Made by a program: the position numbers and the translations under genes. The notes under the pieces are model-generated. The model did not search any database. It had not been told where the DNA came from and saw only the letters and a program-made list of their open reading frames with translations. DNA of 64,000 bases from Zoroaster sp. YZ-2022. Taxonomy: Eukaryota; Echinodermata; Asteroidea; Forcipulatida; Zoroasteridae. The stretch covers positions 24,515,825 through 24,579,824 of the forward strand of contig CM055816.1 of NCBI GenBank assembly GCA_029582265.1, read 5' to 3'. This document shows, in pieces, positions 1 through 64,000 of this stretch (its first letter is position 1; the number at the start of each line of letters is the position of its first letter).

Positions 1-714
1 CTTAAATAACCGTCTGAAAATATTACAGATCAACAACTTTGGTTTTAACTTATGATGCGTCTGCTGACAGTTGTATAGAGAAAGTTTGGTTATAAAAATA
101 CACACTGGTATGTGATATCATTTCCAATTAAACTGACACTGCACTAATACAACTACAAACATGTGATTTTGCTTTTATTTTCAATTGTTTGTATTTTATT
201 TGTATAATTGCTTATGTTTGAAAGCTATATACAGAGCACACACAGCCCAGACTGAGTTCAGATGTCATTTAAAGGAATGAAGTATAACATATATAAAGGT
301 TTTTGTCCTAATGTTCTATGTACCACGTGTCTTTCTTTGAGTATGCATTTCTCTATGAGTTAGCTTTGGCTTATTCAAGAAAACAAAATTTGAACTTTAT
401 GAAAAAAAAATTGTTTTCATGAATTCATCCCGTTATTTTTTTAAATGATGATCTTGTCAATTAATTGTAAACATCAAATCGTCGCGTTTTTTACACAGTG
501 ACGAACCGCAAAAAGTAACTTTTTCTCTCGGAAATTGACTGTTTTCATTATTGTAATTTTGATACTGTAAACAATCAAGGTCAAGTGTGGAAATTATTTT
601 AAAAAAAATATGTTTGGACTATTGAAGTAAGTAGGATATCAAATAAAGGTTATGATTGTTATTGGTCAATTGTGCGCTCGGTTATTAAAATAAGTCAAAA
701 CAAGACCCGTTGTC

Positions 715-745
715 AGGTGATGACGTTAGAGCCTTTTATAAGGCT
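715..745 (+). promoter_or_regulatory. Promoter-like E-box, CRE and TATA cluster
   Basis: Copy A has a TGATGACGTTA stretch (CRE-like) followed by CCTTTTATAAGG (TATA-like). Copy B (about 26,180-26,205) keeps a perfect CACGTG E-box and TGACGT but has lost the TATA-like string. The layout resembles a core promoter for a transcript running right. No confirmed coding exon follows, so function is inferred. Confidence 0.35.
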
Positions 746-851
746 TGTTGTCAAAATGCGGCACACACGCGGGCCTTTAGAGTAGCTTACCGTCCAGCAT
801 GTTTGAAGTCAGACACATTTTCGATGACAGTTTCTTGGCTTTAATAAGTAC

Positions 852-964
852 ACTGGAAAAATACGGTGTTAAAATATACACCAGTGGTATAACACCACTG
901 GTGTTAAAATATACACCAGTGGTGTAACACCACTGGTGTTATTTAACACCGCATGTTTTGCAGT
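852..964. mobile_element. 113-bp palindromic MITE with GTAC target duplication
   Basis: The insertion is flanked by GTAC at 848-851 and 965-968; the paralogous copy near 26,320 has a single GTAC and no insertion. The ends are inverted (ACTGGAAAAATACGG against ACTGCAAAACATGCGG), and the interior is nearly palindromic, built from repeats of ACACCAGTGGTGT. There is no coding capacity. The 4-bp duplication does not settle the superfamily. Confidence 0.85.
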
Positions 965-1311
965 GTACCTGGTTGGTACTTTGCTGTGTTTGCTTTGTTT
1001 AAAATGTTGAGTTTCTATGTGTAACGATGTCTTGAACTTATTCGTCACTATGTACAAAATCAAATGCCGTGTGGTCGCCTATTCGTCACTTCAACGCACG
1101 CACAGCGTATATACCTACACTTTCTTATTCGTCACTGTGTAAAAAACAGAAATGTCGCTGGCGCTTATTCGCCACCCATGTACATACTCTGTAAGGCCGA
1201 TATTACCACAAACGAATGCACTTCCTAACGAAAAGATGTAAATACCTTAGTTCCATGGTTTTTATTTGTGTTACATTGCAAAACAAACTAAAAATTTGAT
1301 GTTTTCTACAG

Positions 1312-1449
1312 ATTAAGCTGCTCAGTCTGTCCGTGGTTATAGCTGGTACCAGCCGTCCGCGCACAGTGAAGGGAAACAAATCTGTTATGCAAGATGACCC
1401 CATAGGGATAAGCAGATTCTTGTTCGTTACTTTAAAAACATTGACATAG
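1312..1449 (+). other. Candidate exon of unknown gene (copy A)
   Basis: A pyrimidine-rich acceptor ending TTTTCTACAG sits directly before an open frame of 45 codons that starts IKLLSLSVVIAGTSRPR and closes at a TAG. The same frame is kept in copy B (from 26,681), where the Polinton interrupts it after DDPI. Conservation of frame in two diverged copies and the acceptor are the only support. The protein is not recognised and no upstream exon was found. Confidence 0.3.
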
Positions 1450-4400
1450 GAATACAAATCCAGATATTGGACAGCGAAACAAAAGCAGAAGTTTCGAAAA
1501 ATATAGGCCTTAGTGACTTTCTTAACTCACAACAAAAATCCTGGAAAAACTCACTGAAATTTGCCAAGGCCGCGTTGGAATTGATTGCCCATTAACGAAA
1601 ATGAAAATAACGAACTTCTACAAAATCCTTTGTGCATCGATGATTGTTAATTTGATTGCATCAATCACGAAAAGATGCAAAACATTAAATTTCAGGATGA
1701 CATAGTTGAAGTCATGAATGCCGAAAAACGAATTAGAACTTACTACTTGCGGTATGATATGCACGAAATAATTATTGTTTTGAAATCAATTAAATTAAAC
1801 GCAACAGTATATAAAAAAGAATGGATCACTAAAACGGCGTGAATTTGAATATTCTTGAACGACAAATTAACAAAAAGGTTTTGACATTGGACGGGAAAAC
1901 CTATATTATCCCCAGACAAAATACGGTGTCTCTGGCAGGTATATAGCCCGCCCTCTATCACCATTATTGTTTCATCAGTTAGGGGTGGATTCAGCGTGGG
2001 AGAAAGAACGCACGTAATAGCGTATAAATCTACTCGCATGACGATGAAAATGATGAATTGCACCCTTTGCACATCAATTTATCATACGTTATTTGTTTGC
2101 CCCCTTGTTTGGCAGTGTAACCCCGCCCTTTTATCGACACCCAGGATCCACCCCTGTATTACATTATTGTTTTACACCAGTGGAATAATAATTACCCATT
2201 GTGTATTGTTTGTTCCTCACACACGTCTACCATAGTCATGTTCCATATCTACAGGCGGTATCATTATGATTGGAACCATCACATCATAAGGAACCTGTCT
2301 ACTCGTTCAGTTGTACATGTGCCTCATTCTGATTCTCATAGACTTGTGTACAGGAAAGCAAAGATGGCTGCGGTTTATTAATTAAAAGTCTGTTACACCT
2401 ATAGGATGAAAGGATTCGGTTGACAAGAGATTTTGTTGAATTTGAGAATGGTTAGTGATAAGGCCCATCATATTAGTTATTGACATAGTCCTTAAATTAA
2501 TCAAGCTGGCGACCATATTTAACCCCAATGTCAATAACCTTAGTTTTAGGAACAGAGGCCTGCCACATACATATATAAATCTTGCGGTGTTTTACCGATC
2601 TAATTTAACACTGTCTGATCACCTCACAGGCCTTGAATTTCGTCCTCCTAGGAGCATAGGCAATTCCCATCAAAATGGACAGTATGAGGATAGTATAGTT
2701 GACATCGACCTCGTGTAAGTAAACTAGACATGCATGGTCAATTTGCCATGACTTTATTGTTTTTGATTTAAAGCAATCATTGCCTGCCTGGAAGTCGTCT
2801 TATCCATGCTTTAACAGATCCTCATCACATTGAGGCCATATTTGTCTGGTAACCTGACAGCTAACAATAAATCAATATGAGTTTGCAAGGCACCATACTA
2901 TTTAAGACAACAGCCTCATTTTGATTCCAATAGAGAAGTGCATTAGGAAACCAAAATTAACCATTCTTGGATGAAGTTCTATTTGTCTATGAAATGAAAA
3001 AAAAAACACGAAGAAAGAAATTGACTGTCATGCAGTGTTTTGTAGCAAGGATCTGTTCTGCCCATTTTTTAATTATAGATTTATTTTATGTAAATGAATT
3101 TGTGTGTTTGTGTTATGTTTTAAATGTAATTCGTCATTTTGCAGTTTTGATTCCAACTAATATATATTAATGTATTAATTGTATATGCATTTCAAATGCT
3201 TTCTTTATTTTCTCCACACTTAAGGGGACAACAAAATTATAATTGCAAACATATGAAACATTTAATAATAGATTAATATAATTATGAATGTGCATGAAGC
3301 TTGTTCCAGTAGGGACCCTATATTCATAATGTTATGGACACAGTAAATGTTAAACTCCCATAAGGACATGTACACAAGATACCGGTAAGTAAGACAATGT
3401 TACCCATATTAACAAAGAATCTTATTCATATTATAAATACTTAGTAATTGAGTCTTTAGTTTATGTTTTTAATTAAAATGTTTAATATTTGTAAAAGATT
3501 TCCACAGAATTCCACAACTTGGGGACCTTCATGGTCAATTTCTTTGAGTAAGAGTGGTTGGAAGTAATGATTAATGTTAGTCATCAAATTGCCTGGTAAA
3601 TAGTCATGTACAAAATAACAACAGCAATATTGAACATGGAGCAAATAGTGTCGGGCAATTTTTTTGTATAACGTTGAAAAATGAAGGACCCTAACTGAAG
3701 AAGATATACAAGTAAATAATAATGAAAAATTATAATGAAGACACACAACACAGAGTAGGCCTAAAATAAGTTTTGTTGAATTTAATATTTTTGTCTTAAA
3801 AGGTATATAGAACTGATGTTAAAAAAAAAAATGTTAATGTACAACTTAGTTGGTATCAAGATGATGATGGTATCAATCTTCACAATAAACTATTTAGTCT
3901 GAGGAACTGTCATTAGGAATGTATTAAACAAAATTAAAATAAAAATGATTCCAAGAAAAGAAGTTTTGCTAACATTTTACAAATATTGTTATTCCATCCC
4001 TTCAACATTGCACATAATGAATCTGTCCTAAACTTTCATACCCGGGCCTGAGAAAAGTAAAAATGTGACAAATGAATGCCTATTGAAAAAAAAAATGAAT
4101 TCTTGATCAATCGCTTGCGACTGGTTCTTTTGAAATTGAATGAACTTAACGACACTGTCAATTGGAACTTACTTATTTTATGAATGAGTTGGGTTAAATA
4201 ACGATAGAATGCTCAACTTATGAATTTAAATGTATATTTTTGCTGATTGAATGATGATGTAAAGGAGCATTCATTTTCATATCATATTTAATGAGTCGCG
4301 TATTAAATTGAATGCACTTTTTTTAATTCATCTGAAAGACCCGTAATAAAATAGATAAAAAGAACAGCCTAAACAAATAATTGTGATGCTCATGGGTCTT

Positions 4401-4472
4401 CATGTAGGGTAAACATTTATTTTAATATCATGATCCATCCTCTCGCTGAGTCATTTGTAATGTACTCGTGGA

Positions 4473-5022
4473 GTGTCGTGGCCGAGCGGTCTAGCGCACC
4501 GAACTCAAGTTCTGGTGTTGCCAGCAGCAGGGTGTGGGTTCGAGCCCCGGTCGTGACACTTGTGTCCTTGAGCAAGGTACTTAACCATAATTGCTTCGTC
4601 CTTCGGATGGGACGTAAAGCCGTAGGTCCCGTGTGTTGTATAATGCACGTAAAGTGGATTGTCGTGCGGTCTAGCGCACTGAACTCAAGTTCTGGTGTTG
4701 CCAGCAGCAGAGTGTGGGTTCGAGCCCCGGCCGTGACACCTGTGTCCTTGAGCAAGACACTTAACCATTAATTGCTTCTCTCCACCCAGGGGTTAAATGG
4801 GTACCTGTGAAGGCAGAGATGGTTTGCTCTATATGCGCTAGAAATGGCAGCAATTGAGCTGTATACTCCCCAGGGAGCTGAGATGGTTTCAGGACTGATT
4901 TATGAGCCTTATGAGCCTTATGAGCAGGGATAATAATATAATGCGCCTTGAGCGCCACTTAGTTGGTGGATACGTGCGCTATATAAATCTATACATTATT
5001 ATTATTATTATTATTATATGAT
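4473..5022 (+). mobile_element. Dimeric tRNA-Leu-derived SINE
   Basis: The head at 4,473-4,559 folds like a class II tRNA-Leu: acceptor GTGTCGT with GTGACAC, A-box GGCCGAGCGGTCTAG, anticodon loop CTCAAGT (CAA) and B-box GGTTCGAGCCCC. The body continues with CCTTGAGCAAGGTACTTAACC. At about 4,660 a second, 5'-truncated head begins and runs into a different tail that ends in a TTA microsatellite (about 5,000-5,022). The tail GCGCTATATAAAT followed by a trinucleotide repeat resembles L2/CR1-type LINE 3' ends, suggesting trans-mobilisation. Frames open through it are accidental. Confidence 0.85.
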
Positions 5023-5239
5023 TAACATTCATTTCATTTAGGATTTTCATATATTTACTTTAATTCATTTACTTCACAATGTATTTCCAAAGAATTTGCA
5101 TTTAGTAAAATTAATTATTGTGCTTACAAATGAAGAAGGGCAAACAAGTTGTTCTTCAAATGTTTATTAATAAAGGTCTCCAGTTTCTGGTTATAGGTCG
5201 GCTTCAAAATCGGTGCGGTGACATACTAAGAGAGGCCTC

Positions 5240-5420
5240 ACAAATCAGGCAAATCTATGGTTACATATCGTTTCAAATTGAACACCGAGGCAAGCGTCTG
5301 TCCGGTCACCGGGGAACCCTAGAGACCTCGCTCGGCTTCGTCGAAGCCGTTTACGTACACTGGCTACAGTGTGTGAAACTACCACACTGTGTATGGACGC
5401 AGGTGTGATGAATGGTTTGG
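5240..5420 (+). repeat. Dispersed repeat fragment
   Basis: The stretch containing TTTCAAATTGAACACCGAGG, CACCGGGGAACCC and GACCTCGCTCG is a diverged relative of the repeats at 5,660 and 15,780. It is too short and rearranged to classify. Confidence 0.5.
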
Positions 5421-5649
5421 GAAGCCTACTTTTAATTATTGAACTACCCAAACTTCCCCCTGTGGAAAATGTATTAAATTTGTTGATTTCGTATCCCTCT
5501 TAATAATTTTGTTTTTCCATTAATAAATTAAATGGAAACTAATTTCTTGTTGAAATAAAAGTTGATCTCATTATGTAATTGGAAAGACATTGTTTCTGCA
5601 AATTTATTTCTTGATCTGGTGCTGATGGTTATCATACATATAGTTAACA

Positions 5650-6165
5650 AGTAACTTGTTCTTTATTTCAAATTGAACACCAGCGTTTTCTCACCCTGCC
5701 AGCACGGCAAGAGCCAGTCTGGACACCGGGACGGAAACCCTGAAGACCTCGCTCGTATACTCACATGTGTATGTACGTATATTTGTATATACGTGTATAC
5801 ATATACGTGCACACGAAGAAACACGCACATGGCTCGGAATTTTCTCTTTCAGATACGAATAGCTCAGAAATATCGTTCTTTGATATATCAATTGATATGG
5901 GCAGATACTGCAGTCCTCGCCAAAGATAATTACGTTGATATATATGTCTACAATTACATCGGGACAGCAAAACCGAGTCGTAAAGATGTTTATTTTTCTT
6001 TTATTGTGAACAAGGTAATACATCAAACTAGAGATGTTTCTCTTTTTGAACAGACCTCAGAGCTGCCTGTGTATATTCCGTAAGGGCTCCTGCTAAAATT
6101 ATGCAAAATTATTGTGGTTTGATCTAATTTTATAATAACAAGAAATCGCATCCTCTTCTAGTGAT
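5650..6165 (+). repeat. Dispersed repeat, copy 1
   Basis: It matches 15,770-16,020 in two blocks: one around CACCCTGCCAGC and ACACCGGGACGG, the other around GAACAGACCTCAGAGCTG. Its last block (CCTCTTCTAGTGAT) reappears near 16,640. The order is kept, so this is one element with different internal deletions. No coding potential is convincing. Confidence 0.7.
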
Positions 6166-7530
6166 CCTCAGATTGCTGCTTCCGAGGTTGTATTTTATTT
6201 ATTTAGTTCTGATATTTTATTAGGGTATCGCGTTCACATAACACGTGGTCTCCCTCGTGGCCCTGGGAATTAAAATGTAATTCAAAAGATAAAATTAAAA
6301 TGATCAATAAACAATAAACATAATAAAACATAAACAAATACAACTAAAATAAAAGATAAAATTAATAACTAATTCAGTTACAAACAAAACCCACTGTGGT
6401 AAGAAATATATAAGTGAAATAAAACATTATGTTCATTGTAAAAAGGTACTTGAGTTGATAGAGATAATCAAATGTTCCTAATTATTGTAAAGTCTATGCA
6501 CTTCATACACTCTAAAAACAGATTGGTTAAAAACTACCAATTTAAATGGTTAACACTATTTTTATTATTTTAACCGAGAGATTGATCAATGTGGTTTTAA
6601 GAGTGTATGTTGGTTGTATTATTTATTTAGTGCCTGATGTTTTTGTTGTATACGTTTTTACCACATGAAATTCTTGAGCCGTATAGAAGTATTACCCTAA
6701 CTCTCGCTTTATCATTCATTGTGTTCAAATCGAACGACCCAACACACCTCATCCGTCGATCGAGAAAATAGGCCTATACACCGACTCACTTTGCTCATCA
6801 GGTGAGGAATATTGAGATTTGTTGTTTGTGTACGATTGTTTGACCCTCAAGTGGATAGGGAATGGACGGGGAGGGACCAGGCTGGCTTTCAATAAGACTA
6901 TTCGAGAGCACAGAGGTGCATGTATTTGTACCACCACAATTAACCTATCGCCAGCATCATCACCCAAGCCACTCTCCAATTCTTTTACCAATCAAACCTT
7001 TTAAAATAAAACATCATCTGTTTACTTTTCAAAGCATGTGCCCATTTGTTTCTGATTTTCCATTTACATTCTTGTAGCTCAGGTATAGAATAAAATAAGG
7101 ATAGTTCGGTTGAGGTTCCTCAAGTGTCTGTACTATGCCAGTTATTTTCAGACAAGATAGTACTGGTCTAAAATCATAAATAAAGTGTCGGTCAAGTGCC
7201 AAATATTAAGCACCTCAAGTGCCTCAAATGCTCTTATTATGCACTTCATTTTTTTAGGTTTTTAGTTTTTTTGCACCTCATGAGCCAGGTTTTAGGGGGA
7301 TAAAATAGTGATGGATTGCAGAAGTGGAAATAAGTTTTACAGTGTATATGAAAGAGGTAAACATAACAATGTGGTTAGTACCTGATTAACAATTAGAATA
7401 CAGAATACACTAAATAAAATTTATATTATTTTGTATGGTAACATGGGGCGTGATCCGTGGCTATACGGCATTCTGTGACTTCTGACTACCGCCCCCTGAA
7501 CAAAGATATTGATCAATTATGTAGACCGCC
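6166..7530. other. Intergenic stretch, one small MITE only
   Basis: Apart from the 98-bp MITE listed separately, this holds AT-rich sequence with short degenerate repeats of CTCAAGTGCC near 7,110-7,230. I see no gene, splice-supported exon or RNA. Confidence 0.5.
6508..6605. mobile_element. Tc1/mariner-like MITE, TA target site
   Basis: Imperfect inverted ends CACTCTAAAAACAG and CACTCTTAAAACCAC flank a 98-bp non-coding body, with TA on both sides (6,506-6,507 and 6,606-6,607). A TA duplication with short inverted ends is the hallmark of Tc1/mariner-mobilised MITEs. Confidence 0.6.
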
Positions 7531-7536
7531 AATACA

Positions 7537-7760
7537 GGACTAGATAACTCACTTGGTAGAGCACCAGCACATTAACCCAGAGGTCGCAGGTTCAAATTGA
7601 CTTCTATTAAGTTGTTCTTTGTTAATTCCAAACATTATGAGTGACATTATATGTAATTCAAAATAGAGAAACCGCCAACATAGGGCTAGATAGCTCACTT
7701 GGTAGAGCACAAGCACATTAACCCAGAGGTCGCAGGTTCAAATTCACTTCACTTTTAAGT
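7537..7760 (+). repeat. Tandem pair of tRNA-like units
   Basis: Two units start at 7,537 and 7,683, 146 bp apart. Each has an A-box (TAGCTCACTTGGTAGAGC in the second) with a pairing D-stem and a B-box GGTTCAAATT at normal spacing. The anticodon arm pairs poorly, so the anticodon (TAA or AAC) is ambiguous, and the 3' acceptor strand is absent. They are best read as tRNA pseudogenes or heads of a tRNA-derived SINE duplicated in tandem. Confidence 0.6.
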
Positions 7761-8039
7761 TGTTCTTTGTTAATTCCAAACATTATTATTAGTAACATTA
7801 TATGATTACTTTCACTATTACATACATTGTTAGTCTGATTAAAACAATTACAAATGTCTTAGAGGTTTTTGATGGCTGCTAAATGTTGACTCATTGGAAC
7901 AGTTGTAACAAGCTAGAAAATTAAACAAGACAGATTTCCAAGTTCATACCACAGCGAGGTTTATCAACTTATCGAGTATTTTTATTTGAAAATGTCTTGC
8001 ATTAAAAAAAAAATTGAAATGAAAATAACTCAAGTGTAC

Positions 8040-9660
8040 AGTGTACCATTTACAGTGTACAATTTAATATTCTACATTGTATCAGGGAAAACATAGACTT
8101 ATGCTGATCAGTTCACACCTCAACTGGCTACAATGAACAATAAATTATTCGGAAAGCTGAAAACGGAACTACGTGCAGTGTGTTAGTTATGCTTGGCTAA
8201 AATATTGACTTTGCTGTCAGTAACTCTACGTGACAAAAGACTGTCGTAGCCCCTGTAAAATATCAAGGTTGTTTAGTATTACAATTCAAGTGAGAAGGAG
8301 AAAAATATTGATTTACAAATCAGATCTTGCTTGCCTCTTCTTTCCTCCATAAGGCCAAACAGAAATAAGTTGTGTTTATCCATCACTGTACCTCCACCAT
8401 ATTCTAATGTAATTTTGAGTATTTTACTTGACCAAAACACTCACATGTGTTTAAAACAACCTCAAAAAGGGTACTGTTTTAGCTAGTAGAATAAACCTGA
8501 AACCTATTTTCTGTCATTATACAAACTATGTCTGAGATTTACAAACTATTTGCTTTTTACCATCAGGGAAAATCATATTTAATTGTAATTGTAATGTATT
8601 GTGCTATGATGAACAGAAGTGAAACAGACCACACCATGCCAGCGGCACGTGAACATGTTGGCTCGCCTGGATCCCTGGCACTGTTCGTGGGGAAATTACT
8701 GAATATCTACGTATCTTGAATTAAAAAGCTTGAAATGTAAATAACTAAAGTGATGGTACCCTTCTACAGTGTACGATTTACAATTCACACCTCAACTGGC
8801 TGCAGTAAGTATTAAATGAATTGGAAAGGGTAAATAGAACAACGCAGAGTGGTAGTCATGCTTGACTAAAATGACCAAATTAATATTGACTTTGCTGTCA
8901 GTAACTCTACAAAATAAAAGACTGTCGTAGCTGTTGAGTCAATGCCAAGGTTGTTTAATAGTAATATTTTACGAGTCAATATGGGAGATGGAGGGAAATA
9001 TTGATTAAAAACCAGTCTTGATTTATCCAGCACTGTACCTCTACCATATAATTATTGTCGCTACAGTGTGCGATTCACAAATTCTACATTGCATCAAGGA
9101 AAATAAATTGATTTGGCCTTTACACTTTTGCCTATCTGCAGTGAGCAATGAATTGGAAAAGGTAGCCATACTTGGCTAAACTGACCAAATTGATAAATAA
9201 AGACTGTCGTAGCTGCTGTAAAATATCAAGGTTGTTTGGTATTACAATTCAACAAGTGAGATGGAGAAAAATATTGATTTACAAACCACGTCTTGCTTGC
9301 CTCTTCTTTCCACCATTAGGCCAAACAAAAATAAGTTGTGTTTATCCAGCACTGTAACTCCACTGCAATATTGAGTATTTTACGTGACCAAAACACTCAC
9401 ATGTGTTTAAAACAACCTCAAAAAGGGTACCGGTACTGCTTTAGCTAGTAGTAGAACAAACCTGAAACAAATTTGCTCATTACCATCAGGGAAAATCATA
9501 TTTAATTGTAATTGTATTGTAGTATGCTGTGATGAACATGTGATGAAACAGACCACAGCATGTCAGCGGCACGTGAACATGTTGGCTCGCCTGGATCCCA
9601 GACACAGTTCGTGGGGAAATTACTGAAATTGTATTGTAGTATGCTGTGATGAACAGATGT
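8040..9660 (+). repeat. Three degenerate tandem copies of a 0.5-0.7 kb unit
   Basis: Landmarks recur in order: TTGACTTTGCTGTCAG (8,207; 8,889), AAGACTGTCGTAGC (8,237; 8,918; 9,199), GTGTTTATCC (8,372; 9,338), ATCAGGGAAAATCAT (8,564; 9,486) and CGGCACGTGAACATGTTGG (8,643; 9,567). The middle copy is shortened. Open frames inside differ between copies, so coding is unlikely. Confidence 0.8.
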
Positions 9661-9699
9661 TAAACAGACCACAATGCATACACCAATAATTGACTGCAA

Positions 9700-10640
9700 T
9701 TGTTTTTCCCTGATGGAACTTTGCAGTTCCTTTTATTTCGATTCATAATTTCACACAACATATATACATAGGCCTACATCACATATATCAAAATCGGTAA
9801 AACTTATGTTACCAAAGCAAATTGAAAAAAAAGATTATTACTTATTTGTGCTCTCCATGATATTTCTTTTTTATTAAAACTTTCGAAATGTCTATCCATG
9901 TATCATTATAAGCTATTAACATTGCTTTAAATATACAAAATAAAGCAAGAGTAACAATTGTGTTGATAATGCCATTATATGGACCTGATGTTACCATGTC
10001 AATCACTGATGGCAGTTGAATTTGGTAATTGGTTTGAGAGGTGACAAAAAAAATAAATCGGCTCCAAATTCGGTTGTGTGTTTGCATTTCCATAACAGTT
10101 GATGAATAGGCAATAGGCTATTTGGTAAATAAATTTCAAGTTAAAATCTCTTAATTTTACTTCAAACAGTAACTGATTTTGACATTTTCAATAAATGTTT
10201 TCTTTTCAATTTAAATCTACCTTATTGTACTCTGTTAAAATGTACAGCAAACCAAAACTTAGCATAAATATTCAATATTTACATTAATTTTTATAACATT
10301 AACTACTTAGGGAAATTTGTATCAGACATTTTGTGGGTTATTCAAGTAAACTTTCAAAGCCTGTGCAGATATGAGATTTCCATTGTTAAACCATTGTTGG
10401 ACCATACAGAGGGGCGGGCCAAATTCAAGGCTCTCCTTTTTAAGGAGGATTGTCACTGAGTATACACAAGAGTCAATGACCTCTGGATCAGACTCGGCTT
10501 TGTGGGATCAAAGTGCGATCAACCATAAATGGAAGCACCAGGGCGATCAGGATCAGACACCATAATTTTTTTGCACCTTTTGAAGTGGATCAAAGGATCC
10601 ATTCCGTTGGGTTGACAAGGGGTCAAGTCGTGCGGCCCTT
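9700..10640. other. Intergenic, nothing recognised
   Basis: AT-rich sequence with no frame, splice-supported exon, RNA gene or mobile element that I can support. Confidence 0.5.
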
Positions 10641-10650
10641 CATTGTTTCA

Positions 10651-13600
10651 TTAATAATAATAATAATAATAATAAACAGTTTTTATATAGCGCAAAATTA
10701 CAATAAAGTCTCAGAGCGCTTTAGGAAAGGGGAAAAGAGAAAAACCAGAAGTGAGGTATACAATGAGCAAAACAGGTACATTTTTACAACAAAAACTATA
10801 GATAGAACTACAAAATACATACAGTGAATACATAAGTTATTTGACAAAGAGATAAGTCTTAAGAATAGACTTGAACTGTTCAAGGGAGGGGCTTTCTTTG
10901 ATGTTATTGGGGAGCGAATTCCAAAGTTCAGGAGATACAACCTGAAATGCCCTTTGCCCATATGCTTTAGTGGTAGCTGGAAATGGTGTTAAGAGGTTTA
11001 TTGACCCAGAACGAAGATTTCTTGCAGGACAGTAATTTTGGATTAGTTCTTGGAAGTATTGAGGAGCTAGACCATGTTTGCATTTGAATGTTGTTACAAG
11101 AAGTTTGAAAATAATTCTCTGTTTAACTGGCAACCAATGAAGATTATACAAAACTGGGGAAATGGGTTCATGTGAACAGGTACGAGTGATAAGTCTAGCT
11201 GCAGAGTTCTGAATACGTTGAAGTTTAACAAGAAGAGAGTCGGGTAATCCATACAAAAGTCCATTACAGTTATCAATGCGACTCATTACAAAAGCGTGTA
11301 TTAATCTTTCAGTTATGTTCTGATTTAGAAATTGTCTAATCTTTCCTATCTTGTATGTTTACAAGAAGAAGCCCGACAAATATTATTGATGTGATGTGTC
11401 ATTGTTAAATGGTTATCAAGCACTACACCTAGATTTCTTGCACACTGAGCCGGTTTGAGATTGACTTTATTAAACATAATGGGTGGTAAAACAGTTTTGT
11501 TCCTGAAACGTGATGACAGATGAAGTAACTCTGTCTTCCCTTCATTAATCTTAAGAGCATTTGCTGATGACCACATCTGAATTTCATTTAAACATGATTC
11601 TAATCTAGGAATGACAGTTAAATAATCGTCCTTATGCAGTATAGTGTAGACTTGGGTGTCATCTGCATAGATGGCGTGACCAAAACCATATGATTTTATG
11701 ATATCATCTAATGGCGAGGAGTACATCGTAAAGACGATGGGGCCCATTACTCACCCCTGGGGTACTCCTTGCTTCAATGGAAGACTGGACGATACATAAT
11801 CTCCAATAACAACAGACTGAGAGCGATTGGTGATGTATGATTGAAGCCAGTTCAATGCTGTTTCTCGAAATCCAAATCTGTGCTGTAGCCGCTGGAAAAG
11901 AATTTCATGGCTAATTGTATCAAAAGCAGCCGAGTAATCGAGTAACAGCAAAACAGCTTCATGTCCCTTGTCTAGTGTTAAAAGCAGATCATTACAAACA
12001 CGAAGTAGGGCTGTCTCACAACTATGGTTTTGTCGGTATGCAGACTGCATGGTAGCATTTAAATTATTTGTAGACAAGTAGTTCTGCATCTGGAGTACGG
12101 CAACACGTTCAATTGTTTTAGACAAGAACTTTAAATTTGCCACAGGTCTATAGTTTTTTAAATTTTCTGTGTCAAGTTTTGTATTTTTCAGAAGTGGTGT
12201 GATGTTGGCGAGCTTAAGCGAGTCAGGGAAATAACCATTAGCAAAAGAGACATTGATGATACGAGCAATGATGGGAGCAAGTTCATTGGCACATTTCTTG
12301 ACGAGATGCGTGGGGCAGGATCAAGTGCACAAGTAGATGACGGGGATTTTGCAAGGAGGTTGATGACTTCTTGCACTGAGACCGAAGTAAATTTCTCAAA
12401 GATGGTATCACACATTCTGCGACTGTAGTGTGAAGAGACATGTGAAGAAGATTTAAGGAGTTCATTTACTATGTTGTCCACCTTCTCAGCAAAAAAAGAT
12501 GAGAAACGTTCTGCTAATGGTTCATCTGAAGAATTTGCAGATGGTAATGACTTCCTGACAGGCTGGCAACACATTTTGTCTACTTTCTTAAAGAGTTCTC
12601 GAGAATCACAACCATCAAACTGCTTGGAGTGATAAGCCTTCTTAGCTTCACGAATAAGATGGTTATAATGACGACAGTGTGTTTTAAATATCTGAAGATG
12701 TACTTCGAGTCTGGAGGATTGCCACCGTCGTTCTAGCCGCCTCAGATCTTGTTTCACTTTTCGCAGTTCATCATTATACCACGGAGCATTTGGGCGACAA
12801 GTAATCTTACGGGAGAGAAGAGGGGCATGCTTGTTAAGGAGACCACAAAGAACCTGTTCATACTGAGCCACTAGCATATCCAGATCACTCGTAGGAGAGG
12901 GAGCTGTATACAATTCAGACTGGAGAATGTCTTTACGGAAAGACTCGATATCAATTGCATGAGTTTTGCGAGTGGTGATGTCTAACTTTACTGGGCCTGG
13001 TTTGCCAATGCTGAGGGAACAGGTAACTGCAGCATGATCAGAAGGTAGATAATGCGTAGTAGATAAGTCAGAGATAAAATCTTCAGATGCGCGTGTGAGA
13101 ACCAAATCCAATGTATGCCCTAGACGATGAGTAGGAGCTAGGACATATTGCCTCAAATTAAAGGAGCTGATCAATTCCAAAAAGATAGTAGCTTCTCTGT
13201 TGTTCTGGTCATCAATATGAAAGTTAAAATCGCCTGTAATCAGTATTCTATTGGGCACTGATACTATTTCTTCTAAGAATGATGACAAATCAATAATGAA
13301 AGCAGCGAATGTCTGATGTCCAGTCTTACTTTTCTGAGGTCTGTAAACCACTACAAGACGAAGGGGGGTTTTCTGGGATGAAGAAACCAGGATGTCTAGA
13401 TATTCAAATGAATCCCAAAGTCTGTGTTGATTTTCACATACCTTGAAAGATTTTTTAATGCATACACCAACACCACCACCTGCCCTATCCGTTCTAGGAA
13501 CGTGGTAGAAACTATGGGTCGGGAGAGGCTGTGAGATCAGCAATAGGATGGTTGTCACGTTCATCTCCACAGAGCCATGTCTCGGTAAGAGCAATGATGT

Positions 13601-14095
13601 CTAAGTGATTAGAAATGATGAGGTCACATAGCATAGGAATCTTCAGTTTTATTGAGCGGGCATTCCACAATGCAAAGTTACAGTTACCTGATTCCAGATC
13701 ATGCCTGGTATGGTCGTTGTTCAATGGAGAAGTTTGCTTAAGGCGTCGATTTCTTCCACCTGTATGACCTCTACGAGTTTTGGATTTAGAGTTGATTCCC
13801 AGGGATCTGATAATTGTCCAAACAGAGTGGTCAATCCTATGATTATAATGAAGAAGGTTGAAGAGTTCTGCACGGTTGTAGGAAGTGCGAATAGGGCTAG
13901 AAGTTCGCTGCAGCAACACATTATCTCTAGATGTGACAACATCTTGGGGTACTGATTGTCTGATTCCAGCTTCAGGACCTGGATTGGTGTGAATATCGCC
14001 TGCTTGCAATAGCTCAAGCTGGAAAGTACAGTCAGCGTTGCTGTAATAGGCAATTTTCCTGCCACAGAAGGTAGTTGTAGTAGTAGTAGTATGCC
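10651..14095 (-). mobile_element. L2/CR1-like LINE, nearly full length, degenerate
   Basis: The element reads right to left. Its 5' end lies near 14,095 and its 3' end at the trinucleotide tail (TTA/ATT repeats at 10,651-10,676) preceded by GCGCTATATAAA. It encodes an apurinic-type endonuclease and a reverse transcriptase in the order expected for L2/CR1 elements. The same 3' end style appears in the truncated relative at 51,452-52,515. A SINE abuts the 5' side on the opposite strand. Confidence 0.9.
10837..14009 (-). pseudogene. LINE endonuclease-reverse transcriptase, broken
   Basis: The N-terminus (13,974-14,009) carries GDIHTNPGP. The endonuclease follows: LWNARSI and ALTETWL near 13,600-13,680, then, after a frame change between 13,512 and 13,594, GDFNFH and the terminal SDHAAV (12,188-13,594). 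The reverse transcriptase has DYSAAFDTISHEIL and GVPQG (11,751-12,143). A TGA directly after GVPQG separates it from YADDTQVY (11,346-11,747). The C-terminal domain with LHWLPVKQRIIFK is at 10,837-11,286. At least three breaks make it non-functional, though it is only lightly diverged. The protein would copy LINE RNA at a nicked target. Confidence 0.9.
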
Positions 14096-14375
14096 TAGCG
14101 GTCTAGCGCACCGAATTCAAGTTCTGGTGTTGCCAGCAGCAGGGTGTGGGTTCGAGCCCCGGTCGTGACACTTGTGTCCTTGAGCAAGGTACTTAACCAT
14201 AATTGCTTCGTCCTTCGGATGGGACGTAAAGCCGTAGGTCCCGTGTGTTGTGTAATGCACGTAAAAGAACCCAGGATACTTATCGTAAAAAGTGTTTCTG
14301 GTTTAGCGCCTCGGAATAGGCAACTAGATTGATGTGCGCTTTATAAATTCAGATTGGATTGGATTGGATTGGACA
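14096..14375 (+). mobile_element. tRNA-Leu-derived SINE, second tail type
   Basis: The head matches the SINE at 4,473 (B-box GGTTCGAGCCCCGG at about 14,150) but lacks the first bases of the tRNA. The body is shared up to GCACGTAAA, then diverges to AAGAACCCAGGATACTTATC and a GCGCTTTATAAATTCAG end, closed by a GGATT pentanucleotide microsatellite (14,348-14,375). Shared head and different tail show two subfamilies in one window. Confidence 0.85.
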
Positions 14376-14834
14376 TGTGTTTATTTTGGTGATTACGTTT
14401 ATTTGTTTTAATAGAAAAAGTATGTGTATCAAAGTAATTCCATTTGTATATAGATTTATAGGTAGTACCAAACTTTCCGTTTTCTAATATTAGCGAATCG
14501 ATCGCGAATCGACTTCGTTTTTAACCAATCGATCGCGACTTAAGTATTGTGGCGAAAATCACTTTTCTCCAGAAGCAAATCTTACAGAACAAGAGTTAAA
14601 CTTAAGCTGTACTGTGTTGATTTCTGTATCTAAATTTATTAGAGCCTCAGTAGCCTTACACCAGTACTTAAACATGTAAAGTCTTTGGAATACCATTATT
14701 TGATGTAATAATCTTTTATTAAGAATTACACTTACCTGTGTTGTCAGCGAGCATTCCTTGTTTATTTAGATAAAGGTTAACAAACAGGATTGAGGAGCTA
14801 TAATTTCTAAAGAACACTTCCAGATTTAATGTTA

Positions 14835-15005
14835 ATGAGAGAATGCCAATCACTTTTGGTCGCACGCACATCTTGTTTACTAGCTTAACCAATTACTTTT
14901 GGTCGCACCCGCATTGTTTACTAGTTTGACCAATCACTTTTGGTCGCAAGCGCAAGCCCATGCGCACATTGTAAATTGCGAGCTGCAGAAATCTATAAAA
15001 GGCGC
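14835..15005 (+). promoter_or_regulatory. Strong CCAAT/TATA promoter-like region
   Basis: Three degenerate direct repeats contain CCAAT-type boxes in the context ACCAATCACTTTTGGTCGCA (about 14,837, 14,889 and 14,930). A canonical TATAAAAGG follows at 14,994-15,002, then GC-rich sequence. This is a textbook polymerase II promoter for a transcript going right. No coding exon was found in the next 2 kb; an AATAAA at about 15,340 would also fit a solo LTR (promoter plus poly(A) signal). Confidence 0.55.
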
Positions 15006-15263
15006 GCAGCGGAGCAGCTCATTGCGCAGATCGTGACTTGGACTGACTGGTGAAATAGCAAAGGCGCCGTGCGTTACTGTGTGTATGCGGCCGCCGCTTT
15101 TAGTACTGTGCGTACATGTTAATGCTATTCATCGTCAACCATAGACATGCTACAAGTCCTTGATTGATCGGTCATGCATAATCCGTCACTGTGCGTGATC
15201 CTTGAATTATTGATTTAGTAGGGACCCTGCATCAAGTTTAGATAGAATCCCCCATTAATTAAA

Positions 15264-15345
15264 TGGAAGAAATTTCAGAGAACTAATAAATGGAAGACAT
15301 TGAATAGAACTAATAAATGGAAGACATTGAAGAGAGTTAATAAAG
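15264..15345 (+). repeat. Short tandem repeat, about 27 bp, three copies
   Basis: Degenerate units of ACTAATAAATGGAAGACATT follow one another downstream of the promoter-like region. They are non-coding. Confidence 0.6.
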
Positions 15346-15571
15346 AAGTATATACCGGTTGAATTGAAAGTAAACCTTTTTGTTTCAGGGTAACCTTTTA
15401 TTATCAGGTTTAGTCGTCCGTCTTGTCAGTCCTCATTCTTAACTCTGTAAAAATCATCATCGTCATCATCATCATCCTCTCCACCATCATACACCATCTT
15501 CACTTACAACCTCAAGCCCAGATTGTAGACTCGTACATCACACATCAGACTTCCGCGTTCTATTTAAGCGG

Positions 15572-15743
15572 GTTGTTGAGACACGCCCGTTTTAGTAGTA
15601 ATAAGAGCGGCAGGGTTGTTGAGACACGCCCGTTTTAGTAGTAATAAGAGCGGCAGGGTTGTTGAGACACGCCCGTTTTAGTAGTAATAAGAGCGGCAGG
15701 GTTGTTGAGACACGCCCGTTTTAGTAGTAATAAGAGCGGCAGG
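15572..15743 (+). repeat. 43-bp tandem repeat, four perfect copies
   Basis: The unit begins GTTGTTGAGACACGCCCG and ends AGAGCGGCAGG. All four copies are identical, so the array is young. It gives an accidental open frame. Confidence 0.95.
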
Positions 15744-15769
15744 GTTGGACCCGACCGTTACAATATAGT

Positions 15770-16660
15770 TAACAAAAATGTTCTTTATTTCAAATTGAAC
15801 ACCAGCGTTTCCTCACCCTGCCAGCGCGGCAAGAGCCAGTCCGGACACCGGGACGGGAACACTGGAGGCCTCGCTCGAATATACTCACATGTGTAGGCAC
15901 GTGTATTTGTATAATTACATTATAAAGACGTTTATTTTTCTTTTATTGTAGACAAGGTAACACATAAAACTAGACAAGGTTTTCTTTTTGAACAGACCTC
16001 AGAGCTGTTCTGAGTTTTCTTGACAACATTTTTTAGAGGTATGAATGTAAATGACATGTTCATTAACACATCAAAAACGTGAAACGTAAGGGGTTTTAAG
16101 TAAAATGTTATCAATATGTAATTTGACACCTTATAACGTAATAATTATGTAACTGTAGAATTAGCCTTACAAATATTCGTATTTCATACTTCTTAAGTCT
16201 CGTCGCGATCGGACGTTGTTAGTATTGGTAAACAACACATGCCTATATTGATGATGTAATGATGACGCGTGCAAACGAAATATGTCAGTTTCAGAAGTGA
16301 GTCTATTCTGAAAAATACAGATGAAGTTTACAAGTCAGGTTTAATTAAGTCTAATCTGAATGTTATATTATGAACAAAACAAACCAGACTTGAACCAAGA
16401 CTAGTCTTTAATAGAATAATTATGTTAATAGCATTAATCCCTTGAACCTCCACAAGTGGCATTCAGAGAATATGATATTGACGCTTGAGCCAAGACTACT
16501 CTTTGATATTCGATATTGCCTATTTGTACAATACAGACACCAACATAATATGTACAGGTATTTATACATATTTATACCTGTGCATATTCTATTTTTCTAT
16601 TGAAAATTTTGTAAAATTGTATCATAACAAATATCGAATCCTCTTCTAGTGATTCACTGG
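15770..16660 (+). repeat. Dispersed repeat, copy 2
   Basis: The order is the same as at 5,650-6,165 (CACCCTGCCAGC block, then GAACAGACCTCAGAGCTG, then CCTCTTCTAGTGAT near 16,640) but the spacing differs. No gene is seen in it, nor in the AT-rich 16,660-17,000 stretch that follows. Confidence 0.65.
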
Positions 16661-17002
16661 ATTAACATAAACCTTAAATAACACAAAACGAATAATGCCG
16701 TCGGTAGTAATTATCAAGTAATTATCCAAACTTTTTATGTGCTAAACAAATTCATATAGGCATTAATTCATAAAGGAAAAACAAAATTCTTCAAACCATA
16801 AAAACAATTCAGGTTGGGACTATCTATTATTGAATAATTTTATCTTTTTTAACCAATTTGTGAGAAAACAAAAAACAGATAAAGCTGAGCCTTATCAAGT
16901 TTCTGTCAACCAATCAGGTGATACATGTAAATCTCCATTCAGCAGTGACTTCACTTTGACCAATCAGTGCTTTACGCATACAATCCTTTGGATCGCAAAC
17001 AT

Positions 17003-17012
17003 TCAATATAAA
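17003..17012 (+). promoter_or_regulatory. Candidate TATA box of the fibrinogen-domain gene
   Basis: CAATATAAAC lies about 190 bp upstream of the chosen ATG, which leaves room for a 5' leader of about 160 bases. Assignment rests on position only. Confidence 0.4.
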
Positions 17013-17197
17013 CACTCATCGGCCGATGCTGTGTTTCATTTCTACATTGCGCCGTGTGCAGTATAGTCGTGTTTCAATCAAACAGTTGGTCGACCGATGA
17101 TAACGAAATACTTGATTGAATATAAACTGATAGTTCTACTTATTTAACTGGATTTACATTGAAACGTTTTCACCCATATACAAACAATACATTTAAG

Positions 17198-18241
17198 ATG
17201 ACGCAGCAAGTACTCTTGATGTGCGTACTCCATTTCAAAATGATGTTCGTGTTTATAGTACCACTGATATTACAAGCGGTAAGCTTGGGAAGTCAATGTG
17301 ATGGGCTTGCAAACGAATATCTCCCTGCAGATAACCGAGCACTCAAAAACTTCACGTATGCCAAGAAAACTGTACCCTATTACGTCATGTGCGGACGAGA
17401 CTGTAACATGGATAAGAACTGTAAGTCATTTAACTTCTATAAATGCAATGAACTGTGTGAGTTAAATAACTCCACAAGGGCTGAGTATCCTGAATCATTC
17501 GTTGAAGATCAAGAAAGTGTGTACTTCGATGAAAATGAAGACACACCTCTCTTCTCATTGCCTGATATCTCCTTTGCTCACAACAGAAGTTGTAAAGGGC
17601 TAATGGAGGCAGGTTACCGCACAAGTGGTGTCTACAAGATCTACCCAGACGGATTCAGCGACGGTCTCCAAGTCTATTGTGAAATGGACATTGACGGCGG
17701 CGGATGGATTGTGTTTCAGCGCAGAGAGGACGGCAATATTGACTTTTATCGTGACTGGAGTGAGTATAAGTCTGGCTTCGGTGATCTAAGCGGGGAGCAT
17801 TGGTTAGGGAATGATAACTTGGTGAATCTGACATCTGATAAATCACACGGGACATGGGACCTCCGCATAGATCTCACAGATTGGAGTGACGATACGGCAT
17901 TCGCGAAATACACGGATTTCCAAATCACTGGTGAGAAGTACACACTGAATTATGGCGACTACGATGTGAGCAGCACTGCTGGTGACTCTCTTGATGAGCA
18001 CAAGGGAATACCCTTCACTACAAAGGATAATAACAATGATCCGCATACAAGTGGATTAAATTGTGCACAACGCTATGAAGGAGCCTGGTGGTTTTATTAC
18101 TGTCACGCCTCTCACTTAAATGGTCGTTATTACCCAGATGGGCGCAATCCGGATAACAAAGGCATTATGTGGCATGACTGGCATAACAACTTAATTCCTC
18201 TCAAAGCATCCAGCATGAAAATGCGTGAAACAGACATGTAA
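17198..18241 (+). CDS. Secreted PAN/apple plus fibrinogen-like domain protein
   Basis: 347 residues in one uninterrupted exon. The frame is open upstream, but the first ATG is at 17,198 in a good context (AAGATGA). Residues about 14-32 are hydrophobic (MMFVFIVPLILQAVSLG), a signal peptide. Residues about 34-95 hold paired cysteines (C34, C65, C69, C75, C83, C87) resembling a short PAN/apple domain. Residues about 128-345 are a fibrinogen-related domain: C132/C161, GGGWIVFQRR, DFYRDWSEYKSGFGDL, a calcium-loop-like stretch before NCA (C289) and WWFYYCHASHLNG (C302). Such proteins (ficolins, tenascin-like lectins) bind acetylated or other glycans, often in innate immunity. The lack of introns is unusual and suggests retroposition or a lineage-specific single-exon family. 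Domain call firm; ligand unknown. Confidence 0.92.
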   Translation: MTQQVLLMCVLHFKMMFVFIVPLILQAVSLGSQCDGLANEYLPADNRALKNFTYAKKTVPYYVMCGRDCNMDKNCKSFNFYKCNELCELNNSTRAEYPESFVEDQESVYFDENEDTPLFSLPDISFAHNRSCKGLMEAGYRTSGVYKIYPDGFSDGLQVYCEMDIDGGGWIVFQRREDGNIDFYRDWSEYKSGFGDLSGEHWLGNDNLVNLTSDKSHGTWDLRIDLTDWSDDTAFAKYTDFQITGEKYTLNYGDYDVSSTAGDSLDEHKGIPFTTKDNNNDPHTSGLNCAQRYEGAWWFYYCHASHLNGRYYPDGRNPDNKGIMWHDWHNNLIPLKASSMKMRETDM

Positions 18242-18419
18242 GTACACCAATTAACATTACTGGAAACATACTGGAAAAACAGAATATAAAATAGTAGCTT
18301 TATTTCGCGGTCAAAAACATAAATATGTGTGTTTCCCGTCTACCCGCAATCACCAAACACATCGCGCCTACCTTTATCATTTAATTATAAATATAAATTA
18401 TAAATTACAAATAATTATA

Positions 18420-18429
18420 AATAAATAAA
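18420..18429 (+). terminator. Candidate poly(A) signals
   Basis: Two overlapping AATAAA hexamers lie about 180 bases after the stop codon of the fibrinogen-domain gene and are the nearest canonical ones downstream. Confidence 0.45.
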
Positions 18430-18844
18430 ACATATGTTATTATAGGCCTTATATTTTGTGTTTAGGCCAAAAAAGGTGTGTTTTCCACCCTAATTATTTG
18501 TTTACAAATAATAATAATAATAACAGGAGCTGAAAAGGTATCCATTTGTACCTACCTTATTTTTTATAATTATAAATGGAAACAATATTTTGGTCTAAAT
18601 TTTGAAAACCTTATATTGAAAGCTAGTTCAGTTTATTTTACTTTTTTTATATTTATTTTATTTAACGATTTAACAAACTATTTGACCATTTTGGTTAAGT
18701 TAAATCTCTTGATATAATTGATAGCCTTGACCAAGGCGCATCGGAACGGTTTGGTCGCGTAATTTTGCCCCACTTACAGTTAGCTATCTGAACCCCCCGT
18801 TGCAGTCATTACACACAGTGCATGAATCCATATGTATACACACT

Positions 18845-19090
18845 GTATGTACATGTATAATTATGTAAATACAAACAATGACCACTCGTTGGATAGATGT
18901 ACATGTACGTGACCTGTACAATGTATATGTGTTATGTACATGTATGTAAATACAGACAATGACCACTCGTTGGATAGATGTACATGTACGTGTCCTGTAC
19001 AATGTATATGTGTTATGTACATGTATGTAAATACAGACAATGACCACTCGTTGGATAGATGTACATGTACGTGTCCTGTACAATGTATGT
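18845..19090 (+). repeat. 81-bp tandem repeat, three copies
   Basis: ACCACTCGTTGGATAGATG recurs at 18,881, 18,962 and 19,043, an exact 81-bp period. Each unit is rich in TGTACATGTA palindromes. Frames on both strands through it are repeat artefacts. Confidence 0.95.
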
Positions 19091-19199
19091 TATGTATATT
19101 ATATGAAATGAAATGCACAGTGTATGCTGAATTTCTCTGGCCAGAAATCGGTACGGGATGGAGGTACCGTACGATAACAGCCTTGGTTAACGCTATATA

Positions 19200-21880
19200 A
19201 TTGATAAAGATTGGATGTGGATAACAAGAAATTAAGTGAATGAATGCATTGATGATGCAGCTAGATTCATTGCTCTTCAAAATAATGGCACCGACGATAG
19301 ACTATTTAATTAACAGTGGTTTTTACAATGTCAGTGGTTTTACAATGTCACTAACAATAAGGTTGATACATTTCTTACTAAATAGGAAAATATAACTGAA
19401 CCAGACTTGCCGGTAAAATAGCGAATCATTTGGAAAATTACTAATGTTCTCATCACTTTGGACATTAAGATAGAAGTTTAAATATGAAGTTATCTTGACT
19501 GAATTGAAGGAATTTTATGTTTGTCACGGTACATTATATCATCAGAAATACATAACACTGAATGAACTTGAGATATTTGTCTTGTTAGTTCACTTAATGA
19601 AGTTTTCAAAGCTGGGAATCATGAAAAAGGCTTCGACCTTTCAGCGATTACACAAGAATTCCTTTTGTTTTTCGTAAAATTCCGCAGTGGCTTTCCTTGG
19701 CCGCTGGAAAAGTTGTGCGCATTTTTGTTTGGTAATATAGAAAAATATATTTGGTGTTTAAAGTTGGTCTGAACGTAATTGTAATTATAAATGTATGCAC
19801 TGCACTGAAAATGACATAATATTTGTAAATGTAATCATATTAGTATCGTAAACACTGGCCCGTAGACTGGGGATCTGTATTTGTGAATGCCCCTCCCCCT
19901 CCCGGACATGTTGCACTTGCTCTGGTGTCCTAATGATATTTTAAAACATTATTGTGTAGTTGCGACAAATGTGTAGTGGGTTCCATTGGAAAAATGTGCA
20001 ATGTTAGTGTACACCTTTGGTAATCACCCGATTACACGATTACTAAATTATAATCTAAAAACTTACTTTATGTGAAGTTATTTGCTCGTACCAAACATCT
20101 AGAGAAATTATTCCGTCTGAGATTCTGTAAAACGTGAGAAATGTATTTTACACATTTGAATACATGCAAACAAATCTAATTACTTGTTCACTATTTTTTC
20201 GTTAACGACGAGAATAAACTGAAACTTTCACATTTATTTTATTGTATAAATATCTCTTCATTCTTAAAAATTATGGATGCATTTATAGACTATTACTAAT
20301 AGTGTTATATAATGTCTATAAGCCATCCCATCCCTTATTTTCAAACTAGTCTACGGGTCTAAATCATATATGAATGGTGTGTTTAGCTTTATTTAGTGGA
20401 TTTTACTTACTACCGAAAAAGGTTAATACTAAAATGTGAACAAATACAGACCATGTCAACAAAATATTAATCGTCCTTGCTCAACCTAATGGATTAGGCC
20501 TGACTTGATTTCTATTATATATTTTATATTCAATAATTGGTTAAATAGTTGTCCAATAATGGGTAGGTAGTTCCAATCGCATCTCCCTCCCTACATATTC
20601 ACAATGGATATGAACGGTAAAATAATCCCAGTTTAGCCGGACGGTAATTTTTCCCCAAACGAGATTACATGGTCTTATTAATAATAAATACTAAATATAA
20701 CATTTAAAAAAATTAAAAAATACAAAAGTACAAAAATTCAAACATACAAAAAATAATAATAGTAATGATACAAAAATTATTTTACATTCCATTAGCCAGT
20801 AATTGTTAGCCAGTGACTTGGCCAAAATGTTGTTAAACTATTTCAGCATACTTAGAAATCTTTATTGAAATCTTTTAAATTAATATTTGAATGTATTTGT
20901 AGAATTTACATATACCCTAGTTTCTTGTCAACAATTACAATCTAGCGAATTCTGCGGACTTTGAAATGTCCTTGGCCTTTGGCGAAGCACCCGTCAATTG
21001 ATTTGTTTTCGACCCCTCTTTTGTTCTCTGATTCACGTGAGTGTACATACGAGGAAAGTGACTGATGAAAAAACAAAACATAAGTAGTCTGCCGAATTTA
21101 TGCTGTCTTTGTTGACAATGGATTTGAATTGTTTACAATTTACTTAATTTTATAATTAAAGTCATTAAAGATATTAATATATTCCAGGCTCAAGCGGTGT
21201 TGGTCACAAAAGTTAAAAATGTCATTTTAAATGAGAAACCATTATAAAATTTAAATGAATTGATGACGTAATGTCATAAATTCATTTACATTTTATATAA
21301 CTATTCTTTACTCCTTATTACAAAACTAAAACAGCATTTCAAAATTGAAATATATTTCCCAGATAAACTCACGTTGAGCACGGAATATCAATCTTTGAGA
21401 ACAATCGTTGTAATTAAAAGAAAATTGCCTGTACATAACGCATTGATGTTATTAATTAGCTGTCAGAGGCCATCCACATTTTCAAAGAAGAATAATGGAC
21501 GTGTTTCGCAATTTTTATCTTGAAAATGTCGAAAATGTTGGATAGCCTCAATTAAATTAATACTGTTGAAAAACCTGGTTCGAATCAAGTGCAATAAACT
21601 GAGTGATAGGAACCGAATACAAATGTTCTCTTTCATTTCTGAGTTTGTGTATAATCAAAGTCTTCTAAACTTGACCACGTGACCTGACAGATGAGGACAA
21701 ACGGCGACATGAGGTTTACAGAGACTATAGATAACTAAACCTCTCTCTGACATTATTGAAGGGACATCTAACATAACATTACAAAAGGACACTGTTTAAC
21801 AAAACAAAAATCATTTCCAGTATTAAGGCGAAAATTTAGTGGACCAGAATAAATTTTCACTAAATTTCGACTTGATGCTG
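19200..21880. other. Long intergenic stretch, nothing recognised
   Basis: AT-rich single-copy-looking DNA. I find no exon, RNA gene or element boundary that I can support. Confidence 0.45.
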
Positions 21881-21884
21881 AATA

Positions 21885-22195
21885 GGGAGAGGCGTTGGGT
21901 GGGGAGGAATGGGGAGGGGTGGAAGGAAGGGGAAGGGGGAGAGGAAAGGGAGAGGGAAAGGAAGGGAGTTAGATGGGTAGAGTCCCGGAGGAAGGGAGGG
22001 GAGACTTCTGGGGTGGGGAGAGGAAGGGGATCAAAATGCCAAGTTACCAAATAAATATCAAGGGGCATGCTACGTCCCAGCTACTCATTTTGGGGATATT
22101 TATTTGCCCTTGATATTTATCGGCACGGCATTTCCTCCCCTGCCTCTCTCCCCGCCCACCCATTTCCTCCTCTCCGACTCCTCACAAAAAGAGGG
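21885..22195. repeat. Imperfect inverted repeat, purine strand then pyrimidine strand
   Basis: The left arm is almost pure G and A (GGGGAGGGGTGGAAGG) and ends ATAAATATCAAGGG near 22,058. The right arm carries CCCTTGATATTTAT near 22,110 followed by a pyrimidine-rich run (CCTCTCTCCCCGCCC). The arms pair imperfectly around a 40-50 base loop. It may be a MITE or a triplex-prone tract. Confidence 0.5.
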
Positions 22196-22262
22196 CGCTG
22201 TTTAGATTGGGTGAACTCTTGCAGTTGCACAAGATTTACCCATTCTGAAAAGCGCCCTCCTA
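22189..22262. repeat. Short hairpin element
   Basis: GAGGGCGCTGTTTAGATTGGGT pairs imperfectly with the reverse of ACCCATTCTGAAAAGCGCCCTC about 30 bases on. It could be a very small MITE. No target duplication is evident. Confidence 0.45.
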
Positions 22263-22748
22263 TGTCTGCCACACCTAAAAAAAACAATGGAATTTCAACG
22301 TGTTTCCACATGGCCTGATCATTATCCTTCGTGCCCCAATTTGGAACCAGCAGTGTTGAACCAGTGTTGGATTCCGGCCACAATCTCTTGGGGTGTCGGG
22401 GAGGGGTGGGGTTGGCGAGCATAATAGGAAGGCGCTTTCCCCTTCCTCTAGCTACAGGGTATACACAATGACTTCCTAACCCCTTCCCTGTCCTAGGCAG
22501 AGACAAGAGACGACTATGATCCAGGTGAAAAGCCCACCCTCTATCGATGGATAATTGTATTGGTCATCCCCCGTCAAATCTTTAGGGGATATATATCCCA
22601 TCCCTCATGAAGATTTGAGCTCCTGCCCATTGTTGTAGATTTTGTTTATCCTAATCGTCAACATTCAATGGCCACCCCTAAACGGATCTTCCTGTCTTAA
22701 CCTTCCCCCATGGCCCAACTCACCTCCACCTCCGTTTAAAACATTAAT

Positions 22749-24501
22749 TTGGATTTTAAAATATTAGAAAGCAATTCTGAGAAATTAGAAGTCGCCGCCA
22801 AACTTCTTTCCTTAAACCGGAGCACAGCCTTACCCAAAGCACTATACAGGCACCTCCGTCCGTCCAGCTCGAAATGCCCAAGATTCTTTGGCCTACCAAA
22901 GATTCATAAACCAGACAGACCGCTCCGACCGATTGTCTCATCCCGAGGTTCCCCCACGTATAACCTCGCCCAACACTTGACAAAGCTCTTACACCCACTC
23001 GTGGGTAAGACGCCCCACCATGTACCCAATTCAGCAGGGTTTATCAACATCATAAAGGGAACCATATTGCAGCCTTCCGACACGCTAGTGAGTTTTGACG
23101 TCAAGTCATTACTCACCAATGTACCGACAGACGAGGCTATCCTCGTAACCAAGTCGGTACTCGAACATGATAGCACGCTCCCGGAACGAACCAGCCTAAC
23201 GCCAGATCAAATCGTTGATCTACTTTCATTATGTGTGAAATCCACATACTTCCAATGGAGAGAGACTTACTATCAACAGTCTTTCGGCACTCCAATGGGA
23301 TCCCCGATATCCCCGGTCCTAGCAAACATCTTCATGGAAGATTTCGAACAGAAAGCCCTCGAGACGGCACGATACAAACCCAAACTATGGCTTCGATACG
23401 TAGATGATACTTTCATCATTTGGCAGCACGGTTCCGACAAACTGAGTGACTTCCTCGGTCACCTCAACCAGCAACATCCGAGCATTCAATTCACCATGGA
23501 AACTGAGACATCCGACTCGTTGCCTTTCCTTGATGTACTCATTTCCAAACGGGTTGATGGCTCACTTAGGCATTCGGTTTACAGAAAACCTACACACAGA
23601 CCGCTACCTAAATGCCCGGTCGTTCCACCCACCATCCGTGAAATCCTCCGTGAATCGCACCCTACTTCGAAGGGCACACACTATCAGTGATAAAGAGCAC
23701 TTGCCATCCGAGTTGAAACATCTTAACGCCGTGTTAAGAGACAATGGGTACAGACCTGATAAGCTTAAGTTCCTCCCGAATAGGAACACTCCACGATCCT
23801 CTGACGCAACCGAAAAACCTATTGCCGTCCTACCGTACATTGGCCACACTTCACACAAGATTCAGCGTATCCTGAGGGAAGCTGACATTAAGGTCTACTA
23901 CCGGACTCGAAACAAGTTGGAAATGAAGTTACACACCCACAAGGACAGACATGATCCCAGCCGTCGCACTGGGGTTTACCGAATTCCTTGCACTTGTGGG
24001 AAAGTGTACATTGGCGAGACCGGCAGAGACCTTACGACCAGGCTCAATGAACACAAGGCCCACGGCCGCAGAGGGGAATGTGACAAATCTGCGATCATCA
24101 AACACTCCACCGATTTGGACCACATCATTGACTGGCAGAATGCAAAGATCATAGCCCCGGAAAAGCACTGGTACACCCGTCGTATCAGAGACGCTATTGA
24201 AATTCATAAACATGACACTGTCCCCCAGGACATCGGCTTTTTCATCAGCAACATTTGGCATACAATCCTACCATCCACCAACACCCACACCACACTGTCA
24301 ACTGACACGCCTCAGCGAGCAGGCAACTCACACACAGCAGGAAACACACACAGCAAGAACAATGCCACGGTGGCAACCAATCACAACACATCACACAACA
24401 CTAGCACCAATCGGAACACTTCCCATTCTACACATAATCCCAGCAAATACTACTTAAGGAGTTGCATCGGCAAACCTCTTCATTCTCCTGACGAAGATTA
24501 G
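22749..24501 (+). pseudogene. Penelope-like RT and GIY-YIG endonuclease, one frameshift
   Basis: The first part (22,749 to about 23,610) carries FFGLPKIHKP, RPIVSSRGSPTYNLA, SFDVKSLLTNVP, GTPMGSPISP and the catalytic YVDDTF. Near 23,600 the frame shifts by one, and the second part (to 24,501) continues with the linker and the GIY-YIG motif VYRIPC...KVYIGETGRDL, then the conserved C-terminus HDTVPQDIGFFI. RT and endonuclease together allow target-primed insertion, often near telomeres or into other repeats. The single frame break and missing N-terminus make this copy inactive. The Thr/Ser/His-rich tail after residue about 300 of the second part is low complexity. Confidence 0.93.
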
Positions 24502-24527
24502 AGCAGGCTAATCGAAACGTTGAGAAT
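24482..24527 (+). ncRNA. Candidate hammerhead ribozyme of the Penelope element
   Basis: The expected parts appear in order: stem I arm ATTCTC (24,482-24,487), core CTGACGA, stem II GATTAG/CTAATC around a six-base loop, core GAAA, C, cleavage triplet GTT, and the matching stem I arm GAGAAT (24,522-24,527). Stems I and II pair perfectly. Two oddities: one unpaired A follows the first core box, and stem III is only the palindrome AACGTT with no loop, so self-cleavage would probably need a dimer. Penelope-like elements are known to carry minimal hammerheads. Confidence 0.7.
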
Positions 24528-24537
24528 AACCCGTGAA

Positions 24538-24712
24538 GTCCCCATGGTTCTCCCTGAACCATATTTCTCACTTAGCGACAGTAGAGAAAAACGAATTGCC
24601 CGAAATTGGTTCTCCCTTGAACCTTTCTCACTTAACGAAGGTTGAGATACGAGTTGTGCGATACGGTTCTTTTCAGAACCAGTACCTCAGCTTCACGTTA
24701 GTTGAGATAAAC
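24538..24712 (+). ncRNA. Three tandem double-hairpin units
   Basis: Each unit of roughly 60-70 bases has two hairpins. The first is ATGGTTC/GAACCAT, then GGTTC/GAACC, then GGTTCT/AGAACC. The second is TTTCTC/GAGAAA, then TCTCA/TGAGA, then CTCA/TGAG. Loops and flanks drift while stems stay paired. It directly follows the ribozyme, so it may be part of the element's 3' region. Function unknown. Confidence 0.5.
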
Positions 24713-24849
24713 ACATGGTGTTACCGCAAACCGAAACGATATCAATATTCCACCATGCAAAGCCTCAAAACTTATATGAGAAATCATTAATTGGAAAATT
24801 TCTGAAAATTGCTAACAATGATTTGCTTTAACGGTACCTTTTGATGGCA

Positions 24850-26774
24850 TTGGATACGGTCGAGATCCAGTACAATACGCCGAGCCACATCGTTGAGAGC
24901 GCTAGTTATTACCAATGGAACCATTATTGGCCATTGTGTATTGTTTGTTCCTCACACGCGTCTCCCATAGTCACGTTCCCTATCTACAGGCGGTATTGTT
25001 ATGATTGGAACCATCACATTGTAAGGAACCTGTCTACTGGTTCAGTTGTACATGTGCCTCATTCTGATTCTCATAGACTTGTGTACAGGAAAGCAAAGAT
25101 GGCCGCGGTATAATACTTAAAAACCTACTGCACCTATGTGATAGAAAGATTAGGTTTACAACGGATATGGATGTGTAAGAAATGGTAATATTTTTTGCAT
25201 TTTCCAAGATGTTTTGGCTAATTGATGTTTGAAGGGGTTCACATAAATCCCACGTCAGAAAAGTGTTAAGCCTGCTGCTGCTGGTCGCAACTAAATCTAT
25301 CAGCTTGAACAATTATGTGTCTTTTGTTTACTACTGTGGACAATATGATCCATTATAATGTTAAAGTTTTTTGAATTTAAGCATGGTTAGGGATAAGCCC
25401 CATCTTATCAGTCATTCTGACATCTTGTCCTTAAATAACCGTCTGAAAATATTACAACTCAACAACTTTGGTTTTAACTTTTAAAATGCGTCTGCTGACA
25501 GTTGTATAGAGAAAGTTTGGTTATAAAAATACACACTGGTATTTGATATCATTTCCAATTAAACTTACACTGCACTAATACAACTACAAACATGTGATGG
25601 ATTTTGCTTTTATTTTCAATTGTTTGTGTTTCATTTGTATAATTGCTTATGTTTGAAAGCTATATACAGAGCACACACAGCCCAGACTGTGTTTGGCGTC
25701 AGTGAAACCCGTTTTGATAGGATCGATTCTACTTTTATGTTAAGAGCGCCCTCTTCAGTTCAGATGTCACGAAGTGGATGAAGTATAGCATGTATAAAGG
25801 TTTTTGTCCTAATGTTCTATGTACCACGTGTCTTTCTTTGAGTATGCATTTCTCTATGAGTTAGATTTTTGCTTATTCAAGAAAACAAAATTTGAACTTT
25901 ATGATTTTTTGTTTTTCATGAATTCATCCCGTTATTTTTTTTAAATGATGATCTTGTCAATTAATTGTAAACATCAAATCGTCGAATTTTTTACATAGTG
26001 ACGAACCGGAAAAAAATGCGTTACGAGTATACGTTTAACAATCAAGGTCAAGTGTGGAAATTATTAATAATTTATTTATCTTTGGACTACTGAAATAAGT
26101 AGGATATCAAATAAAGGTTATCAGTTTTATTGGTCAATATTGTGCGCTCAGTTATTAAAACAATTTAACAAGACTCGTTGTCACGTGATGACGTTGGAGC
26201 CTTTGGCTCGTTGCCAAAATGTGGCCCGCGCGCGAGCCGTTAAAGTGGCTTACGTCCAGCATGTTTTAAGTCGGACACATTTTCGCTGATAGTTTCTTGG
26301 CTTTGTTAATGTGTTAATAAGTACCTGGTTGGTACTTTGCTGTGTTTACTTTGTTTAAAATGTTGATTATCTATGTGTAACAATGACTTGAACTTATTCG
26401 TCACTATGTAAAAAATCAAATGCCGCGTGGTCGCCTATTCGTCACTTCAACGCACGCACAGCGTATAATATCTGTACTTTCTTATTCATCACTTTGTAAT
26501 AAAATAAAAGTGCGGCCAGCGCTTATTCGCTACCCATGTACGTACTCTGTAAGGCCGATATTACCAATAAGTATCGACAAACGAATGCAATTCCTAACGA
26601 AAAGATATAAATACCTTAGATCCATGGTTTTTCTTTGTGTTACATTGCAATACAAACTAAAAACTCGTTGTTTTCTACAGATTACGCTGCTCAGTCTATC
26701 CGTGGTGATAGCTGGTACCAGCCGTCCGCGCACAGTGAAGGGAAACAAATCTGTTATGCAAGATGACCCCATAG
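24850..26774. repeat. Segmental duplication, copy B, left of the Polinton
   Basis: 25,431-26,774 matches 1-1,405. The preceding module 24,900-25,430 matches 2,190-2,500 of copy A. B lacks the palindromic MITE near 26,320 and has about 70 extra bases near 25,695-25,765. Confidence 0.9.
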
Positions 26775-27166
26775 AGTAGTATGTCAGATGGGCGTCCTGG
26801 CCCACCTACCTAAAAAGGGGCGTTACTTGGTTTTAAATTTAAAAAAGGGGCGGGGAGGTATGAAATCTTAAAAAAGGGCGTCCTGGCCCACCTACCTAAA
26901 AAGGGGCGTTACTTGGTTTTAAATTTTAAAAAGAGGCGTTACTTGGTTTTAAATTTAAAAAAGGGGCGGGGAGGTATGAAATCTTAAAAAGGGCGTCCTG
27001 GCCCACCTACTTAAAATGATTTTTTAGGGGAATTCCCTTTTATGTGGATGACGTCATTAACATATTTTAAAGATTGTTGTGGGTAGGTAGAGAGGTATGA
27101 AAAGTTAAAAAGTAAAAAAAAAAAATGAGAAATCGATTTAATATTTTGTTGAGTAATTGTAGAGAT
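26775..27166. repeat. Left terminal inverted repeat of the Polinton
   Basis: 392 bp, inverted relative to 42,796-43,221. The outer part is two direct sub-repeats of roughly 85 bp (GGCGTCCTGGCCCACCTAC, then GGGGCGTTACTTGG, then GGTATGAAATCTT). The inner part ends with an AATGAGAAATCGATTTAAT box next to the ATG of the first gene. The arms differ in sub-repeat number, which explains the 34-bp length difference. Confidence 0.95.
27120..27147 (+). promoter_or_regulatory. Early-type promoter box in the TIR
   Basis: AATGAGAAATCGATTTAATA lies about 18 bases upstream of the ATG at 27,165. It is present by symmetry in the right TIR before the clamp gene, and as two variants before the polymerase gene (27,551-27,570 and 27,586-27,610). 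Confidence 0.55.
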
Positions 27167-27521
27167 GACAACAAAGATAAATTTTTGGATAAATACTGTC
27201 GCTCAACTGAAAGAGTATGTTGAGGCAAACAATATAACGGTAGTACGAGCATCTAGCAAGAATGGTAAAGTGAATAAAAAAGATTATTTATTTAGTATTA
27301 GAAAACATTTAAATGCTTTACCAGTTGAAAAGATTATTCCATGCGAATGGCTTTTAGTTGGTAAAACAGACAAATGTTTAAAAGCTAGTGTGTGTGGTGG
27401 GAATTTTTGTGGGTTGCATCAATGGAAACTTAAATGTGGAAAATCTATTCCTCTTGCGTGTATGAAATGTGGTATGGGTACAAAAGCAAAAGCACAAATA
27501 TGTACTAGATGTAAAGGTTAA
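27165..27521 (+). CDS. Small SAP-like and cysteine-rich (zinc) protein
   Basis: 118 residues, intact, starting at the inner edge of the TIR. Residues about 8-50 (LKEYV...SKNGKVNKKDY...IRKHL) resemble the repeats at the N-terminus of the neighbouring polymerase, a SAP/HeH-like DNA-binding fold by pattern. Residues 60-118 hold nine cysteines and a histidine (C60, C71, C77, C82, H85, C91, C99, C102, C113, C116), with two CxxC pairs, so zinc binding is likely. Position, early-type promoter box and shared domain suggest a replication or terminal DNA-binding role. Not identified with a named family. Confidence 0.75.
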   Translation: MTTKINFWINTVAQLKEYVEANNITVVRASSKNGKVNKKDYLFSIRKHLNALPVEKIIPCEWLLVGKTDKCLKASVCGGNFCGLHQWKLKCGKSIPLACMKCGMGTKAKAQICTRCKG

Positions 27522-27536
27522 ATTTTGGTTTACTAT

Positions 27537-27612
27537 TTTTATAACTTATAAAAATGAGAAAATGATTTAACTTTGTATAACTTATAAAAGTGAGAAATTG
27601 ATTTAATATTAT
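27537..27612 (+). promoter_or_regulatory. Duplicated early-type box before polymerase gene
   Basis: Two direct repeats of about 36 bp, each TATAACTTATAAAA followed by TGAGAAA and TGATTTAA, end 16 bases before the ATG at 27,628. They match the TIR box, implying a shared regulator or initiator. Confidence 0.55.
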
Positions 27613-27627
27613 CTTGCTATATAATAA

Positions 27628-30600
27628 ATGGAGAGAATTGAAGAAAGAAGAAGATATTTATCAAAATGGACAAAACCAATGTTGAAAGAGTTTTCACGTG
27701 AGCACATTGGAGAAATAATTTTTACGAAAAACAGCAAGGGTAAAGTTGATAAACGCGCATATTACAAAGGTGTAAAAAATTATTTAAAACAGCATAAACC
27801 AAAGCCATTGTCTAAATTAAGTTTAGTAGAATTGAGAGAGCTTATAGCGGCTGAAAATATTGGGCTGCCAGAACGCGGCGCGGGTAAAAGAGCGCAGTTG
27901 TTAAAGAAAGATTACGTAGCCGCTATTAAAAGGTTTTATGGTCAAGAAAAAGAGTTGAGATTTAATACTCTAATTAACGGTGGAAGATATTTACGCGAAC
28001 GAAGAATGGTCGTTCCGCTGAATCATAGCAAAGAAAAAGATTTAAACATTTTTTGGGAAGCGGTAAAACCAAAGATTAGAGCCAAGTTTGACATAGATTT
28101 ACAAGAGTTAGGGTCGTACAAGTTTATGATATATATAAGTATTAAATTACATAAAGAAAAACTAGACGGTACGATCGATTTTGCTGAGCCAAGATTTCAT
28201 AATAATAGGCAAATCGTTTTATTGAATTTGGATGACATTGAAAATGTATTTAATACAGTTTTTTCGCAAATTCAAGAGGCTTTAGAAAAATGGACTCAAA
28301 ATGGTTCTGGATGGGAGGTAGATCGTATTGTTGATATGAATATTACTTACGCGAGATATCAACCTTTAAGAGGTGGTTCTTATATCGAGCTATGTAACTA
28401 TATAAAAAATAAAAAAGCGTGCATCAACGTCAAAAACGACGACGATAATTGTTTGCGATGGGCGCTGCGTAGTGCTCTTTTCCCCGCAAACAATCATGTT
28501 TATAGAATGTCTAAATATCCGACGCAGGATGGTTTAAATTTTAATAATATTGATACACCTACACCGATTAATCAAATTAAGCAAGTAGAGAAACAAAATT
28601 GTATAGCAATAAACGTTTTTGGTTGCGAGTCAAAAACAATACTAGTTTACAAACTTAGCGATCAACTCGCGGAACTAGATCGTATAAATTTATTATTAAT
28701 TCACAAAGAAGAAGAAGAAGGAACAAGATCTCACTACGTTTGGATTAAAGATATAAATAAATTACTTCACGATCAAACGAAACACAATCCTCGTAAACAT
28801 TTTTGTTTAAGATGTTTACAGGGTTTTTCAACAAAAGCGTATTTCGAAAATCACGTAGAAATGTGTAAGGGAATAAACGACAGACCAACAACGGTTGTGA
28901 TGCCTGTAAAGGGTAAAAACGACAAGTTAAAGTTTATAAATTATCATAAAAAGATGAAAGTTCCTTTTGTTATATATGCCGATTTTGAAAGTATTATTAA
29001 AAAGGTTGATGATGTTAATAATACGAATACTAAAAAACTACAAGAACACGTCGTTTGCGGTTATTCGTACGTAGTCATTCGTTGCGACGGTGAAAGTAGT
29101 TCTCCTATCGTTTACCGAGGAGAAGATGCGGCTGAACATTTTTTAACTGAATTAGAAAAAGAAGAAGAAAACATCAACGAGATATTTAAAAACTTTCAAA
29201 AATTAATAATAACTAAAGAAGATGTAAAACATTTTAAAAACGCTAAACAGTGTTGGATATGTGAAAGAATTTTTTTAAAAGATGATGAAGCCAAGTTTAG
29301 AAAAGTACGCGACCATTGTCACATTACCGGCAAATATAGAGGTGCAGCGCACAATTGTTGTAATTTAAAATTAACTTTAAAACCAGAGAAAACTTTTATA
29401 CCGGTTGTATTTCATAATTTACGAGGTTACGACTCGCACCTCATTATGCAAGCCGCGGGTAAAACGTTAGGAAATCTAACGTGTATTCCAAACAATATAG
29501 AAAAATATATTTCTTTTTCAATCAGTCAACTACGCTTTATCGACAGCGCTCAATTTTTATTAGCTTCGTTGGATAAACTCGTAAAATCAAATAATTATTT
29601 TCCAATTACTAGCAAGTTTGAACCCGATTTATCCTTACGAGTATATGGATAGTTTTAAACGATTTGAAGAAGTACAACTTCCTTCTATAGAATCTTGTTA
29701 TAGTAGTTTAAACGATGAATACATTACTAAAGAACAATACTCGCATGCAAAGAAGATATGGGATATATTTAATTGTAAAAATTTAGGAGATTATCACGAT
29801 TTATACGTGCGTACCGATACTTGCTTATTAGCGGATGTATTTGAAAATGTTCGTAATACTTGTATAAAACAATATGATTTAGATCCGGCCAATTGTTATA
29901 CTAGCCCTGGATTAAGTTGGGACGCTTTATTAAAACACACAAAACAAACTTTAGATTTGTTTACAGATATTGATATGCATTTATTTATAGAAAAAAGGTA
30001 CACGAGGAGGAACGTGCATGGTAAGTAAAAGATACGCTAAAGCAAACAATAAATATTTACCCGATTACGATTTATCAAAACCATCGAGTTACATTTTGTA
30101 TTTAGACGCCAATAATTTGTACGCGTACGCGATGAGTCAACCTTTACCAACGGGTAATTTTAAATGGATGACTAGTAAACAAATTGACAGACTCGAGAGA
30201 GAAGGATTTAAAAGTAATAAAGGATGTATTTTAGAAGTTGATTTGGAATATCCTAAAGAATTACACGATTCTCACGACGCATTTCCGCTCGCGCCAGAGT
30301 CGTTGGTAGTACCGAAAGAATGGATGTCACCGTATCAGCTCAAGTTATTAGGAGACAAACCAGCTCCAAACGCCTCAAAATTAGTTTTAAATTTATACGA
30401 TAAACGTAATTATGTACTTCATTATCGTAATTTACAATTATATTTACAACTCGGTATGAAACTAACTAAAATTCATCGAGTTTTAGAATTTGATGAATCG
30501 TGTTGGATGAAATCATACATTGATAAAAACACACAACTCAGAAAAGACGCAACGAGTGATTTTGAAAAAGATTTATACAAACTCATGAACAATTCAGTTT

Positions 30601-31357
30601 TTGGAAAAACGATGGAAAACGCGTTAATGTGAATTTGAAGCGGTTAAACGATGAAAAAGCCGAAAATCAAATTCGCAAACTTGTTGCAAAACCAAATTTT
30701 GCCGAGGCAAGAATTTTTGATAACGATTTAGTAGCGATTCACATGCACAAAACAAAACTTTTACTCAACCGCCCAGTATACGTAGGAATGTCTATTTTAG
30801 AATTATCTAAACATTTAATGTATGATTTCTATTACAAACATTTAAAGCTAAAATACGGTGAGAGGTGTAATTTACTGTATACGGATACAGATAGTTTGTT
30901 ACTTGAGATTCAAACGGAAGATGTATATAAAGATATGGAAGAAGACAAAGATTTATACGATTTTAGTAATTATGACAAAGGTCATTTCCTATTTTCCGAA
31001 GAAAATAAAAAAGTGATTGGTAAAATGAAAGACGAGACTGCGGGAACTTTAATCTCTGAAATTGTATGTTTAAGACCAAAAATGTATTCGATACTTTTAT
31101 CGAATGAAAAAGAAATAAGAAAAGCTAAAGGTGTTAAAAAAACAAGTTTTAAAAGAAAATAATAAACACGAAACATATAAACAAGTTTTATCTCAAAATA
31201 ATACGCTACATCACAAGATGAATTTTATTAGGCATGAAAAAATAGATTATTTTCAACTCGAGTAGATAAAATATCGTTATCTCCTTTAGACACACAAAAA
31301 TATATTTTAGAAAACGGAATACATACTTTAGCTTACGGTGACTACAGAATTACTTAG
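27628..31357 (+). pseudogene. polB: Protein-primed family B DNA polymerase, broken
   Basis: The gene spans about 1,240 codons. Residues 10-105 hold two SAP-like repeats. Residues about 270-375 contain DDDNCLRWAL (C275) and SHYVW (H369), an OTU-like Cys-His layout. A CxxC...H...C zinc knuckle follows near residue 393. Exonuclease motifs: DFES (D452), NLRGYDSH (D602) and YVRTD (29,804-29,818). Polymerase motifs: A LDANNLYAYAM (about 30,100), [11 protein letters not shown] (about 30,577), C YTDTDS (about 30,888). The C-terminus near 31,290-31,357 is typical of Polintons. The frame changes near 29,630, 29,995 (A run), 30,608, 31,150 and 31,255. The gene meets the integrase tail to tail with 8 bases shared. 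Identity certain; activity unlikely as assembled. Confidence 0.96.
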
Positions 31358-32355
31358 CTACTTTTTGAGGTGGATTTTCCGTATCTCGAGGAATAATTTG
31401 TAATTCTTCTTTTACAAAACTACGCGCAGGACCCGCGTCTAAATAATACAAGATGGGTTGATTAGCACCTTGTATCATTTTAGCTATTCTATAAATGTTT
31501 ATACTCCATATAGGATCGGTAGCGCGACGTCTCGTATCTTTTTCAGCTTCACCAGGTGCGTATAAATAACGAACTAAACTGTTGTTTAGAATTCGTTTTT
31601 CTTTTTTAACGACGCTAACTGGTGAGGCTGGATTTTGCTCTACAACACTCATTTTAATCGCGTCTTTTGGTTTTAAATTTATAAGACGCATTGTTGTATT
31701 ATTTAATGCTTTTACAACAGCCGGTAATCTTTTAACCCATACTCGAGATCTCTTTTCTGTTGCTATTTCTTGCGCGTATTGATGAGAAAATAATCTTTCG
31801 GCTAAAGTTCTATTAAATCGCTCTACTATACCTTGAGCTCTATGATTACCCACCTCGCCTCTTTGAATTTTTACTTTGTGTTTACTCATTAATACATTAA
31901 CGCTAGACATAAATTATTTTCCAGGATCAACTTGCAGAATTTTAGGCCAAGTAAGAGAGCTACGTTTATAAAAAATTTCAAATGCATTACTGACTTGAAT
32001 AGCTGTTTTATCGGTTAACGGCTCTGCTTCTTTATATCTACTAGCTTCATCTACAACAGTTAACGCGTACTTGTACGTCTTTTTAGCTATTGTATCATGC
32101 GGAAGAAACAATAAATCTGCTTGATGAACTTGATTTGGCGCTTGCGTGTTACTATTTGAACTAGTAGGTCTTGGAATATATTTAGGATAGGGTAAATAAA
32201 TTTGCCATAGCGCTTGCTTTTTAATCCAACGTTTAACTACTTTTTTTATTTACTTTTGTTTCTTTAGCTAATTTATTAATTGCGTCTAAACCTTTGTAGT
32301 ATCCTTTTGGACTATAATATGCATTTTGTAGCATTAGTTTTATTTGTTTATCCAT
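31350..32355 (-). pseudogene. int: Retroviral-type DDE integrase, broken
   Basis: The ATG is at 32,355 (MDKQIKLML). After about 36 codons an A run near 32,245 changes frame. The core then shows the first catalytic Asp in HQADLLFLPHDT, the second in LQVDPGK, and Glu in GIVERFNRTLAERL. A single TAA at 31,914-31,916, two codons before MSSVN, interrupts the core in frame. The C-terminal part (about 31,350-31,560) carries IWSINIYRIAKM and DAGPARSF, as in other Polinton integrases. The enzyme inserts the linear element by strand transfer and makes the short target duplication. It is convergent with the polymerase gene. Confidence 0.95.
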
Positions 32356-32375
32356 TTAATGTTTATTGAACATTT

Positions 32376-32618
32376 TTATTCTATAGAATTTTGAGGCATA
32401 AGCGAGCTCGGTAAAATACCTTGTTTAATTAACCACATTTGCGTCATTGAAGATAATCCAATCGTTACGGTTAATTTCAATCCATCTTTTATATCTAATT
32501 TATTTAAATTAGCTGGTTCTACGCTTAATGTTTTTTTACCTAACATGCTGTATAAAACAGTAAACATTGTTAAAACACCACTATGATAAGCTGAATCGGC
32601 GATTGTTTTTGTATTCAT
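32376..32618 (-). CDS. Small hydrophobic Polinton protein
   Basis: 80 residues, intact, with two moderately hydrophobic stretches (GVLTMFTVLYSMLG and LKLTVTIGLSSM). It lies between the integrase and the basic membrane protein, on the same strand with short spacing, so it is probably part of the leftward late block. Family not recognised; a membrane or virion-internal role is a guess. Confidence 0.6.
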   Translation of the reverse strand: MNTKTIADSAYHSGVLTMFTVLYSMLGKKTLSVEPANLNKLDIKDGLKLTVTIGLSSMTQMWLIKQGILPSSLMPQNSIE

Positions 32619-32663
32619 CTTATTTTATACTTGTTGCTATAATAATTATTTTAAATTTTTAAA

Positions 32664-33109
32664 TTATTCCATTCCAAAAACTGTGAGTTCTTTTGGTAAA
32701 GAAAGTGGCGCAGTCTGAGCTGGTTTTGATGGTTCATTTACAACCGCTGACTCTGTTTCACTTGGCTTTTTACTAAACAAAAAATATACGAAACCTCCAA
32801 TAGCTAAACCAATACCGATATATACAAAATAGCTCGTTTCATTGTCTGTTGTTTTTTTAACTTGTAATAATGCGTTATTACGGTTAACTACAGTTTTAGT
32901 AGAACCTGCTTTGCTCACTTTAGCGTTTACAAGAGCAAGTTTTTTTTCTTTATTTAGTTTAGCAAGCTTTTTTCCAGCCGCAACTCTGTTTTTTTTTTTT
33001 TTCTTTTAGTCGGCGTTTTCGTTACCACCTCAGACTGCGTCGGCGGTGGTAGTGTTTGTGCTTGCGGTAGTGCGCTCGATGTATTCTCTTGGTTGTTGTT
33101 TGTCTCCAT
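32664..33109 (-). pseudogene. Basic, proline-rich single-pass membrane protein, frame broken
   Basis: The start METNNN at 33,109 gives a Pro/Gln/Thr-rich N-terminus followed by a Lys/Arg cluster encoded by a 14-base A run (32,989-33,002, T on the plus strand), where the frame is lost. The continuing frame (to 32,664) has a basic segment, one transmembrane helix (YFVYIGIGLAIGGFVYFLF) and a Pro-rich tail. Basic, DNA-condensing core proteins occur in related viruses, but no homology can be claimed. The homopolymer makes assembly error or slippage plausible. Confidence 0.55.
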
Positions 33110-33117
33110 CGCTTTTA

Positions 33118-33654
33118 TTATCTAAACAAGATTCTTCTTTTCTTTTTAAATGATTTGCTGTAATTAAAGTCATAGAGCGGTGCTATCATAGCGGCGTAAT
33201 TGTAGTATATTTCACACGCTTTTGTTGAAAGCAGATTATAAATGAATAGATCTTTTTCTAAATCTGAAATTAATTTACCTTCATCATCAATTTCAAATTG
33301 ATGTCCGTATAAATTAATACGATCTAAGCTTAAGCCTAATACTTTAGCGTATATCATTAAAATATGTTTCCCTAGAGATTTTGTTATAATGCTACCTAAT
33401 TTAGTTTCATATTGCGTGTGTAACGCGTTACGCTCTTCCGTAGACAAAGCTTCAATATCGCTAACGCTATACTCTTTACCTAAAAATTTAGTTGAATTTC
33501 CTCCCACTACAACCTGTAATAGTTGTTCATCTCGTTGTTTTTGCTTTAGAAAGGCCGCTGCCTGCGCGTCACTTGTGTCTAGAGTTGTTAACAGCGAAGG
33601 TGGTGGGCTTAGCATTTGCGGATTTTCATTCAAAATTTCAGAAACTTCTTCCAT
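33118..33654 (-). CDS. Conserved-looking Polinton protein of unknown function
   Basis: 178 residues, intact. The N-terminus is acidic and Pro-rich, the middle is helical with Glu/Lys/Gln-rich segments, and the C-terminus is basic (KSFKKKRRILFR). No transmembrane segment. It sits 9 bases upstream of the next leftward gene, with an ATTTTATAAA box before its ATG. A virion or core protein is plausible from position only. Confidence 0.65.
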   Translation of the reverse strand: MEEVSEILNENPQMLSPPPSLLTTLDTSDAQAAAFLKQKQRDEQLLQVVVGGNSTKFLGKEYSVSDIEALSTEERNALHTQYETKLGSIITKSLGKHILMIYAKVLGLSLDRINLYGHQFEIDDEGKLISDLEKDLFIYNLLSTKACEIYYNYAAMIAPLYDFNYSKSFKKKRRILFR

Positions 33655-33685
33655 TTATTAAACATTTATAAAATAATTTGTTACT

Positions 33686-33931
33686 TTAATAAAAAAATAG
33701 AGATAAATTATTAGTATTAGCAAGTAAATTAAGATTATTTATTAGATCTTTTACTTGTTGTTTATCTATACTCTGAAATAAATGTTGTGCTCGCTTTGTA
33801 TTTTCATTTAAAACTAGTACTAGTTCATTTCTTTTTTCTTCAGTATTAACAAGTTGAGAAAGATTATTTATTGTTTCTTTTACTCGTTTAATATTTGTAC
33901 TAAATAAATAATCGAATTGTATAGTATTCAT
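33686..33931 (-). CDS. Small helical/coiled-coil protein
   Basis: 81 residues, intact, mostly charged helix with heptad-like Leu/Ile spacing (INNLSQLVNTEEKRNEL, VKDLINNLNLL). ATTTATAAAC lies immediately upstream of the ATG. Unrecognised; likely a late gene by position and promoter box. Confidence 0.55.
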   Translation of the reverse strand: MNTIQFDYLFSTNIKRVKETINNLSQLVNTEEKRNELVLVLNENTKRAQHLFQSIDKQQVKDLINNLNLLANTNNLSLFFY

Positions 33932-33974
33932 GTTTATAAATAGATTTTATAATATTTATTTAAAAAAACAAAAC

Positions 33975-34072
33975 ACAAGTAACCTATAGATGACTTAACA
34001 AGTAGCCTACTACAACTTATAGATGACTTAACAAGTAACCTACTACAACTTATAGATGACCTAGTCTATAAT
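33975..34072. repeat. 33-bp tandem repeat, about three copies
   Basis: Units of TATAGATGACTTAACAAGTA plus CCTACTACAACT repeat between the coiled-coil gene and the ATPase stop codon; the last unit overlaps the final ATPase codons. It could act as a transcription end or simply be slippage. Confidence 0.8.
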
Positions 34073-34687
34073 ATCATAACCGGTAGGTTGATCCGTTTTT
34101 AAAAGCAATTTGCGATGTTTAACTCGTTTTAATTGTTCATGAATTTCAATTCTTTTTTCTTTCGTAGGTACGACATCGTTTTCTCGAAGACAATCTTCGA
34201 ATGAATCTCTATCTTTACAATAAAATAAACATACCCACTTGAGTTGTTCTCTAAAATCTTTTAAAACGCTATTATATTTTTGTGATAAAATCCAACAAGA
34301 GTGTCTAATATGTCTCCCTGAAAAAGCCAACCGCACCAACTCGTGCTGCCGCTGGTATTTTGAAAAAGTTTTATATTTTAATTCTTTACTCGCGCTACAA
34401 TCGTCGATGATAAACAACGTCTCATTTCCTTTAAGCGCATCACTATAAATTTTTATCGCTTTGTCTAACGACATGTTTTCCAAGTCGTCAAAGTACACTC
34501 GCTCGTCGTTATAAAACCAGTTTCTTTTTTTATATGTATCATTATCAGCGATTGTAGGGCATAAAATAACTATACATTCAAAATATTTAAAATATTCTCC
34601 TTCTAGCAATGATAAAATAAATTCAGTTTTTCCGCAGCCTGTTTGTCCACAAATTAACGCCACGTGTGGATATTTTGGTAAAAACAT
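34061..34687 (-). CDS. atp: FtsK/HerA-type genome-packaging ATPase
   Basis: 208 residues, intact. Walker A is GQTGCGKTE (about residues 14-22) and Walker B ETLFIIDD (about 88-95). A conserved region with FSGRHIRHSCWILSQ (about 121-135) follows, matching the sensor region of packaging ATPases of Polintons, adenovirus-like and NCLDV-type viruses. The enzyme would pump DNA into the capsid. It is followed upstream by the major capsid gene on the same strand, the usual arrangement. The intact frame amid broken neighbours argues for recent activity. Confidence 0.95.
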   Translation of the reverse strand: MFLPKYPHVALICGQTGCGKTEFILSLLEGEYFKYFECIVILCPTIADNDTYKKRNWFYNDERVYFDDLENMSLDKAIKIYSDALKGNETLFIIDDCSASKELKYKTFSKYQRQHELVRLAFSGRHIRHSCWILSQKYNSVLKDFREQLKWVCLFYCKDRDSFEDCLRENDVVPTKEKRIEIHEQLKRVKHRKLLLKTDQPTGYDIID

Positions 34688-34735
34688 TTGTTTTTGCTTT
34701 GATTTGCCTTTTAATATTAAACAAGAAATTACAAG

Positions 34736-36010
34736 TTAAAATATAACACTATGATATCGATTGTTTTCGATATTGAGTTGCGCATCCATAATAAAATAAG
34801 TATACATTTCTAGTACACCCGCATTTTCACCTTGTTTTTCTATTTGAAGAGTAATTCCCTCTGATAGATTCTTTAATCGCCTCCCGCTACCGTGTAATGT
34901 GTTATCATCGCTCGTTCTCAAATCTAAAAATAAACCGTATTTATCGAATAAATAATCAGCTTGTTTAACGTTAGATAAATTTAATGCTTTTACAATTTGT
35001 ATAGCGTGTTGACTTTTAGAATCACCAAAATATTTTGAAATTTCTTCCCATTGTTGATACCTTTTCTGGCCGTGCGCGTAAAGCTGATTAGGTACACCTT
35101 CGATCGTAATTGAAACTTTTTCAATTTTTGGATTATAGAATACATTTGATTCTTTTTCATTCGGTTCTTTGAATAGAAACAAGATGCCTTTCATACTTTT
35201 TGCGGGAGTATTTAAATTTATATTCCACATTGTGTCGCTTTTGTTTAAAAGTGTGACGCTCTGTAGCTTTACGCGATCATACAATATACTCAACCCGTTG
35301 CTGTATTGATTTTTAATTATTCGAGCGATTTCTGGCATATGCACAACTTGATATTCAAAAGATATTCCGCTTATAATATATTTTGCACTATCATCACTGC
35401 TTTTAATCACGCGCGAAAATTGATTAAACACGAGATTGTAAGTTAATCGATCTCCAATACCCGTTTGATAGTAGGAATGATCGGTTAACAATTCAAAATC
35501 TAATGGAATGTAATATCTATTTTTATAAGCATCAGCAATCGCCAAATCTTTTCCTTTATTTGCGGTAATATCCTTATCGCTAGCATTTATTCTTATTTTA
35601 GTTACGTTTGCATTTTCTATTCCTTGATATGCTAGATTTTCGCGCTGATCTTTAGTTAACCACTCATCTTTAAAACAATTGAATACATCCGCACGGTCTA
35701 AAGAAAATATTTAATTTCCCTCCATTTTAATTTCTATAATTTTTACGATCGCTCTACCAATATTTTGTACTAACGTTCTCGTATCATCATCCTCTCTAAC
35801 AAGATCAATATTGAAAGCCAATCGAACCGTCCCGGGAATTATAATATCATTTACTCCTAGATTAGGAAAGCGAATATTTAGTGTTTGTCCTTCTGTAATA
35901 GTACTTGGATTATTTGTTATACTGACTGACTGCCGTAACCCTTTCACTCCCATAGGCGTTTTTATACGTCGAAAAGGATCAAGCACATCTCCGTATATAT
36001 TACTCGCCAT
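34736..36010 (-). pseudogene. mcp: Double-jelly-roll major capsid protein, one in-frame TAA
   Basis: 424 codons from the ATG at 36,010 to 34,736 in one frame, interrupted only by a TAA at 35,711-35,713 (codon 100, after IKMEGN). The N-terminus has DPFRRIKTPMGV. The middle, after the TAA, includes FKDEWL and YYIPLDFELL. The C-terminus ends MDAQLNIENNRYHSV. These features and length fit Polinton major capsid proteins, which form trimeric capsomers of an icosahedral shell. Its start lies 31 bp from a rightward gene across an AT-rich bidirectional promoter. Confidence 0.9.
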
Positions 36011-36041
36011 ATTTTATAAATATATTTATATAATAATTTTT
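36011..36041. promoter_or_regulatory. Bidirectional late-type promoter
   Basis: The 31-bp spacer contains TTTATAAATATATTTATATA, nearly its own reverse complement, between the ATG codons of the major capsid gene (leftward) and the membrane protein (rightward). TTTATAAA-like boxes also precede the genes at 33,654, 33,931, 39,311 and 39,346. Confidence 0.55.
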
Positions 36042-36503
36042 ATGTTTTTTAAAAATAAAATGGTATCTATAGCGATGATGATTGGAGGAGCGGTCGTAAA
36101 CGCGTTAGCATTTACCGGTAGTAATTTTTTATTTAGTAATTTACGAGGTAATGACGCTGAACAAGAACGTAAACGACACGATTTAGCGTTAGAACAACTT
36201 TCAAGAGATGAATTTAGTAAAAAACGTTTAAAATATCTAGATTATTTAAACGAAAAAATACAAAAAGAATCAAGCGCCGTAAGAACGTTCAACAACATCG
36301 ACGATGCGATGAATGAATATTCACGAGTTACGAATGAAAAAATACATTTACCGCCTGATTTATACGCGGCGGCGCAACCTGTACTAGAAGATTTTTACGT
36401 TCCTAGCGAAGATCAAAAAACGCGAGAGATTGTATTTATTTTGATTGGTATGAGTATTCTAGGTTACGCGAGTTATAAATTATTGAAAAAAGATAAAAAG
36501 TAA
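36042..36503 (+). CDS. Polinton membrane protein with charged helix
   Basis: 153 residues from the ATG at 36,042; the longer frame to the left is an artefact that overlaps the capsid gene. Hydrophobic N-terminal helix (VSIAMMIGGAVVNALAFTGSNFLF), a long charged helix (ERKRHDLALEQLSRDEFSKKRLKYLDYLNEKI) and a C-terminal transmembrane helix (IVFILIGMSILGYASYKLL). This layout is familiar from uncharacterised proteins of animal Polintons, next to the capsid gene. A virion membrane-interaction role is plausible; not demonstrated. Confidence 0.75.
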   Translation: MFFKNKMVSIAMMIGGAVVNALAFTGSNFLFSNLRGNDAEQERKRHDLALEQLSRDEFSKKRLKYLDYLNEKIQKESSAVRTFNNIDDAMNEYSRVTNEKIHLPPDLYAAAQPVLEDFYVPSEDQKTREIVFILIGMSILGYASYKLLKKDKK

Positions 36504-36509
36504 TTGTAA

Positions 36510-37830
36510 ATGGAAGGAAACCCATTTACAGAGTTGGATCCAATGTATAACCAACCCAAAGAAGAAGATGAAAATATGGATGAATATTCATATCAACAAT
36601 ACGATGAAAGTATAAAAATACTAGAAAGAGAAAGATTAGAAAGCGAAAAAAGGGTAAATGAAGAAATATCAACAAGAAAAGAGCGACCAACTTTATCTTT
36701 AAGAGATACGCAACTTAGATTAACAGTCAATGCTTTTTATGAAAGTATAGGTCATAAAGACGCTATAAAAGAATATAATAGTTTTATAGAAAGATTAGAT
36801 AGTAAAAAAAAGAAGTATACTCTATTTTTAAAAAGGTGATAAAGAAATACAACTAACGAATTTAGGAAGAGGAAAAGAGGGTATCTTTTTAAAGGTAAGT
36901 GGAATAACCGGTTTAACTTTAAATGATTTAATAGCTTTTGGAGAAACTAAAAAAGCTATAGTAAATGTTATAGAAGAAGCAGAAAAACCAATAGAAAAAC
37001 CAACCGCTCAAACAGGTAGTGGTAGAAGGTTACCAGCTATACCGATACAACTGGTAGAAAAATCTAAAAAAGTGGAAGAAGCCGTCGAAATGACGGTGAT
37101 AGTGCATACGAGAGATCAAGAAATTCAAACAGAATTAAACTTTTCACTGCGGGAAATAGAGGGGCTCAATAAAGCCTTACAAACAACTAGAGGTAATCTT
37201 GAATTAAATTTAGCTGAATTAAGCAAACTCGATAAAGAAATATATATTCTTCAAAAATAAATTTTTGATGGTAGACGACGTGGATTAAAAGAATTAACTG
37301 AAGAAAATATTAAACAGCTGCGAGAAAAACAAGAAGAAAGACGAATGAGATTAGAAGCAGCGAGTGAGAATGAGTTCAAACTTCGTAGTCAAATTAATAG
37401 AATTAAAGAAACTTGTCAAATTGTTTTAGAAAGAGACGTTACGCTAAGAGATAAAATTCAAACTTTATTTAGAGAACAAGGTATAACGATCGTTAGTATA
37501 TTAACGGCGTTTGTTATGACTATTACCGCTATAGGCAAAGCAATCGCTAATGCTGTAAATTCAGCTATACCTAAACCAACACCACCCAAGCCCATTCCAC
37601 CAGAACCCACGCCTACACCAAAACCACCAGATAGTGGTGGCGTAAAAGAGTGGATACAAAAAACATTAAAAAATCTAGCTAATGTATTATCTAAACTAGG
37701 AGCAAAAGCTTTAGCCGCTTTACCGGCTATTATAGGTGTAGTTGTAAATTGGTTATTTAAAACAGCCTCTAGCGTTGTTACATGGGCAGCGGAACATTTA
37801 TGGATAGCAATAACTGGAGTCGGAGTTTAA
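36510..37830 (+). pseudogene. Long coiled-coil protein with hydrophobic C-terminus, broken
   Basis: It starts 6 bases after the previous stop, so probably cotranscribed. The N-terminus has LRDTQLRLTVNAFYESIG. The frame shifts in an A run near 36,830 and continues to 37,257. A single TAA at 37,258-37,260 stands in frame, and the frame goes on to 37,830. Central coiled coil (LREIEGLNKALQTTRGNLELNLAEL), then LFREQGITIVSILTAFVMTI, a Pro-rich hinge and a hydrophobic end (LAALPAIIGVVVNWLF...WAAEHLWIAI). Such proteins recur in invertebrate Polintons without assigned function. Confidence 0.75.
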
Positions 37831-37862
37831 ATTTTTACATATATACGCAGGCAGCGGCCTTT

Positions 37863-38935
37863 TTAAAATAACAATTCATAAATCGTATAAATGCCGATCA
37901 TAGTTAAAACCGCAAAACCAATAATTAAAGCATTTTTTTCTTCTTTATGACTAATATCACTTGTAGGGACATCTTTTAAAGAGTCTTCTTTTATTACACC
38001 TCCACTATCTAGAGTTGGTGTGTCTTCTTTTATTGTAGAGCTCAATACTGATTCATCTTGCACAACATCTACATGTTTAGCAAAGACTGCGTCGCTGAGT
38101 ATTGATTGTTCACCGTCGTGAGGCAAAGGTAAAATAGAAGGAGGAACAGGTGTTGAGTTTGTATCTAAATTTGAACCTAAAGATAAATCACTCGTTGCGA
38201 TTAATAAATTATTGTTGTATCCAGCGTACGTACCTATTCGTAAATTCATATCACTAGGCGTCATATATAAATTTTCTCCGATAGCAAAATTTAATTGCGA
38301 ACGAGCGTATTGTAAAACATCTTGATATCGTTGAATAGAAGATTGTAAATCAACTGGAGAATCAATTTCTGCATTTACTATATTTATAAATTCTCGCTGC
38401 GCGTCTAAACCGGTACCACCCGCTAAAAAAGAAGTTTTGATTGCGATTGAGCTCCTAAAATTGCATAAACGTACGTTCTTATAGAATCGTTAATTCGTTC
38501 CGTACCTATATCCGTAAAACCTCGAGCTAGCGTTAGCGATAATATAAATTTAGTCCACGCTGTTTTTACGCTATCAGATTGTAAAATGTAACCTACTCGA
38601 ATAGTATGTTCTTTACGATTATGCTCACCATCATCAAAAGCCATTCTTTTTTCACTCGCTTCAAAGTTTGAACCAAGATTGTTTAGAGGAATAGGACCAG
38701 TATTGCGATTTAAAATAGAATTGTCGTAGTTGTGCCCAGGTACTGGATCGTATCTTTTACCTACATTCCTCCAAAAATAAGCGGTACCTAATCCATCGCT
38801 GTATGCATCAACGCGTTGTTTCCAATTATTTGATGTTGATGTATGAAAGTCTTTACATGTTCTTTTATACGCGCTTACGTCTATATTATTATCAAACGCG
38901 CTAAAATAATTTTGAAAAGATGTAGGACAACTCAT
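37863..38935 (-). pseudogene. Unidentified virion-like protein with C-terminal anchor, frame broken
   Basis: About 358 codons from MSCPTSFQNYFSAF at 38,935. The frame is lost at an A run at 38,424-38,430 and resumes in another frame with AGGTGLDAQREF, ending at 37,863. The first half is globular and rich in Tyr/Asn; the second has an acidic Ser/Thr-rich linker and a C-terminal transmembrane helix (ALIIGFAVLTMIGIYTIY). Convergent with the coiled-coil gene. A surface or membrane-linked virion protein is a guess from layout. Confidence 0.6.
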
Positions 38936-38975
38936 TTCTTTGAGTAGTCGTCTTATTTGATAATAGACGTGAAAT

Positions 38976-39311
38976 CTAAAAAAAACTACGAATCATCATA
39001 TTTGAATGATTTAAATGTTGATAACCCACGCCGCATCCCGTTGAACTACAATACGTTGCAAAATTTATTTGATTTTGATAAAAAAATTACGGATTATGAT
39101 GCCAATCATTAACTACTTTTTGATTATGAACCGCTGGTAACTTGTAGTTGCTAAAAACATCATCAAAATGTGCAGTAAAAAACTCGTTCTTGTTAACGTA
39201 AATGTTTATACTCGTTAAATCGTTAGCGACAAAATTTTGAGGTGTAGTAAAATTTCCAGATTGCGGATATGCATATGTAAAATTACTCTTGAATGCTAAT
39301 GGAAATGTCAT
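38976..39311 (-). pseudogene. Small unidentified protein, possible in-frame TAA
   Basis: The first 74 codons from the ATG at 39,311 (MTFPLAFKSNFTYAYP) end at a TAA at 39,087-39,089. The same frame then stays open for 36 codons with cysteines (YCSSTGCGVGYQ) to a TAG at 38,976. It may be one gene with a nonsense change or simply a 74-residue protein. It is divergent from the gene at 39,346 across a 34-bp AT-rich spacer. Confidence 0.45.
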
Positions 39312-39345
39312 TTATTATTAAAAGTTTATAATTTATATATAATAA
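39312..39345. promoter_or_regulatory. Divergent late-type promoter
   Basis: A 34-bp spacer with TTTATAATTTATATATA separates two ATG codons on opposite strands, as at 36,011-36,041. Confidence 0.5.
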
Positions 39346-40029
39346 ATGACATTTTATACTGTTGAATTAGAAATTGAAAAAAATGGCGGACAAGCTAAAT
39401 TATGCGATGTTATCGATAATCGAAAAGGCAATCTCGCAATAGCATTACTTAGCGCAAACATTTGGGTAGGATATTACAACGTGCGTAAAAAAGAAAAAGT
39501 AACATATCGTACGGGGGGCGAGGAAGATGTTAGTAAGCCTGTAGAACCAGGACTTTACGATATTGAGGAAATTATTTATAAGATAATAAGACATAAGCCT
39601 TGGATTACGTTCACTATTAATAGAACAACGGGTGAGTACTTGATGATTTTGTCTCAAGAAAACAAATCCGTTAAATTTTCATCTGGGTTAGCTAATTTAC
39701 TCGAGCTTAATAATGAATTTTTAAATGTTGGAGAATATTCTAAAAAAATCGATGTACATCTTTTTAAAATTTTATATATTCATTGCAATCAAATTTCTAC
39801 AACCGATAATTATTTTAATGGTAGTCCTAGCACCCTTTTAAACGCTTTTCCAGTGCAAAACGCAGCATTTGGCGATAGTTTATATAAATAATATATAAAC
39901 ATCTCGTTCAAGAAATTGAAATCAGATACTTTTGATGCGTTAAATTTTCAAATTAAAGATTCAAAACGAAGAGATATAAATAATCACGGTTTTCCCGTTA
40001 TTTTAAATCTAGAAATTCGAGAAACATAA
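39346..40029 (+). pseudogene. Candidate minor capsid (penton) protein, one in-frame TAA
   Basis: The frame runs from MTFYTVELEIEKNGG to a TAA at 39,889-39,891 (181 codons) and then continues in the same frame for 45 codons to a TAA at 40,027-40,029. The sequence is beta-rich with no membrane segment. It has YIHCNQIS and a C-terminal FPVILNLEIRE, matching the pattern I associate with the single-jelly-roll minor capsid protein of animal Polintons. Moderate certainty; a structure prediction would settle it. Confidence 0.6.
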
Positions 40030-40078
40030 ATGTTTAAATCTTTTTCGTTTTTTTAATCTCTTTACTAATAGTAAAATA

Positions 40079-40602
40079 ATGAGTGCGGTTATAGCGAGTA
40101 TTTATGGACCTGGTTACGCAGTGAGCAAACGAAAAGTTTTTATAGTAGCGGTGATATTACTAGAGACAGTGAAATTACACGGGCGTCATCTAGCGAAATT
40201 TATGATCATCATGGGTATCTTAACAGAGATGAAATTTTACAAACTGTAGTTCTAATTGAAAAATTTAATGTTATAATTGGATGGCACGCTCATTTTAAAC
40301 AACCTTTTTTCATGTTTAATGAAGCGCCAACGTACTGCTCTATTTTTACGCAATTTATTAAAACTGATAGTTTTGTTACCCATTCAGCGACGCGTGATTA
40401 TGCAGCTAACGTTTATCATATTCCTTCTCCAGAACGAAAAGAGAAATTTCATTTTATCGATAATGAAACGCAACATCTAAAGTATGAAATGTGTTTTAAA
40501 ATACAAAATGTACAAAACGTTTTTGTAGAAGCAACCTTTTTTGGCGCGTTAAATTCTAAAATCTGTTTTAATATAAAAATTAAAACTTTACCGTTAAATT
40601 AA
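40079..40602 (+). pseudogene. Unidentified Polinton protein, paralogue 1, frame broken
   Basis: It starts MSAVIASIYGPGYA. The frame is lost in a T run at 40,138-40,142 and continues to KTLPLN at 40,602, about 174 codons in total. The C-terminal third (MCFKIQ...VEATFFGALNSKICFNIKI) matches the end of the next gene. Upstream is a box, TTTACTAATAGTAAAATA, shared with two following genes. Beta-rich and unassigned; it could be a receptor-binding or decoration protein by analogy with diversified duplicate virion genes, which is speculation. Confidence 0.6.
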
Positions 40603-40637
40603 ATTATATGTTTAATCTTTTACTAATAGTAAAAATA

Positions 40638-41126
40638 ATGAGTGTAGTTATGGCGAGTATTTATGGACCTGGTTACGCAGCGAGCAAACGAAAAGTTTTT
40701 TATAGTAGCGGTGATATTACTAGAGACAGTAATCAAACTGTTGAAAAAGTGGACATGTAAAAAATGTTGAAGGACGCGAAATATTATATGAATATGAAGA
40801 TTTATTTTATATTTATTGGGAAAACAACGAGCATATTGGAGTAAATTTAATTATTCCAACTACAGAATATTCTAATTTTTATAGAATAACTACTAATGGC
40901 CGTTCAAGATCAATAGTTGAAAAACAATTACAGGAACTTAACTATGACTCGGAATCAATACCTATTAGCTTTGATAATGAACCAAAGCTTTTACTAATGT
41001 GGATTATGCTTTAAAGTAGAACAAAATAACTCTAGAAGAAAATTATTTGCTCAATTTGTTTTTTTCGGCTCTTTAGATACTGGAATATGTTACAATATGA
41101 AAATTACTAGTTTTGCATTAAATTAA
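40638..41126 (+). pseudogene. Unidentified Polinton protein, paralogue 2, frame broken
   Basis: The first 30 codons are nearly identical at DNA level to the preceding gene (MSVVMASIYGPGYAASKRKVF). The middle is unrelated or strongly diverged (YEYEDLFYIYWENNEHIGVN), and the end is again similar (CFKVEQ...FAQFVFFGSLDTGICYNMKI). The frame changes near 40,745 and near 41,005. This is a tandem duplicate with conserved ends and a divergent centre. Confidence 0.6.
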
Positions 41127-41152
41127 AATCTTTTTCTATTGTAATAAAAACA

Positions 41153-41806
41153 ATGAGCGTACCTATAGAATCAACGAATGTAATTTATCCAAATTTGACT
41201 CCTATGATGAATGATGCTAAAACATTTCAAATACAAAAAATCGATAGTATTCAAAAAGAATTACGAAATGAAAGAAACGAACGCGATGCTGTCTATAAAA
41301 AATATAATAAGATTATTAAAGCTTGTAGTATTGTAGAAACTCTCGCTGAATTGGGTTGTATGGGAGCGGGGGCTATCGGAATCGCTAGTATCGCCAGCGT
41401 TGTATCATCACCCGTAGGATTAGTTTTAGAAAGTTTAGCTTTAGGGTTTGGTGTAGGAGCGGTTGCTCTTAGATATGTAAAATATCGACTAGAAAAAAAA
41501 GCTAAAAAACATAATGAAATTAGAGTTTTAGCAGAAAATAAACTTAATACTATTCGTGATCATGTTTCTAAAGCGATTGAAGATAGTGTTATAAGTCAAG
41601 AAGAATTTAATTTAATCACCAAAGAGCAACATAAGTACACCGCAATGAGAGAAGCTATACGCCAAACTGCTAAATCAAAACCATCTAAAAATTTAGATGA
41701 ATTTAAAAGCGATGAAAATAGTGAAAATAAAAATCTAAAAGAAAATTCAGAGCAAAAAAAAAAAGATGTCATACATCTTGTAGAAAAAATTATGAGTTTA
41801 AAGTAA
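41153..41806 (+). CDS. Polinton protein with hydrophobic hairpin and coiled coils
   Basis: 217 residues, intact. An N-terminal coiled coil (IDSIQKELRNERNERDAVYKKY) is followed by a Gly/Ala-rich double hydrophobic segment (about residues 60-105: LGCMGAGAIGIASIASVVSS and GLVLESLALGFGVGAVAL), then the conserved KKAKKHNEIRVLAENKLNTI and a charged tail. This architecture is common in uncharacterised proteins near animal Polintons. A membrane-perturbing or scaffolding role fits the layout but is unproven. It shares the ACTATT/GTAATAAAA upstream box and the ATGAG start with the two genes before it. Confidence 0.8.
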   Translation: MSVPIESTNVIYPNLTPMMNDAKTFQIQKIDSIQKELRNERNERDAVYKKYNKIIKACSIVETLAELGCMGAGAIGIASIASVVSSPVGLVLESLALGFGVGAVALRYVKYRLEKKAKKHNEIRVLAENKLNTIRDHVSKAIEDSVISQEEFNLITKEQHKYTAMREAIRQTAKSKPSKNLDEFKSDENSENKNLKENSEQKKKDVIHLVEKIMSLK

Positions 41807-41888
41807 ATTTTACCGTAAATAAAAATTATTATGATAATGTAAAACGAGTAAAAACAACAGATAGACCTCCTCCCTATAATTTTAATTA

Positions 41889-42792
41889 TTAATCTTCATC
41901 TTCATCATTGTTTTTTTCTTTAATGTAAGCAGAAAGTCTCCCTAAATTTCCTACTGATACAACAATCTTTAACAGCCCATTTTTGGTGTGAGGAGCGTAA
42001 AATTGTATTTGCTTGTCTAAAGATGAAATTTTTAATAAAATGCTAAATAAAGCTGTAGCAAAAGTAGCTGAATAAGTTGGTTGTTGTTGTTTTTTATCAA
42101 AATCCCCCAATTCTAAAGCTACGCTGTAAAGACTTGAGTTATCGCTATAAAAACTAATGCAATCTAAATCGTACATGTCAATATTAATTTTTGTATTAAC
42201 CTGCAACATTTTTTTTAGTTTTAAAAAATCGCTACTTTCTACAACACGAGGATATCTATAAACATCATCGTCTGGTAAGCCAATTGTTTTCGTACTAACC
42301 ACTGTATTAATACTCACACTGTTAATTTCTCGTTTGTTTTTCACCGCATGATCCAACGATGCAAGTTTCAATATAAATTCGTTCGTTTTTAACGTAAATT
42401 ATCAAATATATTTTACGTTTTATAGTACGAGTCATTTTTTGTAAATGGTTTAAATTAACCGTACATTCAATTGGATTTTCACATTTAAATTCAATTTTTT
42501 TTTCTCGGTTTAATACTATATCAACGAGTATTCTTTCTGATTTATCTACCTCCCTACAATAAAAACCATTAGAATTAACTTTAAAAGTAACCTTTGACTG
42601 AATAGCCACTAAAGTGTCTATTAAAATTTTAAACGTATAACCCATTTTAATTTTCAAATAAAAATCATATTCAGTAGCTTTCTTCGGCGGCTGAGGTGCG
42701 CTAACTACATCATCATATTTTTTTAAATTTAGTTTATTAAATAACAACGATTCTTTCGCTGGTGTTAGTATTTCATATTTTTTGTTTTCCAT
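41889..42792 (-). pseudogene. PCNA-like DNA sliding clamp, one frameshift
   Basis: The chosen start is MENKKYEIL at 42,792, just inside the TIR; the longer frame to 42,867 lies in the repeat. N-terminal half: FKILIDTLVAIQSKVTF, FYCREVDKSERILVDIVL and CTVNLNHLQKM match the first domain of eukaryotic and viral clamps. Between 42,322 and 42,371 the frame changes. The C-terminal half has SSDFLKLKKML and ends LLKIVVSVGNLGRLSAYIKEK with an acidic tail, like PCNA domain 2. About 300 codons in total. Clamps raise polymerase processivity; one in a protein-primed element is notable. It faces inward from the right TIR and shares the early-type box with the left-end gene. Confidence 0.82.
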
Positions 42793-42795
42793 TCT

Positions 42796-43221
42796 ATCTC
42801 TACAATTACTCAACAAAATATTAAATCGATTTCTCATTTTTTTATTTTTTACTTTTTTACTTTTCATACCTCTCTACCTACCCACAACAATCTTTAAAAT
42901 ATTTTAATGACGTCATCCACATAAAAGGGAATTCCCCTTAAAAATCATTTTAAGTAGGTGGGCCAGGACGCCCTTTTTTAAGATTTCATACCTCCCCGCC
43001 CCTTTTTTAAATTTAAAACCAAGTAACGCCCCTTTTTAAAATTTAAAACCAAGTAACGCCCCTTTTTAGGTAGGTGGGCCAGGACGCCCTTTTTTAAGAT
43101 TTCATACCTCCCCCGCCCCTTTTTTAAATTTAAAACCAAGTAACGCCCCTTTTTTAAATTTAAAACCAAGTAACGCCCCTTTTTAGGTAGGTGGGCCAGG
43201 ACGCCCATCTGACATACTACT
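42796..43221. repeat. Right terminal inverted repeat of the Polinton
   Basis: 426 bp, the reverse complement of 26,775-27,166 with one extra short sub-repeat (TTAAAACCAAGTAACGCCCC). The outermost bases are CATCTGACATACTACT. Confidence 0.95.
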
Positions 43222-44965
43222 CATAGGGATAAGCAGATTATTGTTCGTTACTTTGAACACAAATCCAGATATTAGGTAGCGAAATAAAAGCAGAATTTAC
43301 GAATAAATGGGACTCAGTGACTTTCTTAACTCACAACAACAAAAATCATTTGCCAAGGCCGCGTTGGAATTGATTGCCCATTAACGAAAGCGAAAATAAC
43401 AAACTTCTACAATATCCTTTGCGCATCGATGATTGTTAATTTGACTGCATCAATCACGAAAAGATGCGAAACATTAAATTTTAGGATGACATAGTTGAAG
43501 TCATGAATGCCGAAAAACGAAATAGAACTAAATGCAGTATGATATGAACGAAATAAAAATTGTTTTTAAATCAATTAAATTAAATTAAACGCAACAGTAT
43601 ATAAAAAGAAACCCTGGATTGATTGGATCACTAAAACGGCGTGAATTTGAATGTTCTTGAACGAAAATTAACAAAAAGGTTTTGACATTGAACGGGAAAA
43701 ACTATTATATCCCCAGACAAAATACGATGTTTTGATTTAAAGCAATCATTGACTGCCAGGAAGTCAACTTATCCATGTTTTAATAGATCCTCATCACATT
43801 GAGGCCATATTTGTCTGGTAACCTGACAGCTAAATATAAATCAATATATGAGTTTGCAAGGCATCACACTATTTAAGACAACAGCCTCATTTCACACGGC
43901 CGCAGAGGAGATTTCGAGAAGTCCGCCATCGTCAAGCACTCGCACATCAAGGACCACCAAATCGACTGGCAGGCAGCCCAACTCATCACACCCATCGACA
44001 CATGGCACCCCAGACGCATCAGAGAGGCCATCGAGATCGTCAAACACGACACTGTGCCACAGGATATCGGCTTCTACATCAGCGACATTTGGCGACCACT
44101 ACTACAGACTGAAGGATCTTCTATATCCAAAGTCCATAACTCACCCGAGACTGAGGGATCTCCTATATCCTAAGTCAACCACCCTCCATCCCCCTGTGCT
44201 TGTCAACAACTGATTCAGTTCAGTGAGCACACACTCCTCTCCCCCAACCCCTAGGATCCTAGTCTCATAGTCTCACAGTTTCCCGCCTGCGCGCCTCAAC
44301 GAACTAATCCTCCAGCATCCATTCATGGGATGATCCTTATAATGAAGACACACAACACAGAGTAGGCCTAATATACATTTTTGTTGAATTTAATATTTTT
44401 GTTTTAAAGGTAGGTTATAGAACTGATATTTAAAAAAAAAAAAAAAAAAAATACAACTTAGTTGGTATAAAGGTGATGATGGTTATGATCTTCACAATAA
44501 ACTATTCAGTCTGAGCAACTGCTATTTTTAAGAAAGATATTATTTTCAAAACATTTTTTCCCTAAAGTTGATGATAACTATGAATGTATTAAACAAAATT
44601 TCAATAAAAATGATTCAAAGAGAAGCAGTTTTGCTAACATTTTACAAATATTGTTGTTCCATCCCTTCAACAATGCATATAATTAATCTGTCCTAAACTT
44701 TCATACCCGGGCCTGAGAATTGAAAGTAAACATGTGACAAATGAATGCCAATAAAATTGAATTCTTGATCAATCGTTTGTGACTGGTTCTTTTGAAATTG
44801 AATGAACTTAACGACACTTTAAATTGGAACGTACTTAATGTAACAATGGGTTGGGTTAAATGACGATAGAATACGCAACTTATGAATTTGAATGAGTATC
44901 TTTTTGATGATTGAATGATGATGTAAAGGAGTATTCATTTTCATATCAAATTGAATAAGTCGCGT
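43222..44965. repeat. Segmental duplication, copy B, right of the Polinton
   Basis: 43,222-43,727 matches 1,401-1,930; 43,728-43,886 matches 2,757-2,925; about 44,339-44,965 matches about 3,717-4,310. Between the last two blocks copy B carries a Penelope fragment where copy A has about 790 bp of other sequence. Confidence 0.9.
43893..44335 (+). mobile_element. Penelope-like element 3' fragment
   Basis: From 43,895 the frame reads HGRRGDFEKSAIVKHS, then HDTVPQDIGFYISDIW, matching the C-terminal endonuclease region at about 24,060-24,260, and ends at a TAA near 44,172. It is a different subfamily from that copy (about two-thirds identical by eye). The rest is 3' untranslated sequence. The ATG-initiated frame over this stretch is a shadow. 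Confidence 0.85.
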
Positions 44966-45805
44966 ATTAAATCACCCGATACTCCAAATGTGTGTCAGCA
45001 GATAACGTCTCAAAAGGATCAATTTCATCTTGCTATTAACAAGCACAGATTATAATCTGGTAGTCTGGATTACAATTGGTGTCGTTTTAAGTCAGTGGCA
45101 CATGCATATCGCGTAGCATGCAGCAATGGCACGCTTAATTCACACGGACGTATGGAATTCCATTACTGCCATTTAAACGGCGCATGTATGGCGTGAATGG
45201 TTTGGTCCCTAGCCGTTTGCGCCGTCAACGGCGCATAGTCGCGTCGTGCCGTCGCATAGTCGCGTCGTGCCGTCGCAATTTCGCGTCGTGCCGTTGCGTC
45301 GTGCCGTCGCATAGTCGCGTCGTGCCGTCGCATTGTGGCGTCGTGCCGTCGCATAGTCGCGTCGTGCCGTCGCATTGTCGCATTGTCGCCCGTGTTGATT
45401 GATGGTCCTTTAGCCGCTTACGCCGTCAACGGCGCATAGTCGCGTCGTGCCGTCGCATAGTCGCGTCGTGCCGTCGCATTGTCGCCCCGTACCACCAGTT
45501 TGACTGAATTATCCAGTGCTTGCCAATAGGTGGCGCTGTCTTTACTTCAGAGGTACTCTCACCTTTTTCCCCGCGACGACGAATAAGTCTCAAAGACAAA
45601 GTAATAGATGGATGTTATTTTACGCCAGTTGGGTCTGGAACAGCTGATACAGGAGTTTGAAGAGAACGGGGTGTGTTACTATGTACTTGTTACGTGTTTA
45701 TTTAAAGGAAATCGGGAAAAAAAGGGGGTAAAATGTTGTTAAGGCTTAACCTAGGCCTTTCCTAGACGTATGAATGTTGACCGTTAGCCACTAAGGGTAA
45801 TTCCC

Positions 45806-46140
45806 ACTAAGACAGTCGTTTTCCCGGTTCCGTATTTTTTCCGGTTCTGGATAGCTGCAAATTAAAAAATCTATTTAACATGTTAATCCATGTCGCTTCA
45901 GAAAACAATTGATAGTTTACTGAGTTTGCTTCCAAACGGCTAGTAAGAGTTTAAAATTGGGGAAGAGTGCAGTGGCGATCGTATACTGCACTCTTTCCTA
46001 AAATTGTTACACATCCTAACAGTCACAGAGACCAGACAGTCTGACAGTATTATTTTTGACCTAAACAGTCATTGTTCGTGGACTATTGCAATTTAAAGCA
46101 AACTAAGAGATATCCAGAACCGGGAAAACGATTGCACAGT
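45806..46140. mobile_element. Nested inverted-repeat element in the foldback centre
   Basis: TCGTTTTCCCGGTTC near 45,826 and CCGGTTCTGGATA near 45,850 pair with TATCCAGAACCGGGAAAACGA near 46,110 (split: TATCCAGAACC, GGGAAAACGA). A small hairpin, AGAGTGCAGT/ACTGCACTCT, lies inside. MITE-like; target site unclear. Confidence 0.5.
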
Positions 46141-46923
46141 GGTTTAAGACCGAGACATTTCGTTAAAAAAAAAGAGTTATCACATTAGATTACATGGGGG
46201 GTCATTCCATGTTAAATCAAATAGTTTTTCGAAAACGTACCAAGGTAATCTCAGGTTTTGATGAAGCTTCATAATGATAATCTTTTGTTGATACAGAAAA
46301 CTCACACAAATTTAGGTATCAAAAAATAAATATATGAAATAAAAATGTGCGCTTCAAAAATCAGAGAAGTATACCTTCATGCACTCCCAATAACTGACAT
46401 GGATTATGAAGCTAACTCTTTGTATGTGTACCTGATGGTCACAATAGCTTATTGTGATAATATTTGTCGACATCAGAGAAAGTAACCTTGCTGGGACCCC
46501 AAGTGCATGCACATGTATGTACACTGAACTGAAATCTAAACACTATTACAAAAGTGTGATAGGCCACTGTATACTGTTTGGTTGTACCTTTTTTTAATAA
46601 ACCATTTTACAACATCTTCAAGTGTCTATAGCCAGTGTTGTACTCGAGACCTTTTTGAGGTGGTATAGATTGGTATCGGTTCTGAGTACTGACTAATAAA
46701 TGAACAACAGTATCGGTGTCTGCAATCACATGTTTTCTACAAATACACAAATATTTGCGAAAGGTCCATTCTTAATTTTGTCACTTTTTAGCACACCTGT
46801 CTTCTCAATCACTCATACTACTGTTCATTTGTTAAAGTCATATAATCGGACCTCAGAGTCATGTTACTCAGATTTGATTTTAACCATATCCTCTTATATT
46901 TTACTTTCTGTGTGTTTGTCTAA

Positions 46924-47135
46924 GGGGTCGTTCACAGTTATCAACATTTTCACGAGCGTACAAACCGTAAGCTGGGGGAGGGGGTCTGCGGCCGGTGTAC
47001 GCTTTGTAAAAACAAACAAAATGTTGATTTGAAATCAACATTTTATTTCGTACGATTTTAGGTGGAGAGAGGGGGTCCGTAAAAAGTGTACTCTTTGTAC
47101 GCTCGTGAAAAAGGTTGATAATTGTGAATGGCACC
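46924..47135. mobile_element. PIF/Harbinger-like MITE, TAA target site
   Basis: 212 bp with inverted ends GGGGTCGTTCACAGTTATCAAC and GGTGCCATTCACAATTATCAAC, flanked by TAA at 46,921-46,923 and 47,136-47,138, the 3-bp duplication of PIF/Harbinger elements. The centre contains the perfect palindrome AATGTTGATTT/AAATCAACATT. Nested inside the foldback element. Confidence 0.65.
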
Positions 47136-47814
47136 TAAGAAAGGTCTCACTATCTATACCATTGATTAATACATGTACATACACATTTTACCCCTTTTTT
47201 TTATACCGATTTCCTTTAAATAAACACGTAACAAGTACATAGTAACATACCCCGTTCTCTTCAAACTCCTGTATCAGCTGTTCCAGACCCAACTGGCGTA
47301 AAATAACATCCATCTATTACTTTGTCTTTGAGACTTATTCGTCGTCGCGGGGAAAAAGGTGAGAGTACCTCTGAAGTAAAGACAGCGCCACCTATTGGCA
47401 AGCACTGGATAATTCAGTCAAACTGGTGGTACGGGGCGACAATGCGACAATGCGACGGCACGACGCGACTATGCGACGGCACGACGCGACAATGCGACGG
47501 CCCTATACAAGCAGTACAAAACTATGCGACGGCACGACGCGACGGCACGACGCGAAATTGCGACGGCACGACGCGACTATGCGACGGCACGACGCGACTA
47601 TGCGCCGTTGACGGCGCAAACGGCTAGGGACCAAACCATTCACGCCATACATGCGCCGTTTAAATGGCAGTAATGGAATTCCATACGTTGTGGTCCTACT
47701 AGTACAGTAGTAGTAGTACTAGTAGTATTATAGTATGATTATGAAGTGAACCCTAAGTACTAAAGTAGGCCTACTCGTCCTATCATTTTTTTTTCTCAAT
47801 CGGACCACCTGGCC

Positions 47815-48760
47815 GGGGAAGGGGGGGGGGGGGGTAGCCCATTCAAAATGTAGGGCCAATACACTGGACTCCCTCCGTATCCTTGGCCGTAACCCTACAT
47901 CATACATGTACAAAAAAGGAGCGATTTTTTCAACTTTTGATCTGCTAATTACTACAATCGAACGTGTTACTGTTTAAATAGGCCTAGGCCTATACCTCCA
48001 TGGCCTATGTGTAAGTTTGCTATTGTGAGATTGGTAATTTTGGTGAAATTTTAATAGCCTAACTGTTACATTATTTATTTATTAGTATTTATGCCTAACT
48101 GTTAGGCTTAACAGTTAACTGTTATTTTGTTTTAAAAAATGTTTCAAAAATTTCATGAAAGTGAATTATCCTAGAATAATAAATTTTATGCCAATGTGTC
48201 TGCTTGGGCATGGTTCTGATCACTAAGTTTTGTTAGGTTGTTTAACTAAGGCCTTAATTTTAAGTAAAAAGAAAACAGTTGATCGAGGAGGATGAGGGCC
48301 TTTTTATTTTTTATTTTCCTATTATTTTTTTCTGGCTGCCAAGCATTTAAATTAAAAATGGCCACCAACTTTTCAGTTCAAAATGACCGCCAGCTTGTTT
48401 GAGTCAAAATATATATAAAACAATGTTCTATGTATTTTGAAATCGATCATCGAAAGAATGGTGCCAAGATGAAACGAAAATTCATGAAAAATCTAGTAGT
48501 AGGGCCTAGTACTAGTTTTGGGGGGTGGAAAAAATAATTAATAATAATTTAAAAAAAGGATGCGGCTCCAAAAAAGGATGCGCGCGGGGACAATCAACTG
48601 TTTTTTTTTTACTTGGCCTAACGTTAGCAGATCAAAAGATGAAAAAAGAAATATTTCTCAATGTTTGTACATGTGGAGTTAGGGCCAATGATACGGAGGG
48701 AGTCCAGTGTATTGACCATAGAATGGGGCTGGAGGGGGGGGGGGCTCATTGTGCCCTGTG
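47815..48760. repeat. Inverted repeat pair with about 150-bp arms
   Basis: CAATACACTGGACTCCCTCCGTATC at 47,858 (key parts CACTGGACTCC, CTCCGTATC) is the reverse complement of the block at 48,690-48,715, and TTTTGATCTGCTAA (47,934) of TTAGCAGATCAAAA (48,625). Poly-G tracts (47,820 and 48,735) border both arms. A non-autonomous foldback or MITE with a 700-bp spacer. No gene inside. Confidence 0.6.
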
Positions 48761-49119
48761 TTCTGTATTATTCTACGCCGATTTTCACGAAACTTCGTAG
48801 ATATTTTCTGTTTGATACGATCTATCGAATGAGGCCATGAAAACTTTGGAAGAATGTCAAACCCAATCACCACTTGTGCACAATGTATAATGTAATATTA
48901 ACAGTTAGCATGTGTTAGCAGACGACAAAATTCAAAATCTCCCACTTTCCTCTCCTAACGTTAACTGATAAGTGTGTCCTCTATCATCTTTTAAAGGAAA
49001 TCTGTATCTAAGTTCTTTGTCATATTTTGTTAGAAAAGTGGCGGTTGTATTCTAAGTTAAATGTACATACATTTACATTCTTTCCCAAACTTTCATAGGT
49101 CACCGTTAGGGGGTGCTAT

Positions 49120-49466
49120 CAGGGCCGTAGCGAGCGGGGGGTGTGTGGGTGCATATCAAAGGTACTAGAACAAGGATTGGTTCAGAATACATTTGCAGTC
49201 GGCAAACCTAGAGCTATGGTTTTGCCGACTGGGTTTGCGGTTTCAGGTGGCAGTTCACCTACATTGTATCCCCCACCCCCCTCCCCTCCCCTCCCCTCCC
49301 CGTCGAGCGACTTTAGGGATTGTCCATTTTGGGGGGAAAGTAAGTATATTTGTCTGGTCATACTACTATTGTGTCTGTAAATTTACCCACAAAAAATCTT
49401 TGCCAATGATGTCAGTCAGCAAATTAGCTTCCACACCCCAAATAAAATGCCTTCGCTACGCCCCTG
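49120..49466. mobile_element. hAT-like MITE with 8-bp target duplication
   Basis: 347 bp, ends CAGGGCCGTAGCGA and CAGGGGCGTAGCGA inverted, flanked by perfect GGTGCTAT at 49,112-49,119 and 49,467-49,474. CAGGG-type ends with 8-bp duplications define hAT elements. No transposase frame. Confidence 0.85.
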
Positions 49467-49474
49467 GGTGCTAT

Positions 49475-51450
49475 ACCTGTTCCGCTCTTGAGACTGTTGG
49501 GCCACTCGTTCGTTAGTTTAGCGCCCTCTATTGTAATTGATGTTACCTCGCGGCGTTTTTGCAATCCATATATCCAAGTAATTATGTTTCACGTTAGAAA
49601 AACGTTGCTCAAGTACATTTGACTTGTGCAGTAATTGCATCCTTAATCCTAGTTTCATGCCCTTGACAAGCACGATCTGTAAGTTACCTTATTCTGCATT
49701 TTATAATGTGTAGTTTTCGCTAGCTCATTTACTACTTTGTTTATAAGGCTAGTTTATTGCCAAAATTAGTGTTCATCATGTCGTATATCTATATGCATAT
49801 ATGTACAACTAGTTACATGTACTTAGAATAGATACATGATGTACATAATACATGCCTGCATTGTATAAACGTTCAGTATTAATGAGTGGGTTATATATGG
49901 GTACATCAATGCATGGTTCTTAGAGTAGGGTTTTCAGTTTGTACGTGCTTGACCGAAGCCCTCCACACGTACGCACAGCGCATCGCCCGCAACAAAAAAC
50001 ATCAAAATTTTAAATCAAAAAATTATATTACTTTTACCTGTCGAAATCTTACATTTGGCTCATTGGAAAGCTTATAGTCTCAGCTATCCAACAATGTACA
50101 TAAAATAGCAATCGGAAGTACGTGCGAAAGGCTAGGTTTTTATGAATGAACCACTCAAGTCCCTTAGCTTTCATGAAGTGTTCCGAGATCAGCACATGCG
50201 GCCCATAAAATTTGCCGCGCTCTGCTGAGGGCATCCACTTCGGAGCTGTCTCCGTGCCCAAGTACATTGTAATTGACATGAAAACGGGTTTCCCTATAGA
50301 ATCAAAGGGCTCCTTTACATACCCATGCTTGCTCGATCTCCACAGCTACTCTACAACCGAAGTTATGAAGAAATACAAAATTAAAAATCGTTTTTCGAGG
50401 TGAAATTTTTAAGTTGAAAGGTAAGAGCGATATCTGAATGAATTTTACACCTCTTTTCTATCACATGTGAAAGTTTTGAGCCGTAATTATGTTTAGTTTT
50501 GAGCGGAGAGTGTATGTTTTACACCCTTTCAAAAGCTCTTATGAGGGAAACGAGCACGAACGCTGTGCGTGTGTATCACGGTGTGTGTAGGCTGATTCAA
50601 CGGTTTTGTTGCCATTAGGGATGTACACAGTGTATGGACAGTCGGGCTTCATCGAATGCTGTATACTTGATTAAATAAAACAGGATTCCTCAAAAACTAC
50701 TTGTCCGATTTTCTTGATTTAAAAACCATTAGATTTCTTTCATCAAGACCTTTAATTTGATATAAATATTGAGCATATTGGTTTAGGAAAAAAAATTCAC
50801 CTGATAACCCTACTTTTACAAGTTCGTGTCTTTATTATTGCTGCCCCTTCTGGATATTGCTTCCCAATTTTATCTAGTTCCGTGCATGTGATTGTTGAGA
50901 ATTCATATTCATTTATCCCTGTGTGGGGCCATTTTCTGTAATTTAATGAGGTTTCAGAAGGAGTATTTTTCTCTAGATCTCTACATGTAAGTTAGGGTAG
51001 ACTTGTCGTAGTACTTTTAACTTCTTGCATATTATTGCTATTCAGTGTAGTGGTTTTATTTCTTATTTAACTGAGAATGTGTTGTGTATTGTTTGTTTAC
51101 AGTTTCACATTAAAATGGCTCAAGTCGAATTCTGTCTGCCTACATTTTGGAAAAGTGTTTAACCTCTGCATAGCTACATGTACATTATGTACACTAGTTA
51201 CCAACACATAGTGAGGGCAGAAGAATACCTATTTGTGGAACATTTTTCCAAATTTTTGGTTAAAAAAAAATTCCCATTAAAAAGTGGCGGTTTGATATGA
51301 CATTCTTTCCGTGGATAACATATAGATGATGATGGACATAATACATTATACTTCAAATTCATCCAGGATATTTGTTTCATGAAAAATCAGGCATTTTTGG
51401 TACATGATGACCACCTCAGTCATGTCATTCTGATCTGGTCAATATATATA
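49475..51450. other. Intergenic, nothing recognised
   Basis: Mixed AT-rich sequence with short open frames that lack splice signals or domain similarity. Nothing I can support. Confidence 0.4.
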
Positions 51451-51451
51451 A

Positions 51452-52515
51452 TATAATATAAAAAGGCATTTATATAGCGCCTTATCAAAAAAAATGGCCA
51501 AAGCGCTTTACAAAACTTACGCTACCGACCTAAAGTAAAATACAATCTTACACTACTGCAATACCCTACAATCTTACAAATACAACAAACACAACAAAGA
51601 AAGAAAAAAAAAGAAAAAAAAAACACGAAGCAATCGTAAGGCGGGGAACCTACATTTTGGAAACAGATGAAATTTGAGGCCTTCTTAAAACTTTGAGTCG
51701 TGGTACATTGGCGAACAGAGGCAGGTAGAGAGTTCCAGAGGCGGGAGCAGCTGCATAGAAAGCCTTATCTCCAACAGTGCGCTTGGTTCGGGGAATGTTG
51801 AGAAGAAGTGTATCGTCACCTGACCTTAGATTGGATCTACTCGGGATGTACTGAGTAAGGAATTCGGCCAGATAAGATGGAAGTAGTCCATGGAAACTTT
51901 TAAAGGTGAATAACATAAGTTTAAAGATTACCCGAGCGTCAACTGGTAACCAATGGAGCTCTCTAAGGAGTGGTGCAGATGGTTCTCTTCTATCAGATCT
52001 AAAGACAATTCTAGCTGCCCTGTTTTGCAAAGTTTGTAACTTTTTACGATCTTTTGCTGATATGTCATAGAGTAAAGAATTTGCATAATCTAAGCGAGAT
52101 AAAATCAGTGACCGGACGAGGTGATGGCAGCTGTCAACGGTAATATAGCGACGTATTCTGTAAATATTTCGGAGGTGGAAATTGACTGTTTTGATGGTTG
52201 ATTTTACGTGCTCAGTCATTGACATTGTCCTGTCGAACACAACACCAAGATTCTTTATTGTCAAAGAAGGTAGGATGACACTGTCACCGATGTTGATAGA
52301 AATGTCCTTGATCAATTTGCAATTGTGAGTTGAGGATGAAATAAAGAACTCCGTCTTTTCATTGTTAAGTTTCAATTTATTTCTGGTCATCCAGTCACTG
52401 ATTTCTTGTATACACGACGTCAGTTTTGCAACAGTCCTTCCAGCATCTCCATCAATCTTTGGATTAAATGACAGGTACAGTTGGACGTCGTCCGCGTCCG
52501 CGTACATTAGTGACC
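51452..52515 (-). mobile_element. L2/CR1-like LINE, 5'-truncated
   Basis: It covers the reverse transcriptase from the catalytic box to the C-terminus (51,650-52,507): KLNNEKTEF, IKNLGVVFD, SRLDYANSLLYD and LHWLPVDARVIFKLM. The 3' end (51,452-51,500) has TATATAGCGCCTTATC and an AT-rich tail. The catalytic box reads YADADDVQLY, with GCGGAC duplicated, which spoils the expected YADD. 5' truncation at about 52,515 is typical of incomplete reverse transcription. Non-functional copy of a family related to the element at 10,651. Confidence 0.9.
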
Positions 52516-53266
52516 AACACGGTCATCGTACATGAGCTGTAATAGGATTCTTCTATTTTCTGAAGGGGAGTGTTTTTTTAGAAGGGAAATAAAGTCCAAG
52601 AATCATAATTTTTAACTGGTTAGTAGTTGCCAAAAAATTCCCCAAAACCCTTAAAAAGTGGTGGTTGGATACGACATTCTTTCCATTATACCAATCGAAA
52701 TCAACAAAAGGGTAACAATTAGTTATCATTCTTAAAGTTTCTTCTCTGAAAAAAGCCACCAAAAAGATGTTTGCCAGCCTGATATAGCTTGCTGGGCTAC
52801 TTTCCTGTATTAACCCATCCGCCACCATTTGAACTGACTTTTTGCTCGGCCAGCGGAGTACCGTTTAGGTTGGGTCCTGGTTTATGTTTCGTAACAAAAA
52901 ATTCAGAAATATTTTATTCATACAAATTAATAAGCAACAGTGGAATAATTAATAGTAGTTTTGTAATGCCCTCTGATTATACGGTGAAAAAAACATCAGT
53001 AACATGTTATATAAAGACTTTTTAATTATTTATCTTTCTTAAAAAAAAATGCATGGTAAAGCCAAAAAATGCCTTTTTTTTCCCGGGCGGTAAACCAGCT
53101 AGCCAAACATTGAAACTGGCCAAGCCTAACCTGTGGCCTTAGATAATTGTGTTTTTTAAATCCGTATTTGTATCGTGGAAGATGTTAAGTGAATTGATCC
53201 TCACATGAAAATTCTCTTAAAAAGTTATTTATATTTTTGTTCTCACACTTACAATTGTTCTTACAG
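52516..53266. other. Probable intron or intergenic sequence
   Basis: No feature other than AT-rich sequence leading into the splice acceptor at 53,261-53,266. Confidence 0.4.
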
Positions 53267-53410
53267 ATGCCTAACCGTAAACTTCCCAAACAATTTACTT
53301 TACATAAGATACAAAATTTGCAGCGGGGCGAGGGTAGCCACTTTCACACCAAGGAGGTGTTACTTGCCGATGTATATCAGCCAACTAGTCAACATGCAAC
53401 ATCCTCACAG
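53267..53410 (+). CDS. Internal or first coding exon of an unidentified host gene
   Basis: 144 bases between a good acceptor (TTGTTCTTACAG) and a good donor (CAG/GTAAGA). One frame is open throughout and begins with ATG at the exon's first base: MPNRKLPKQFTLHKIQNLQR, then HTKEVLLADVYQPTSQ. 144 is divisible by three, so the exon is symmetric. Codon use and both splice sites support a real exon on the plus strand. I do not recognise the protein. Partner exons may lie outside the window or in the gap. Confidence 0.6.
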
Positions 53411-53971
53411 GTAAGATTGTACATTTATATGTCATGTACCCCGCTAGTTTTACCAGAAACTTTGGAAAGTTTGTGGGGGATGGGGTAGTTAAAAGCTTGA
53501 GGGATGTAGGGTAGTCATGAAATCTAGAGAGGGGTACATGTAGTTGCGAAAGGTCCAGAGGGGGTAGCGAAAGCTTGAGGGTGGTATGATTGTTTATATA
53601 CATTGTATATTATCAGAAGTCTATCTACATGAAGTGTGCCACTCATCTACTAACCTAGTCCACAGCATAGTACCCCAAGAGCAATGGATTTGGCATATTC
53701 ATAAAGTTATGTTCCTCAAACTGATGTACAAGGTCTCATAAATTAAAGCAGTGCAGTCTGGGAGACTTACCCAGCGTGTTAATTGAACGCGCCCATTGTT
53801 CGATCGCCACACAGATTGGTTCGCCTGCTTCTATAGTTTAAGATTGCGTTGAGTTCTCCATGAACTAGCTTCGTGTGGAAACGCCTATCACATGTCCCCC
53901 ACGGCAGGTCGCGCAGGGGGAGCAAAATTCGTAACCAAGCTTGTTGTCACCAAGCTCGTTGTACGCACATT

Positions 53972-54168
53972 CAGTGGCGTAACTAGGGTCCAATTTTCAG
54001 GGGAGCACTAGGGGGTGCACCACTTTTTCTAGGGGGAATGTTAATACTGTATCCTGCAGCCTCAAATAGGGACCTATTTGTTTCAAAACTCTGAATGGGG
54101 GGCACCCGGGGTGGGGGCACAGACCTCGGCTTGGGGGGGGCACGTGTCCCCCCATAGTTACGCCACTG
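53972..54168. mobile_element. hAT-like MITE, CAGTGGCGTAACTA type
   Basis: 197 bp with inverted ends CAGTGGCGTAACTAGGG and CAGTGGCGTAACTATGG. The flanking octamers CGCACATT and CACGCATT are similar but not identical, so the target duplication is degraded. No coding capacity. Confidence 0.8.
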
Positions 54169-54926
54169 CACGCATTGGGAGTACAATGCCATGGTGACTG
54201 TGGGTTATAGCAGGGTGGCACACTTGTAAGTAATAGACTTCTGATATTATATATGAGTCTTTTTTTTAAAGGAATTTAAAGGTACAAAATTTGAGCTCGT
54301 TCCCCAGTCAAGAAAAACACTTTTGACTAACCTCACAATTTCATAAAAAATGTCCTTGTAATACATAGGAGGGTTAACTGTACACCATTTGTAATGATCT
54401 TGAGTTACCTTTGAGTTTATATTCCCTCTGTTATAATTTTTTTTTTTTAATTAAAAGGGATTACTCACCAATTTTAAGTTTAAAATGCCCTATTGTAAAA
54501 ATGTCAACTAGATGGACAAGTTATGTATGTTGAATAACAGTGCTCAGTCCTTTTTTGTTTTGAAGAAAGTCATCTCCTTATTAATATTTAATGTGTACCA
54601 TGTGTGAACAAAGGGTACCATGTGTGAACCAAATGTAACTCATCTCTTGCACATACATGTATGTCGGACCAAGATTTTGTTTTTATTCATAAGTTTGTAC
54701 TTCATTTAACATTCATAAATGCCCAAGACAGTTTAGACAATCTGATTGGACAAAACATAATCACATGGGGTGTGTATTAACAGACGGTAAAGACACGGTA
54801 TATCAAAATTAGAGCAGCGTGTATGTGCCAGCTGTTTGCCGTGCCAGTTGTTTGCCAGCCATTCTATTAAACCTGCGTGCGACGTGTGTTCCCTTATTGT
54901 TAAGTTTTCCCGGTTAAATTTTTTGT
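54169..54926. other. AT-rich stretch before the gap, nothing recognised
   Basis: No supported feature; a short repeat of GTACCATGTGTGAAC occurs near 54,595-54,625. Confidence 0.4.
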
Positions 54927-55426
54927 NNNNNNNNNNNNNNNNNNNNNNNNNNNNNNNNNNNNNNNNNNNNNNNNNNNNNNNNNNNNNNNNNNNNNNNNNN
55001 NNNNNNNNNNNNNNNNNNNNNNNNNNNNNNNNNNNNNNNNNNNNNNNNNNNNNNNNNNNNNNNNNNNNNNNNNNNNNNNNNNNNNNNNNNNNNNNNNNNN
55101 NNNNNNNNNNNNNNNNNNNNNNNNNNNNNNNNNNNNNNNNNNNNNNNNNNNNNNNNNNNNNNNNNNNNNNNNNNNNNNNNNNNNNNNNNNNNNNNNNNNN
55201 NNNNNNNNNNNNNNNNNNNNNNNNNNNNNNNNNNNNNNNNNNNNNNNNNNNNNNNNNNNNNNNNNNNNNNNNNNNNNNNNNNNNNNNNNNNNNNNNNNNN
55301 NNNNNNNNNNNNNNNNNNNNNNNNNNNNNNNNNNNNNNNNNNNNNNNNNNNNNNNNNNNNNNNNNNNNNNNNNNNNNNNNNNNNNNNNNNNNNNNNNNNN
55401 NNNNNNNNNNNNNNNNNNNNNNNNNN
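54927..55426. other. Assembly gap, 500 N
   Basis: Exactly 500 ambiguous bases, a conventional placeholder length, so true distance is unknown. An open frame across it is meaningless. Confidence 0.99.
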
Positions 55427-55567
55427 GGACGGCTTTAAAAAGGGAATATTTATGGCCGTATAAATACTCAGGTTAAATTTTGATTATTTCTCGAGGACGT
55501 CCTTTGCATCGCGTGCTCGGTTGGCTAGTATGAATTTACATGGAAGACCTCACTGACGTGATTAACA

Positions 55568-55569
55568 CT

Positions 55570-55600
<31 letters not shown>

Positions 55601-55618
55601 CACACACACACACACACA
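55568..55618 (+). repeat. CA dinucleotide microsatellite
   Basis: About 50 bases of CA repeats with one CCCT interruption. Confidence 0.95.
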
Positions 55619-56065
55619 TCAGAATGCATATGCAAATATGACCCGACCGATGACCCAAAATGTTTATTCATAACAGTGACGTCCGTCCTGTGCATGGTCT
55701 CATTTCGCCTACCATGTTTGCATTGAAGTATAAATTACATCAGTGTAGGGCAAAATCAAATCAATTAATCATCACCGACGCAAAATTTCATCAATCTAAA
55801 TTTATATATGGCACATAATGTCCATTACTCTATTTTAACTTTCACCTGGTGATTCAGACAATTTTGTTTTAATCTTAAATCAAAATTTCCATGAAAAAGG
55901 AAAACTAATTTGTAGTCTAGTTAAAAAATGAAAACATCCTGTCCCCTGTGTTGATTGTAATCATAATTGTTGGTTGCTTGTAAAACTTAAATTTTGAGTA
56001 TTTTTCTGATATCGGTGAATGATTTTGCTTATATTGTTAACAAAATGCTGCACAAAATTCAAATA

Positions 56066-56372
56066 TAGCTAATTAAAATTCAAATATTGCTAATCAAAAT
56101 TCAAATTATTGCTAATCAAAATTCAAATATTGCTAATCAAAATTCAAATATTGTTCGTCAAAATTCAAATATTGGTCGTCAAAGTTCAAATATTGCTAAT
56201 CAAAATTCAATATTGTTCGTCAAAATTCAATATTGTTCGTCAAAATTCAAATATTGTTCATCAAAATTCAAATATTGTTCATCAAAATTCAAATATTGTT
56301 CATCAAAATTCAAATATTGTTCATCAAAATTCAAATATTGCTATTCAAAATTCAAATATTGCTAATCAAATT
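56066..56372 (+). repeat. 20-21 bp minisatellite, about 15 copies
   Basis: Units of ATTCAAATATTG plus GCTAATCAAA or TTCGTCAAA or TTCATCAAA form three successive variant blocks, showing stepwise expansion. Frames through it are artefacts. Confidence 0.95.
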
Positions 56373-56452
56373 AGCATTAGATACGATGAAAGCTTCTCCT
56401 GACATTTCCTGATTTGTACATAATTGGTTTCTTGTCCCTCATGTGAAAAACT

Positions 56453-56567
56453 ATGGCAATAGTGTCTGACTGCAGCAAAGTTGTGGAACTTAATTCTCGT
56501 TATGTCAAAGCGTTGTTCCGACGATCAAAGGCGTATGAGACATGGACCAAAAGATGCAGTGTAGAAG
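56453..56567 (+). CDS. TPR-containing exon, TOMM70-like
   Basis: The frame reads SDCSKVVELNSRYVKALFRRSKAYE, a TPR motif (shown in parts: DCSKVVELN, YVKALFRRSKAYE) closely resembling the mitochondrial import receptor TOMM70, whose TPRs bind chaperone-delivered preproteins at the outer membrane. The last codons (ETWTKRC) look frame-shifted relative to the family, perhaps a missing base in this error-prone stretch. A donor GAAG/GTAGAA at 56,567 ends it; the acceptor is weak (AATAG at about 56,462 or further left). Other TPR proteins cannot be excluded. Confidence 0.55.
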
Positions 56568-56574
56568 GTAGAAA

Positions 56575-56945
56575 CCTGTATTGTCAGAATGGTGAACCTG
56601 TCTTGTCTGTGAATGGTATTGTCTTGTCTGTGAATGGTAAGAAACCTGTATTGTCTATGAATGGTAAGACACCTGTCTTGTCTGTGAATGGTAAGACACC
56701 TGTCTTGTCGTGAATGGTAAGACACCTGTCTTGTCTGTGAATGGTAAGACACCTGTCTTGTCTGTAATGTAAGACACCTGTCTTGTCTGTGAATGTAGAC
56801 ACCTGTATTGTCTATGAATGGTAAGGAACCTGTCTTGTCTTGTCTGTGAATGGTATTGTCTTGTCTTGAATGGTAAGAAACCTGTCTTGTCTATGAATGG
56901 TAAGACACCTGTCTTGTCTGTGAATGGTAAGACACCTTCTTGTCT
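56575..56945 (+). repeat. 27-bp minisatellite containing splice-donor-like sequence
   Basis: About 13 units of ACACCTGTCTTGTCTGTGAATGGTAAG (parts: ACACCTGTCTTG, TCTGTGAATGGTAAG) follow directly on the exon donor. The first units resemble the exon-intron junction (GTAGAAACCTGTATTGTC), so the array seems to have grown out of it. Confidence 0.9.
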
Positions 56946-57612
56946 AATGATGCAAAACTAGTTACTCCCCAATGTATTTTATTTTATTTTTGAGGGTGGC
57001 GAGCAACCAGAGTTGCAGCTTCAGATGTAGAGCCTTAATTCGTACTGTTATCCACTCATCGAGACTTACGTTGTAACTATTGTATTTATTGGTTTATTTA
57101 AACAACTACACAACTGAAGAGCCTTTCTGTATAATAGTAATTTCTGGATGTGGACAATGTTTGTTTTTTAAAGTTATTGGCAATGATTATAATTATTTGT
57201 TTCTCTTTTTCTGGACGCCTCTCGATCCCCCGGAACCCCTAGATGCCCAGACTGACATTCCCAATTGATGTATGTAGGATTTTAATTTGTTTATTTTCTC
57301 GTTGTTTTTCTGCCTACGGACAAGTGTACTCACTTTCTTTATAGAATTCGTTAAGTGTTATATTTGGACGTGGTGTATGTTTTGTAAAAGAATAGAAATA
57401 CACCAATGGCTACCATGGGTGCAATACAATCGTTTTGAAATCATGGAAAACAGTTCAGTCTTTGTAATAACATTCGGTTATTATTGCATTGATCCACAAG
57501 TTGAAAAAAAGTGTGCTTTCAATACGCCGCGTATGACGCATATAAGTTATGAAGAGGATAGTGTGTGTCGATGGAGGGTGTGTCATGGAGTCAAATGAGA
57601 CTACTATGGGGC
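56946..57612. other. Intron-like or intergenic, nothing recognised
   Basis: Short frames at 57,080 and 57,287 have no splice support or domain similarity. Confidence 0.4.
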
Positions 57613-58160
57613 TACCATTCATAATCACTGCTCCACAGTACTAAATTCTGCAGACTCTCAGAATTATAGATTGTCATACACTGAATGAGTACTTATTGAC
57701 TGAGTAAAGTGGGTGTCAATAACCATGATGCTGTAAACATAAGTATTATCCAGTCATAATCTGCACACAGTACTAGAATCTGCAGACTCTCCAGACGTAT
57801 AGATAGTCAAGTACACTGAATGAATACTTATTGTACTGAGTAAAGTGGGTGTCAATAACCATGATGCTGTAAACATAAGTATTATCCAGTCATAATCACT
57901 GCTACAGTACTAGAATTCGCAGACCTCCAGACATTATAGATTGTCAGTACACTGAATGAGTACTTATTGTACTGAGTAAAATGGGTGTCAATAACCAGAT
58001 GCTGTAAACATAAGTATTATCCAGTCATAATCACTGCTACACAGTACTAGAATTCTGCAGACTCTCAGACATTATAGATTATCAAATACACTGAATGAGT
58101 ACTTATTGTACTGAGTAAAATGGTGTCATAACCATGATGCTGTAAACATAAGTACAATGT
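57613..58160 (+). repeat. 135-bp tandem repeat, four copies
   Basis: AAGTATTATCCAGTCATAATC and TGAATGAGTACTTATTG recur every 131-136 bases. Units differ mainly by single-base indels, which suggests raw-read error as much as real drift. Confidence 0.9.
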
Positions 58161-58199
58161 ATTATCTTTATCTTCACTCTTTCATGAACACTGCAAAGA

Positions 58200-60880
58200 G
58201 AACTAGAGGTTAAGCTTTTGATGAAAACGCTGACATGGGTTTCGGATGATTGATAATATTGGATGATGTCCCAAGTTCTTGTTTAGTGTTAAGAAAGTTA
58301 TATTGAAATAAGCTGAAAATGCATTAATTGTAGTCATTGTATAAAAAGTTGCATTGTGTGTTCTAAGGCCAAGTAGTACTAACTCGTCCAAACATAATTT
58401 TAGCAAGACCCGATTGAGGACGGGTGGTAGATGAATTGTGAGTTGGAGTTTTTGGGACAATAGGTGGCAGGAGACTGATGAGGTGTTTGTATTGTTCGAA
58501 ATTCATTGTTTGGTATTATCGTAGATTTCCAAAAACAAAATTCCTATTAGTGTTTGGCAAATGTATTTGATAATTTTGGGACACTGGTTTTGATGATATC
58601 CGTGTGAAAGGGAAAAATCCCGTAAACGGCGAAGATGGCTGAAAAGGGGGGAAACTTGGAGTACATCGGCAAGAATACGTAACCAAGGGGTTATTGTGAA
58701 GAAATGTTTAAAAGGGCAAAATAACTCACTACTCATCTCGGGAAGATAGTCGGGTGACGAAAAACCTTTAAATTTTTGGGCTTTTATCCCCAAAGCCCCA
58801 GTGCTTCCATCTACCACCCCGACAAACCTCAAATGTTTTTTTCAGACTTTTTGTCACAAAAATTGAGAATATCCGTCGTTTTTTTCCTCACCTGTCTTCT
58901 ATCCAAAACCATCCCCAAAGGACCCCTGTAGACTGTCCTTTTTGAGCCACTAGTGTTCGGAGATCAAAAACTCATCTAAATCGCCATCAAAACCCTTAAA
59001 CTTGACCCATGCCAATTCGCTAAAAAAACAAAATATTGATGTTTTGCTAAATATCAAAAATTTTAAAAGATCTCTTTCTTCGGTTTTTTCCCCTAATAGC
59101 GAAGGTTGCTCATGTTAAAACCCTAAAAAAAATTTAAAAGAATTTTAAAAAATTTACCGCCCAAATAATTTAAAAATCCTTGGAAAAACAATGAGCAGTT
59201 GTTTCATCACGGATCTCTGACCATGTTCGTGCAATAACCTGTCGGAAAAATTTCAGTCCCTAAACCATTTTGGAAAAAACTGCTCTTCTTGGGTCAAAAG
59301 CATTTATCCCCCGGAAGGAAAATAAATTTAGTTTTTTAACTTAAGGCCGTTTTTGACATTCACAAAAAATCCTTCCCCCCGCCTTCAATATCATCTTGGA
59401 AACGACACACCCGGGGTTGGGAATCCTCCCTTTTTAAAAAAACCCAGCATTTTTGTATTGGTAACCTATCTCGACCTTTTACTCTTATTTCTTCCCCAAG
59501 GCTCTTCCGGCCCGTGGTTTCTTTTATCCCTCTCCAGTTCGTGATATCATTTTAATTTAAATTTAAAAATGTTTCCCTGATGACCGTTTTACATTACTTT
59601 AAATTTTCCCCAAAAACCGGATTCCGCATTAAAACACTGGAGAAATTTTTCAAGGATTCATTTGGGATGAGACAAAACTTCCGAAATTGAACGATAAAAA
59701 AAAAAAGTTCTATTTGGATCACGTCAAATTGTCTGTTCTCTTCCATTTTTTTTAAATTGGTGACTGAATAACTCCTCATTAAGGGAAAATTTTGGGTTTT
59801 ATTTTTGATCAAAACTTTAAAACCACATATCCCCAAACATTGTTCAATATCTTTTCTTCAAAAAAAGGTGGAAATACGTAAAATTTGAAAAAAAATTTTG
59901 TAAATACCAAAAGGAAACCCTTACGGTCTTCCGCAAATCAAATATCGTCTTCAGACCAAAACAGAGCTCGGTTTTGGGACTTTGCCCGAAAGTCTCCATA
60001 TCCCAATCTTGAAAGAACTGCATCTTCCTGTTTCACAGAAATTTTTTTAAAACTTTTTAAAATTTTCCCAAAATCTTTTTAACTTTTCCCAATTTATTTT
60101 CTAATAAAAGTCTACACCCATCCCCAAAAAGCCCCACAACATGTCACTCCTCAAGGAAGAACTAAACGGAAACCCGGGGTATGGTTTTTTCGTCGCAGCC
60201 CGAGACCTGGAATCATCTTCCAACAAACTCTCTTGTCTAATAACCAGATTCAAGTCGATGCAAAACTCATCTTATGTCACAACTTTCAAAGATGATGTAT
60301 ATTTAATTCATTGGGGGTTTTCTCGGTATAATTTTTTTCCCCTTGTATCATTTATATTGTTTGTATTAATGTTTTCTTTGTTTCGCCCTTGGCGAGGGGT
60401 TTTTTTTTTTTTTTTTTTTTGGATATAGAAAAAAAAAAACCTAAAATCTTTGCCCCAAAAAAAAAAACTTTTTAATAAACGGTTTTAAATTTTAATTTAC
60501 AAATTTTTTACGAACAATTAAAACCCCCTTTTTTTTGAATTTTGTAAATAAAATTGAAAAACAAACCCTAAAAAAATTTTTTTCCCTTTTGGGTTTAAAT
60601 CCCCCCTAAAATTTGGAACCCAAAATTTTTTCCCAGGAAAACCCGGTTTTAACCCCCCGGGGCCCAATTCCTTTTAATTAAAAATTTTCCAAAACCCCGG
60701 GGCCCCCTTTGAACCCACACCTCTCTGACGACTCAATAAACCAAAACACAGAACACTAAACCCACCGCCCCACACTAATCTGAACCAAAACCACCACCGG
60801 ACAAGGGAAAAAAATTTTTAAATTTTTTTTATGGAAAATGAAAAGGGAGGAAAACCCAATTTTTTATTTTAAAGACAAAA
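58200..60880. other. Homopolymer-rich stretch, probably low-quality sequence
   Basis: Extreme density of A, T, C and G runs (for example TTTTTTCCC, CCCCGGGGCCC, runs of 18-20 T at about 60,401-60,420) unlike the rest of the window. Frames are short and broken on both strands. It may hide a decayed coding repeat, but nothing can be named safely. Confidence 0.6.
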
Positions 60881-61850
60881 AATTTTTCGCAGATTAGACC
60901 AAATGTTAATGAAATAATATTTACTGACGAATTTGATGGCGAATTGGTTTTGTGAAAAATATCACATTATGGGCTTTTCATATGGTCATGTTTTGTATTT
61001 ATGCTGTTGGCTGCATGACCAACTGATCCAGCGAATAGCCATCACAGCCGGTGCGCACATTTGAGACATTCTGTATAATATAACAATAATTAAATACATT
61101 TATTGGATACAATCTCAACATGTGACAATATTAATTAATGGGTACATTCATTTAGGATACATTTAATCAAGACATGGAATGCAGAGATGAAAAAGAGCAC
61201 TGCTCAACGAAAGGTATTTTTACGTAACGGCTGAAGAACTACGGTGCGCGTGCCGTAAACACATCGTTGCTCTTATGGCCGGCCCAAAAACTTGATACAA
61301 GGATCGCACACAATCGTAATTGGACCAATAAATCGTAATAATTACTTCTCCAAATCGTAAAATGTTGGCATTTCGGGAATGGTTTACAGCACAACAAATC
61401 AACGAATACATATTCGGACGAATGTTAAATCATTACCATAAAGAAATTGTAATGCCAGCTTGCTCGGTCAACCTTGTGGGATTCGGGAACGGGGATCCAG
61501 CGCTTACCACCAGACACCTTGTTGAACAGAATGTCTGGGGATGAATGTTATGGGGAAATATCTCGGCCCATCACTATAGCTCAGAGTAGATAGTCACAGA
61601 GTAGACAGGACTAGGCAGGCACGTCAACCACGCCCAAGGATCGTCCAGTGAGGGAGAAAAGCGACAGCCCCGGGTAGCGCTGGTCAGTCTCTCCACCTGA
61701 GATAACCTTTGAGTCGACGGAGGCCTCGGCATGGGTGGACATTGTCATTTTACCCACATCAGTATTCATCCGCGGGACCACTTTACAACTATAAGAACTA
61801 TAAACTATAGATGCGAGTCAAACAATAAGACATTGGAAGAGAAAGTTGAA
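60881..61850. other. Intergenic, nothing recognised
   Basis: No supported gene. A block near 60,960-60,995 (TCACATTATGGGCTTTTCATATGGT) recurs near 62,435 as a dispersed repeat. Confidence 0.4.
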
Positions 61851-61866
61851 TGAAAGTATTAATTCA

Positions 61867-61905
61867 CCAGTGAATCAGAGCATACTGATCGAAACGTTGA
61901 GTTGT
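61867..61905 (+). ncRNA. Degenerate hammerhead-like Penelope tail
   Basis: ATCAG/CTGAT forms stem II around AGCATA, followed by GAAACGTT exactly as at 24,514-24,521 and a stem I candidate GAGTT with AATTC at 61,861. The first core box reads CAGTGA instead of CTGANGA, so it is not active. It marks another Penelope 3' end. Confidence 0.45.
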
Positions 61906-62546
61906 ACCTCCAGTTCTTTACATAAATAATACTACCAATTGAGAATTTCACATGGTGTCACCTCGCAATTAGTCTTACTTATCCTCCTCACCATGCAAAA
62001 CCACCAGCTTTTACTTAATATGACAACTTGTAGTTCAAGCTTGGTTTTAGGTCAAGTTTTCACAAGGGTTGAGATGTCTTCACCCCCCCGCAAGGATCAC
62101 ACCATTTGTTTAGGTCCATTTTGTCCGTTCTCGCCAAACTAGTACGTCCCGGTATTAATAAATACTTACCGACGTACTGACAGGTACTGGTTTTTGCCAA
62201 ACTGAGTCACATCACGAGCTTACGCTGCAAAGTTTTGTATTCATGTGAACAGTATGGCAACCCTGTGGGTCGAGTTTCAGCAGGTCGAGCGTCGCTCGAA
62301 TGCTGTCTGGATCCTAGTTGTTCGTGTCGAGTTGTCACAGTCGAGACGTCTTAACCCCCTGCAGCGTCACACCAAATGTGAATATGATATTTAATGGACG
62401 TTATGATGACATACTTTGTTTTAGACATCAATTCACATTACGGGCTTTCATATGGTGTATGTTTTTTATTGATGACGATCCTGGCAACAAGAAGAAAAAT
62501 AATCGAACGAAAACAATAGGCTGTTTGCGACCAGGCCGAAAACCCT
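61906..62546. other. Intergenic, nothing recognised
   Basis: No supported feature besides the short dispersed block near 62,435. Confidence 0.4.
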
Positions 62547-64000
62547 AATAATTACAGACAGCAGACACCTCTAGTCTGCAGACTGTAGTAAACATTTGTG
62601 TGTGACCTCATGATGCTTGTTTGCTATAGACCTTAGACATCAGACACCTCTGTCTGCAGACTGTAGTAAACATTTGTGTGGACCCCATGATGTTTTGTTA
62701 TAAAACCTTTGTATATCAGACACTTCCTAGTCTGCAGACTGTGGTAAACATTTGTGTGGACCCTATGATGTTTGTTATAGACCTTAAAACATCAGACACC
62801 TCTAGTTTGCAGACCAGTAAACATTTTGTGTGGACCCCATGATGTTTGTTATAGACCTTGCACATCAGACACACTCTAGTTCGTGGGTAGACTGTAGTAA
62901 AGTCATTTTGTGTGGACCATCATGATGTTTGTTATAGACCTTTAGACATCAGACACTCTAGTCTGCAGACTACAGTAAACATATTTGTGTGGATCCCATG
63001 ATGTTTGTTATAGACCTTAGATCATTGTGACACCTCTAGTCTGCAGACTGTAGTAAACATTTGTGTGGACCTGCGATGATGTTTGTTACAGACCTTAGAC
63101 ATCGTAGACACCCCTAGTTCGGGTGCAGACTGTGTAAACATTTTGTGTGGACCTCAAGATGTGTTTGTTATAGACCTTTAGACATCAGACACCTCTAGTC
63201 TGCAGACTGTAGTAAACATTTTGTGTGGACCCCATGATGTTTGTTATAGACCTTAGACATCAGAGACACCTCTTAGTTCTGCAGACTGTAGTAAACATTT
63301 TGTGTGGACCTCTCATGATGTTTGTTTACAGACCTTTAGACATTTCCAGACACCTCTAGTCTGCAGACTACAGTAAACATTTTGGTGGACCTCCATGATG
63401 CTTTGTTATAGACCTTTAGACATCAGACACCCCTAGTAGTCTGCAGACTACAGTAAACATTTTGTGTGGACCCTCATGATGTTTGTTATAGACCTTAGAC
63501 ATCAGACACCTCTTAGTCTGCAGACTACAGTAAAACATTTTGTGTGTGTGGGACCCCAAGATGTTTGTTATAGACCTTAGACATCAGACACCTCTAGTCT
63601 GCAGACTCAGTAAACATTTTGTAAAATCCTCATGATGTTTGTTATAGACCTTTAGACATCAGACCCTCAGTTCTGGCAAGAGACTGTGTAAACATTTTGT
63701 GTGGACCCCAAGATGTTTGTTATAGACCTTAGACATCAGGACACCTCTTAGTCTTGTGACTGTAGTAAACATTTGTGTGTGGACCCCATGATGTTTGTTA
63801 TAGACCTTTAGACATCAGACAACCCTTCAGTCTGCAGACTGTAGTAAACATTTTGTGTGGACCCTATGATGTTTGTTATAGACCTTAGACATCAGACACC
63901 CTTAGTCAGTGCAGACTGTAGTAAACATTTTGTGTGGACCCCAAGATGTTTGTTATAGACCTTAGACATCAGACACCTCTAGGTCTGCAGACTGTAGTAA
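62547..64000 (+). repeat. Satellite array, about 75-bp unit, runs off the window
   Basis: Roughly 19 units, each CAGACACCTCTAGTCTGCAG, ACTGTAGTAAACATTTTGTG, TGGACCCCATGATGTTTG, TTATAGACCTTAGACAT. The unit centre is the palindrome AGTCTGCAGACT. Single-base indels are scattered through every unit. The array continues beyond 64,000. Confidence 0.95.

What the first reader, a model, noticed from the sequence alone, without database searches (positions are those of the whole stretch)
41889..42792. PCNA-like sliding clamp carried by a Polinton
Two overlapping frames together cover both clamp domains, with the typical GNLGRLSAYIKEK end and acidic tail. Protein-primed polymerases are generally thought to need no clamp, so a clamp placed at the TIR with an early-type box is unexpected. 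It may be a captured host gene or an ancestral viral one.
Basis: partly seen in the sequence, partly recalled or inferred. Interest (0 to 1): 0.75.

Follow-up and report, generated by a model that had tools for sequence, protein, structure and literature searches.

The report
PCNA-type clamp gene carried by Polintons
A family of virus-like jumping elements in a large eukaryote genome carries its own DNA sliding-clamp gene, more like giant-virus clamps than the host's own, although its type of polymerase is thought to need no clamp.

Summary
Confirmed. A Polinton (26775-43221; TIRs, 5-bp target duplication) carries a PCNA-family clamp gene at its right TIR. This copy is split over two frames. 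The N half scores PF00705 E=9.2e-10, above cut-off; the C half has no Pfam hit but aligns with intact viral-type PCNA, and both halves are predicted to fold like PCNA. The split is this copy's lesion: among 150 listed N-half hits of the same genome, 50 have both halves in one open frame. In 20 of 20 fetched loci, the best-scoring ones, the clamp lies among the same Polinton ORFs. Core dN/dS is 0.29-0.50 in nine deep pairs. Nearest relatives are Marseillevirus-like PCNAs, but tests exclude no other origin. The gene is optional: 4 of 6 informative other Polintons lack it. Three linked polymerases show no canonical PIP box, so its partner is open. No paper found assigns a clamp to a Polinton; archaeal thaspiviruses pair pPolB with PCNA.

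The parts
41889..42398 (-). Clamp gene, C half (second PCNA domain, acidic tail), as a stop-to-stop frame
   Evidence: 37% id/117 aa to P0001; predicted fold PCNA
42322..42792 (-). Clamp gene, N half (first PCNA domain); its frame overlaps that of the C half by 77 bp
   Evidence: PF00705 9.2e-10, (residues 46-137 = 42382-42657); predicted fold PCNA
42796..43221 (-). Right TIR (ends ACTACT); its inner edge lies 3 bp before the clamp start codon used here
26775..27166 (+). Left TIR (begins AGTAGT)
   Evidence: 391 of 396 aligned bases identical between the two (36 gap columns, 31 of them one gap)
26770..26774 (.). Target-site duplication CATAG, left
   Evidence: against the uninterrupted copy of the target repeat near 1400
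43222..43226 (.). Target-site duplication CATAG, right
42817..42837 (-). Box ATGAGAAATCGATTTAATATT before the clamp gene
27125..27145 (+). Same box before the left terminal small ORF
27554..27610 (+). Two variant boxes before PolB (27554-27574 with 3 mismatches, 27590-27610 with 1)
27165..27521 (+). Left terminal small ORF, zinc-ribbon-like (below the Pfam cut-off); starts at the inner TIR edge like the clamp
27628..31162 (+). Family B polymerase of the protein-primed type, in several frames in this copy
   Evidence: PF03175 4.9e-13 on 29991-30629; frames
31350..32249 (-). Integrase, two pieces
   Evidence: PF00665 4e-6 (27.5 bits, below the cut-off 32.6)
34061..34735 (-). Packaging ATPase
   Evidence: PF04665 Pox_A32 4.9e-11
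34736..36013 (-). Candidate major capsid protein, two frames (named by position only)
   Evidence: no Pfam hit; relatives of it in 8 of 20 loci, the other stretches ending earlier
41153..41806 (+). Neighbour ORF of unknown function, inward of the clamp
   Evidence: present in 20 of 20 fetched clamp loci

Best explanation
The gene encodes a two-domain sliding clamp of the PCNA family, borne as an optional but selected gene by part of a large Polinton population. Shown: the family, the place at the TIR, the conserved neighbourhood, selection on the frame, intact copies elsewhere, and a box shared with PolB and the left terminal gene in this element. Inferred: it is made early with the polymerase, forms a three-fold ring that the host's RFC loads, and holds replication or repair enzymes on the element's DNA. 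Because the linked PolBs looked at show no canonical PIP box, the likelier partners are PolB through a non-canonical contact or host PIP-box proteins (FEN1, ligase, Pol delta; recalled) that finish, fill or seal element DNA. It most likely came by transfer from a giant virus related to the Marseillevirus-like viruses.
For: Family: profile of 7 intact copies against PDB PCNAs, E 3.7e-13 for 3p91 and 2e-30 for the three-copy chain 3k4x; PF00705 in 7 of 7. Linkage: 20 of 20 fetched clamp loci lie among the same six Polinton ORFs; 27 of 150 listed PolB hits have an opposite-strand clamp 6-30 kb downstream, against 0, 0 and 2 in wrong-geometry controls and 0, 0, 0 and 1 in shifted ones. Frame: 50 of 150 N-half hits have both halves in one open frame. 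Selection: core dN/dS 0.29-0.50 in nine deep pairs, upper limits at most 0.71; a simulated neutral core at distance 0.45 gains 9.8 stops on average, 0 of 300 stop-free. DNA-facing basic residues: K54, K118, R121, K124, K126, K191, K192 and K254 (L011 numbering) are among the residues invariant in 7 Polinton and 3 giant-virus-type clamps and fall on or just after the four predicted helices. Binding loop: I169, P172 and Y176 invariant in 7 of 7, aligned to the IP and Y of a solved PCNA. Box shared with PolB.
Against: No canonical PIP box in 3 of 3 complete linked PolBs, nor a conserved one in the other ORFs scanned. Of 8 Polintons with open PolB but no listed clamp, 4 lack it at that end (L034, L037, L038, L039), so it is dispensable for some. 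A Polinton-type polymerase of Entamoeba is reported to have no canonical PIP box and not to be stimulated by its PCNA (PMC3511435, passage). PF02747 is not found and the NCBIfam PCNA cut-off is not reached (52.9 of 99.1 bits). The predicted folds used alignments of PCNAs, so they are not independent of the sequence match. The box was not found before the clamp in 20 other loci. The young pair L011-L013 gives dN/dS 0.51 with limits 0.29-1.01, and near-identical pairs run up to 1.35.
Confidence: 0.72

Rival explanations
1. Captured host PCNA: the element took the host's PCNA coding sequence and it diverged fast.
For: The AU test does not reject Polinton clamps plus host PCNA as one clade (p 0.064); the Polinton clamps stand on a long branch (1.51 changes per column); the host row was partial.
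Against: N half: 84 bits to P0001 and 68 to the Marseillevirus PCNA, against 17.6 to the human chain 4d2g, 23.1 to yeast 4yhr, and at most 40.4 to any one-copy PCNA chain of the PDB, an archaeal one. Profile score 317 to Marseillevirus-like PCNAs. The host's own PCNA is a separate gene in several exons.
Confidence: 0.12
2. Decoy or modulator: the clamp does not serve the element's polymerase but binds host PIP-box proteins or RFC and so disturbs or redirects host replication.
For: No PIP box in the linked PolBs looked at; binding loop kept; optional gene.
Against: The basic residues of the predicted channel helices are also kept, which a mere decoy would not need; the box shared with PolB.
Confidence: 0.15
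3. Ancestral gene: Polintons carried a clamp before giant viruses arose and most lost it.
For: Giant-virus-type PCNAs as one clade with the Polinton clamps outside is not rejected (p 0.32).
Against: The trees place the Polinton clamps inside the P0001-P0085 set, though weakly; no clamp reported in other Polintons in the papers searched.
Confidence: 0.12
4. Chance similarity, or a host gene that merely lies next to a transposon.
For: None found.
Against: 20 of 20 fetched loci colinear, the controls, the position between TIR and element genes.
Confidence: 0.01

Closest known systems
PCNA of Marseillevirus LCMAC102 and LCMAC101 (P0002, P0040) and mostly unnamed relatives (P0001-P0085)
   Same: PCNA with PF00705 and without PF02747 in the listing; same core over 253 profile columns, 32-35% identity
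   Different: The two named ones belong to large viruses; the Polinton clamps sit in 16-kb elements, and those of one subfamily carry long N-terminal extensions
PCNA of thaspivirus NSV1 (archaeal virus; PMC8491892, passages)
   Same: Linear genome with TIRs, protein-primed PolB and a PCNA in one small virus
   Different: Archaeal host, spindle-shaped virion; its PCNA was not compared here
Vertebrate Mavericks/Polintons (PMC8097293, passages)
   Same: AGT repeats at the TIR ends, pPolB, integrase, ATPase, accessory regions
   Different: No clamp or PCNA among the terms searched in that text (its one 'clamp' is an author's name)
The host's own PCNA (C9 of the same genome)
   Same: Same family
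   Different: Several exons; not the nearest relative

Membership tests
PCNA / sliding clamp | PCNA_N domain (PF00705) over its curated cut-off | tested here: met
   38.8 bits, cut-off 20.3; found in 7 of 7 intact copies scanned
PCNA / sliding clamp | PCNA_C domain (PF02747) in Pfam | tested here: not met
   absent in the C half and in 7 of 7 intact copies; also absent from the listed Pfam domains of P0001-P0085
PCNA / sliding clamp | Two clamp domains of the known fold | tested here: met
   predicted models of each half, on PCNA alignments; profile alignment over both domains
PCNA / sliding clamp | NCBIfam equivalog TIGR00590 over its cut-off | tested here: not met
   52.9 of 99.1 bits for L011: a divergent member of the family, not an equivalog
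PCNA / sliding clamp | Homotrimeric ring loaded by RFC | not testable with these tools
   needs protein
PCNA / sliding clamp | PIP-box partner in the same replicon | tested here: not met
   3 of 3 PolBs without canonical PIP; no conserved one among the other ORFs scanned
Polinton/Maverick | TIRs and target-site duplication | tested here: met
   5-bp duplication (6 bp is usual, recalled)
Polinton/Maverick | Family B2 polymerase, integrase and packaging ATPase | tested here: met
   PF03175 4.9e-13; rve 4e-6 but below cut-off; Pox_A32 4.9e-11
Polinton/Maverick | Double jelly-roll major capsid protein | not tested
   candidate by position only; no Pfam hit

The most novel reading that the evidence does not exclude
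A branch of Polintons gained a clamp from a giant virus and changed how a protein-primed eukaryotic element replicates or finishes its DNA: the clamp recruits host PIP-box enzymes or works with a PolB that lacks a PIP box, so the same genome holds clamp-using and clamp-free forms of one protein-primed system.
Probability: 0.35. Interest if true: 0.85.

Novelty: new variant of a known kind. Interest (0 to 1): 0.7.

Why it matters
Protein-primed polymerases are commonly taken as self-sufficient in processivity. A clamp kept under selection in a eukaryotic protein-primed element, with kin that lack it in the same genome, gives a natural paired comparison of what a clamp adds. Its giant-virus affinity, if it holds, would also record gene flow between giant viruses and Polintons.

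Tried and rejected
Chance and a mere neighbouring host gene: rejected. Two genes or a programmed frame change: not favoured, because 50 of 150 listed N-half hits have both halves in one open frame and a copy 98% identical to the N half is open. PIP search: three strict matches in frames of 60 aa or more of this element, none in PolB; the most PIP-like (QPVLEDFY near 36375) has K or E instead of Q in the relatives that cover it cleanly. The APIM-like RWALR in 3 of 3 PolBs was set aside as part of an OTU-like cysteine motif (recalled). The box was sought in 20 other loci and not found. In some searches I labelled P0086-P0113 'euk'; that label is unproven and probably wrong (the host PCNA is far from them), so I use them only as a second PCNA group. 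The 'giant-virus' label of P0001-P0085 rests on two named members and long contigs; P0041 carries an archaeal contig name. The query row 'ORF36091+' was a wrong-frame translation with 14 stops, masked as X, and is dropped from the counts. Searches of IMG/VR with P0003, P0001 and A4 gave nothing. The profile of seven intact copies found no protein at E 0.001; it missed even P0001, which the N half alone had found, so this says little. The host species was not identified.

Full report
What is there. The window is G000:C1:24515825-24579824 of a 1.00-Gb, 616-contig genome. It holds a 16.4-kb element, 26775-43221, with TIRs (391 of 396 aligned bases identical; 36 gap columns, 31 of them one gap), AGTAGT...ACTACT ends and a 5-bp target duplication CATAG; an uninterrupted copy of the target repeat lies near 1400 in the same window. 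Genes found: PolB (PF03175 4.9e-13 on one piece), integrase (rve 4e-6, below cut-off), ATPase (Pox_A32 4.9e-11), a candidate capsid by position, small ORFs. This copy is broken in several genes, PolB and the clamp among them.

The clamp. The frames 42322-42867 and 41889-42398 on the minus strand overlap by 77 bp. The N half reaches PF00705 at 9.2e-10 and PDB PCNA chains. The C half finds nothing alone. The N half finds 3 proteins in a database of 5.8 billion: P0001, the PCNA of Marseillevirus LCMAC102, and P0003. Both halves align to these. Models of each half (pLDDT 79.4 and 78.9) are closest to PCNA entries in the PDB; they were built on alignments of PCNAs, which biases them.

Family in the genome. 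PF00705 gives 150 scored hits of 328 candidates, all over the cut-off; three are exons of the host PCNA and one is the window's own, so 146 others are viral-like, a label tested by fetching only for the 20 below. The N half gives 150 scored of 538 candidates, the C half 150 of 617. together hold 205 distinct loci on 22 contigs; hold 208. Of 150 N-half hits, 92 have the C half next to them in order and strand; 50 of these lie in one open frame of 282-371 aa without stop, 42 do not. I fetched 20 of the 146, the 20 best-scoring, not a random draw. All 20 carry relatives of the six ORFs 37261, 37863, 38426, 39346, 40075 and 41153 in order inward of the clamp; 18 of 20 also have the zinc-ribbon gene between clamp and ORF 41153, L011 and L013 (like the window) do not. 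Twelve of 20 have the clamp whole in one frame (the script says 13, but L028 lacks the start of its N part). PolB: 3387 candidates, 150 scored; 27 of 150 have a clamp on the other strand 6-30 kb downstream, 16 of the 27 at 11.4-12.3 kb, against 0 (same strand, downstream), 0 (same strand, upstream), 2 (opposite strand, upstream) and 0, 0, 0, 1 (shifted) in controls. All these lists are capped, so counts are lower bounds. Of 8 hand-picked elements with an open PolB and no listed clamp, 2 (L032, L033) have an intact clamp after all; 4 (L034, L037, L038, L039) show ORF 41153 and no clamp, three of them ending in the zinc-ribbon gene; 2 are uninformative (L035, L036). So the clamp is a variable gene, with three arrangements of that end: clamp alone, clamp plus zinc-ribbon gene, zinc-ribbon gene alone.

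Selection. Over all pairs of the 12 whole copies, dN/dS runs from 0.18 to 1.35, the extremes in near-identical pairs. In the clamp core, nine chosen deep pairs give 0.29-0.50 with upper 95% limits at most 0.71; the young pair L011-L013 gives 0.51 (0.29-1.01), not decisive.

Regulation. The box ATGAGAAATNGATTTAATATT stands at both inner TIR edges and twice before PolB, 4 hits against 0.08 expected. The two TIR hits are copies of one sequence and not independent. The start codons of the left terminal ORF and of the clamp lie at the inner TIR edges. The box is missing in the 20 other clamp loci, whose stretches do not include PolB. That it marks early genes is inference.

Origin. In a careful tree of 47 rows (7 of 12 intact clamps, 25 of 85 and 12 of 35 database proteins, the two halves, the partial host PCNA) the two halves fall with the Polinton clamps (100/100) and these on the side of the P0001-P0085 set (99/94), nested in it only weakly (forks 90/90 and 84/67). 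AU tests reject none of the alternatives: with host PCNA p 0.064, giant-virus-type set as one clade p 0.32, with the P0086 group p 0.24, with both p 0.12. Profile comparison favours the Marseillevirus-like set (score 317 against 193). PMC12198294 (passages) also finds its PCNA tree weakly resolved.

Function. Basic residues on the predicted channel helices and the binding loop are kept. No canonical PIP box was found in three complete linked PolBs or conserved elsewhere. PMC3511435 (passages) reports that a Polinton-type polymerase has no canonical PIP box and is not stimulated by PCNA, and PMC11071308 (passages) that TPR2 gives phi29 polymerase its processivity. Hence clamp use by this PolB is inferred, not shown.

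Literature. The library holds open-licence papers only. Searches: Polinton+PCNA (9 papers, passages of all nine seen), Maverick/Polinton/sliding clamp (listing), (listing; listing), Polinton+bivalve (listing), Maverick+PCNA+transposon (listing; PMC2607284 passages). None of what I saw places a PCNA in a Polinton. The nearest is PMC11244446 (passages): it lists PCNA among domains enriched in endogenized viral regions of a protist whose genome holds giant-virus and adintovirus insertions, without saying in the passage which carry it. Thaspiviruses pair pPolB and PCNA. The adintovirus paper is not held.

Noticed in passing
G000, whole genome: Very large Polinton population: 3387 first-look candidates for the PolB piece; 20 of the 150 scored lie in stop-free frames of 1176-1316 aa.
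   Followed up: partly
L037, L038, L039; L009-L028: Three arrangements of the right end: clamp alone (window, L011, L013), clamp plus zinc-ribbon gene (18 of 20 loci), zinc-ribbon gene alone (L037-L039).
   Followed up: partly
window 27628-29652: The PolB N-terminal piece holds an endonuclease VII-like stretch (PF02945 3.9e-4, below cut-off; PHROG endonuclease VII 5.8e-5).
   Followed up: no
window 45148-47688: Long inverted repeats (291- and 168-nt arms, 93-99%) made of short GC-rich repeats, a foldback-like element beside the Polinton.
   Followed up: no
window 55991-56418 and 56577-56964: Two tandem repeat arrays with spacings of about 21 and 27 bp.
   Followed up: no
L009, L010, L012, L015-L017, L021-L023, L025: Clamps of the second subfamily carry long N-terminal extensions with DKSKF-like segments, repeated in several.
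   Followed up: no
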